A stretch of DNA of 64,000 nt from Apostichopus japonicus. Its lineage: Eukaryota; Echinodermata; Holothuroidea; Aspidochirotida; Stichopodidae. The stretch is from the NCBI RefSeq assembly GCF_037975245.1, contig NC_092571.1, forward strand, positions 7,854,501 through 7,918,500, written 5' to 3'. How positions within the stretch are numbered: position 1 is the first letter of the stretch; each line of letters begins with the position of its first letter. The notes below the pieces were generated by a model. The model had not been told where the DNA came from. It did not search any database and saw only the letters and a program-made list of their open reading frames with translations. Positions 1-64,000 of the stretch are shown in pieces. The position numbers were made by a program, and so were the translations under genes.

Positions 1-80
1 GATACTTCCGCCCCTCCACATTTTTCACTGGGGGGGGCTGGCGCCCCCCCCCCCCCCCAGCCCCCCGGTTCCTACGCCCT
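1..80. repeat. C/G-rich dispersed repeat, copy 1
   Basis: The sequence from gatacttccgcccctccaca through a long C tract to ggttcctacgccctt reappears at 43110-43191 with a few changes. This suggests that the window edge cuts a dispersed element. Confidence 0.7.
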
Positions 81-654
81 TGGTTTAAATAAGGTGTTAC
101 CTAACAGATATTTCGCTAACCGTTTCACCGTATCGCCTGCCGGTCGGTTAAACGTTTAAACGCCGTTTCCCGATCGCGGCTTTTTCGACGCACCGTTACT
201 GGACTTTTAATGAAAATAGGACGTTATGAGTACAATAATTGAGGTTTTCTTTTCCAGCAGGTAGCAATTCAGGCAGCAAGACAACGATCAATGTATGTAA
301 ATTACTAATTAGGCCCAATAATATTGCGAACCTTTCGTGTAATAATAATTGCCTAACACACATGATCAGTATTCGTGGTCTTCAGAATTTCAGATCACTG
401 AATTTATATAACTCGGCCTTCGGCAACGTCCTAACTTTCGAAGAAAAAAAAAACAATATATTTGTCTATCAATCACAAGATTTTAAACAAAAACTCGCCT
501 AAATTAGCAAACTTACCGACCTTTCCTACTTACTCATTAAAAGTCATGTTAAGAAAACAAATTACGCACGCACGTGTTGTGCGTTGGGTTGTAAAAATCA
601 AGTTGAAATTGGTTTGAGCAGCCTCCGATTTCATTTTCTTTCTCTTGTGTCACA

Positions 655-1045
655 TACATGATACAGTACCTTACATTTGATACAAAAGTTACTTCAAACA
701 GCTTCCCAAAATTTTTGTCGCAATAGGTTAACATTTAACCACGCTGCGCAGTACCATTCACAATTTGCATATTACACTAGGCGTCCAGATGGCGGGAGAA
801 TATAACATCATGTTCAATGTGTTGCGTCGTTCCCATGGTGCGATGAACTTGGGCAAATTGCCAAGTTCGAATGTCAATGACCTACTTATGTTCTGTGACC
901 AATGTCAGTGGGAATTATGTGTGTAAAAACTTGGGTTTTTCCATTTGTTATATATGTAGAAGTTTTTCCGTAAGCGGAGCGAATTTTAGGGCGGCTCGTT
1001 GATTGTGAGGAAGCACTTATCTAAGCATCAATATTTGTGAAAAAT
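655..1045 (+). repeat. Dispersed repeat A, copy 1
   Basis: About 390 bp closely matching 44680-45075, including the shared block cgttcccatggtgcgatgaa and the tail gattgtgaggaagcacttat. It contains a 45-codon ATG-to-TAA frame (789-926) that is open in both copies. Confidence 0.8.
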
Positions 1046-2540
1046 ATCGTAAGTTTTTCATTTTCGTTCATATTCTTTTATGTTTGCCACAATCGCGCCC
1101 GCAATGCACGCACAACATAATACCATGTGTGAAAAAATGGCTGTTCACGTGCGGACCTGAGAGAGCAAACTGGCCTTGTGTTGTTAATGTTATGACGGTA
1201 CTTTCTAGAACGACCATTTGCGTGTTTTGGGGTCAACATATTTTCACACGGGATTTCACCATGCCATTGATCGATGTACACGGGTGATATGTCGCAAATA
1301 TAAACTGAGAAAACGAATTGACGACACTATCATGAGCTCATGACTATTGGCCTACTACTTTAGTTATATTAAACACATTATTCATGCCTAAAACATCGTT
1401 TTTCTGTTTTTATAGATAGTTTGCAGTACATTACTAAGTTCTTTACATATTTTAAAATAATTTTCATGTTTAAAATGTAAACAAAATAGAAAAAATAAAA
1501 GAGAAAACGCCTTTTTGAAAAATGGAAGCGTCCTCGCAGAATGGGCGGGGCATCTTTATTTTGCTTCAAGTAACATGTTTTCGCTCAGAAACAAAGTTTC
1601 ATATTCCAACTCTAATAAAAATCCAAATTTACATCTCTAAAAAATAACTATTTTTCGTAATCTGCAAGTAAACCAAGTGTATATGTCCATTCATTGTTAT
1701 TTAAATGGTTAAACAGCACTCTAATTTATCTGGAAGGGTGCCTCGTGGTATATAGCTTTGACTGCAATCTCTCTTACGGCCTGGCGAAGTTAAGACTTAT
1801 GTCACTGTGTTTGGGGTTCACAGTTAGAAAACGTCCCCCGTCAGTTTCACTACATGTTTCTTTGAGTGTCACTACTCATGCAAGTACAGGTATGGTCTTC
1901 AGAAATTCCTGCCTGCAAACGACTGTTCCAAAGTCTAATCAATACTAATTACACGAAGTTGCTCGTTTTCTGACGTTTTTCGTAACCACACATTGACCTT
2001 CTATTTCGTTTAAAAAAGAATTTCAACGTATCGTTGAAAATTCCACGAAGGAAATGACTGAGATAACCAATCGTTAAAATTCGGGGAATTTCGATAAAAA
2101 TCGGGGAATTTCGATGAAAAAACGTGGAAATTCGGTTATTTTCCTTTTAACGAATTTTAACGGGAGTTAAGCGAAATCAGTACTGTACACTGGTGCAAGG
2201 TATGGTCAAAACATGAATGTGTTGCATCCAGTGTGGTATTAAATGCTCTGATAGAAGATGTCGCAAGGAATCACTAAGAACGTTGGCAATCCTGTTTTAT
2301 TTACTGTACTGTACTAGAGCTAAAGAGAGTATATATTTCCTTTGAGTGGGATTATTAGATCTAAACAATAAAACAATGAAATTATACCAGTTTACCATCA
2401 TATAAAACACTTTCATCTGATGTGCCTATCACAGGATGCAATTTGTGTTAAAGGGAGCATTTCAGACAATTGATATGTGGAACGAAAAGGGAAATCGGTG
2501 TGTAGAAAGATAAAACATGCATCCGATATTTTCTGTTCTG
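1046..2540. other. Gene-free stretch
   Basis: No gene was supported here. A short direct repeat, tcggggaatttcgat, occurs twice near 2085-2115 in an AT-rich setting. Short open frames on both strands at 1078-1287 are mirror images of the same DNA and show no protein character. Confidence 0.5.
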
Positions 2541-2543
2541 TAG

Positions 2544-3025
2544 GACTATGACATATCCGCATTTAAACTCTGTCAAAGGTCAACCTCTGATAAAATCCTC
2601 AAAATTGTTTGTTTTCCACGACTTTGGAGTAAGTGGCCCGTTATTTGAAATTAAAAAAAGAATCGCAACGGACTTGTGCAAGCTGAAACCATTCAGTCCA
2701 ATTCATATCTCCTTTGCTCCAGGTAACGGCAGTTTATCTTTTCTTTCACTGAAATATATGTTCGTTAATTCACCCACATGATATTGCAAAAGTAACAGTA
2801 CTTATTATTATGATTTTTGTTGTTAATTTTACTTTCTAATATTGTGCTAATTTTGTGCCAGGGTTTACCATAAGAAGAGAAGCAAAGCAAAGAGCATCGA
2901 AGAAATGTTACGAGGCTTTAATAAACAAAATTAAAAATAGTTTCTGGTGTCCTGTTATTATTCCTTTTCTTGTGGTTTCTCATTGTGTTACATTTTTTTG
3001 GCAAAATAAATTTTCTTTTCAGTAA
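2544..3025 (+). CDS. Possible last two exons of an unrecognised gene
   Basis: A stretch open from the acceptor ttctgttctgtag to a donor (2544-2722) can be spliced to 2862-3025 (acceptor ttttgtgccag), with a Gly codon split 1+2 and TAA at 3023-3025. Visible peptide segments are SSKLFVFHDFGVSGPLFEIK, then CKLKPFSPIHISFAPGFTIR, then a basic helix-like part, then a hydrophobic segment FWCPVIIPFLVVSHCVTFFW close to the C-terminus, as in a tail-anchored protein. AATAAA at 3005-3010 overlaps the end. I recognise no family, and no convincing upstream exon was found in 1-2543. It may be a gene entering from the left or a fortuitous open pair. Confidence 0.35.
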
Positions 3026-3435
3026 ATTGTCAAATAGTGGAAATTTGTCAAACCTCTTCCTGCTACCTTGTTGGAAAAGAGAATGGTGGGTTTAGGTGGG
3101 GGGGGGGGGGGGTAGGAGGGGATGTTGAGGGAGGACAGATGATATTTCTTGTGAGGTTGAGGGATGGAGGATGAGGCATTAGTATTTCAGATTAACAAAT
3201 AAACTACACCAGATGGCAAAAAATGAAACGAACATCCAAGTCACATATGAAACAACAATTTACTGCTTCGACCAACATGGTACAGAAACTAGGTGATATT
3301 GGGAAATTGATTATTTCATAATTAAAATGAATAGGAATGAGAAAGAGTACTAATATCATGTCTTAGCAAGTTTTCACTATTTACATATTTATCTAATGTG
3401 TTACCAATCGTCCAATTTCCTTTCTCAAAACTCAC

Positions 3436-3541
3436 CGCCTCTGTCCGATGGCCCTGACATATCGCTGGCGAGCGATACAGCTGGAGCTCACCTAGACACA
3501 AGCCCCTCTGGCAAATAGCATATTCAAATCCATTAAGCTTG
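3436..3541 (-). CDS. Isolated candidate exon, family not recognised
   Basis: On the - strand, acceptor gctttgctcag and donor GTGAGT enclose 106 nt open in one frame, giving KLNGFEYAICQRGLCLGELQ followed by LYRSPAICQGHRTEA. No partner exon was found nearby, and it lies opposite and just downstream of the possible + strand gene. It could be a real exon of a gene leaving the window to the left, or chance. Confidence 0.22.
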
Positions 3542-4523
3542 CTGAGCAAAGCTGTGATATTATATGAACCACCTTAGGAGAAATTGAATAATATGGTACT
3601 GTCCATTCAATACATTCATATTAAATACGATATGATTTACCATGTGTAACAGAATCATATCAAAAAATCATTGTTTCTTCTTTTTCAAATAATAGAGCAT
3701 TGATCACTACCTGTTACCCTGAACATGAAAATAGAACTTTAAAGAGGACAAACAAATGCAGACAACCTTGCCATGTGAAAAAAAAAGAGTGCACTCTACC
3801 TCAATGAGAATTGATACCCCTCAGTAACTAACGATTTTACAAATTTTTATTTGTTTTTTTTCAGAGGAAGAGGATAATGTTAACACTTTATCTCAACTGC
3901 AAATTGAGAACAAGTTTCTAATAAAGTTTCTGTTTCTGCTAAAAAAAAAAAAAAAGTACATATAAGTAGTACTTTGAACTGAAAAGGTATGAAAGTCTAT
4001 GGACCACATTTAAGATGTTTGTTCTCTATAATAAGAACTTAATTTCTACTCTGTGTGCAGCATGCTAGATTTGTGTAGCTATCTGTACTGCCAATGTATA
4101 AACCCACTTAAGTTTATTAAAAGTTGTGCAATTAAAACTAGTATCTTGTCTCGACATGCCAGGTGTCATTTTTCTCTGCTGTTGAACATCAGCCCTGTAC
4201 ATTAAATATTGACAATAAGTTGGGACCCAAAATATTATTAGATATTGCTGCTGTGAACCAACATGTTTAACATTACAAACATACTCGTTAAATCTATTTC
4301 CATGACTTGCAGTCTTCGGGGAACTATTCCAATGTTATTGTAGCGAAGCAAGATTTCTTGCCACCATTTAGAGATTTCATTTTTTCCACTTTTGTCCATT
4401 CAAAGGATGATGTGAGGCACAAAATTAAATCTGATATGTAATTGTTGTTGAAGATAGATGTTAAAACACACTGCTAAAGCCCAGGTTGGTTTCCTATACA
4501 CTTTTAATTAAAAGACCCTTTAA

Positions 4524-4879
4524 TGGGTGTGAAGACTCGCGCAAAAAGAAACGTCTAATGGCGGTAATCTGACCTAGTTTCGAATGAGGTGTAACAGAAG
4601 TGTTAGACACCACCATCGATCCCAGAAAATACACACACAGCTTGCTACCGTCGGTAATTAGACACTAGCGTACGGTCAGTACATACAGCTGCGGTCAATA
4701 CCCACAGTGCACAAACGATACAGCGATGGACATCTCAGGTCCAGCTAAAGATAACAAGGTATCACGTTTCATTACTGTCTGCATTTTTGTAGCGACACCA
4801 ACAAAACGCCACTTGCAAGCAACAGAAAGTAAACTTTTTTAGATGGCCCCACGCAGTTTGGGGCGAGTCTTCAATGCCT
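4524..4879. mobile_element. TTAA-flanked MITE, copy 1
   Basis: 356 bp bounded by TTAA on both sides (4520-4523 and 4880-4883). The left end TGGGTGTGAAGACTCGC pairs with the inverted right end AGGCATTGAAGACTCGC. A second, left-truncated copy is at 48431-48740. TTAA targets are used by piggyBac- and Kolobok-type transposases; the family assignment is inference. Confidence 0.65.
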
Positions 4880-4884
4880 TTAAA

Positions 4885-4975
4885 GATGTTAGGCTCATCA
4901 ATTAAAGTGACTGGATTATTCAGTCTAATACACAATTCATTAGGTCAGTCCCTCAGATGCAACACACAAATCCTA
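4885..4975. repeat. Short dispersed repeat
   Basis: The block around ggctcatcaattaaagtgac is about 80 percent like 14578-14650 (gcacatcaattgaagtggc). Confidence 0.4.
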
Positions 4976-4979
4976 AAAA

Positions 4980-6000
4980 AAACAAAAAGGCTTTTCTATA
5001 GCATCAAATGAAATTCTGCCTAAAGACATCTCTTAATGAAGTGAAGAAATATATCAAGTAAGCCATTACTGAGAAATTATTTGAAATAATTTATAATCAA
5101 TTGCAAAACGATTTTGCAAAATTAAACACTGGGTGTTTTTCTTTGCAGCTTTAACCTGCAACTTAAAAAGTGCAAAAAAAACAAAAAAACAGGGGTACGA
5201 TAAATTGAAACAGATGAGATTCCTCGGAAAACCTATAGTACTGAGCATCGTATCCAGAGATGATGATGTTGAAGATGAAAACCAGCTAAGCTGAGCAATT
5301 TTACTCCAATAACACTAGATAACGGCAAAGTTTACACGGGGTACAGTTACCAGGTTATATCTATGTCTTTCACATTACAAACTAATATGTTCTTTTCCTT
5401 TATAATTACCTATTGAGTTGAGGGATGGAATAAACTTTGGAAGGTTTTAATTTATTCTTTTATACTACACTTTTTTTTTTCTCGTTTTTTTTCAATAGCA
5501 GAATAAAAAATATTTTAGCCACATATTTTACGTCAGGGAAGAATGTACAAATGCCGCGATCAAACCATGAATACACAATCTCACTAGTTGTTCAAAGTGG
5601 TCGCTATAAAATGAGTGGAGAATGAGTTTGAATAGAAATAAACAAACACAATAGCACACTGCAGTTATTTTATCACCTCAACCATTTTTTTCACAGGGTA
5701 TAATACTCTCAGACTTTATTACCAAATAAGTTTGAAAAAAAAAACATTTGAATGGGTGTCCTTTTCGTAACAACTTTGCAGTGTCCATTTATGGTAAAAC
5801 TGGTATATAAATTTCACAGTCTGAAATATTTTTAAGAAATTGTTACTAGTTTATGTCTTTCTGATTTCAATTTCATGTTTAATATTTTAATTATCTTTAC
5901 AGCACTCTAAGGCAAAATTTAAGACTAGAGCCATCCATTCTCCAAACTGAAAATACTCTATGAATCAATTGGTGACATTTTTTTTTCAGTGAGATAGTAC
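4980..6000. other. Gene-free stretch
   Basis: AT-rich, with no supported exon, RNA gene or repeat beyond simple T runs. Confidence 0.4.
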
Positions 6001-6002
6001 AG

Positions 6003-6475
6003 TGATGACTTGACTCGACTTACTGGAGTCACTAAGCTTCAACAGTGTTGTAACAAGTCCTTACTGGAGTCACTCAGCAGTGTTGTAACGAGTCCTTACT
6101 GGAGTCACTAAGCTTCAATGGTGTTGTAACAAGTCCTTACTGGAGTCACTTGCTTCAACAGTGTTGTAACAAGTCCTTACTGGAGTCACTAAGGTTCAAC
6201 AGTATTGTAACAAGTCCTTACTGGAGTCACTATGCTTCAAGTGTTGTAACAAGTCCTCACAGGAATCACTAAGCTTCAAACGTGTTGTAACAAGTCCTTA
6301 CAGGAGTCACTAAGGTTCAACAGTATTGTAACAAGTCCTTACTGGAGTCACTAAGCTTCAACAGTGTTGTAACAAGTCCTTACAGGAGTCACTGAGCTTT
6401 AACAGTGTTGTAACAAGTCCTTACAGGAGTCACTAAGCTTCAACAGTGTTGTAACAAGTCACTAAGCTTCAACAG
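6003..6475. repeat. 41-bp tandem array
   Basis: About 11 copies of a unit beginning taagcttcaacagtgttgta and ending cttactggagtcac, with point changes and some shortened copies. Confidence 0.9.
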
Positions 6476-6776
6476 TAAAATGACTTGGACAACTTGCTTA
6501 GTTTTTCCCCTTGTAGATAATCAAATCAACCTTTGTGATTTTTTACAATTCAAACTCGAAATGAATTGACTTGTTACAATTCTGCTCACAGAGAACACTG
6601 GACTAGTTACTAGAGTGCATCTGATGGACACATTTCTTGGAAAGGCATATTTAACAATTCTTTTCAAAGCCAATGCTCTGAGTTTAAGTAATTCTGTTAA
6701 AATATCAAATTGAGAAATATTGAAGTAAAATCATAAATAAACAGGACCTATAATCTCTGACGAGACACAGGCCAGG

Positions 6777-6782
6777 TTTATT
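6777..6782 (-). terminator. Candidate polyadenylation signal of NECAP
   Basis: AATAAA on the - strand, about 120 nt downstream of the NECAP stop. It is the first canonical hexamer seen after the stop; not proven. Confidence 0.4.
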
Positions 6783-6900
6783 TCTCTTCAAACTCATTCA
6801 GGCCCGCACCGCTAAAAGATTGTAAGCCCTTTCTTTCTTCTGAAAGTCTACTAGTAGTACTCTTTGCTGCACCCATCACCTCTTTGGTCTTTCCTTCATC

Positions 6901-6943
6901 TCAAAACTGGACCCAATTGTTGGAAGAATTGTTACTTGATGAT
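6901..6943 (-). CDS. NECAP: NECAP terminal micro-exon encoding WVQF
   Basis: This 43-nt exon follows the acceptor ttcttcttcacag and encodes [14 protein letters not shown] then TGA (the first codon is split with exon 6). WVQF is the AP-2 appendage-binding tail conserved in NECAPs. The preceding exon could be read straight into a TAA stop (GCA AAG TAA), but that stop overlaps a consensus donor GTAAGT at 8751-8756, so splicing to this exon, 1.8 kb away, is the better model. If the intron were retained, the protein would lose its AP-2 tail. Confidence 0.9.
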
Positions 6944-9900
6944 CTGTGAAGAAGAACCAGAAAACGAAAACGTTTTAAACAGTTCCCTTGCTTCTCGAGA
7001 ATGAAACTAACGATACAAACGCGCCAAATATGAAAGGAAACAAAGAAGTATAAATTCCTCAAAATATGGCCATTTAAACATTTTAACATGATGCCCCCAA
7101 CTATTCACTCTTTGTTTGACATTACTTCTAAAAGCAAAAGGGCTCTTCTACAGCTCAATGGATATCAGTGTACCACGTATAGCATGGAATATATACTGCC
7201 TGAGATATCATGTTAAGAAGCTTTCTCTTAGTAATTACATTTAAGTCTTGCCAAAACAAACATACTAATTAATTTCAACTTGTTTATAACATGAACACTT
7301 ACATAAACACCAACAACAACATATGAATGGAAACAAATGCTAATAGTTGTTAAAAAATATGGCCATTTGCAACATTTTAACATCATGCCCCACCCACTCA
7401 TTAATATGCATGACATGACACCTAAAATCAACATCTTCATCCCATTGGTTATCTGACTACCGTATACATGGCATGAATACAACGTATAGTCCCTAAGATA
7501 TCATGATTACAAGCTAGGCGTAACACACATCCAGTACACACACACAGTATCATGACCGAATAGGTTCCTGATGCTGTTTGCATCGGAACCAAAACTTAAT
7601 CATAAAAAATGGGAAGGAGTGAAGAGATATTCCATTTTATTATATTATTTTATTATATTATTATATGGAGGAAAAAACATGTCCCACAATGTTAGTTGAA
7701 AATTGTTGTTCCAAACTCGAGATATATGGATGCAACCATTTTGGTTGGCTAAGCCCTCCCTTCCCTCAACCAATCAAATATGTGATGACATCGTCCCATA
7801 CTTACTGCAACTTCACTTTCCTATTATAGCCCTTCATGCTGAATTATCTTTGAAATACCATGCTTCTAAACGTTGGCTTATTTGGTTGAATTTCATCATA
7901 ATGCATTTCTTTTCTTATACAAATATTATTTTACAGTGATAAATTGTTTAATATGGTGGAGATATCAAGGTTTCGATCCCTGTGACAGAGGGATTGCCAA
8001 CTTGACAAAGTGTTAGTCTGTATAAGCCAATGTAAGGAAACTTTCATTTTAAATCATTTCAATGACAGCATTTACAACCACAAATTCTTTCAAACAAAGA
8101 ATACAAAATAGTTAATAACAAACGACATTCAACGTTTGAAGCACTAGTGGCTTTGTGTTGCTGGTCTTTCCTTTTCTTGTAATAGACTTGTTAAAAGTCC
8201 TCTGTCTGGTATGTGAAGGAATATCTAAGACAGGGGTGGGCAACCTAAGGCCTGCGGGCCACATGCGGCCCGCCAGTGATTTTTTTGCGGCCTGTGAGAT
8301 GTCTCAAGAAAAAAGTCAATCTATTTTACATCATCACAAAAAACGAGCTAGCTGCTTAGAATTTATCGGCACTAATGATGCTGTCAGGTAGGCCTATTAT
8401 CCCCATTAATTATCAACTGTACTGTATTGACATTACGTTTTATGAATACAGATTAAGTACACACCTATTGCTTGAAAGTCCGCGGAATCAAAGGTTTGAA
8501 ATCAACAGCAGGTCCTTGGTTAGGTGCGACCCAGTCAATTTTTCACCCCTCATATCTGGCCCATTCATTCAAAAAGGTTGCCCACCCTGATCTAAGACTA
8601 TGATATCTTACAGATGGGATTAAAATGTCCTTACTAGCAATTTTTTATTCTGACAAAATATGGGGGGACAATATTAGTGACCACCTTTAAGGCTTTGATT
8701 ACGTAGATGGCTTGGGTAAACGTCTCTTGGTAAATCTCACGACAAAATCTACTTACTTTGCACTGGTAAAGTCTCCCCAGTCAGATGCACCTCCTTGCTG
8801 TGCCTGGTTCTGTGGAGGGGCACTGAATGCTGGTGCTGGTTGGCTTGGATTATTAAAAGGCTGAGATGATGCACCTGTGACAAGAGGAAATTATTCAAAT
8901 CAAAGTACAAAATTCAAAAGATGCACTTTTGTCAACGTCATCATTGACTCGCATAACTAGACATAAGGTCTGTCATCAATTAATGACATTACAACTAGTG
9001 GACAATTCCCTCTATCCCCTTACCCCTCCCTTTTCTGCAAAAGTTATGTCAAATAAATAGACAGTGAGGAAGGGTGAAACATGTGAGAAAATACATGGAA
9101 ATAAAAGAATACTTATACAGTGCGTGTTAGTAGTGAAGGAAAAAGAGATTCCAGTACGCAGAGATCCAAATCCGATCACGAAAATCGTAACAAACGACAG
9201 AAAATGTTAAAGCATATTTTGCAGACAGAAACGTCTAGCGTTCTTCCTGAACGGTAGGTTCGGACGGAGTAAGTGGGCGATGCCCAGGGAGCCAGGGCGC
9301 AGTGTTTAAACTTTCCAATGTGTAGTTGGGTAGATGGGAAAGTGCAGATTTTGGAGTGGGAGACAGGTAAGAGAGGAGAAAAGTAAACCTTACCGTGTCT
9401 TAAATGTTTCGGTATGCTTCCACAAAGCTCATTAGCCAGACAGAGGGGGCTATCCAATTACGTGAACATATAACATTAATCTACTATACTAGTCTAATGC
9501 AAAAAAAAGATCAATGAAATGAAAGATAGTCTAAATGACAGAGACAGGATTTTTTCAGACTTTTAAGATTCAGTTTAAAGCAGCATTTTGCGTTGGGTCG
9601 CTTTTTTCCACTTTTTTAACATGTGCATCGATTTTTTTACATGTATCAATCATAAAACAGCAATCTAAGATACCATCCAAGTTTCACCCTGCCAAGAGCG
9701 TTAATTAGCGAGTAATTAACGATTTATGTCGATAAATGAGAAGAGTGTCCTCGACAAATTTCACAGTTAAAATTAATCGCATACAATTCCGCCAAACCCA
9801 CTAGTTTGAATTCAACCAATCAGAGATGCAGGTTTAGTTATGAGCCGTTGCTAAAAATAGATTCAAGACTTCGCGTTGGTTGTACCAGGGAGTTGTTATG

Positions 9901-12900
9901 CAACTCCCTGGTACAACTGCCATATAGACTGTACACAAATCAAGCGTGGTGTTATATTACGTATCTGTCAATGACGTTCGTATTGTTTAAATATTCATAT
10001 TATGGGCGAGGTTTATTGGGTTCCCAACGGAAAATATCTTGGAGAACAACAAAGTTGAAAGTTGCAATTTTTTCGACTTTTATGCCACCATTTGAAGTAA
10101 AATATAAATAGATTAGCTAGTTATGTATGTCGTTATGGCAAAGTGGAATCAGTGAGGTTGTGAAAAATCATAGAAAAGGACGCAAAATGCTGCTTTAAGA
10201 AACTCACCGAACAAGTCAGGGCCTCCACTAGATGATTGATTGAATGCTGCAGCAGGGGGTTCCTGGCTGGCAGCCTGTGGGGGAAGACCTAACGGTTTCA
10301 CCCCTGGAGGTGGTAACAGAAGAGGAGGCTGGCCACCACTAGCTGCCGCACCAGTGGGTCTACTCCTTGGCTTGGATGCTCCATCTTTCTTCTGAATATT
10401 CAAATGTAAACGTAAGGAAAGTTTAGGAAACTGGTTGATAGCTTTAAATACAAACAACCTGTGGTCTTCTCTTTCTTTAACGAACTTACCTTAAAACAAA
10501 TTATTTTTTTCTCTTTTCTTTCACATTTTATACGTGGGGGCTGGGAATGAGGGGAGGGGATGAGGATGGTGGTTGAATCGGGACAACAGAAGACTTAAAA
10601 TTGTGCTTCAAGGGGTAATAGTTAATACTGTCTACAAGGAACTTAAACATAGATTGAACATTAAGTCCCGGTTGCAATTCACTGTTCAAATCAGATTTTT
10701 TTTTTGGATAAATACATAATATGATAATACAGGAAATGAAGAATGACATGATATGATATAATCCAAAAAATAAATACAAATGAAAAAAGAAAAATGAGTG
10801 ATAGTAATGTTTCTGTAGCTATGCCGGTTTTTAAGACATTCACCTTATACAACATGTTATATCTCAGGAATGCTCCTTTAAGGCTCAATTGACTATGATG
10901 TCATCGTTAGGTCCTCCGTGCAGGCAGTTAATCATGTGAATCCATTGTTTCATAAATTCTAATCACTCAACCAAACTGTGTTCATTTAACTTCATTTCAT
11001 ACAACAGAACATCCATGGATGACATGGCTAAATCCTCTCCCTCCATCAAGACCTTGAACATACTGTTAAACTTGAGGTTTGAGGCCATAAGAGCATCATG
11101 CTTTCGTATTGGGATTAATATCGCATCCAAGGAACTCACCTAACACTTTGTGTAGTTTGCATAGTCCAGAACAATTTCATACTCATGAACCTTGGCTTCT
11201 CATACAGTACAAGTGTTTTAGAAATGGTGGGATCTGGACAGATAGTGCAGTGTTGTTGTACAACATATCATAATGGATTTTTGTGCCTAAGTTTCAAACA
11301 AAGAACCTCAGCAACTCGTCTCTTTTGTATTAGTTTATCCTTTGAAATACCCTCGAGCATGATTTAAAACTATGAACAGAGAATAACTGATGGGGCAGAG
11401 CAGAAGAAAATGCAACTTTAGTCAAGTTGCTATAGGGATCACTTCCCAATTTCCTTTGATAAATATTAATATGTATCTATAAAGGAGTTATCCAAGGAGT
11501 TTGATGTGCACCTATGTTTACATACAGTAGCAGTACTGTCCATATATATGTATATATGTATCATTCAAATGATATACATATATATCATTCAAGGAGTTTG
11601 ATGTGTACCTGTGTTTACATACAGTAGCAGTACTGTCCATATATATGTATATATGTATCATTCAAATGATATACATATATATCATTCAAGGAGTTTGATG
11701 TGTACCTGTGTTTACATATTGTACTGTATGTAGATGTTCATAGATATACACACATACATATATTTATATACACAAAAACATATATATAAACACATATTGA
11801 TATCATTCAAGGAGTTTGATATACATCTGAACAATGATGATTGACTTTGATCATGTGCAAAGTTTGGAAGAATTAAAGAGCTAACTGATGTTACTTACAC
11901 CAATATTTATCGTGATGGTTTGTCCTTCCTTAAAACCCAAATCCAACTTTGGTCCTGTATCAAGCTTCTTGGATTCTGCTTCAAATTGTTGCTCTTGCTT
12001 TAAATGTCTGTAAAATGTATAGAAATATATACAAAAACTCAAGTGAAATATTATTCTGTCATAATTTTCACAAACTATTTCGACATCTCATAGCACAATG
12101 TAGATAGAGATGGCATTGTCTACGTGGGAGGGGAAATGGGAGGGGGTGGGTAAAAGAGCATGCTTGACTTTCAAATGTCATTCAAGCTATCTGACTCTAA
12201 TCTAATGCCATCAGATTAACTTAGTAAATGTTAAACTAGAACTACAAAGTTGTACTCAGTATGCACCTAGACATTTGCGTGACAGGGAGTCTGTTTCATA
12301 CATGACAAATTTTTCCATAAAAACAAAAGCACTACAAAATGTTTATTCTGTACCAAATGATGGGTAATTAACATTTACTATTAATACAGTTGGTTGTGCA
12401 TTGTAGTAATTAAATTTAATACATAAAAAATTAAACTGTTGAATTTCCCCTTCCAAATCCTACATTTTTCACTCAAAGTGTATAGCGCAGTACAAACACT
12501 ATAAACCGTTTCATGACTATAACAACATATGCAAAAAAATACTACGAAATATTTATTCTGTACCAAAGATGGGTAATTAACTTTTACTATTAATACAGTT
12601 GGTTGTGCATTGTAGTAATTAAATTTAATACATAAAAAATTAAACTGTTGAATTTTCCCCTTCCAAATCCCACATTTTTCACTCAAAGTGTATAGCGCAG
12701 TACAACACTATAAACCGTTTAATGACTATAACAACATATGCAAAAAAATACTACGAAATATTTATTCTGTACCAAAGATGGGTAATTAACATTTACTATT
12801 AATACAGTTGGTTGTGCATTGTAGTAATTAAATTTAATACATAAAAAAAAAAAACTGTTGAATTTTCCCCTTCCAAATCCTACATTTTTCACTCAAAGTG

Positions 12901-15900
12901 TATTGCGCAGTACAAACACTATAAACCGTTTCATGACTATAACAACATATGCAAAAAAATACTACGAAATATTTATTCTGTACCAAAGATGGGTAATTAA
13001 CATTTACTATTAATACAGTTGGTTGTGCATTGTAGTAATTAAATTTAATACATCAAAAAAAAAACTGTTGAATTTTCCCCTTCCAAATCCCACATTTTTC
13101 ACTCAAAGTGTATAGCGCAGTACAACACTATCAACTGTTTAATGACTATAACAACATCCTATATGCAAAGTAGGTTAGAGCTATAGTGCAGCTATCACCA
13201 AAATCATACCAGATCATGATAATTCACTTCATTCCAAGATACAGTTATTTTAAGATACTTAAAATATCTTTTATTACTCCCATCTAGCTTCGTTTGCAAA
13301 AATGTCCATGTTAACTTAGAAATAGAAATCTTTCTCGTTTTAACCATGAACTTGCTTTACGTCCTTTTTAAATATGCAGTTTGCATTTTCTTGTAGTCAT
13401 TACGACTTCCAGACCAAGCATTCGGACATTTCCTGTCACTAATAAACTTGTTGGATGAAAGACATAGTTTGCCTAAATTTATGCTCATCTTTCCTACATA
13501 TTCTACCAGTAAATAATGTAGTGTTCAAATTTTGTGTGGCAGTTTTGAAGGTTTCCGCATTTGGTCTTTTTATAAAATACTATGCATTCCCCGAGTACAA
13601 CACTGCTATAAATATTTAGACTTGTGAAGCAATTTGACCGTTTTGAGATGGTGATACTTCTAATACGATACATTCTTCCCTGATATAAATCAAGCATACC
13701 TGTCCCATGATTCATGCATATGCAGAGATAAATACCTACAGGTATGCTTGGCTGTGCTGGGAGATATTTAATGCAAATTTCTACACTTTAACCTCTAGCA
13801 GCTGCATAGCTGTTTGCTACTGAACAATAACATGATTCCCTGATATAAATCCAGCATACCTGTCCCATGAATTGATTCATGCATATGCAGAGATAAATAC
13901 CTACAGGTATATTTGGCTGTGCTGGGAGATATTTACTGTAAATTTCTACACTACAACCTACATAGCAGCTGCATTGCTGTTTGCTACTGAACAATAAAAC
14001 TTCCCAGTCGTTTTCATGACATTTATGGTCGAGTGGCCTACAGGATATGTCAGTGCTGTTCTAATCTATAACTATTTCCTTTATTCTAACAGCAGGTACT
14101 GTCTCAAACTGGCACTCAACGATCCCGGTGGAGAAAGTGACCTTAACATGTTCCGTAATGCTGGGTGCGGTGAACTATCACAATTCGTTAAATTGCTTGA
14201 TAACTGACGTGACTTTGCAACCTCCTAACGATTGAAGATAAATATTGACTGTGGATATCAGCGTATTCATGCTTGATAATTTGTCTTACAGTGTGTTTGA
14301 CACATTTGTACATTAGTTTCAGTTTTTCTGACAAAAGGAATATTTGAGGTCACAGCCTCACGCTACAGAAAGACATTTACAAGCAGATTTACATGTTCCT
14401 AGTTGTCTTTTTCTCATGAATGAACAAAATATTTTGCCCTAATCTCAAGAAAATATTAGTGGATTTAAAGGATGACTATATAAATGCAAAATCAGTTCTG
14501 CTTATTTTTTATTTTTTTTTTTTGCTTGTGTTTCTTTATCACTTTTAGTTTTGACAAAATTATGACCCTTTAAATATATCAGGCACATCAATTGAAGTGG
14601 CTGGACTACTTAGTCTAACACACCAGACCATTAAAGCTAGCTCCTCAAAAGCTTAATAGAAAAACATAATAAGTCTCAAAAAATATTTTTAAATTTGCAT
14701 TACAATTTTGTCAAGGACGAATGTGTTTGAATGTCATCCATGGTGTGTTCTGTAGTGTTCAACCGATTAACCTAATCGGAATCGGAATCGATACGAATAT
14801 TGTATAATCGGAACATAATCGGAATCGGTAAAAATTACGTGGAATACCAGTTATGTGATACCGATTATTCAAAAACATATGGAAGGTGAAAATATCATTA
14901 TTCAAAAACATATGGGAGTTGAAAATATCAACTGATGTATTAGGTTTGTTCTTTTACTACGAAATATTAAAATAAGACATCCTCTATACGTCTTTCACAG
15001 TGTATACTTTCATCAAATTAGGCTGCCAGGGTCGCCGATTTTGCTTCCCTCGTGGTTAGTGACTTCATATTTCTTGGCACAGTAAGCATAGCAGCAATAC
15101 CAATTTCGCGAATTAACGAATGTGCTGGACAGGGTCGGAAATAAGCGGGGGCATGGGCGATTCGCCCTCGCAAGTGCTAAAAAGACCTCCTAAAGCACAA
15201 TTACGAGTGCGAAAAAGAAAAATGAAATATAAGAAAATCGCCCTCGTTTTATCAGGTGTCTGTGTAAAATTTATTGTGACATGCGTTTGCTTTAGCTAGG
15301 AATTGCAGTTGCAGCGCGAATCGCGCAAACAGTTTTCACATCTCGCATCAAATTTGAAGCAGTGCGAGAGGGTCGCGCACAATCACCGGGAATTTCCCGT
15401 GGCAAATTACGGCCTGCACGAAGCAATTTCAGTACCAGCGAAAATAACCTAAAATCCTCACAAATCTCCGACCACATGGTAGCCTTCCTTCACACTAAGT
15501 CAACTGCATGGAAATCTAACCTTGCCATCTGTTTATTCGCTCCAGTTGTGTAAATAAAAAATAAAAATATCTACGGAAACTGCAATCTTCGACCACATGT
15601 TAGCCTAACAACCACACTAAGTCAATGGGAAATGTAGCCTAACCATCGGTTTGCAAAAAAAAATGCGTAGCTTAGTTTACAACTTTCAATTTGCTGGCAA
15701 TCGGTATTTGTTTGCAAGGTACTGTAAGTGATATGTCTTAAAGAGGGAATGTTATATTTTATATTGGAGTAGTTTCTAGTTGTTATTATTTCTTTACATC
15801 AATCTGGTATTACATTTTAGAGTAATTTTAAACAAGATACGATGATAAAATTTGCTTTTCAGTTTGATTGGCCTACGCTTACATTTTCTAATTGAACCTG

Positions 15901-18825
15901 AATGGAGTTAAATAGGTAACGAATAGGTATGTTTAACTTCAAATTCGTAACATTTCCATTTGTCCTTAAACGGTGTAATACTGAAAATAAGTACAAAATA
16001 ATGTAGGAATGAAGGCAATATGTCATTAAAATTTACACTTTGGTAAAGATTGAAGATGGATGGTTTGTCTGAGATACTTTTTGAGATGGATATTTTGAGT
16101 AACTATTCTTAACCCATTTCAAGCCATTAACAGGTGACATTCCCGTCGAGGTGGTTAGGCCAGTCCCTTAGCACAGTGCTGACTAGGTAGGATGTCATAT
16201 TTCCGTATTTTGGAAATTTAAAAAAAAAAAAAACTGTTTTTGTTTCCGAGAAACTCCAGAGGTAATTTGGTTCATACAAAATGATACCTTAGAGCATTGT
16301 ATAACAATGAAGCAAAAGGAAACAGGGGAAAATCACAACAATAATTGTTCCTGTCAAACTTTATTGCAGATTTCGTATAGACAGGATATTTTCTCATTTT
16401 CAAATAATCGGAATCGGAATTGGTAGGATTATGAAAAAAATAATCGGTAATCGGTATTTTCTGTTATGCATAATCGGTTGAACTAGTGTTCTGTTGTTCT
16501 TCAGGGGATAAAAAAATATTTCTTGATAAAGCTATGAGAAATTTTGAAACAATGTGATAAACAGTAACATTTAGGGGCGCATTGAAGACCTGGTAACATC
16601 ATTGCTCGAGACTTAAAGGAGTATTGCAGACTATGAGTTGACATTTGTGTACCCAAATTATGCTAGAAGCAACCCAATGCCTGTTGTAACCTAGCTCCAA
16701 AATTACGAACAAGATCTAAGATTCTTTTTGTGTTTCTCATGAATTAGTTTTACACATTTCAAAGATGTAACAGATTGAATCGAACAAGCATGTGGAACTG
16801 TTTGTGAATAAAACAATCTCCATTCCAATTGTCAAACTATCGGCTTTAGATCACCACTTTTTACAGCACAGAACTGGTTTAATCCTGCGGTTAAAATCCT
16901 GATCTAGACCAAACTTCTTTGCCCCCTTCCACTTTTGTTTATTAATATCATATTAGCAAGTTTTCCACTGTTATTTATTTTATTTTATTATTTTATTATT
17001 TACTTAAATTGTCTGACAAGCTTAAATTTGTCCACATGATTGTCATTTTCCAGGAAACTTGATATGTATCTCAAGATTTATTCTGAGATTAAAGGAGATG
17101 ATTACATATGAATACAAAACAAGTGAGACACTTACTTAAAATGATCTTGTAGAGCTACATTAAAATCAAATGAGTCTGCCCTGTCTTGGAAACCGATGCC
17201 GATAAATGCCTTCTTCCCTAAAAAAGAAAAGAGATCACATTACTCCAGATATAAATATTAATAGAATCAACCGCATGCACGAAATCAGGGTTTGAGCATA
17301 AACCATGACCATAGCTATTGGATGCAACTTTTTTAACAGATTATAAGCTTTATCTAAGGTCATTTAGTTTACTTGTCCTTCTAACGATAGGTATCAACTT
17401 TATGATTATCTTGGTGTCCCAGCAGGGCAAAACATTTCTTCTGGTTGTTCGTCGGACAACCACGTCTTAACATTTTGGTTGTCCAAATAGCAAACTTGGT
17501 TGTCCCTCCCCCCTCCCCACCCAAAAAAAAATTGTAGCAAAGTAGCAATGACCAATAGATTTGTAGGCTGGTAAATAGACCATCATCAATACATTGGGGA
17601 TGACACCATTTTCTCAACAATAGATAACAACTTTTCTTTGAAGGGGAGGGCTGTTTTGAAGAGGAGGGGATTGAACAGGTATTTGGAGCACTTACTTGCA
17701 AGTTTTATGACAGTTTGCATAGAGGCATATTTCTGGAGATACAATTTACAATTGCTTACCTTCATACTGTTTGTACACAGGAGTTCTTAGATCATTGTAT
17801 GGTGCACAATACAGGGACCTTGTGCTAATTTCATCCTGATGCTAGTATCTTAACAGCCCTTTAAAAGGCTGCCCTTATAGCAAAGGTCTTTATATAAATG
17901 GAGAAAACGACCAAATAGATACATATGCAAGGACATACCACTTTCATCTTCAATTCTAATGACAAAATATCTGCTCGAATCAAGAACAGACTCCACAGCT
18001 TCACCGGGATAACTTGGGATGGGGGCCTTGGCAAATAGTTCTCCAGAATTTTTATCTTCTATGCAAATGAAACATTTTTTCCCGATGGCCATAACTTTCA
18101 TCCGACTTATCCAATCTGGACTGTCTAACTTCCAATCAGCTGCTCTGTACGAAAACAGTAAAAAGGATATATTTAAAAATGGATCAGTCTGTAACTGTAA
18201 ATAAGGTTGCCTTCTTGCATGGCATAAATGCCAAAAATATTATTATCCACTATATCGATATGCTTCATTTGATGAGCAAGTACTTAATATTAGGGAGAGA
18301 AGAGCAAAAATGCAATGCCACACCAGATAGCCTACTGTACCGTTAAAAAAAAGGGGGGATCATACAGTCAACAAGTTCCCATCTCACTGTAAATAAGCAA
18401 TGAAAACTTTTAAGGTTTTCAAAGAATCAGCTTGATTGTTTCACTTCATGACACGTGTAAGTAAAGAAACAATACAAAACCCAATGTACTTATATTTTTT
18501 AACCAGCTAGCCTTGGTTGATGAGAATTTACAATACATGCCATGACAGAGCAGACATCAAATAAAAGATTAAAATGGTAATACATATGTGGGTACAGTAT
18601 TGCTTCTCAATTATAACATCCAACACTCTTGTTCCACCTATCTAACATTAGGCCTAGGTCTAGAAGAAGCTTTAACTGTTCATTCAGTCTGGCCTAGGTC
18701 TGAAAAGTAATGGATACCTTAAGTACCTACCTGTATCCACGATTTGTTGTTCTTGGTGGTATTCTGAACACATGAACCTCAGGTTTCACCAAGAGTATCC
18801 TTTCATAATCACTGGCAGTTGTCAT
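6901..18825 (-). CDS. NECAP: NECAP endocytosis adaptor-associated protein (complete, 7 exons)
   Basis: Exons in transcript order: 18731-18825, 17939-18144, 17136-17217, 11899-12007, 10208-10391, 8757-8874, 6901-6943. All have GT/AG sites and matching phases; they total 837 nt, or 278 residues, against about 275 in human NECAP1. The protein starts [20 protein letters not shown] and residues 1 to about 130 form the PHear (PH-like) domain, including [20 protein letters not shown] and [10 protein letters not shown]. Exon 4 carries the conserved stretch [13 protein letters not shown]. The next part is Pro/Gln/Ala-rich, with DLFG and WGDF motifs, and the chain ends WVQF. In animals NECAPs bind the AP-2 alpha appendage through the C-terminal WxxF motif and clathrin adaptors through PHear, acting in clathrin-coated pit formation and AP-2 recycling. 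I cannot say whether it corresponds to vertebrate NECAP1 or NECAP2; invertebrates usually have one gene. Its introns hold several transposons. Confidence 0.95.
7015..7505. repeat. Diverged direct duplication, about 290 bp apart
   Basis: 7029-7212 and 7321-7505 share blocks such as atatggccattt, acattttaaca, atgccccc and gagatatcatg in the same order. It lies in NECAP intron 6. Confidence 0.6.
8231..8589. mobile_element. hAT-type MITE with perfect 8-bp target duplication
   Basis: 359 bp with ends CAGGGGTGGGCAACCT and, inverted, CAGGGTGGGCAACCT. It is flanked by ATCTAAGA at 8223-8230 and 8590-8597. An 8-bp duplication and CAGGG termini are hallmarks of hAT elements. Too short for a transposase. 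It sits in NECAP intron 6, about 170 bp downstream of the exon 6 donor. Confidence 0.9.
9579..10194. mobile_element. TTAA-flanked non-autonomous element with central hairpin
   Basis: 616 bp with inverted ends AGCAGCATTTTGCGT. TTAA flanks both sides (9575-9578, 10195-10198). A central perfect inverted repeat, GTTGTACCAGGGAGTTG with a 5-nt loop, is at 9879-9917. It lies in NECAP intron 5 with its edge about 9 bp from the exon 5 splice donor. Confidence 0.75.
11494..11815. repeat. Tandem duplication with AT-rich palindromes
   Basis: A roughly 112-bp unit starting gagtttgatgtg is present twice, with partial copies following. Each unit holds the palindromic stretch catatatatgtatatatg. NECAP intron 4. 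Confidence 0.8.
12301..13157. repeat. 210-bp tandem array, four copies
   Basis: The mark tttattctgtaccaaa recurs at about 12341, 12551, 12761 and 12971, spaced 209-211 bp. Copies differ by few changes, so the array is young. NECAP intron 3. Confidence 0.95.
13673..13995. repeat. 160-bp tandem duplication
   Basis: Two copies, each starting ttccctgatataaatc and ending gctactgaacaataa. NECAP intron 3. Confidence 0.9.
14757..16483. mobile_element. 1.7-kb element with perfect 13-bp terminal inverted repeats
   Basis: 1727 bp with ends GTTCAACCGATTA and TAATCGGTTGAAC. TAGT occurs just outside both ends (14753-14756, 16484-16487), a possible 4-bp target duplication. Subterminal words aatcggaatcgg repeat near both ends. 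No open transposase frame was seen; superfamily not assigned. NECAP intron 3. Confidence 0.75.
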
Positions 18826-20129
18826 TTTGATAGTATAGGCTAGTCCTTTGTGGAGATTGTATGACTTGAGAAGAATGTTTTACTATTTGTTAGTTCAAAG
18901 TTAGAGCTAGAAGTTGTAATGCTAAACAATTTTAGCATTACAATATAGATCAGTTAATTCAGACTTCAGTCATCAGAGACACTGCAGGTCCCAACATTCA
19001 CAACAATGGTCAGTGACTTTCCAACATAAAAATATCTCAACCTGCCTTTCCTCTGGGAAGGTCTTGCCTCACGTTATGTTGAACTGATGCAAACTTGACA
19101 CAACTTGCCTGAGGCTATTTTATTCCAACACTTGTTGCGTGTATAGGGATCGTACTAGCTTAACTGTTAATGATCATGATACCGATACAGGCCTAGGCTA
19201 AATCCAACACAATTTAACGAGTTTGTATAAAAGTTAACGTTAGGCTTACAATACAAGTTACAGTAAGTTACAGCTTGAACGGGAATTTAGTTTAGCCTAG
19301 GTAGGTATCAATTTTGACAAAAAATATTCCGCATTGAACTACAAACAAGACATGTACTATAAATCCCTCCAGAGTCCATATCAGTATTTGGCCAGGTGAA
19401 ATGCAGTGTCTTTTAAGTTGATGCAAAAGTTGATAACCTCCTCTGTTATGGTATAGGCCTGGGCCTACGTAGCGGTATTAACGTTGATCTTACTCTTAAT
19501 TAATGCAGAAGAGTAACACTTGTAACACTGGCCTAAATGGTTACGATTTTCCAACACAGTAAACACGATACCCACATGTACTACATCTCGCAATTCTCTT
19601 TGCTTCGATAATTAGGAACAGTGCCCTCTAACCCATCCCACTTTAGAATTTCATAGAAGAAACGACTGATATAGTCAATCTAATTGTGAAAATAAAATTT
19701 TATTCTGCATTGAGAAATAACTGGCTGCCTAGCAACAACACGCTAATTCGCTTTATTTTAATTTGATGTTCCTGATTCAGTGACAGGGAAGCGTAACTCG
19801 CAGATTGGGCCCTGAGAGAAGTAATTTGCGTTGCTTCTTAGCAGTTAGAAATGCATTTCGTTGTTTGCTATAATGATAGTTGTTGTAGGATAATGTTATT
19901 GCCATCGGTCAAGACGTTCGACTGCCGAATTACCTAGGCCTAGGCTATGTTAAGGGTAGGCTGTAGGTCTAACTTAGCCGGATCTAGTGCCATTCCGGCA
20001 TAGCTATATTCCGCCGTAACTTTCCTCCATACTTTTCACTGTCTTCAAATATGTAATAGTCCGTTGAATAAATTATATTATGCTGATTGTTTCTTAAAAA
20101 GACCGATTCTGATTGTCGATTTGAATAAA
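18826..20129. other. Divergent intergenic region upstream of NECAP
   Basis: Should hold the NECAP promoter and 5' UTR, but no clear TATA box or initiator was recognised. It has several cctaggcctagg-type palindromic words (18650-18700 and 19930). Confidence 0.35.
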
Positions 20130-20138
20130 CGATTTTGT

Positions 20139-20919
20139 GGGTACACGTCAGTCAGACACGTTTTCAGTCCGAAAATAAAATACACGTTCTCAGTACGAAA
20201 AAACAAGTTTTCAGTCCGACACGTTTTCAGTCCGAAAATAAAATACACGTTTTCAGTCCGAAAATGAAATACACGTTTTCAGTCCGAAAATGAAATACAC
20301 GTTTTCAGTCCGAAAATGAGATACATGTTTTCAGTTAGGGAATGAAAGCAGTTTTAATGCCATAATATCACCAATAAACGGTGACAGCCAAAACTGATAG
20401 TAAAAAATCGATTGAATCTTTTGTATTAAGTCTCACATCACTGGCCTCAACAAAGACTTGGGACCCCTTAACAACTATCAGTTCTACAAACATATGTAAT
20501 CCGTTCTTCGCTCCTTAATCAGCTTCCTGTATAGTCATGGTTTGTTTGGTTCTAATTCCATCAATGCAATTTACACTTTAAACCTAGCGTCATAATTTCA
20601 TTGTGTTACATTTTGTACTTTTCATTCGACTGCCAATATTGCTGACGAAGGTTCCAGGGGGACCGAAAATTCCAATATTTTTTCTAAAACTTTACTCCTT
20701 ATTTGTCAATTATGAGTATATACGAAAGATTCAATCGTTTTTTTTTATAATCAGTTCGGGCTGTCACAGTTTATTGGTGATATTATGGCATTAAATCTGC
20801 TTTCATTCCCCAACTGAAAATATTTTCGGACTGAAAACGTGTATTTCATTTTCGGACTGAAAACTTGTCGGACTGAAAACTTGTCGGACTGAAAACTTGT
20901 CGGACTGAGGGGTGTACCC
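20139..20919. mobile_element. Foldback transposon with tandem-repeat arms, 9-bp target duplication
   Basis: 781 bp with ends GGGTACAC and GTGTACCC, flanked by CGATTTTGT at 20130-20138 and 20920-20928. The outer left arm is a tandem repeat of acacgttttcagtccgaaaa-type units. The right arm is the inverse (ttttcggactgaaaa). Inner arms (about 20330-20425 and 20733-20815) also pair, including ccataatatcaccaataaac. The central loop has no coding signal. Confidence 0.88.
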
Positions 20920-21275
20920 CGATTTTGTGGCCTAGGTAGCAATATACAGTGCATATAGGCCGACAGTGCACCCACAATAATGTGCTTGTTCCACCATATA
21001 TCCTGATGTTTCTCTTTCACACCAATTCGATGATTCCAGAAATCCATCATGGTTTCTGAATTTTTTTCTGAAATTTGATATCTTGACACTAGTAAAAGAA
21101 TGATTGGAACAAACGTCTGACAATAGATAAGCACTAAGATTGCAATGTCTACGATATAAACTTGCTATCAAATTCAGAGATATAAATTTTTAAGAAACTT
21201 TTGTGAGTTACAATGTGGTATTGATAATAATGAGTAGATGATTTTAAGACCACATACAAGGTTTGTGCTGTGTCA

Positions 21276-21660
21276 TATAAAGTGATCATATTGGGTTTAA
21301 ATTAGATGTTCTTGTTAGTGTCACATGTTGATAATATTGCACATGCATCTTATAAAGTTATCATTTTGGGATAAAGATGTTCTCTTTAGTGTCACCCCAT
21401 ACAAAAAAAGTCCTGCATAAAATCCTGCGGGATTTTATGCAGGATCCTGCAGGATTTATGCCAGGATTTGGCAACATCATGCTTATGAAGGATTCCTGTA
21501 CATGCATCATGGAATCCTGCATGCACATGAAGGATTCTTGTACCTTTGGAAGGAATCCTGTTCCATATACAGGAATCCTATAGGATTCCTGCAGGACTTT
21601 TTTGTATGGGACATGTTGATAAATTGTCATAAAAGCCCATCTCTCTAGCACTCTGTACAT
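21276..21660. repeat. Tandem duplication split by a MITE
   Basis: The segment around ttagtgtcacatgttgataa is intact at 21313-21333. In the second copy it is split by the 21396-21610 element. Confidence 0.7.
21396..21610. mobile_element. 215-bp MITE with a visible empty site
   Basis: Ends CCCATACAAAAAAAGTCCTG and the inverse GCAGGACTTTTTTGTATGGG. The interior is rich in ggattcctg/aggatcctg words and can fold. Compared with the unsplit copy upstream, the insertion adds the element plus at most 2 bp (AC). It lies 236 bp upstream of the LRRC34 start codon. Confidence 0.8.
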
Positions 21661-21845
21661 GAACCCATATGTCGTTTGTTGTGTTGACCTAGATGTCTTC
21701 ACCACAGAGAATGGAGAACTAATTTATTGTGCTTTCTTTTTGTTTAGGAAATTAATTCATCATTTTAGAGGGGCAATTTTAAGAAGAATTCCGGAGAAAG
21801 TCACCTTATTTGTGAATATTACACTCCTCCCGAGGCTCGATAGAT

Positions 21846-24800
21846 ATGTCGGATCCAGCGGGGGTTCTTAGTAGATATGAAGATGTCTGTGAAGAACTTG
21901 AAGTTAAACCGAGCCCTTTCATCATGAAAGTTCTGGATAAACAAAGAGAAGATCAGATTGTGTAAGTCTATTTGAAAGGATATTCTGGTGGCAGGAGTTG
22001 TTATTGTTGAAGTTTATTGTTGAGCATTATTGTTTTCAAAATGTGTTGTAATTTAATAGTTTGTAATCGGTACCTCTGGCTGATTTTTTTGGTGCTGGGG
22101 GGAAGGTGGTGGGGAGGGGGCTTGATAACATGCATTCTAATTTATTCACAGAAGAAGATGATATCTTTTAAGTATAATTGTATTTTGAATTATAACTCAG
22201 AAAATTAAAGATCTAGAACAAATGATACCTTTCGAGTCAAATGCTTGGCAGTTGGCATGAAACTATTTTTTGATATTATAAAAGCATGAGTGAACCTAAT
22301 TGAATTTCTAATATTCAAGGTGAATGCTAATAAAGCATGTAGCTAATCCACAAGCTATTCTGAGATCACATTCGGAGGATGGATCTCATCGCAAAAGTTT
22401 TGCTTATTAGTTTTGTAACATTCCAAAATCGGTGGCATCCTAAAGGTATAGGAAGTTTTTGTACCTTCCCCCACCTCCCCCCACCCCAACTTTTCTGTAT
22501 ACCAAAAACGTCAGTGTTAAAATCATTATGATTATAATTTAGATTTCAATAGTAAATCCTTGAGATTGCTTTCACTTGGTTTAATCCACCATGTTCTCTT
22601 TCTTAATTCTGTGAACACAGTATGCATCAAAACATTTCAAACAGAATATTTTCATCATGCTCAAGAATTTGGTTATTTTGTTTGAAAAATTTAGGTATCT
22701 TAAGTGCCAACATGAATGATCTTGAAGTATGTTTCACCTTCATTCATGACTTACCAAATTGTCAGAGTTTGCGCTCTAGTAAAATTCTCTTATGAAACAT
22801 AGATCTTGCATTTTGGTGCCTATATTGTGTGCTTTTTTTGTGTCTACTTTGTCCTGGCATATGGTTATTTTGTTTGAAAGATTTAGCTGTATGGTCTGTG
22901 CCATCATCGTGATCTTGAAGCAGGCGCGTAGCCAAGGGGGGGGGGGGGGCAAAGTGGGCAGCGCCCCCCGAGCATTTTTTTTTTTAATTTTTAATGTTTT
23001 TATGATATCGCTAGTAATTTCAAATGAGAAAATGCTAAGATGCAACTTACAATGCCTGGGAAGTGCCATTTCCAGCGATCTGGGAGGCATTTTCAGCCAA
23101 AATTTTCCTGTACGCTTCGCGCCAACCATGGTGGCGCTACGCTTAGATAGTTTGCAATGCCGTTTCTACGGCTCTGATAGTTTGCCTACGTGTTTGCCCC
23201 TCCCTTGGCAAATTCCTGGCTACGCGCCTGTCTTGAAGTATGTTTTACCAATTGATAACATTTACTGTAATGCAGTAATTCAATCATGACTTTTGTCACT
23301 CTAGTAATTGTTTCATATTTGTCTCGCATTTCGTGTCTATTTTGTGTGTCCATGCATAATTATCATAAATGCATGTGCTATGACTTTTATGCATATGATC
23401 ATTGACAACCATTATCAATGCTTCAAAATTGTACTCTATTTCATTTTTTTTTTACACAAATTTGTAGAAGAGAACTTCAGTATTTGTAAGTATTTTCACA
23501 AATAATTGTGAGTTTTGACTGTTGAATTTAATGCTCACATTTGTTTACTCACAGTACCAGTGTAACCTAAGGCTTCTATAGGTAATGCAAACTAGATATG
23601 TCTGGTCCAGGGGTCTTTAGGGTCTAGGCTAGTATTTTATCTGCTGATGTATTTTTACTCGTTTTCATGCTAAGGCTAGAGCTGGGAATAAAATTGCCTC
23701 TATCACTGAGGACATGTCAGTTGAAATGTAAACACACAATATTTTTTTGGTTTAGAATTTATGTATTTAATTGAAACTAGACTATGGTGAGTTAACTAAG
23801 TTACACACAGTTTTAACTGACAATATAATGAAACAACTACGAAAACATATATTTATTCTGATCGGATAATAGTCAAAAGGTATTGTATAGGAAAGTGGAG
23901 ATATCTTGGTTTTTACATGTTTTTAAATTAACCTTCAGCTGGGAATAATTTATCCAGTATCTCATTGCCATATATACTATGCAAAATGCCATTTGCTAAG
24001 AAATTGCTATACAAGTCAAAATAGGTATCCAATTTTTTTTTTTACACAGAAACCATAACTTTTTTTAAGATGCAAATTTCAGAGCTTTTGGAACTGCTAC
24101 ACAAACTTTGGGTGACATCGTTACATATAAGTTTAGGAATACTATCGATGTTGTAGATAATGTTGAAAAGTTTATGTTTTTCTTGTGTGATCAATGCAAG
24201 CATATTGACAGATTAATCTACAGGAGCCTATTTTTCCATTAACTAAGTTTGAATCTTTCTGCTTGGTTGTTACTAGTGTAGTCTATTGCACCACACATAC
24301 ACCTAACGTTATAACGAGTCATGACTAGAGTCACTTCTTGGTTGTTACTTCTGCAGTTTATGCACCGCACATACACCTAACATTATAATGAGTCATGACT
24401 AGAGTCACTTCTTGGTTGTTACTACTGTAGTTTATGCACCACACATACACCTAACATTATAACGAGTCATGACTAGAGTCAGTGCTTGGTTGTTTCTTCT
24501 GTAGTTTATGCACCACACATACACCCAGCATTATAATGAGTTATGACTAGAGACACTTCTAGGTTCTTGCTACTGTAGTTTATGCACCGCACATACACCT
24601 AACATTATAACGAGTCATGACTAGAGTCACTGCTTGGTTGTTACATCTGTACTTTTTGCACTGCACATACACCTAACATTATAACGAGTCATGACTAGAG
24701 TCACTGCTTGGTTGTTACATCTGTAGTTTTTGCACTGCACATACACCTAGCATTATAATGAGTCATGACTAGAGTCACTTCTTGGGTGTTACTACTGTAG

Positions 24801-27800
24801 TTTATGCACCACACATACACCAAACATTAAAATGAGTCATGACTAGAGTCACTTGTTTGCCAATATCAGAAACTCAAGAAACTATTTGTGACATTCTCTA
24901 CCATTGTGATTATCCACTGACTTGAGTTTATTATACTAGATCTACTTGAGTCTGGAATATAAATGGAAGTGACCCGACTCGCCCTCAAAACAATGTGACT
25001 TGAGTCTGTGTGCACTACCTAACCTGTTACCAACACTGCTCAACTAATCATCGTCTTGCAGATCTTTCTGCACATCCACATTTTGACATTTTTGCTACTA
25101 CATTAAACACTAAATAACAAAATCATGATAATGCTCAGAAAACTAATACTTATTTTGTATCTGCCAATGTGTACCAAATATTATGTTCTTTCTGAGGGGA
25201 GGGGGCATGGTGGGGAGAGAAGGGGAAAGGGGTAATGTAGCATTTGTATGGCATACTTTCACTCCAAGCATACTCATTACTACAGAAAATGTGCTCCTTC
25301 TCAAGGCCTCCTGTGGCTCACTGCATTCTCTGTGAGTCTGTGCCAAACATATTCTAAAAAGCAAACTATCACCTTTTTTCAAATTATGTCTCTCTTGCTT
25401 TGTCAAAACAACCATGGTGAGTTGCATCATAGATACACTCTCCTCTAACTAACAATGAGGGGGGGGGGGGGAGGGTGGGGGGGTTATCATAGTAATGTAG
25501 AATAAATGTCAGACACAGAAAGAATAGCACCTGAATTGGTTCATTTCAGGGATTAACACCAAACACAAATATTTTGCTTTATTAGTTGTAATTTTTAAGA
25601 TAGCAAAACCACACTGATAGCCGGCTTGTGTATCTGGTTTTAACAACTATCTCCTGGTTTATTCCAAACATCCCAGAAAGATGGTATGATTCTTTTCTTT
25701 TTTGGTGAGGGGGGTGGGGGCGTTTGCAGAGGGAGACGAGATTGGGGATGGGGTAATTATTGATGTCAGGATATGCAATCAATATTTTTTATGTAACCTG
25801 TTGCATGAATGTACTCCCAAACTGCCATATGATGGAAGATGTATAGATCTACTCTGGAAGGTGACTGCATTAAAACTATAACAATATTTCAAATATGAGT
25901 AAGGTTTTGGTTATTGATGTCCTAATTCCTCACAGAGATCCCAGAGAAGAGATGCACCTACAACTACCCGGTAATAATTACCTCCTCACGGACACTAGGC
26001 TGATTGATGACGACGCATTCCATCTCTACAAGACCCTGGTCAACAATACCTACGTGGTCAGTCTAGACCTCAGGTACAACGAACTGACAGACAACGGTGC
26101 TATACACATGTCAAAGTTACTCGAGGTGTGTGTTACATCTATATACAGATATCGATTATTAAGTAACTACATGTATGCATGGTTTTCATCTTATATGTCA
26201 TGCCGTAGTGACTGGTGTCTTGTGATTGAACGCTTTATTCCTACAGAGTATTTTGAATGAAAGCCACAGTAAAGTTAATCAACATAATTTAGTATAATAA
26301 TAATAAAAAATCAAATTTAGTACTTCATGGGTTTTTCATGAAAGCCATGCATGTGAACGGTCATCGGTGTTACAACCCAAAAAAATTAAAATAAAACAAA
26401 ACTTTATTCCTACAGAGTATTTTGAATGAAAGACACAGTAAAGTTGATCAATATAATAATAATAATAGGTATAAATATCCCAAAAATTATTCAAACTTAG
26501 TACTTCATGGGTTTTGCATGAAAGCCATGCATGTGAACGGTCATCGGTGTTACAACCAAAGAAATTAAAATATAACAAAACTTTATTCCAACAGAGTATT
26601 TTGAATGAAAGTAACAGTGAAGTTGATCAATATAATAATAATAATAATAATGATAATAGGTATAATTATCCCCAAAAATTATTTAAATTTAGTAATTCAT
26701 AGATTTTACATGAAAGCCATGCATGTGAATGGTCATCAGTGTTACAACCCAAAATCTGCTTATCCACTAAAAAGCCTCTGTAAGAGAATGTGTAAAAGTA
26801 AGAGTGCCTGACATTTCAATCCTAGCAGGATCTTCTTCTGGATGAATAAAAGAAGATGATCTTCGTCAGCCTCTGAAGAAGATCCTGCTAGGATCAAAAC
26901 ATCAGGCCACCTTACTTTAACACAACCCAGAAAATTAGCTTGCTAAGCTCGCTAAACGCATTCAGAAGTAGTACTGTGGTGGAGCTCCAACCTAGGTTAA
27001 TTCTGTCTGTTCAAGTCATTCGTGGATAATGTGGAGTGTTCAATTAGAAAATTATAAACCTCATTTGAGGAAAAGTCAGTGCTCTGGGATTCTGAGCATG
27101 AGTGGCCAATGTTTTAACTTTCTATCATATTTTGTGGGCAATATAAATATATGTATAATATTAACCTGTATATAGTATAAATATATGTAAATATAATATA
27201 AATATATAACATATATAATATAAATATATATATAGATAAAACTGGTTTAGATTGATGTTTGTACTTGAGACACAATAAATTTGATCAAGTGGCATCAGAT
27301 CAGAGTAACGTTTTGTGTTACAAGAAGTGGGGAAGTTTACAAAAAATATCCCAGCTGGCATTTGGTTGAATATTCAATTACAGTCATTTAAATTTATGAA
27401 TTATTAATAAATGTTTAAACCATTTTCCTGTGCTTATCCCTTCTTTACAGGAAACCTGCGCATTGAAATTCCTTAGCCTGATGTCTAATAGCCTCACCTC
27501 TGAGGGTATAAATCTCATCGCAAAGGGCCTACAGGTACAGTAGTACAAGCCTACTATGCTTTTCCATATACATTTCATATATTGCATAATTACAGTGCAT
27601 ATGTACTGTATATCACAAAATAACATAGTATAAGAACCATGTTTGAACTCTCTTGGCTTTACAGGTATGCTGTATTGGCCCCAAATATGCTAGATATTCA
27701 AATATGTAGTGTATACTCCAGGAAAGTACTATTTGAAAACTTCAACAATTACAGGATGCTATAATTTAATTGGGGCCTATACTGACTACCTTTAAGGAAA

Positions 27801-30800
27801 TATTTGGAAACTGTCAATAGAATTTGAATGGAAGTAAATTGAAATGAATATAAAGGGTTGGCCCAAAAAGTCTTTTGGAAGAGAAATATGTCAATGGTAC
27901 AATTCTTCCAAAAACTTGGCCGAGCAAATTAACTTTGAAATTTGTGGTTGTAGCTCCACAGATTGTAAATCATGAAAGCAATATCGTGTTTGTTTTAATA
28001 GGGTGTGCAGGGATCAGGGATGGTAGATAGTCTGTTTACCTGATTAAACCCAAATCAGCTTGGGAAAGAAAAGGCCAAATGGTGCCAAAACAGTCAACCT
28101 TTAAATTTTGCACAAACGTGCTATTTTTGAAGGATTCTGACCTTCTGACGGACTTTAAGACCTTTCCGTGAGCATTGAAAGGTTCTGAACAGTCAAATTA
28201 TTGTGTGCTTGTGTTTGTTTTTTTTTTTTTGTAAATTCATATTTAAATGAGTAAATTATTGTTATTAGTTGTTATTATTATTATTATTATTAGTATGATT
28301 ATTATTATTATTATGATTATTATTATTATGATTATTATTATAATTATTATTCATTTGCCTGTAGATAAATGACACACTCCTAACATTGAAGCTCAATGGT
28401 AATAAATTTGGTGGTAAAGGGGGCATGGCCCTAGCCGGAGCCCTACAGGTGAATAAATGTCTGGAGGATCTCGATATCGGAGACTCAGATCAGGTTAGTA
28501 CACACATCTGAAAATCATTAGTAGACCATGTTGTAAATTGTTTCTTCAAAGTGAGAGAAGAAAAATTGAATTCAGAGGAATAATTTGAATGGAATATCAT
28601 TTGTTTATTCCTTCAAGTTGCTGGAGGCAAAATGAATCAATGTGATAGTGAGCGTATGTGTGTGTGTGTGTGTGCGTGTGTGTGTGTGCGTGTGTACACT
28701 GTGTAGGGGGGGATGTCAACAGGTTATCTCAAATGGTGTAAAAATTGGCTCAAGGGGTCACAAAGAGGTTATCTAAAATGATCTCATAATTGGCTGTATT
28801 ATCTGTGATTCACACTAGATGACTTTGGCTGGCAGTAAGTTGTGAAGTATTGCACAGTGTATAAAAAATGTCATGTAAACTCTCATGCATTTAATAACAA
28901 TTATTAAAGGAATAATTGGTGGCACTGCTAGCTCAAAATTGGTAAAAGAAAATGTCCATTTGTTCTATTTGTGTCTATATTTCACCGAGGAAGACTGTTC
29001 ATTCTGGATATTGAAACATTTTGGTATGAAAATTCTATACTGTAAAGTCCTTACCAGACAATGAAATGATCGAAGAAATTGTCACACACATTCATGGAAT
29101 TTGATGTAACAAAACTATTTCACATCACTTGGTGAAAACTAAATCACACACTCAAATAAAGGCCTTCCTTGGTTATAGTATTTGTAGTCACGGTTTGGGG
29201 CTTACTAGTAGGGTAGGCAATTGAACCCTAGGTCAGGCTACCTGAGCATTTTGTATCAGTTTTCGCACCGGTCTTGAAACATTCCTGTGATTGGAATACA
29301 GTTTCATATCTTCTAATATGATAGTTTTGACCAATTCTTACTTGAAACTTGAGTAAAACCCAGATTCCCACTCTTGACAATTTTCTTTTAAATGTGACAA
29401 TTTGTTTCTTCTAATTATTATTTTGTTACCACTTCAGGATACGCAGAGTATGATCGCTTTCGCTACAGTCCTGAATTTCAATGCTACCCTCAAGGCTTTC
29501 TGTATTAACAGACCTCTTCTCTTCAGCTATCAGGAAGAGACCACAGTACACTATGCAAAAATGTTACAGGTGAGTTCTAAAGCCCTTATAGGCAGAAGGT
29601 GGGGAATTCTGATTGAAGGTTGTTATCATCGCTCCAAGCAGTGCCTGTTTAACACCTTTTTAGAGCCCCAAGGCAGGGCACCATATCCTTTCCCACTCCA
29701 GCCTCCCCCCCCCCTTCCTCTTTATTACATTAACAGGAACAGCACACAAACTAATTTCAATGTTACAATAACTTTTGATATTTTTATCACAAATTTTTTT
29801 TTTTTTTTTTTTAATTGCAAGATTTGGGGGCAAATTTACAATGATGATGACAATTATCGCAAAATATGCTCCAACATCAACACATTTTTGGTTCTATAAA
29901 TACAAAGCTTACAACAGTAAAGGTCTTTTTTTCTTTTCTTTTTTTCCCTTCAGGTTAACAGTACACTGACAGAGTTACATCTTCAAAAGTGTGATATTAG
30001 AGATTTTGGAGCTGAAAGGCTTGCAGAAACACTGGTGGAAAATGTTGCATTGAAATATTTGGACCTTGCATGGTAAGCTTAAAGTATTACTGTTGCATTC
30101 AGTCATAACTCTGTGACATTATGATTAAGCTATGAAAAGTTAACGACATAATGGGTGGGGGAGGATGGAAGCTCACTGGATCCACCAATGGGAAGAGTAT
30201 GGTTCTACCACATTATATTAAAATACATTTCAGAATGTTTTGTTCCTAAGATCTCAAATAGCATAGTAAATAAAACAGCCAAAACTGTCTCTTTCGACTG
30301 CTATTATATTGAGGGAGTTTTTTTATGATTTGACTTTCCAGTGACATGGATATATGATTACATGTCTGTATTAAAACTTTGTACATGACTTTGTACTTTG
30401 TACAAAAAGAACTTTGTACAAAAATTAATACATGTCTGTATTAAAACTTATTTCTGATAATTATTGGGAAAATTGACATGTTCTCTTTTGCTCTTGCAGT
30501 AACAGAATAGCAAGAGACGGCGCTAAAAGTATTTCCAAGATCCTCCGACAAAATACACCATTAGAAGTTCTAGATTTGAGCTCCAACCGCATCGAAGATG
30601 ACGGCGCGATGTTCTTAAGCGACGCCATCGCAAATGCAAACACCCATCTCACAACGTAAGTAACAATGTATGTATGTGTTTTAGATCCTCCTGCAAGCAG
30701 GAACTCGCGAAGAAGCCATCATTGGCTTATCAAAGCCGCAAGCTGACCAAAGTCAGTCTCTTAGATTCATATTTAACGTCCATGATTATGAATTGTAAAC

Positions 30801-32359
30801 AACTCTGTAACTGGATGACATACATTAATCTTGGAGTGACTCCGACCAGGGACCTTATGATTGGAAGGCACCGGCGTTAACCACTGAGTTAACACTCCTA
30901 TGTGCTTCTTTTCCTTATGAACGTAATCCATCTCTCATAAGTGCTATGTAAAGTGAATGTAGAATGGTAAACAGATATGGAAAAGTTATAACCAAATTTG
31001 AAAAGAGCTAAGAAATCTTTTACTTTAACCTTAGAAAATAAAAAGTTGTGTGCAGTGCCAACTGAGCTATCTAACCATTCCTAAGCAAGCGATCCCTTTG
31101 TGAGCCATTTCTTTGATGGGGAGTTCAATTCGGAAGCTAGTGTTACTTGCATACAATTTAACCAGGGATCACATCCTCCCGGGGATCACATCCTCCCAGG
31201 GATCACATCCTCCCAGGGATCACATCCTCCCAGGGATCACATCCTCCCAGGGATCAAAACCTCCCAATTTCATTTGACAAGATGTAGACAGGGATGGGAA
31301 TTCAAGAGAAATCAAAGTCTTCTGTATTGAGCTAATAATTATTTTGTAGAATGTAAGATGTAGGTAAGGTGCTATGTAGCATGAAAAAGTATCTTTAGTT
31401 TGTTCAAAGATTATTTTATTTTTTTACTTTTATTTTTTATTTTTTGCATGACTATTTGATACTATTAAAAACTCCATGAAATTGCAGAATAAGTCTGATC
31501 TTCTAAACTTTATAATTGACTGTTTGTAAGTCATTGTTAAATAATAATGTGAAAAACGAAATATGAGGATATATGTCGCAAAATGTGATAGAGATTTGAA
31601 TAGTCCAGGTCTTGCCGTACTAATCTGTTTATTCATGATTTGTTCTGTCTCTAGGCTTGTGATTGGTCATAATTCTATCAATGGGACTGGTCTGTGTGCT
31701 GTCGCCAAGGCAATGGAAATGAAAGGAAATTTCAAAAGTGTCTTCATCTGGGGAAACAATTTGGAAGAAGATGCCTGTGTGGTAAGTTTTTTTTGGAAAA
31801 GAAGCAATGATATAAGTAACATTTAATCGTCAATTTATCAGGATGTTTCTTGAACTGTCAGAATTAGTAGTAGTATTAGAACGAAACTTGTCCAAAATGT
31901 AATATTCTAATTCTCTTCAACATAAGAGATATTTAAAACTAAAAGATGAATTTGACTTTGACTATGTGTTAGTAATCATAATAAAGATGATTCACTGAGG
32001 TTTTCAATCAGTCAGTCAGTCAAGCTGTCAGTCAGTCAGTCACGCTGTCAGTCAGTCAGTCACTTTTCAGCTATTTTTGTTTTAATTTTGTGTTGTTTTT
32101 CTCTTCTGTACAAGTGAAAGTCTGCTTACATGCACTGAAAATGAATATCTAACTTCTTTTTTTTTTTTTTGTATATTATTTATCCTAGGCTTTCAATGAT
32201 CTTGTTAAGAGTGGTAGACTCGACCCAAAGCTAACCGACGTGAACCCTTACACCGTGGACGGGCGAGTTTATCTCTCCGAATTGAACCACGGTTTGAGGA
32301 GACATTACTACTGGACGCCGTTCTTTGGACCGGATGTGGAAACAGAGGAGGACAAGTGA
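21846..32359 (+). CDS. LRRC34: Leucine-rich repeat protein, LRRC34-like (complete, 9 exons)
   Basis: Exons: 21846-21961, 25936-26125, 27451-27534, 28365-28493, 29438-29569, 29954-30072, 30500-30655, 31655-31781, 32189-32359. The sum is 1224 nt, or 407 residues, close to vertebrate LRRC34 (roughly 420-460). The first ATG (MSDPAGVLSRYEDVCEELEV) follows an in-frame stop. Ribonuclease-inhibitor-type LRRs run through the middle: VVSLDLRYNELTDNGAIHMS, LKFLSLMSNSLTSEGINLIA, LKLNGNKFGGKGGMALAGAL, LKYLDLACNRIARDGAKSIS, LEVLDLSSNRIEDDGAMFLS. Several exons are roughly one or one and a half repeats long. The C-terminus has VDGRVYLSELNHGLRRHYYW, which I recognise as the LRRC34 tail. There is no signal peptide or membrane segment. 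In mouse, LRRC34 has been reported as nucleolar and linked to pluripotency and ribosome biogenesis; that role is not visible in the sequence. Orthology is inferred from the tail and overall length. Confidence 0.9.
22921..23230. mobile_element. hAT-type MITE with perfect 8-bp target duplication
   Basis: 310 bp with perfect 14-bp inverted ends CAGGCGCGTAGCCA, flanked by TCTTGAAG at 22913-22920 and 23231-23238. The interior contains a G tract, GGGCAGCGCCCC and a T run. It lies in LRRC34 intron 1. The long open frames across it on both strands are not genes. Confidence 0.92.
24255..24855. repeat. 74-bp tandem array
   Basis: About eight copies of a 74-bp unit including cacatacacctaacattata and gagtcatgactagagtcac. 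LRRC34 intron 1. Confidence 0.92.
26228..26760. repeat. About 180-190-bp tandem array, three copies
   Basis: Each copy runs from actttattcctacagagtat through an aat-rich stretch to acggtcatcggtgttacaac. LRRC34 intron 2. Each copy carries an acceptor-like ttcctacag. Confidence 0.88.
26790..26932. mobile_element. Hairpin MITE, copy 1
   Basis: Arms starting tgtgtaaaagtaag and containing gatcctagcaggatcttctt pair with the inverse on the right. It is related to 41132-41264, and the similarity extends about 35 bp further left in both. Confidence 0.75.
27120..27240. repeat. AT-rich low-complexity tract
   Basis: Runs of atataaatatatg just upstream of LRRC34 exon 3. Confidence 0.7.
28260..28352. repeat. 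ATT trinucleotide microsatellite
   Basis: An attatt-type repeat directly upstream of LRRC34 exon 4, ending 12 bp before the exon. Confidence 0.85.
28656..28695. repeat. GT microsatellite
   Basis: tgtgtgtg run with two gc interruptions, LRRC34 intron 4. Confidence 0.85.
30664..30899 (-). mobile_element. tRNA-derived SINE-like element
   Basis: Read on the - strand it begins GGAGTGTTAACTCAGTGGTT, resembling a tRNA A box. About 45 nt later it has CCTGGTCGGAGTCACTCC, close to a B box (expected GGTTCGANNCC, with one base lost). It ends after gcttgcaggaggatc with a short tgtatgtatgtg repeat (acat on this strand). About 236 bp, in LRRC34 intron 7, starting 8 bp from the exon 7 donor. The family is not identified. 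Confidence 0.6.
31164..31267. repeat. 17-bp tandem array
   Basis: Six copies of gggatcacatcctccca, the last one changed. LRRC34 intron 7. Confidence 0.92.
32009..32066. repeat. GTCA simple repeat
   Basis: cagtcagtcagtcaagctgt-type repeat, LRRC34 intron 8. Confidence 0.8.
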
Positions 32360-32533
32360 CAAAGATATGAAAATTGACATCATCATATTATTTACAGAAA
32401 TTAAGAAAATAGAGTTATCAGATAATGTATTTACATTTGGGTTTTGACTTCCACTAATAACGATAGAATTCTTTGCACGTACATTCACACATGCACAACC
32501 GCATATTCATTGAAATGCTAGTCTTCTGCATAC

Positions 32534-32539
32534 AATAAA
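32534..32539 (+). terminator. Candidate polyadenylation signal of LRRC34
   Basis: AATAAA 175 nt after the LRRC34 stop codon, the first canonical hexamer downstream on this strand. Confidence 0.45.
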
Positions 32540-32559
32540 TATTGAAGGAAAAGAAAGTT

Positions 32560-34300
32560 ACTTTATAAAATGTAAGTTGTTTATCACAAAATGTTATTAA
32601 CATACATCACATGAATTAGAAGTTTATTATATTAACTGTAGCATAGGAAGTTTGTTAAAGTTCATCAGTAAACCAGTAGTAATACTGAGGTTGTATTTTA
32701 GGATGTATTTTAGGGCATGTATGTGGAGGCATTTTATGATGTATTTGTAAGAATTATTTTCAGGACCTATGCTAGGAAGCATTTTAGGACATATTGAAGG
32801 AAGCATGTTAGGAAGTATTTTAGAATGACTTTAAAAAAAAAATTATTCTTATGTTTATGGTCGCTAGTATGAAAAGTGGTGGGCTAATAGCATATTTTTA
32901 GTATTTGAAATGGCCATTATTTGATTTTTCTAGCATACCTGGAGGCGATACCGACAATGACCTTTAAAATATTCTCTGTAATCTTTTCCATGACTGTAAC
33001 TAGTGATACATTGATGACATGGATCATATTTATATAGTTAAATTAACTTTCATCCATTTTCCTGTTTTTTTGCAAGAAATTTGTATAATATATTTCATCT
33101 TATTTTGAAAGCTGTAAATAGATAAATAAGATATTTCGAATTTGACTTCTTGGTGTTAATTTCGTTTTTGTGTCATTAAAACGTTGTTCTTTTATTTTTT
33201 TTTCTTTCAACTAACTATTCATAAATTTGGCATTCTATTATGTCTTGATGCATCTGACCTTTGAAAGAAGAAAGAAAATACGACAACTGCAATAGAAAAT
33301 TTTCGTTAATGTTCCACTGTATTTTTCAGATGCATATACATGTCTTTATGCAAAGACAGTGTTCATGTCTAAACCTCTATACATAATTCAATATTTGATA
33401 GTGCCCATATTGCATATAACAAAATTTCCAATGAAATGCACAATTCCAAATATAACATGGTATTAAAATTCAAATGTGTTGCCACATATTTAGTTTGTTG
33501 TATTATCTCACAAGGAATGATTAATTACTCAAAAATACTCCATTTTCAAAACATTATATTTACATTGCGTACTTTGCCATATATATTAATAGACGAATTA
33601 TATATATATATATATATATATATCATAAATTGCATAATTATTATTTTCTGTAATGGCTCAGAGAGTGTTAAGAAACTTTCCCCCACCCCTCAAATTCACA
33701 AATAAGACATTTACAGTACTATGAAAGGCATGGGGATTTTATAGAAACTTTTAAAATTGCAGAAAGTAACATACATATGTCATCATTAAGAAACCCCCAA
33801 TTCATGGTATGTTTTCAACCCATTATCATAAAAATACACATTCCAATACAAATCACATATAAGAGGCTCTATTTATTATACATATTTCATATTTTCTTAT
33901 TTTGAATTTTGCAGTATATTTGCACTATTAATTGCCACTAACCCATAACCATGACGATAGTAGGTAGGTGTAAAAATTTAGCAAAATAAGTATACCATCT
34001 GTTTACAAAACTGTTCTTTTAAAATCTGACTACACTGCGGCGATGATTTACATCTAACAAATGACACTAGCAGCATTCATTGGAGGAAAGAGATGCGCAA
34101 CAATTCATGAAGACTGACACAATACGAAAAAAGCAATGTGGCCTTTGGTACCAACAGCATTTCCACACCACTGTACTCCTGCCCACCCCACCCCCCCCCC
34201 CACCCACATCTCACACCGGTCCAGGTCCAGAAATAATGAAACATTGGTATCAACTTCAAGAAAGAGAAACACATGATGTGATGGATGTAACTAATAAGTT
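32560..34300. other. Convergent intergenic region
   Basis: AT-rich sequence between the 3' ends of the LRRC34 and DISP3-like genes. It has a near-repeat around 32720-32820 (words tgttaggaagtattttag and similar) and a (TA)n tract at 33599-33622. No gene was supported. Confidence 0.5.
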
Positions 34301-34790
34301 AACGATACCAGGCCCGGATTAGACTAATCGAGGGCTGATAGGCCATTTTTGTTTTGGGGCCCTGACCCCCAATGAATGATGACATATCCATTAAATTTAA
34401 CCATTTTCTGGAATTCACTTTTGCAAAGTCATCAGTGATGTCCTGGAACCTCGATGTATTTCGTCTAATGATTGGGGAATGTAGATCCATTATTGGCACC
34501 TGACACAAGTGTGAACCTATCTGCCCAATACAGGAAGCCTCTTGTTAACTTGCAGGAAGTTTACCTACACACAGGGCCCCAAAATTGGCGGGACCCTAGG
34601 TGCCATAACCCGACACTGACCAAAGTATTCCTTTGCTACTGCTTCCTGTTTTTAAGTGAAAGTGGCCTACCATTTACCACACATCCTGCACGCGTAAAAC
34701 GGTGAATTAAAGTCGTAGATGTAATTCTCGATCATTGAGTTATTCACTTACTTCCAAGCTTTTCACAAATTTTTAATATGTCTTGTCATT

Positions 34791-34796
34791 TTTATT
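34791..34796 (-). terminator. Candidate polyadenylation signal of the DISP3-like gene
   Basis: AATAAA on the - strand about 320 nt downstream of the stop at 35116-35118. Weak evidence on its own. Confidence 0.3.
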
Positions 34797-35115
34797 GCAA
34801 AAATGCGATCACTTTTCCCTCTGACATGTGAAAGAATATGAATTGGCTAGAAATATAAAGGTTTACTGCAGGCACTCTGGTTTCAAGATGATCGAAATCA
34901 GGCTCACGAAAGAACTTTGGACTGTAACAGTATCACCATAGAAGAAATAGGTTCAACAGAAAGGGATACAATCATCATACAAAATCCACCAATGGGACCT
35001 GGGGTTCCATGGTAACGCCGCCATCATTGCAAGGTTTGATCGAACCGACCTAGGACTCCCAGTCGAACCCAGACAAACCAGTTGGACCTGCGGGGACAAA
35101 CTGTTTCTGCCATGA

Positions 35116-38100
35116 TCAAAATAAGGTCCCGCTAGAGGGACCAGGTATCGGTGCTCCACTTAGGTGCAGAAGGTACAAGATGCCAGTGATTCCCCCGAAA
35201 AACACAGCTAAAATTAATAGACTCAACACCAGCCACTTCTTGTTCCAGCTGTACCTGCTGGGGGCACACGTAGAGAGAAGAGCTGTACACACAGTCAAGG
35301 TGTAAAAGATCGCCACCAGAGTGTTGATGGCGACTATTTTGCCAAACTTTGAGAATAATTGGATGGTGGTGAAGCAGAGTGGTATGGAGGCAGTGATTGT
35401 GGTGATCGCGCTGCTGAGTATGGATACGCCGATGGTACTGACCGCATGCTTGGTCTTCCACTGACGAAGTTTCGACCCCTGCAGCCAAAAGTCAATTTGT
35501 GAAGAATTAGACACGGATGCTGTTTTATAAATCATGTTTAATTCAATTCATCAATTATGTTTCATAAATTTAATAAAATTATACAGAACAAGGTCATGTT
35601 TTTAACTTGTAACAATATTCTGTATAACCCAGTTGGGACAAGTATTACTATAATTAATGTTCTTTCATGTCCCGCTTCACAGCACTTAATTGTACTGCCA
35701 GAATGAATATCATGTTTCTATCAGATTCAGGTTAGGCACTGTTCATATACTGTCAATATGAGTGCTTTGAAGCATGATATGGGAGGACAGTATAGAGTGG
35801 TATTAGCTTCAGAACACAGCCTCAACTGACTGCCTGTATTACGGTGTACTCAATTTCATTAAATTTTCTCACCTGATAGTATGAACATTCAAATTGTTTC
35901 AGCCAATCACGATGGTGTCTCTTGCATATATGTAAATGATCTCACATAAAAGTTTCTGCCAATACGTTTTCAGCAGTAAATCTAAAACCAGCTTTCTTGA
36001 TAATTACCCTATCATATGAAATTCCTCAAAACCTAACAAAACCTTACAACAAACAAAACCAAAACAAACCTAACAAGACCTAACAATTTTAAACCTCCAA
36101 AGTCTTTGTCAGGATGAAATATGAGATCATATAATTTTCTCCTTCATAGGTATTAGTCAGATGCAGAATCTCAAATGAGGGAATATATACGACACTCACG
36201 GTAAGACTCGAGGGCGCTAGATCCTTGGATGTGAGAAATCCTTCGATGAGATGAATGCAGTAGTCTACGGACGAGCCCACTAGGATTGAGAGAGATACTG
36301 CCTCTACCGCCCCCAACTGCCAGCCGAGAAGGTAGAAGGTACTGATCACCACCAGCATGATACCTATATACAGATTATAGGTAAAACCAGATCAAATGTT
36401 GTAATGCTGTCATAATGAAATGTTGCCAGATAAAATATGAAATATAAAACATATACAAATATAAAACATATATAAACATAAAATATAAAACCAGATCAAA
36501 TGTTGTAATGCTGTAATAATGAAATGTTGCCAGATAAGATATAAAATATAAAACATATACAAATATAAAACATATATAAACATAAAATATAAAACCAGAT
36601 CAAATGTAAAACCAGATCAAATGTTGTAATGCTGTAATAACGAAATGTTGCCAGATAAGATATAAAATATCAAACATAAAACATATACAAATATAAAACA
36701 TATAAACATAAAATATAAAACCAGATCAAATGTTGTAATGCTGTAATAATGAAATGTTGCCAGATAAAATATAAAACATAAAATATAAAACATATATAAA
36801 ACATATATAAACATAAAATATGAAACCAGATAAAATGTAAAACCATATAAAAATTTAGCCTGTGTGAAAAAAGTCATGACATAAAGCTATGTAGTTAATA
36901 TAATGTGAGCAATTTTTAGTACAAGTACAGAATTTTCCGGGTATCCGGGCTTCAAAATAATCAGAACTAGTATAGGTTGAGGGCTAGTGGATTGTAAGGG
37001 GGGGGGGGCAGGTGACACTGGAGATGGGGGTATTTTAAGGTGTGGGTGGGCAACCCTCATTTAGATGCAAAATCTGTGACAATTTATATACAAACCACCA
37101 AGAAGTCCTTAATTAGAGGAGTAAAAGAGTAAATTACATCCAAATTCTACAACAACAAAAAAACTTGTCTGAATATCAACCACAATGGAAAAAAATATTC
37201 TGAAAAGCAGTTTTGGCACAATCAAACACTGTCTCCCACTCCATAACCCCCACCCCACCCCTACCCTTCATCTAAATGTTTTCCCACCACCAAGCTATAG
37301 TTTACAAGCCAATATAACTTTTGTTCGTAAGTACCCTTGATTTTTAATTATTTGTAATATGTAAAAGATATTTCTTTCTATAGCTCACCTAAAATGGTTA
37401 CCAGAGCAATCATTGCGATTCCAATGTGGCCGGTGAACACAACCACAGATACAGCACAAACCATCAGAGAAAACACCAGACCATAGATGGCGCTAGTCAC
37501 TCCGACGATCTCCATGAAGACCTGTTGCCAGTAGTCGCAAGTCTGAAAGACAGTGTCCAATCCAATTCTCTCTTCTGAAGTGAGGTTAGCCAACATATCC
37601 TGAATGACCCTGTCCCAGGATGTGAAATCTTGATACGCATCGAAGGACGATTTACCTTCGAAGATGTTCTACGACCGAATGAGGAAGAAAGTTTTATCGT
37701 TTGCAAAAATTTGCTCCTCAAAATTCATGATTTGAACGACATAGAAGAAAGTAGAAATTAACCTATAAAGAAGAAAATAGGTATGCATGGATGAAAATGG
37801 TTTGAATTAAGGATAACGGCAAAACTATCTATGTATGTCCTTTTCATTTTTAGTTGTTTAAGATTAGTTTATTGTAAAGGGGATGTGCAATAAACCTTTA
37901 AGGACAATTTACGACGGATCTGTTCATTTTAAAAGGAGGGGGGTTGAGATGATTGAGATGGTTGAGATTGAGTGGTTGAGATGTAAAACGATGGTCTACA
38001 ACCAATTAAAGTCTACAACCAAGGTTGTGCTAATTACTTTTAATATTTTTGTATTTGTTTTTTATTCAATATCCTTCAAGTTTATTGCCTCAAATAAACA

Positions 38101-41100
38101 GGCAAAATACAATGAATATCACAATTCATCACCATACCAAGATACAAATGAATGCCTATACTTTGATAAAACCCATCAACAACACATCAAATAAAACTTT
38201 GTGCCTATTCATTAATGTAACCCTCTTCAGCATATCGAGACGAAAAATAGTGCCAATTCTTTAATAAAACCCCCAACAACATATCAAGACGAAAAATAGT
38301 GCCATTAACAACATATCAAGACCAAAATTAGTGCCAATTCTTCAATAAAACCCCCAAAACATATCAAGACAAAATTAGTGCCAATTCTTTAATAAAATTC
38401 CCAACAACATATCAAGACAAAAATTAGTGCCAATTCTTTAATAAATCCCTCCACAACTTAAAAAGACAAAAATTAGTGCCAATTCTTTAATAAAACCCTC
38501 AACAACATTTCAAGAAGAAAATTAGTGCCAATTTTTTAATAAAACCCCAACAATATATCAAGATGAAAATTAGTGCCAATTCTTTAATAAAACCCTCCAC
38601 AACATATCAAGACAAAACTTAGTGCCATTTCTTTAATAAAACCCTCAACAACATATCAAGACAAAACTTAGTGCCATTTCTTTAATAAATCCCCCACAAT
38701 TAACATATCAAGATGAGAATTAGTGCCAATTCTTTAATAAAACCCCCAACAAAACATCAAGACGAAAATTTGTGCCAATTCATTAACAAAACCCTCTTCA
38801 ACATATCAAGACGAAAATTTGTGCCAATTCTTTAATAAAACCCTCCACAATTAACATATCAAGACGAAAATTTGTGCCAACTTTTAATTAAACCCTCCAC
38901 AACATACCAAGACGAGATTAGTGCCAATTCTTTAATAAAACCCTCCACAAAATACCAAGACGAGATTAGTGCCAATTCTTTAATAAAACCCTCAACAACA
39001 TATCAAAACGAGATTAGTGCCAATTCTTTAATAAAACCCTCAACAACATATCAAGACGAAAATTAGTGCCAATTCTTTAATAAAACCCTCACCAACATAT
39101 CCAGCCGAAAATTTGTGTTTTCATTCTTAAAAGAAACAGTATAATTACCGATTCAAATGCCATTGTAAACCAAAGGACTCTATTATCGTGTAATCTGGCG
39201 TGACTTAGAGCCTTCTGATCCTTGACATAGTTGGGTTTTGGGAGGTTCTGACATTCAGGAACTGTCTCTGCCAATAGTTCTAGATACGGTTCCAGAGCTG
39301 CAGATTTAAAACAAAAGTGGAAAAAAAGAAACATATATTAGGTCAACATATAGACTCAACACAGGATATGTACGGAGAGCGGTGTGGGAGGGGAAAAAAA
39401 TCAGTGCCAACATTGTCCCCAAAGTTGTTATCTTTAGGAGTCTAGGTTAGTATTAATGCAGGTGACAAACAGATTCCTGGAAGCTCTTCATTTTTCTATC
39501 AAGAAAATTATTCTTTTCCTGCCTTATTTGGTCAATTTGATGTAAAAATTGGTATGCAAAATTTCATCCCTTTTGCATTATCCCCCTTCCTTTGAATTTT
39601 ACTGCCTGTTTTGGGCCACCTTGTTGTTGCAGTTGCATTTTGTGACCGACATTAGTACCATAAACATTCTGAGGGAAATGTTTGTAAACAAAGTATATAT
39701 ATACTGTAGTGCAATTATATTTATCCAGTCCCTCAGTTCTCCTTCCTTAATGGAACACATTTATCTACAACTGGATGAGTACAAAGAATCATCAGTACGA
39801 ATCATTCAAGTATCTGGAACCACCACATAATGTGGTATGGCACCACCCCCCCCACCCCCACCCACACCCGCAACAATATTCAGAGCAACATTTTTTTGCT
39901 GGTATAGTTTCTACACTTTTGAACAAAAAAACTGATATGACTTTTGTCACCCCATCCCATCCCCCTCCCACCCCTCCTCTCTCCATCCCTTCCTCCCTCC
40001 ACCCCCTCCCTATTCACCCCTCCCCTCTTCCACCCCCCCCTCATCTCAAGCTCAATAATAGGTACCTGAGTATATCAAAAATTAACAAAAAGAAGAAAAT
40101 TAATAGATTTACATCTTGGAAAGCATTCTGCACCACCTGGCTTCACCAAATCCACCCGATTGGCTAGATGGTGGCAAATTTTACACAGCGCCCTCAGTGT
40201 GTCTGTTCTCATCACATCGAAGTCTTTGTTATAATAAACCGTTCCCTATGAGGAGATAAACGTTAATTTGTTATTCACACCGAAAGCTAAGAGATGAATA
40301 TTTACCTGTAATTCATGCATGTCACTGACTGGGTGTGGTTTAATATTTGACCTGTCAATATGGTTCTCCAGTGTTTTTTATTTTTACTTTTATTTTTGTC
40401 TTTTTTTGTCCTTTTTTTTGCAGAGGGTGCCATTCTATCGGTCCTGATCTACGATGATTTTGGACAGATCTCTGACACAAAGAAACAGGATTACATGTAA
40501 GGGCTCAAAAGCATACGACATACCAGAGGAACTAGCATACAGACGTGCTAGGTGCATAACTAGTTTCGAAGTACCAATCATGCAGTTTGGCCGAACAAAA
40601 TAATGCATTAGAAAACACGAGTCATGGCAGATCTTAAAACACATTGTTTAACTTTAATTGAAACTTCAAAAATATCTTTCAAAAGATCTCTCCTTAAAAT
40701 AATTAAGAACGAAATTAATAACAAATAATAGGCCTACTGGTGGTGATCCTATCGTGTGGTGCATATATGGATCCCAGTCAGAAAGCGCCAGCTAATCAAC
40801 ATTTGTGAAAACACGTGGGACCAATAATGACAGCGCCCTCTATTTATGTTGGGCAACATTGGAGAGCACCCCCATTGATCAAGAGTCATAGAAGAATATT
40901 TAAAGGAGAAAGTTATCATTCACACATAACAGAGGTAAGTAATGCTTTTTGCCAATTATTAACTGTGAAGCTAGACAAGTGTGAAGTCATTGCAGACATG
41001 CATACTGAAATTAGTTTTTGTTTCTCCTCACACTCGGCATGCAAATCCAATATTTTAATTTTTTACTCTTTCAAAATAATATAAAACTGTTAGCAAACTG

Positions 41101-44100
41101 CTAATCCACTAGAGAGCTTGTGTGATAGAATGTGTAAAAGTAAGTTGGCCTGACGTTTCGATCCTAGCAGGATCTTCTTCAGAGGCTAAAAAAAAAAGAA
41201 AAAAAAAAAGCCTCTGAAGAACATGCTGCTAGGATCGAAACGTCAGGCCAACTTACTTTTACACCTTTTTTTAATATTCTTTCACGACGAAACACATGGG
41301 AATATCAATTTATCAATGTATTTTAATACAACAAAATTCATAGGTAACGTTCGAGTCATACCCAAACGCATTTCAAATCGTTGGGGTGTAAAAATAATGA
41401 AGGATAACGAAAAGCTTTATTCATTGATATATGCCACCTATATGGCCTTGACTAAACCTTGTGAATAAACTATACATACCTTAGAATCACTTAGAATTGT
41501 ATGATGGGACACGGTCCCTCTGTCCAGCCGACTGAGGCCGAACACGACGTAGACCGTCGCTGTGTTCCGTAAGATTGGCTTCGCAGCTGGAGGCCGGCAG
41601 CTGTGCTTCTCACAGGGGTCATAACCCTCTTGAGGTGAATTCTTGTCGAGTTGGCTGCTTCTCGGCGGGGAGAGAGTACCCAGTGGCATCTTTGTCGACT
41701 TTGGCAAAGAAGGTTCTCTTGGCTCTGGTCAAAAAAAAAAAAAATGAGGAATAATTTGGCTTTCAAAATCAGATTATTTCCAAAATGTATAAAGCATGCC
41801 ACATTGGCAGTCAACCCACTAACTGGTAGCTATATGCGTGGAACGTACATCCTGGGTTGCCTTATAGCTGGAGGTCATGCAGCTTAGATAGAAGAAAATA
41901 GTCCAACACAGTGCACCAATTTTCGAATACCCCAAATACTTATCAATATAGTCCAAATAAGTGACTTCAGGTGTAAATTCATTTCTCAAATACAAAGTCT
42001 GAAAATACCGCGAGAATTTTTTTTTATTATAAGTGTTACAAAAAAAATGTCAGTTTTCAGATCGAGTCAGTCTTTGCTACAATGACTGCATAACTGCACA
42101 GAATGTTCTATGTGTAGGATGCATGTATATGTTTCTTGTACTTGAGAATAGCCAGAACCTGAGGCAGGGCTGCATTTACCATTGGGCCATATGGGTCTGG
42201 ATCCAGGGTGCCCAATTGAAGGGGCCCTGATGTTCAACTACAAAAACAAGGCCTGGGGGGAGGGGCATAGCTTATTAGATACATTTCACTAAATATATCT
42301 TTAGATAAAAACAAGACTGGATTTGGTTAAATAGGAAATCCAGCTCTGCATGGCTGTAGGAATATAACATTCAAGAGTGTTGAAGTTGCAGATAAGTTTC
42401 AAATAGACAAATTACCTTTTTTCAGTGATTCTTTGCTTTGGAGGATTTGTAGTTCATTGCTTGTCACAGTTTGAGCATCGGTGACAATTAAATGACTTTC
42501 CAGCATATTTGGTGGCAATACTGAACAGATTTTTGCATCCTCAATTAAGTACTAGAGTATTCAGGGACATGACAACAAAATGTGTAGTGTATTAAATATC
42601 ATTTAAACCTCCCTCTCCCCTCCCAACAGCCATAAGTGGCAGTCAAAATAGCAGCTAGTGTGCTAGGAAACATCAATAAAACGAAAGGAATGAACACACA
42701 CCATTAGGGAAACAGTCCCCTTACACCGAAGGTGCAAAATTTTCCACTTGAATTGTTGCAAAGTGGCTGCTTATCTGGCTATACCACACATGGTTGAGCA
42801 GGTTTTGTAAGATGAGCAAGACAAGAATGACCACAAGATCGCTTATGCGAACTAATTTAATTAAACCAGTTTCACAGGACATAAGGGATTATATGCACTT
42901 CAATGAGCAATCAAGACAGTATAGAGTGTATAGCTGAAATGATATTGACTTCTTAACGTGTACTGTGTTGAGTGGAAGACTTGCATTTAAAACTCATCTC
43001 TGTACATGTCAAGACCTCAACTATCTTGTAACTATGTTTCTATGTAATATATAAATAATAACACAGATTTAGGATGACAGAAAAGCGAAGCGGGGGGAGG
43101 GGGGCGGAATGATACTTCCGCCCCTCCATATCTTTCACAGGGGGGTGCGGGGGGGCTGGCACCCCCAGCCCCCCGGTTCCTACGCCCTTGTGAAACAACA
43201 CCGACTCTGTTAAAATACAATCTTTCTCAGTCCGTTTTCTTGTATCTGCTCATATAAAGGCAGTTAAACAAAAGGTTGATGTGTCAGCTTTATGCCTGGC
43301 AAATACATAGCTGAAGGGCAAAATTATATTCTTTATGTTATTGCGAGTCCATGATGCATGTGAACTGGATGGAAAACTATTTGAGATAAACTGAAAGTCT
43401 TCTACTGTGTTTCAATTTCATGTCGTAGGCACACTAATCCTTTCACCAAAGAGTGATTACAATGATAACTTTTGCATTATGAATCTTATTTGCTGTTTTT
43501 TACAATATTTTTTTTTATATTGCTTCCTGGGCTTTGTTCAGCTATTACATTATATCAGCTCTTGGGTATCGAAAGTTTCAACGCGCATGTTGAAATAACT
43601 AGCATAGTGTTGGTTTCCAAAACTTTCCAGTTATTATTTGCAAGCCCAATTTTTGATAATTCTTTTATTTACATTTTTTTTGTAGTTGTCTCCACTTTAC
43701 AGCGTTAATTGTTTTGTATCTGTACATTTAATTGTTTTTGTATTGCTATGTTTTACTTTTTATGTATAACGTTGAATGTAAAATGCAGGGCCTTATTGGA
43801 AATCAGCTTTTGCTGAATAAGCAACCCTGGATAAAAATGCGAATAAATGAAAAATGTCGGGCATTCGGGCCTTCCATACACTCGCTCAGCGCCCGCAACA
43901 CAATTTCATAATCTAAGGTACCTCCCTCCGACCATCCTATTGATATTATGTGCTATTCGCCTCATAAGAATAGGAGGATGCTGTTAGCATTGAATGTTAT
44001 AAGGGGATCCGTAGATACAAATTGGCACCCGTGATCAAATCTCTGTATATTTAACTCGGTTAGCGTAAAGCTAACTTCTCCCGAGGACCTGAAGTATCAT

Positions 44101-47100
44101 AACCAATAGTGAAATGAAAAATATAATAATATACAATAATAATAAGAACATTAATATAAGAAAATGAATAATGACTGGGAGTCATTTTTCCAAGAACAAG
44201 AGCCATTTCTGAAATCACGTGAAGGTTGCCACATATTCCAAACTAGTATAAGCGCATAAAAAAAGAACGATAGCCGCCCGTTTTTTCCCTTCAGATCTCA
44301 GTACGAGAAACATGTATTTTATTTGTATAATAGAACAACTTTCGTTAATATTTTCCTACCCTAGTAATATGTCGATTTTACAAAACCTTCATGAAAACAG
44401 ACTTTTTGAAAATGGATTTTGAAGCTCAGTCAACAATTTAAGAAATGCTTAGGCCTACCGTTAAATACTGGCGTCAAAAAATACATTTCGTATTTATTCC
44501 AATAAAGATCCACAACATATAACAATGCTAAGTAGAGCTTACTTAAAGAGAAATAGAAGCTGCATGTACAGCATGGTCATTTTAAGTATCCAAGTACTAT
44601 ACAAAGAGATCGAGTTCACCGAAACATCCCTTTTCCTTATCACCTGAGGAAAACCGTCTTTTATAAATTATAGTGGGCCTACCATACAGTACTTTACATT
44701 TGATACAAAAGTTTCTTCTATACAACAGTTTCCCAAAATTTGTATGTGTCGCAATAGTTTTAAGTTTTAACCAAGGGCAGTACCATTCATAATTTGCATA
44801 TTACACCAAAATTTACAATCGGCGTCCAGATGGCGGGAAAATGTAACATAATGTTCAATCTGTTGGGTCGTTCCCATGGTGCGATGAACTTGGGCAAGTT
44901 GCCAAGTTCGAATGTCGATGACCTACTTATGTTCCGTGACCAATGTCAATGGGAATTATGTGTGTAAAAACTCGTGTTTTTCCACGTGTAATATATATAG
45001 AAGTTTTACGTAAGGGGAGCGAATTTCGGGGCGGCTCGTTGATTGTGAGGAAGCACTTATCTAATCATCAATACGTTTTTTTTCTCCAGAAAATGTTTTT
45101 GACTAGTAATTGGAAACTCAATGTATCAAGAAGTACTGAGTCTAGACCTTATCATTGCATTTTGGGTTAAGACAAATCTTCAAGTGCAAAATATTGTTTT
45201 TTCATTCAAGGTTATCGTGGTTTTCTTGCGAGGTGTATACGGCGTAACTTTCGATGTAGGCTTAGCATTAGGATCGGCCGATGCCTACCTAGTTTGCATG
45301 AATTTTTACCTAAATTCAATTTAATTTAACGGGAATCACTAAGCATGTCGGAAAGACAGGACTCGACTTACTACTAATACTTTAAGTTTAAAAGTTCACA
45401 ATGAAAATTTTTTAACTATCAACAAAGTCCCCACCTGTTTGGAACTTCAGACAACAATAATGTAACTTAGGGGCTACATAAATACGGGATTATAAACTAC
45501 ATATATAAGAATAGTACAGATTTATTTATATCGTTAATCGGCTGTTGTTTACTCCAGAAAATATACTTTCAATACGTACAATATCAATCTTCGTACAAAA
45601 GTTCTTAAAAATAAAAAAGTAGCGAAAGATAACTAGAAATGACATCGTGGAACCCCCTCCCCCCCCCCGCACTAATAAACGAATCCATTTCATTACAGCA
45701 TCAACTCTCAAGTACCGAACAGCAGTGTGTAACAGTACCGTACCCTAGGCTATAATAATATACAGTCCCGTGCGAAGATGGATTTAATTTGATATGCTCC
45801 CTTCGGTTTTGGATAAAAAATTATTAAATCGTTAAAATTATTATCACAAAATGTGGTGAAATGCATAAGGGTGAGATTTTGTACATGGGAACCTTCACAA
45901 TCATCGTTTGAAGGAAGAATAAATAACGAAAATTTCTGAATAACTTTGAGGTCTCGTAACATGCTGAGTTCACTAACGTTCGATATTTGGTGTAGGCTAT
46001 AGGTCCAAATTACTACGTGAAAAGTTGATTCGTTAATATGTCTAGGCCAGTGCGTAAACTGATAAGATATTATTCAAACTAAGAACACAGGAACCAGAAA
46101 TAAACGTGTTTTCTTTTCTTTAATTTAAATAGTAACACGTAGATATTTTTATTATGTCCTGGATTCCCGGGAATGATACCGAAACGAATGTAATAACCAG
46201 TTGTTTTCCCAATACCGGTAGTAGTTACACATTGCACTGTGATCGGGGTTAGTCAAAGCCGGGACCGGGATGCCGGTATTCACTTGACTACCGGGATCCC
46301 GCACAACCCTAGTAATGAAATAGCCTATCTTCCCTCAAAATTGGTACATTGCACTTAATGCAACTCTTCTCATGCATGTAACAAAGGCTTGTAGGTATCC
46401 TTGTGTATGTATAGGCCCCTACTAAACCACCTCAGGAGTTTCGCGGAAAAAGAAAAAGAAGAAGGATTTTCAAAAAAAAAATTCCAAAGATAAAAAAGAT
46501 GACGATTGTCCGTACCAAGTAACCATGTGTTTATGAATAGCGAATGGCCTAACCTACTAGATGTGTTAATGGCCCGAAAAGCGCCAAGAATAGTTACCCA
46601 AACTTTCCATCTCAAAAAGTATCTCAAACAAATCATCCATCTTCAATCTTTACCAAAATGTTAATTTTAATACCTAATTCTTACACTCCGACGTTATTTT
46701 GTACTTATGTTCAATATAATTCCGTTTATGAACAAATAAAAAATATGCCGAACTTTAGTGTTTAACATCCTTGTTCGTCACTATTATTAACTCCATTCAA
46801 GCTCAATTAGAAATTTATGCTTAAGCCAATCAAACTAAGTAAATAGTGACAACGTAACTAGTGTAGGATTACTCTTTAACGTTTCCAGATTGATATAAAG
46901 GAATGATAAGAACTAAAAACAACTCCAATGATGTTTCTAATAATAAAAAATTGCATTTACTTGTGCAGCATTAATTTGAACAAAAATATAGACCGTATTC
47001 AGAGGCCGGTTTCTCAATGTTACAACATAGCGTTAGGCCTAATGCGACAGCTATGGATTCGGGGCACATGAAAATCTCAGGTTTGGATGTAGTAACGTTT

Positions 47101-50100
47101 GGGAAATTTCCAAGCGTCGGTTATGAAAATTAGCGGTCGTCTGGTGTTATGTATTAAAGGCAAGCCAGACGTGGAAAAATCAGGAACCGGTGAATAAAAA
47201 TCACGAAAATCCGAACCGGCAGCTAAAGGGAACTAAGACACGGAATACACTTCATACGATCATATGTCGCGAGTACTGTATGTACGCCTGTAGATATAGC
47301 TGTGCATGCCTGTGAACAACGTTGATCTGTTGATCACTTGCATATAGCTGACACACTAGCTAATGCCGCGAGCAAACCGCATGTTCGTTGGTCCGTGTGA
47401 TAGGGTTAAGATAAGTGGTGTAAGCAGAGCTGAAGCTCGAGATAAGCCCAACCCGAGCTCCCCCGCTTGAGGTCGGGTTGGAAATGCAACTTCGCTGTAA
47501 GGGGACTGTTTCCCTAATGCAAAGCAAGGTCAAAAAAAATATATATATATTTTCTTAACTTTTTAATTATGATCATATGTATGCAACTATCATTTGGTGC
47601 CAGAATGGGACCTCCCACCCCCCTCATCCCTCCCTCCCACCCCCACCCCTCCCTCCCCCATCCTGAAAGCTGTAGGACATCTATTAGTAATGGACTTTAA
47701 CCTTTCATACAATATGTTTTACAAGTTTGGTAAAGAAACATATACTGACTGTCACATGCTCTTCTGTATACAACCCTAAGATTAACCTCGCTGAGGCAGC
47801 TTTCGTGTTTCAGGGAGCACTCGTTGACATGGGTGACCCCAAGGTTATCACAGACTGGATCCAACCGTTCCGAACATGAGAAATCACAGGAACAGATGGG
47901 ACCAACCTCTGGCTCCTCCCTGCAGACGGCATTGTACCTGCAATACGTAGTGGCACATGAAGGCTCTGTTTGAAGCAAAAATGAAAACGTCCATTTTTAA
48001 GTAAAAACAACTGAGGACACTTTTTTATTATAAATTTGTAGTTTGCATGATTCTGTCATCACAAACAATGTGCCTTGTTTTTTTAACCTTCCTTGGACTG
48101 ACACCTATTTAAATATGGAATTTTGTCTGAAATACATACTTTTATATACAACTTTAGCTATAGCTAGGATTTGAAAACACATGCAGTAAACAAGTTGTGA
48201 TATTTATTGGCGAACAATGCACATGTGACTGGCTGAAATGCCAACATGTCCGAGTGAGGATACAATGGGTAGAGGCTTTAAGTCTTTCCCAATTATGGCA
48301 CACAATATTTTGGAGCTCTCAGTAATGGATCGGTTCTGCTTCAACATATTATAGGTATTCAACCAAATACGCAATGCATAGCAAACTGCTTCAAACTGGA
48401 CTGAACTGACAAATTTGTTACAAAGAAAGGTCTGATGCCGGTAATCTGACCAAGTTTTGAATGGGGTGTAACAGAAGTGTTCGACACCACCATCAAACCC
48501 AGAAAATACACACTAGTGCACAGTCAATTCATGCAGCAACGGTCAATACCCATTACACAGTGTACATAGCAGCCGATGAACATCTCAGGTGCAGATAAAA
48601 GATAACAAGGTATCACGTTTCATTACTGTCTGCATTTTATAGTGACAAAAAAAACTTCACTTGCAAGCAACGGAAAGTTAACTTTTTTCAGAGGGCGGCA
48701 CGTGGTTTGGGGCGAGTCTTAAATGCCTTTAAGGAGTAGGTACATAGATTCATTTATGTGGTTTTGGGTGAGGGAGGGAGGGAGGTATTTGTTTCTGTAC
48801 CATGTATATATATAGCTGCTGCACCCAAACCACACACAAAACCACTAACCTGCAAGCTAGGGGATTAATATTTCATGAGGAACATATTCAATCACACCAC
48901 AATCACACTGTCTATTCTGCACTGCAGTCAAAGCAAGCAAGATCACATTCTATATAAAACTCACTGATTTGCATTTTACTTTTTATGTATATCTTACTTT
49001 CAGTCGAAATCGTTGGTACTTTCTGATGTCCGTTACCGGTCGGTGGACGCCTTGTGGTCACAGATGTTTCAGGTATATGAAGAATGGACTTCGTAGTTGC
49101 TTGGTGTTTAGGTGTCATAGGTTTGTGCTTGGGTGCAGGCAAGGGAGGGACTGTTGCCTGCACTACAGGGTTTGTTACTACCTGGGGTGGTTGGTAATAT
49201 CCAGAACAGGATTTGCAGGAAATATCTGCAGCACTAAAGTTGTAGGCTAGATCTAACAGCCTTTGAAGGTTAGTATCTTCTTGGAACAGAGCTGGCGGAC
49301 GAGTTGCAGGCTGGATTCGAGAGACAAGGCCTGCCGTGATGACAACTATGATGACATAACAAGCTGGAAAAATGCAGGCAAAACAATAACTAATTAATGA
49401 TGAAGGATTGAATCTGCCAAATTAAAGGAATAAGTCAGAGATGTTTCATATTAATCATAGCTGATCAAAAAATGCAAAGCAACATTTCACCGAAAGCATA
49501 TTTTTCATTTTATTGCATTTATTTGTTATTTCTCCTCAATATACAGGTTTAACAGTAAATAGTTACTACATAAATGTAAATACAACAAGGATAAAACCTT
49601 GCAAGACTTAACGAGTAGTGCCACTCTCTATCAAAGGAAAATATGTCAAAAGACAAAACAAAAACCTTCCCCATATACTCCCGGGGAAGGAAGAAAGAAA
49701 GTATGATCGTAACATATTGAGAAAAAAGAAAATCAACTGAAAAGAGGAACATATCTAAGATCCAAGAACAATGAAAGGAACAGTCTTAATAGTTACTTGA
49801 ATAGAATGAGCTGAGATTCTTTTTAAACGAGTGTGACTGGTGAAACAAAATTTCTCAGAGTATTAGGCAAAGAATTCCAACACGTAATAGCAAGATAACG
49901 TAAACTATGTTTTGTAATGTTAGTCCTAGGATGTGGCTTGTGCATGTTGTTGGCCTGTCTCATATTGTGTATGTGTAATTCTTTGTTGTGAGTAAAAAAA
50001 TATCTTTGAAGACGGGTGGATTAAGTATTATGATAAGCAAAAGTGGCTATACTTAACATTGATTAAGTCAGGAAAATTGAGAATATTGACTGAAGCGAAT

Positions 50101-53100
50101 AGCTTGCTAATGTGATCATTGTAGTTAGCAGAAAATGTATGGCAAATTGCTCTTTACTGGAGAGTGAAAAGTTTTATAATATTGTAAAGCATTGTACCAG
50201 ACCAAACTCTGTGCAGTGATGTATTTATATTCTAACGTAAATGTATACTCCTGTCTATCACGGCATGATGATGTATCTAGGGTAATTATCAGCCGATAAT
50301 TTACATAATATCACTCTGGGCACTCAAAATTGGAAAGTTTTGAAGGAAGAATTAAACTATCAATTGACGATATTCGGCTAGTGTCAAAGGCTGGCAAGAC
50401 AAAGCAGTTTTTGATAGTGTGAGTAACATGGTAATCCCACATAGACCGATAATGTGGATTACCTGACTCCCTCCAATGGCTTGAGTAATATGAATAATCC
50501 CACACGGACTGATAATGTGGATTACCCGTCCCTCCAATAGTGTGAGTAATATGATAATCCCACACGGACCGATAATGTGGATTACCCGTCCCTCCAATAG
50601 TGTGAGTAATATGATAGTCCCACACGGACCGATAATGTGGATTACCACTTCCTCCAAAAGTATGAGTCATATGACTATAATCCCACACCGACCGATCATG
50701 TGGATAAGCACTCCCTCGGATAGTGTGAGTAATATGACTATAATCCCACATGCACCGATGTGGATTACCACTCCCTCCAACAGCTTGAGTAATATGATCA
50801 TCCCACATGGACTGATTTTGGAAACTTTTTATTTAAAATGCATTTAAATGATGTTCTTACCTATGATAACCCAACGCCACTTAATGACAGGTTCAGCAAC
50901 AAACTTCCTCAGGAAGGCTCCTATAAATCTTGTCAGGCTGGCAGTCTCTTGTTTCTCATCTGGGATCTTCTTAACGTCATCGACAGTTGTGTTATCGAAA
51001 TGTTGACGTAGAACTGTGTCGTCCATATTATCCCGTCCCTCTGGTAGGTCTGATGTTCAAATTTATGAGAAAAACAGGAAAGGTATAAAATAGGAGTAAA
51101 TCTTTTGAAAAAAAACTTTGATTTTCTATTAAAAGGAATTCCTGAAAACAAAATGCAGTGTATACAACCAATGATAGCATAGTACAAGAAATTTATGTAA
51201 AAAGCAAACTTTCATACTTTTATAGTATAAGTAGTATAAATAGCAAATTGTTTAATTATTTAGGCCTAAGTGGAAGGGATTCTGAAAAGAAGGAACAAAA
51301 AAGTTGTAAGATTGCAAAGATGAGCAACAAAAAATATAAACAATTGAACTATATATTAAACAGAAACAAGTCATATATGAAAATGGTGATTGTTTTTAGA
51401 TAACACCAAACTTCCATCCCTAAAAATGAACATTTGTAGCTGTTTTGGGGGTTGGGTTACTACCTGTTACTCTTACCAAGTCATTTAATATTTTTCACTC
51501 TAAACTGATTAACTCCTAAATCTAGGATGACCATAGAAAGTTGTAGATCGTTAGGAACGACCGCTGCAGGCATGCAGTTACTTCAGATCGTATCACATAA
51601 CCATTTTTATTGAGGAGTGACCCCAATTTAGACATCAAAATTCTTAACAGACATTAAGGGGACTGAATTTAACAATGAAATGTCCTCAGTGAAGGGAATC
51701 CATTTGATATTACCTTCAGAATGTGTTTTTTTTTTTTTTGGTGACATTGAAAATGAGCAACCATTACTTGATATTTTAGTGTGATGGATCACATAAATTA
51801 TTTCCTTTGTTCTACGAAAGTCTTGACTTTCACCCCTTTTGGAATATTCATTAATTCATAGCTTGTTACCATGCAAGTACTGTCTTGGTAATGAAAGGTG
51901 TCCTTTGTCTACGAATCACGCCTCACGGTAGTATTCGACCTCTTGCATAACTTCTTGATTTTACCACAAATCCACACGCCACTTGCTATAGAATCTGCCG
52001 ACAGGAAGAGTCTATTCAAATATCCTCGCTGTCTTTATCATTATTTTGACCAGGAATTAACTAGTGTCTCACTCTGTACTAGCTATCGATATGTGTACAA
52101 ACATTGTTGCTGTTTGCTCCACAGCCTTATTCTTATGCTTATAATTATCCTTATACTTATATTTCTTTGAAAGCACTAATCCTGGCTATTATACCCAGTG
52201 ATATTCTGGAAACCTCGATAGAGAGACGAAAGATAAATTTTTGCTTGTTAATTCATTTTTTTTGAGTCTCCACATTAGCATATTTTCAGGCAACATATGA
52301 CATCAAAATTGCCTTACCTCGTGTGCCAAGCTCCTCATCAACAACATCTGGCAATCGAATGACATCATCGTCGAGGGGTCCACCAGTCGGAGGGGATGAA
52401 GGTGATGACACTGCAGAGAGGACCATGGGTCCATCAAAACCTTGATTGATAGCTCCAGCAACAGCAGTCTGCTGAAAATCTGAAGGAGTCTGGATAATGT
52501 CCGATGACTTCCGGCTTATTTTTCTGAATCTATGACATTAACAAACAGGAATGAAAGCTAGAATCACAAACATTTTTATCATAAATCATTGGTACATTAT
52601 AAAGCAGAAACAAAATTGAGAGCCCTTACAGAAAAACAAGCTCGAAGTAAACTTGCATAAGCTTGAATTTCCTTGCATGGGCAAGCTAGCAAACTGGCTT
52701 GAACTTTCATGAAGCATGCTTGTGCAAGCACGCAAAGCAAGCGGCAAGCTTGCACGCTTCAGATGCTCGTTTAAGCTTTTAGTTTGTAATAAGGTAGCTT
52801 TGCACAAGCTTAATCTGTCTAGCTTACACAATCTCATTTGGTAAGCGCTTGCACAAACATATTTTGGTATGCTTGCGCAAGGGTATTTTGGTAAGCTTAA
52901 ATCGCATATAGCATATTAGCTGGACGTTTCAACTGTAAGCATGCAAGCAGCATGCATGCAGCAAACTTATCTTTTCTGTATTAATTAGGGAGACAAGTAA
53001 AAACCACAACAAACATTTAATTATTCATAGCAACTATATACCAGTCTATAAAAAAATTTAAAAAATAAACAGACAAGAATGATGTAACAGTACAAAAGTA

Positions 53101-56100
53101 TAGACTCCCTCACAAAATCTCCACAACTGGTAGAAAAATAATTACTGTAAGTGGTCATTTATAAATTTAGTAACGTAGTGACATAAAACCTGTCAGGAAA
53201 TGCACTTTGACCATAAGTCAGCTGGGTCTTGAAATCGTCTGAGTTTAGTGGCGGTGACGAACAAATTACATGAAATGACATCTGCCATCATTAATGTTTC
53301 TAAACAATCTTAATATGTCACGAAAAGTGATGGTCGACTTACAAGATTTGCTCGCAATGAAGATACTTGTGCCAAAGAGCGAGGGAAGCAGGCATGATAA
53401 GGAGGACTAATATCCAGCAGTAACTAATGATGAACGTCATAAATAGGCCAAACTGGTAAACAGCGGGTATCTGAAAGTTTGAAAGATTACGACAAACATC
53501 AAAAATCAAAAGGTCACCATTATTGCAGCCAACTTCAGCTTGGTCCAATCAAACATTTGTCCAAAAAATGCCAACACAAGTTATACTGAGGTCTTTTCAT
53601 CAGACAAAATGGTTAAAAAAATGATTAAATGTTGACCACCAGTTGACACAATGGTACAACCCTTAATCAGACGGAATCAGAAGTTGGAGAAAAAATAGAG
53701 GGCGTCTGACAATAATTGCTTGGCTGGATTCATTGTGTGGCCCCTTTAAGCTACTGACAGCTAAGGAAGTTCATCCCGATGTAACATCATATCATAGAAA
53801 ACTTTTATCATTGATGCAATATGGGTTAAATAGCAGATCCAGGATGTCTCAGAAGAGAGGTTTGTGGGAGAGGATAGATATCAGAATAGATACTACCAAC
53901 GTAGTGGCGTGTAATAATTAAAACATTGGTAAAATGCAAGTAATGCCTGTGAATGTAGTTTGCTAAATTTTTCAGCTATGCACTTGTTTGAAGCAAAATT
54001 ATGTTTGCAGCTAATATTTATTGCCATAGAAAGATTCCAAAGTCGGTTCTAACAGGGAAAAGACCCCACCGTCATCACTGATTCAGACATGTGACCGATA
54101 TGGTTAAGACAAATCCCCTCTTCCCACCCTCACCCAACCACTCCCACCCAGTGTAGAAAATTGCACCCCCCACTACTGAAAGAAAAATAAATTGCGTGCC
54201 AAGAAATATTTGGTTATATTTTTGGGGCAAGTCGTTACAGCCTCCCCCCCCCCCCCAAATCAAATTGTGCCCCTACGCCTATGATATTTCCACCTTTTGA
54301 AATCTACTGCCTTGGACCTGTATACTGAAATACCCAAAATTTCTGTGACATGTAGTCAGTACAGAATACAGAACAGAATAAAAAAAAAAGAGAAAACGGT
54401 CGAAATGGACTGAAAAGAAATCACAATCTATAAATTTGCTAATAAACACAACTTCATTCAGTTCAGATTCTTATTAGTAACTGGAAAATATTCATGCCTG
54501 ACGACATACATCAATTTCGTCATGTTTCTCTAAAAAGTGGTTATTTTTATTAACCTCATTCTCCCATTTCAACGCCCCCTAAACCCAGCACCCTGGGCAC
54601 GTGCCCTCCCTTGACCCCCTCCCCTAGCTACGTCACTGCTCCCACCTACTTCCCAGTAATGCTAAAGTTTTAATCAACAAGTGTCTAACTGACACACTGT
54701 CATACAGGTCTGTTAATTCACATGTACCTGAGAGGCCATGTTAGCTCCAAATGCTCCAGCAGTAGTGAAGGAGGTGAAGAAAGTGGCTACCCCTGCAACT
54801 TTAATGGTATGAGCCATCCTCAACTTCAAATCAGTGAACTGTACAGCTTGTCTGAATGTGTTGACAAATACGAAGACGTCGTCGACCCCTGCGAGGACAG
54901 TAAGAACGACGGCACATTTAGAAAATGGAATTAAAAGAAAACTTGATCCAATCAACACATCCCAAAAATCCGGGATAGAATTAGATTGCTACTATCAGTC
55001 AGTACACCCGAAATGCTCCCTGTTTTGTTAATCTAACACAAAGTATTCATTAGCACAACCTTGCAATTAGGGTACTTATGTGGACCTAAGTTATAGTCTA
55101 ATTATATATCTCACTATGCACCATTTGACATCTACTTTTTATTTTAAGTCAGTCCTGGGAAATGTTGAAACTAAGACACACACTCCTAAGCTGTGTGCTA
55201 AACAAATGGATGGCTAAAAATGACAGAGGAATTTGATTCAGTTCTCGACATTGAGTCACATTTCCAAATTGATTAATTATAATTAAGACACATGCAAAAG
55301 GCAAATTTGAAAACTTAAAAAGTTTCAATTTTTATCTACTTTGGCTTTTACTGTCAAGTTATGATACTTGGGTATTCTAGCTAATAAAATACTACTTTGT
55401 TGTATCATATGACATAAAAATAATTGTCAAAAACCTAGAAAGGGAAAATGCTGCTTTAATTTACATACCAATTCCAATCACCACAAATGCAGAGGCCAGA
55501 TTGAGCAATCCGAGGGCTTCTATTCCACAAATTACGTGATAACTGAAGTAGGCCCAAGAGAAACTAGCCAAAATGCTGATGATACCACACAATGTCAGCC
55601 ACACTGAGAACGATGTCAGAACAAAGAGCAAGGTTGCTATGGCGGCAAGAGTAGGGATGGCCAATAACAGATCATGGCGGATTGTAGCCGAGATTTCCGA
55701 ATCGAATATTTCATTCCCGCCATAAAGAACATCGACGGTACTGTTAAGAATCAATAAAAGATGTGTTAAGATGATGACGATGATGGAAACATATGAAAAC
55801 ATAGTGTCAACCTCCACAATAATAATATGCCCCTCAATCCCCCACCCCATCTGCCCCTCCCACCTCTATCACCACTCTAAGGCTGCACAGTTGCGACCAT
55901 CTAACTATGACACGGGTGGCATGCAATGCCCATGTAAATTAAGCCTATGTAAATTAAGCCTATTACAGTATATGTATCACCAGTTGTATGTAGGATGACT
56001 TAATCAGGCACAAAATTAATTTTGAAATGTTGTAGACATTTTAATGTTTGAGAAATGACAGAGACCAGCTGGTACTACATATTTTGAAGATGCATATCTT

Positions 56101-59100
56101 GAAAAGTGGAATAGCTACAGAAACATTACTAGCTGCACTACTAGCTGGCGCATAGCAAGGCCAATATTCTGCCTGAATTTAGTTACCCCATTTTTCTAAT
56201 AGGGTTGTGAATGAGTGGAACGGTTTGCCTGAGAAAGTTGTACAGTTTGCAAGTGTTTGGACAAGCACTTTAAGCATTGTAATCAGGTCTGAGTGTTTGT
56301 GTCTTCAGTTTGTTTTCCTCTCCTATAGGGTCCTTAATGGGGAATTGAGTGTCCTTCCTGATCCTTTTTTTCTACTAAACTAACGGCATAATAAAAAGGT
56401 GTCTAAAGTGTTAGCAATAACCTTTTGCAGATGGAGGCTATAGTTGCCCAAAAGATCTTTGATCATTTGTGGGGGGGGGGGGTGGGGGGGCAGAGGGTAG
56501 GAGGAAAAGGTGCAAAGGACAATTAATAATATTGAGAAACCTTGTAGTCATCTTAGTTACAATGTGCAGAGTAGGACTACTGTATAAATAGTCACACATT
56601 TGCGAAGAGGAATTGCGAAGAGGAATTGCGAAGAGGAATTGCGAAGAGGAAAAAGGAGAAAATAAGATCAATATAATACTTCATTTTGAATTTTTCAGTT
56701 CTGCATTAATTCTCTGTACAGCACATGAGAAAACCACTAAGACTCTTTAATTACATACATGACAAGAAGGTAGTATTAACAGTTAACCGTAGAAACCTGG
56801 GCAAATCAAGGATATATGAATGATTTATGAGCGCATTTATAAATTAGCAAAACACATACACCCACGCTTTCGATGCTTTTAGCATCTTATCTCGGGAGTG
56901 CGAGGATATTATGATGAGCTACTTGATTATTAATGAGAAGAAACTTCCTCTTCTTCTTCTCTTTCTAGGGAGGTGGGGGTGAGGGGGGGGGGTTCTACCT
57001 CTTGCTCGAAAGGTCTACAAGAGGGATACCTGAATTCAAGTCGCTACATTTTCACTGAACAAGCAGCAATCATAGCAATGAATATGGAAACATATGGCAA
57101 TGCAAAAGCAGCATCTTCGTTTATTCTGTATAGTATAGGTCTTTTATAGACACCTAAAACTGAATGGTAGGATGATGAAGACTAAAAAATGAAAAATAAA
57201 CTGGAGGCAAAATTTGTTTCGAATATTATTCGAATGTTAACCTTTTTAACTTTGTCTTCATTTTCTTTAAAATAAGGGAGAAAATTGAATATACTTATAA
57301 GAGCAGAGGATCCTTGCATGGCTACATGGTTATTATATTGATAAGCAACTATTAAAAAGGGCCTACTCTAGCAGTGGCGTAGCTAGAGGTTTTGGGACCC
57401 GGGTGCAAGGGTAGAAAATTGCGCCCCCCCCCCAATTCTGAAAGATAAATAAATTGCGCGCGAAGCGCGCACAATATATTGGTTAGATTTTTCTGGCAAG
57501 TCATTACAGCCCCCCCCCCCCAAATCAAATTGTGCTCCTACGATATTTCCACCTTTCGAAATCTGCCTTGGAACTGTATACTGAAATACCCGAAATTTCC
57601 ATGACATGTAGTCATTACAAATACAGAACAGAATTAAAAAAAAGAGAAAACGGTCGAAATGAATTGAAAAGAAATCACAATCTATACTGTACTCTAGGCA
57701 GACATGAATAATTCATTATAATTCATGAATTTTCAGAACACACCCACGTTTGCACCCTCATGTTCACCTTCATGATGGCAATTTTTAAAAGTCAATGCAT
57801 TTCAAAGGAAAAGAAGAGATGCAAAGAGTAAGCTTTACTTTAGAAAAGATACAACAACAAACCATTAATGAAATATACAGTAGATTCCAACTTGTAAGCT
57901 TATATAGCTGTGACAAACAGAGTCATAAACAAGACGCCAAGTGTCAACTCAGTATGTTAAAAATATATGACCACATTCTGGCCCTTGTCTTTTTCAAGTA
58001 TCTTTGATAATCATGAAAACGGAGAGATCTTGAGCCTGTCGTTAACCTAAATTTGTCTTGCAAAAGTGGAGATATCATTTGGCAATGTTTGCCTACTCTG
58101 TAACTATCCCTTAGGAATACACAACCAAATATAGAACACACAAGTGGTGGAAGGAATGATATAAATCACGGAACGAAAAGAAAAATGTTTGAGAATTAAG
58201 TCGTAAAATGAATGACGTCTAGTTCCATGTATCAAACAAATATAGCATTGAGTGGTTGATGGAACTGTATATTCAAAACTGCACATAAAGCACACGTTTG
58301 TGAAGTCAGAAAAATAGCATAGTTCAAAAGTAGCAACTTCAAGTGGGGGGGGGGCAGGGGAGGTGGCACTCAAGCACGGTCAGAAAAAAAGTATTTTTCC
58401 CGGGAACATAAATCCGACGAAGTCGGATTTCCCACCGTGGAACGCAGTGTAGGGGGTGTCTGAAGCTTTTTGAAAATTGAAGACCCAATTGACGCTATTT
58501 GGTGGCCCATTTTGCAGTGATTGCCAGTGTACTACACATGTGTTAAACCATGTTACGGTAGCACATGAGTCGTTTTTATCCTGTATAAAATTTCAGCAAG
58601 TTCCCTACCTTTTTAAATTTCACATTCACTTGATATATTTTCTAAGTAATTGCACTTTTCCGAATAGGATTTCATATCTCTGGGACCTCAACAAGTTCAT
58701 TGTTGTATGCTGTACGGTAGTACTACATTAAAGCCGTCGCGGTTAGTCCGATCAGCCACACCATGCCATGTTAAAATTCGCTGTGTATCATGCAAGACCA
58801 GGCTGCTTCAACATCGCCGCAAATGACCAATCAGAGAACGATATTTCGTCAACACCCACGAAGGCACGGGGGCGTTGCCAAAATATCGTTCTGTGATTGG
58901 TCAATTTGCAGTATCCCAGCCCGGGAATTAGCTAAGACAGCGAGCGCCTTTTTGTTCCTTGGGCTATTTCTAGATCGATAATAAAACAATTGAATAGCAC
59001 TGAAAAACCACAGCGCGTGTTACAGATGCGGCGAGATGCCTGTCATAGTTGTTTATTCTTTATTTTTTTCTACTTATTTTTTTACAAAGACCCCGTGAAA

Positions 59101-61951
59101 AAGGATTGGCATTAAACTCTATTATTTATACCGTCGCTATCTGCGGGTCTTTATAGGCCTACGTGCACTTTTTTAACATAAAACTTTTGAAACTAGTGGT
59201 CACTAACAATCGCTAGCGTTGTGCGGTAGTCGGATTTCACACAACCGGTAGTGTTGCAACATGAATCCCGGTATCGTAACTACAACCGGTATTTTCCTCA
59301 ACTTTCATCTATGGTTCAAAGCACTTAGTTACGAGACTGTCAATGTCATACATTCAATATGCATAGCCTAGGCTACAGTATGTTCATACTCTTACACGCA
59401 CGGTTATAAAAAATATAAAAAATAACACGCTATATTAGGGCCTTTGTTTTTTAACATACACTTCCAAAAGAAAAGCACAAACCTTGGAAAAAAGCAACCC
59501 ACACCATCCTTCATTTATACTCGACGTACGATATTAGATTATCATGTTCGCACATGGATTAAACTACAGTAGTAAGCCGTACACAAAAAGAAATTGGGGG
59601 TTCCCCACTACTCCATGATATTGGAATAGGGCAACCCCTTCAAGTTCAAAATGAAAAGTTTTTAACTATCAACAAGTCACCACGTGTTTGGAACGGTTCT
59701 AGGACAAAATCCCCCCAGACAAAATCCCCCCAGACAAAAGCCCCCCGGACAAAATCCCCCCGAACAAAATCCCCCCGGACAAAATCCCCCCAGCCAAAAT
59801 CCCCCCCGCCAAAATCCCCCCCGCCAAAATCCCCCCGAACCAAAATCCCCCCGGACAAGATCCCCCCAGACAATATCCCCCTGACCCATACAAAGCCTGC
59901 CTGCAACAACCAGGGATGGCCCAGGTGTGACAGTCAAGGCATGGTTAGGGTACCGGTCAGGGGACTGGTCAGGGTACCAGTCAGGGTACCAGTCAGGGTA
60001 CTGGGGAGCGTAACTGTGAGGGCTCCTGTTAGGGTACCTGTGAGGGTACCGGTCAAGGTACTGGTCAGGGTACCGGTGATCATGCATGTGATTTTGGCTT
60101 GAAGGATTTTGTCCAGGGGGATTTTGGCTCGGGGGGATTTTGTCCGGGGGGATTTTGTCCGGGTGGGTTTTGTCCGGGGGGATTTTGTCCGGGGGGATTT
60201 TGTCCTGTCACCGTTTGGAACTTCAGACAATAAGAATGTAACATAGGGGCTACGTAAATACGGGATTATAAACTACATACATAAGAATAGTACTGATTTA
60301 TTCATATCGTTAATCGGCTGTTGTTTACTCCAGAAAATATACTTTCAATATGTACAATATCTATCTTTCGTACAAAAAATCTTAAAAATTAAAAAAGTGG
60401 CGAAAGATAACTATAAATGACATCGTGGAACCCCCCGCATTAATAAACGAATCCATTTCATTACAGCATCAACTCTCAAGTACCGCACAGCAGTGTGTAC
60501 CAGTACCGTACCCTAGGCTATAATAATATACAGTCCCGTGCGAAGATGGATTTAAACTGGATATACTCCCTGCAGTTTTGGCTCAAAATTTATCAAATCG
60601 TTATAATTATTATAACAAAATGAGGTGAAATGAAGGGTAAGATTTTGTACATGGGAACCTTCACAATCATTGTTTGAAGGAAAAATAAATAACGAAAATT
60701 TCAGAATAACTTTGAAGTCCCGTAACATGCTGAGCCCAAGTAACGTTCGATATTTGGTGTAGCCTAGGTCCAAATGACTTTGTGAAAAGTTGATTCGTTA
60801 ATATATAGGTCTAGGCCAGTACGTAAATTGATCAGATATTATTCAAACTAAGAACACAGAAACCAGAAATAAACGTGTTTTCTTTTCTTTATTTCAAATA
60901 GTAACACTTTTCATTTTTCCCTTTCCATCTTTCTTTCTTTCTTCCTCCCTCTTCATGTTTTTGCTGTCTGTTTTTTAATTTTTTTGATCTCTGCTCCAAA
61001 ATTTCCCGCGAGTGACTAAAATTTCCCGGGAACGAGGTTCCCGGGATACCTCCTATTTCCTGGCCTGTACTCAAGAGGGACTTTAAGCAGAAATTCACTT
61101 TGATTATAGCACTGCTCTTAGTCCAGATTGTATATCTTGATATCGCTTTGAATGTTCGATAAATGAAGGAATGGAATGGAAAGTCCTTAATGTTGATACA
61201 ACTGATTTTATTTGGGTTTCTGGTGATAGATGTGGTTGTATAAACTATTTCCATATTAATATTTGCATATTCATTAATGACATCCATGTATTGGAGTGTT
61301 AGGTACAATTACCGGGAATTGAATAAGTTATATTATCTGATAAATAATTTCGAGTTCAATTAGCTCCCTTACCATCTACACTGTATGTATAAGGATATAC
61401 TACAGTATTATTCCACGGGTGCTGTACATGTTCTAGCATTGTAGGATGAGATATATCATCATATCATTATTCTTGATTAAAAATGAGGCTTATTATATTG
61501 ATAGCAAATGCATGTCAGTGTTCAGAGGTCGCTTTCATTATCCGTGGATATATAAGGGATGAACGCTATGATTTTCTATTTGACATCACATTTTACTACT
61601 TCTTTATTTTTATGTTTTCCATAGCAGCTAGGAAGAACGTCAATAAATGTTAGAACTGATTTATCTGCGTTTTTGGCATTTATTTGACTGGTCCACATGC
61701 CCCTCCCCATCCTTAAAGGCCCAGCCGGTTTCATAAATACAACATGTTCTTACAGTATAAGCAGAGACATCCCCACCCCCTCCCCCACCCCCCTCCCCCA
61801 CCCCATTTGTGATCATGTAAATTACTCACTCCGTGGAGGCATTCTTCAAAAGTTCTTTGTACGAGACGATGAAGTCGTAATACCTCTCGTACTGCTCCTC
61901 GGTGCTAAGGATGACGGTCGGATCTTCACCTATCGGCCTACCAAACCAAAC
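35116..61951 (-). CDS. DISP3: Dispatched-family RND protein, DISP3/PTCHD2-like (5' partial, 14 exons)
   Basis: Exons in transcript order: 61830-61951, 55469-55740, 54728-54888, 53343-53470, 52318-52529, 50861-51040, 48998-49363, 47750-47965, 41480-41724, 40113-40245, 39149-39297, 37389-37668, 36200-36363, 35116-35478. Phases agree at every junction: 2991 nt, 996 residues plus stop. The sterol-sensing half begins at about residue 52 (DLLLAIPTLAAIATLLFVLT) and contains GIGVDDVFVFVNTFRQA. A later membrane half holds AVEAVSLSILVGSSVDYCIH and KFGKIVAINTLVAIFYTLTV. The paired Asp of GVDD and the Asp of SSVDY sit where Dispatched proteins carry the intramembrane aspartates proposed to use a cation gradient. 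A basic cytoplasmic loop (exon at 52318) and a Pro/Thr-rich luminal stretch lie between. The SSVDY region and C-terminal half resemble DISP3 more than DISP1, from memory. The N-terminus (first TM and first ectodomain) is missing from the model. Confidence 0.9.
36384..36860. repeat. AT-rich tandem array beside a DISP3-like exon
   Basis: Four units of about 105-125 bp containing aaaaccagatcaaatgttgt and strings of aatataaaacatat. It starts about 20 bp upstream (- strand sense) of the acceptor of exon 36200-36363. Confidence 0.88.
38200..39118. repeat. About 48-bp tandem array beside a DISP3-like exon
   Basis: Roughly 19 copies of a unit like agtgccaattctttaataaa followed by accctccacaacatatcaag and acgaaaatt. 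It begins about 30 bp after the donor of exon 39149-39297. Open frames within it are repeat artefacts. Confidence 0.93.
41132..41264. mobile_element. Hairpin MITE, copy 2, arms nearly perfect
   Basis: Arms of about 56 nt (41132-41187 and 41209-41264), including GGCCTGACGTTTCGATCCTA, are separated by an A-rich loop and differ at only a few positions. It lies about 215 bp beyond the DISP3-like exon at 41480-41724. Confidence 0.85.
42165..42348. mobile_element. Possible hAT-like MITE
   Basis: Ends CAGGGCTGCATTTAC and, inverted, CAGAGCTGGATTTCC, 184 bp apart. No flanking 8-bp duplication is visible. Interior words gggccatatggg and ggggccctga. Confidence 0.4.
43110..43191. repeat. C/G-rich dispersed repeat, copy 2
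   Basis: Second copy of the 1-80 repeat. It lies inside the 4.8-kb TIR element at 42702-47519 and is preceded by a G-rich inverted stretch (gcggggggaggggggcgg). Confidence 0.7.
44680..45075 (+). repeat. Dispersed repeat A, copy 2
   Basis: Copy of 655-1045, inside the 4.8-kb TIR element. The matching short frame is at 44830-44967. Confidence 0.8.
45388..46137. repeat. Dispersed repeat B, uninterrupted copy
   Basis: About 750 bp, from aactatcaac through ggctgttgtttactccagaa to aaacgtgttttcttttcttt. It is closely matched by 59639-60907 apart from the insertion there, and lies inside the 4.8-kb TIR element. Confidence 0.88.
47750..47965 (-). CDS. DISP3: Follistatin/Kazal-like module exon within the DISP3-like gene
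   Basis: A 216-nt exon, phase 1 at both ends, encoding about residues 481-552 of the visible chain. It has ten cysteines in the order of an agrin/follistatin module: C-x4-C-x5-C-x9-C-x-C-x3-C, then a Kazal part with DPVCDNLGVTHVNECSLKHE and a last Cys in VYRRAC. The donor was placed at GTCAGT (gtcagtatat) because an earlier GTTAAT would drop the last Kazal cysteine and break the frame of the next exon. The module would lie in the second extracytoplasmic loop, after the Thr/Pro-rich stretch from exon 48998-49363. Kazal modules often bind proteases or growth factors; whether this one inhibits a protease is unknown. Confidence 0.85.
48431..48740. mobile_element. TTAA MITE, copy 2, left end missing
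   Basis: Matches 4560-4883 from ggtaatctgacc to gcctttaa. The left inverted end is absent. It lies in the DISP3-like intron between exons 48998-49363 and 47750-47965. Confidence 0.65.
50405..50815. repeat. About 60-bp tandem array
   Basis: Seven copies of a unit like agtgtgagtaatatgataat followed by cccacacggaccgataatgt. It ends about 45 bp from the DISP3-like exon at 50861-51040. The 165-residue frame through it is an artefact. Confidence 0.92.
52636..52960. repeat. GCTTGC/GCAAGC word-rich region
   Basis: About 325 bp dense in caagc and gcttg words in both orientations (gcaagcttgc, gcttgtgcaagc, gcgcttgc, gcatgcaagc) without a fixed period. DISP3-like intron. Confidence 0.65.
54150..54435. 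repeat. Dispersed repeat C, copy 1
   Basis: Shares cattacagcc-type C tracts, tgtatactgaaataccc and gagaaaacggtcgaaatg with 57408-57685. About 200 bp on is an inverted terminus ccctagctacgtcactg (54625-54644). Confidence 0.8.
54728..55740 (-). CDS. DISP3: Two exons encoding the sterol-sensing-domain core of the DISP3-like protein
   Basis: Exons 55469-55740 and 54728-54888 join in phase 1 inside a Gly codon and together give about five hydrophobic segments. The junction builds the TM4 motif GIGVDDVFVFVNTFRQA. It is followed by VAGVATFFTSFTTAGAFGAN, the segment typical of SSD/RND proteins in which small residues pack beside TM4. The next exon (53343-53470) continues with YQFGLFMTFIISYCWILVLL. 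Confidence 0.9.
56597..56650. repeat. 14-bp tandem repeat
   Basis: Four copies of gcgaagaggaatt(t). Confidence 0.9.
57370..57690. mobile_element. Dispersed repeat C, copy 2, with a CAGTGGCGTAGCTAG end
   Basis: Begins CAGTGGCGTAGCTAG, a hAT-like terminus, then gives the body shared with 54150-54435. It lacks the right terminus, while the other copy lacks the left one, so together they suggest one full element. Confidence 0.6.
58819..58909. repeat. Inverted repeat with CCAAT-bearing arms
   Basis: The left arm 58819-58857 (gaccaatcagagaacgatat) pairs with the right arm 58870-58909 (atatcgttctgtgattggtc) around a 12-nt G/C-rich loop. It could be a small hairpin MITE; CCAAT boxes on both strands also allow a promoter reading. 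Confidence 0.75.
59639..60907. repeat. Dispersed repeat B, copy interrupted by a foldback element
   Basis: Matches 45388-46137 up to gtttggaac (59694) and resumes at 60213 after a 518-bp insertion. Confidence 0.88.
59695..60212. mobile_element. Foldback transposon nested in repeat B, 9-bp target duplication
   Basis: 518 bp. The left end GGTTCTAGGACAAAATCCCC pairs with the inverted right end GGTGACAGGACAAAATCCCC. The arms are tandem 15-bp units of gacaaaatcccccca type (about 12 on the left, 6 on the right). The core is a tandem 12-bp repeat (ggtaccggtcag type, 59945-60080). GTTTGGAAC at 59686-59694 is duplicated at 60213-60221, and the empty site is seen in the other copy at about 45437. Confidence 0.9.
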
Positions 61952-62560
61952 CTGCAACATTTGAAGAAAATCCAAAAGAAAAAATCCTTGCAATGACTGT
62001 GTATTAATAAACAGACCCATTAGAAAACAACTTAATTCAAAAATGGCAATTTCTAAACTACTATCTTTTTCCACGAATTTCCAATAAAAAATCAAACCGC
62101 AACATTGTACATACAAAATCCTACAAACGATATCTTTTGAGTACCTGCTATTTCTACAGTACTATGTAACAATTCATGGAGAGTTCAGAGCTTTGGACAT
62201 GTATGGGAAATGAAGTCAAAATGTATTCTTCTTTCTGTGGCCACCTCAGAAATAACAGATTGTTGAGCAGCATGCAATAACAGTTAAGTGAGTATATATC
62301 TACCCCTAGCTGATTTGCTACAAACTCAAATAATGGTCACTGAATGGTTTACTGGCAATCTCAGAGCAAATTTCCTTCATTGCAATATTCACTACCTGTC
62401 CATAATATTCCCCCCCCCCCCCTTTTAATAATGGATACTTCCATTCAGTTTTCTCACAATAGAGCATTTTTATGATATAATATAGCCTTGTATCAATTAA
62501 GGTGTAAAATAGCACTGATCTTTTTAACTTTCAGATAAATCTTGGGGCAAATTTGTCTAT

Positions 62561-62605
62561 GTTTAACCATGGAGGTAAAAACAGTTTTTACCTCCATGGT
62601 TTAAC
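62561..62605. repeat. Perfect 45-bp palindrome
   Basis: Arms GTTTAACCATGGAGGTAAAA plus AC and their exact inverse are separated by a single A. Twenty-two base pairs pair without mismatch. Confidence 0.95.
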
Positions 62606-63163
62606 TAGTCGTGCAGGCCGATCCATACAAAAGATTAAAATCTGCATGCATACCAGTATACTGGCCCCTCAAGGTGACTTAACAAGGACAAATTTGATGG
62701 CACACACAAGCAATTAACACAAATTATTTTGTAGCTTGTTTATTATATATAGGGGTTTGCAGACCTTTACCTCCTGGTCCCGTTCAAGCCATAGGGGAGT
62801 GATAGAGGGTGCAAGAGTGGGGTTGGCTAGTGGGATTTATAAATTATAACTACCACCCCAGCCCTAGCCTAGCCCCTCCCTCGATTCACCTCAATTTCCA
62901 GGTACGTATTGTACAATAAAGCAATGACAATTATACAGATGTCATTAGCATATAGTATCGCTACCTGCAAGAAGAATCTTGCTCCATTTCAGAGATAGAA
63001 TTGTTTAAAAGCTGTGCCTGGGAGTCATTTTATGTTGTGATATATTGTAACGCAAGGCTCTAAAACCTTTTACTTTGTTCACATGCATGGGATATAACCA
63101 GCTCGTCATGCTGGCAAACAAAATTGTGTAGGCATAAAAATGTGTTGCCATTAGTTACGCTGG

Positions 63164-63938
63164 GGTGAGTGATTCTGGGGTGTTACTAAAACGAATGACA
63201 ATTGCGTTACACATAACGAATGACAATATGTTGTAAACACTAAAAAATTGCGTTGACTAAAACGAATGACAGTAATGACAGCACAGACATTTGCTTCAAC
63301 CGGATATCACAGTTCAGACTTCGTGGGTATATTAAAGCCACGCAAACCGACTGGACGCAAAGTGCGTGGCTTACGTGAATTAGTAAAGTACGGACAAGAA
63401 GATACAAACGCACCTTATAGTAAGCGAAATTGTACCTCTGATTTTAAAAGACCTTATAGTAAGCGAAATTGTACGTCTGATTTTAAAAGTAAATTTAACG
63501 TCATTTTTCCGATATTAATTGTTAGAAACTAACAATACTATCATCTTGAAACGGCTTCAGTTATCTTTTTATATAAATATGCAGAGGTAAATGTCGAAAG
63601 CACAACACGCATTCTCACAAAAAACTTTCCCTGTGGTTTCTATCCGTAAATTACACCAAAACCCTGCAACCACGTAACATGCGATTTTCCTCAAATCATT
63701 TTTGCGCAGAAAACCAATAACCGCATTTACTCCACCCACTCATTCTATCTCCACTCACCACTGTCCTTCGTTGTCCTTCGTTGTCATTCGTTGTCATTCG
63801 TTGTCATTCGCTGTCATTCGCTGTCATTAGCGAATGATATTTAACCCTGTACAAAGTCAATTGTCATTCGGTCATTCGCTGTCATTCGTTTTAGTTTGTC
63901 CCTGATTCCGCACTGACGAAAACAGCGCTTACTTACAA
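63164..63938. mobile_element. Foldback-like element with CGAATGACA arms
   Basis: The left arm has spaced aacgaatgaca units. The right arm (63764-63896) has about ten ttgtcattcg units in inverse orientation, and ACTAAAACGAATGACA pairs between ends. An 11-bp direct repeat, AGTTACGCTGG, lies at 63153-63163 and 63939-63949. The interior has a 37-bp direct duplication near 63413-63488. The exact ends are uncertain because the right flank is about 30 bp longer outside the paired part. Confidence 0.65.
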
Positions 63939-64000
63939 AGTTACGCTGGCACGATGCAGGGTTGCCTTGGCATAAATTTATGCTTCCATAATTAGTATCA

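Follow-up and report, generated by a model that had tools for sequence, protein, structure and literature searches.

An exon of 216 bases in Apostichopus japonicus raises the question of whether a small cysteine-rich module belongs to a membrane transporter of the Dispatched family, and what such a module would do there. The window, that is, the whole stretch of 64,000 nucleotides that was analysed, had received a first-pass annotation that placed a 72-codon exon with phase 1 at both ends at 47750-47965, between exons at 48998-49363 and 41480-41724 of a DISP3-like RND protein. The exon was borne out by its borders and by the rebuilt frame, and the coordinates of the two flanking exons were right; these exons join in frame with or without the module exon. 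We conclude, with a probability of about 0.8, that the module exon belongs to this Dispatched-family gene.

We built a gene model of 13 exons on the (-) strand, running from 55740 down to the stop codon at 35116 and from the sterol-sensing domain to the C-terminus. The exons, in the order of the gene, and one possible further exon are as follows.

55469..55740, (-) strand: exon B, sterol-sensing domain
54728..54888, (-) strand: exon C, sterol-sensing domain
53343..53470, (-) strand: exon of the sterol-sensing domain, final helix
52318..52529, (-) strand: exon D, presumed intracellular stretch that links the sterol-sensing domain to TM7
50861..51049, (-) strand: exon E, the stretch preceding TM7, phase 1-1
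48998..49363, (-) strand: exon F, the TM7 region, the conserved start of ECD2 and a Pro/Thr-rich stretch, phase 1-1
47750..47965, (-) strand: exon with the ten-cysteine agrin/follistatin-type Kazal module, 216 bases, 72 codons, phase 1-1
41480..41724, (-) strand: exon G, a linker, PCxxxxC and the VYVVFG part of ECD2
40113..40245, (-) strand: exon G2, ECD2
39149..39297, (-) strand: exon H, ECD2
37389..37668, (-) strand: exon I, closing part of ECD2 and the transmembrane segments after it
36200..36363, (-) strand: exon J, second-half transmembrane region
35116..35478, (-) strand: exon K, the last transmembrane segments and the stop codon
61830..61951, (-) strand: possible further upstream coding exon, unjoined, with an open frame and AG and GTGAGT borders

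The joined model forms one open frame of 958 residues with the module and 886 without it, with consistent phases and AG/GT borders, and the frame is kept when the module exon is skipped. The joined exons cover neither the N-terminus nor TM1 nor ECD1; for DISP3, 13 segments are described in the available part of PMC5278513. Elsewhere in the window, the introns hold tandem repeats at 38.1-39.0 kb and 50.4-50.8 kb, with multiple offset matches between the copies of the locus, and open frames at about 25874-31826 on the (+) strand looked by eye like leucine-rich repeat exons of a neighbouring gene.

The module exon begins after an ordinary-looking acceptor (AAACAG/AG) and ends at the donor ACA/GTCAGT. 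Read from two bases in, it encodes 71 residues free of stop codons. The donor matches the consensus at six positions out of 9, the same as three other donors of the model, and carries C at +3, being the sole donor of the 12 with neither A nor G at this position. A second in-frame donor lies 27 bases downstream of the exon and matches at 5/9. The exon is probably spliced into the mRNA. Three of the 12 non-terminal exons are 1-1 (E, F and the module exon), indicating that phase alone is not distinctive in the host gene. Thus, the symmetrical 1-1 exon of the first-pass annotation is present, but its phase does not hold as a distinctive sign by itself, as E and F share it.

The module contains ten cysteines with spacings of 4-5-9-1-3-7-10-6-13. 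A Pfam search of the module exon matched Kazal_2 at 37.2 bits (E 3.2e-9, cut-off 22.8) over all 48 profile positions, and Kazal_2 was also above its cut-off within the spliced gene model. Kazal_1 gave 19.9 bits, under its cut-off of 21. Kazal_2 and Kazal_1 were the only families listed at E up to 1, and the absence of a FOLN match is why we call the module agrin/follistatin-type and not a follistatin. At E up to 1, phmmer matched the module to 26 PDB sequences. The best solved relative was agrin (8s9p), with E 3.5e-23 for the whole chain and 28.7 bits for the best single module, and follistatin-related protein 1 (FSTL1) matched at E 2e-6. The alignments with agrin, FSTL1 and follistatin span the module from residue 2 or 3 to residue 70 or 71. 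OATP chains matched weakly (E 0.40-0.42), and Dispatched chains were absent from the 26 matching sequences, though present in the library searched. A single-sequence AlphaFold2 model, made without an alignment, gave pLDDT 48 and pTM 0.30, values that support no fold. The ten-cysteine agrin/follistatin spacing that had been read from the letters was therefore confirmed by the cysteine spacing, the Kazal_2 score and the agrin match; of the two families that had been named along with it, Kazal_2 was found and FOLN was not.

For the host gene, Pfam returned the Sterol-sensing domain at 47.1 bits (cut-off 22.3) and the Patched SSD at 43.7 bits (cut-off 23), and MMPL at 16.2 bits, under its cut-off of 20.5. 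The host protein without the module was searched against the PDB, and DISP1 (7rph) scored 90.4 bits, above the best NPC1 (31.1 bits) and the best PTCH1 (26.4 bits). Judged by sequence similarity, the host belongs to the SSD proteins of the Dispatched family and is nearer to Dispatched than to Patched or NPC1. DISP1 itself is a separate gene of this genome (L005, on contig C8), and its 966-residue long open frame scored 893 bits to 7rph and gave no Kazal match in Pfam at E up to 0.01. The reference used for DISP3 was a provisional human sequence, not a database record. Its C-terminal part gave 321 bits with the host and 54 bits with the DISP1 of this genome. The identity of the host to this provisional sequence was 43% over 414 residues and 65% over 37 residues, on either side of the module, with the 37-residue block lying in exon F. 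The host gene is most likely DISP3, as far as a provisional human sequence can serve for comparison. In the available text of PMC9695228, DISP1/2 and DISP3 form separate clades and an annelid protein clade is sister to DISP3, so the host could also be a DISP3-like sister group; DISP3 is given as lost in Asterias rubens and Ciona in the part of PMC11077316 at hand. Of the earlier description as a DISP3-like RND protein, the Dispatched family was thus supported by the SSD and the 90.4 bits to DISP1, and the DISP3 identity fits, on the strength of a provisional human sequence.

Other SSD loci were also seen in this genome. Long open SSD frames occur on C15, where a listing of closed frames for the locus L006 showed none of 300 aa. 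On C4, C9, C14 and C16, several loci carry paired long SSD/Patched frames of roughly 340-400 and 560-600 residues, an arrangement that we take to be reminiscent of PTCHD genes.

The exon order after the sterol-sensing domain, together with the topology of Dispatched 1 (PMC8630017, in part), places the module in ECD2, between TM7 and TM8, where it would be displayed on the cell surface. ECD2 starts with a conserved block ending in CKSCSGYYQ. Next come a stretch of 67 residues, of which 14 are Pro, 11 Thr and 4 Ser, the 68-residue module, a 35-residue linker containing 7 Pro and 6 Ser, and then YDPCEKHSC and VYVVFG. The Thr/Pro-rich stalk reported in the first-pass annotation is this 67-residue stretch, which adjoins the module. 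It may act as a flexible arm, perhaps O-glycosylated, with the module at its end. In the provisional human DISP3 sequence, these two blocks are about 195 residues apart, and the stretch in between has no significant match to the window and no module, suggesting that this part of ECD2 is free to vary.

A collinear second copy of the locus was found 3.67 Mb away on the same contig, at G000:C11:11534000-11543999 and 11554000-11593999. The comparison covered the window and the next 10 kb, and left out G000:C11:11544000-11553999. Pieces of more than 500 bases were 86-99% identical between the copies, with indels, and were collinear except for one repeat match. All 13 exons of the model align to the second copy at full length and gap-free, with 13 AG acceptors and GT donors at 12/12 non-terminal exons. 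The second copy has no stop before the end and differs at 16 residues, none of them in the module, and its module exon is identical at 216/216 bases. Ungapped non-coding identity was 99.5%, 99.0% and 99.4% in three nearby stretches, and 95.9% in the intron between exon F and the module exon. Since nearby non-coding DNA is almost as alike, the 216/216 identity says nothing on selection or constraint; an attempt to judge selection on the module exon from the two copies was dropped for this reason, the non-coding stretches being 99.0-99.5% alike. The 86-99% identity would suit an unmerged haplotype as well as a recent duplication. Because the copies are possibly two haplotypes of one locus, we did not count the second as an independent gene, and its use as an independent duplicate in support of the exon was set aside. 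Exon searches of the genome found no further close copies of the gene besides these two.

The two copies differ in the introns around the module exon. Those of the second copy measure 821 and 1,206 bases. In the window, the intron after the module exon is 6,025 bases long and contains an insertion of about 4.8 kb (about 42702-47519) that the second copy lacks (L001, near 4865). The insertion has terminal inverted repeats with 24 bases alike, and these matching ends mark it as a probable DNA transposon that is polymorphic.

This genome is rich in Kazal exons: of 232 candidates, 150 were scored and listed. Among the other Kazal exons, the four closest to the module exon (E up to 0.001) are 24-37% identical to it and cluster at C11:22.89-22.90 Mb. 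With borders chosen by eye, all four fit a reading as one 1-1 module each, 207 to 219 bases long, with two possible donors for one of them, and the module exon thus has its 1-1 form in common with its nearest relatives here. Class 1-1 modules as a rule enter phase 1 introns, according to the available part of PMC3927616, and exons E and F, being 1-1 as well, show that the host offered suitable phase 1 introns. As evidence for shuffling, phase by itself is weak and module identity is strong. The module was apparently gained by exon shuffling, which the four 1-1 Kazal relatives support. An identity of 24-37% is too low to single out a donor gene, and it does not suggest a recent gain. Two further observations came from the genome: G000:C10:6.67-6.93 Mb holds dozens of Kazal exons with similar scores, many about 960 bases apart, and pieces of mitochondrial COX1 lie on G000:C29:14745-31219, besides the full match on C35. 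Read with genetic code table 9 (echinoderm and flatworm), the COX1 on C35 has the expected Asn in GFGNWLIP and RMNNMSFW, whereas table 5 does not yield it; of the two groups, the COX1 sequence was judged to be that of an echinoderm.

Several other readings of the exon were weighed against these results. The abundance of Kazal exons in the genome and the 6,025-base intron after the module exon would suit an exon from another gene nested in the intron, or an assembly error. However, the exon is present in both copies, lies on the strand of the gene and fits its neighbours in phase on either side; the insertion with terminal inverted repeats accounts for about 4.8 kb of the long window intron; and the second-copy introns of 821 and 1,206 bases leave little room for a nested gene. 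Within 41725-47749, the gene's strand has no frame of at least 30 residues with at least 6 cysteines, and the other strand has three such cysteine-rich frames, none of them Kazal-like by eye. We regard a nested gene or an assembly error as highly improbable. A refinement that is compatible with our main reading is that the exon is real but optional, with forms that carry and lack the module made in different tissues and the form lacking it being the main one. The surviving frame on skipping and the unusual +3 position of the donor point this way, while the donor's 6/9 matches, equal to those of three other donors of the gene, and the ordinary acceptor point the other way. The Kunitz exon of APP, a single-pass protein and not a transporter, is alternatively spliced. 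APP is cited as having gained this domain by exon shuffling (PMC3927616, in part), so that a membrane protein there also acquired an inhibitor-type domain, Kunitz and not Kazal; this parallel favours an optional cassette here. We consider such a cassette possible, at somewhat less than even odds.

The role of the module leaves further alternatives. Its membership of the Kazal_2 family would fit a protease-inhibitor head that blocks a cell-surface serine protease and so shields the transporter or its ligand. Under the Kazal P1 rule as we take it to apply, P1 is the second residue after the second Kazal cysteine, and here this residue is Glu (C-S-E-R), unlike trypsin- or furin-type sites. Furin cleavage of the extracellular domain of Dispatched 1 is required according to the available text of PMC8630017, making protease control a theme of the family, but agrin and other proteins use their follistatin domains to bind ligands of the TGF-beta family (PMC2874008, in part), and the function of the OATP Kazal domain is called elusive in the part of PMC10709409 at hand. 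An inhibitor head is therefore quite unlikely in our view. Alternatively, the disulphide-rich module might merely stabilise the extracellular part as a structural clamp, with no partner. In OATP1B1, the Kazal domain in the largest extracellular loop is disulphide-tied to another loop, and the simulated protein opened to an abnormal width once this tie was cut (PMC10709409, in part). In the present protein, however, the module sits between the 67-residue Pro/Thr-rich stretch and the 35-residue linker, which is poor geometry for a clamp, and its ten cysteines could all pair inside the module. We judge a clamp to be unlikely.

The explanation that we favour is that a class 1-1 exon with one agrin/follistatin-type module entered a phase 1 intron inside the ECD2 part of an echinoderm Dispatched-family gene. 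The protein would be a sterol-sensing, RND-type exporter with the module carried on ECD2, and the module would hold a partner, such as a TGF-beta/BMP-type ligand, a matrix component or a lipid acceptor, near the lipid exit path. In Dispatched 1, the ligand is held by ECD1 and ECD2, and sterol is speculated to take a path between the two domains (PMC8630017, in part); by analogy an agrin-type module on its arm would hang beside this path. The N-terminal part of agrin, with its follistatin domains, binds BMP2, BMP4 and TGF-beta1 in the available text of PMC2874008, and this ligand binding favours a binding head over an inhibitor. Tentatively, and at less than even odds, we suggest that the module may bind an extracellular partner as a tethered head. 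The bolder proposal, that echinoderm DISP3 may be an exporter of lipid or lipidated ligand with a growth-factor-binding head that captures a BMP/TGF-beta-type ligand, or else a lipoprotein or matrix acceptor, next to the exit path, coupling sterol or morphogen export to ligand presentation and possibly splice-switched, is a long shot.

The gene resembles several known systems in part. The blocks flanking the module align with vertebrate DISP3/PTCHD2, but the provisional human sequence has a stretch of ~195 residues between them and no module. DISP1 (L005 on C8 in this genome; 7rph) has the sterol-sensing domain and the two-half RND-type architecture in common with the host and is its best solved relative, whereas the DISP1 of this genome is a single long open frame with no Kazal match. 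The same ten-cysteine Kazal_2 module occurs in agrin and follistatin, in several modules there as against one here, and those are secreted or single-pass proteins in contrast to a multi-pass transporter. The OATP/SLCO proteins are multi-pass transporters as well and have a Kazal domain in an extracellular loop, in OATP1B1 the largest one (PMC10709409, in part), but they belong to a different transporter superfamily, their module is tied by a disulphide to another loop and not borne on a Pro/Thr-rich arm, and their matches (E 0.40-0.42) are too weak to argue that the inserted module shares an ancestry with theirs. The Kazal-bearing OATPs nevertheless make a Kazal module on a transporter less unprecedented than the first-pass annotation had implied. 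We found no report of Dispatched joined with a Kazal or follistatin domain in the open literature; one expression study, in its available part, names Kazal and a dispatched homolog as two separate genes. In the available text of PMC11077316 and PMC9695228, which mention DISP3, neither "Kazal" nor "follistatin" appears, and "Kazal" is absent from that of PMC8630017 and PMC5278513.

Taken as a gene structure, the finding is well supported and moderately surprising. To our knowledge, DISP3 has no settled transport substrate or partner, and the module, removable as a single exon with the frame intact, offers a natural handle on the role of the ECD2 loop. If the bolder proposal is true, the ECD2 of DISP3 would be a site where lineages insert different modules, with an agrin-type module here as against the different stretch of ~195 residues in vertebrates, judged from the provisional human sequence. 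The module exon would also add an RND/SSD exporter to the transporters with Kazal-type modules.
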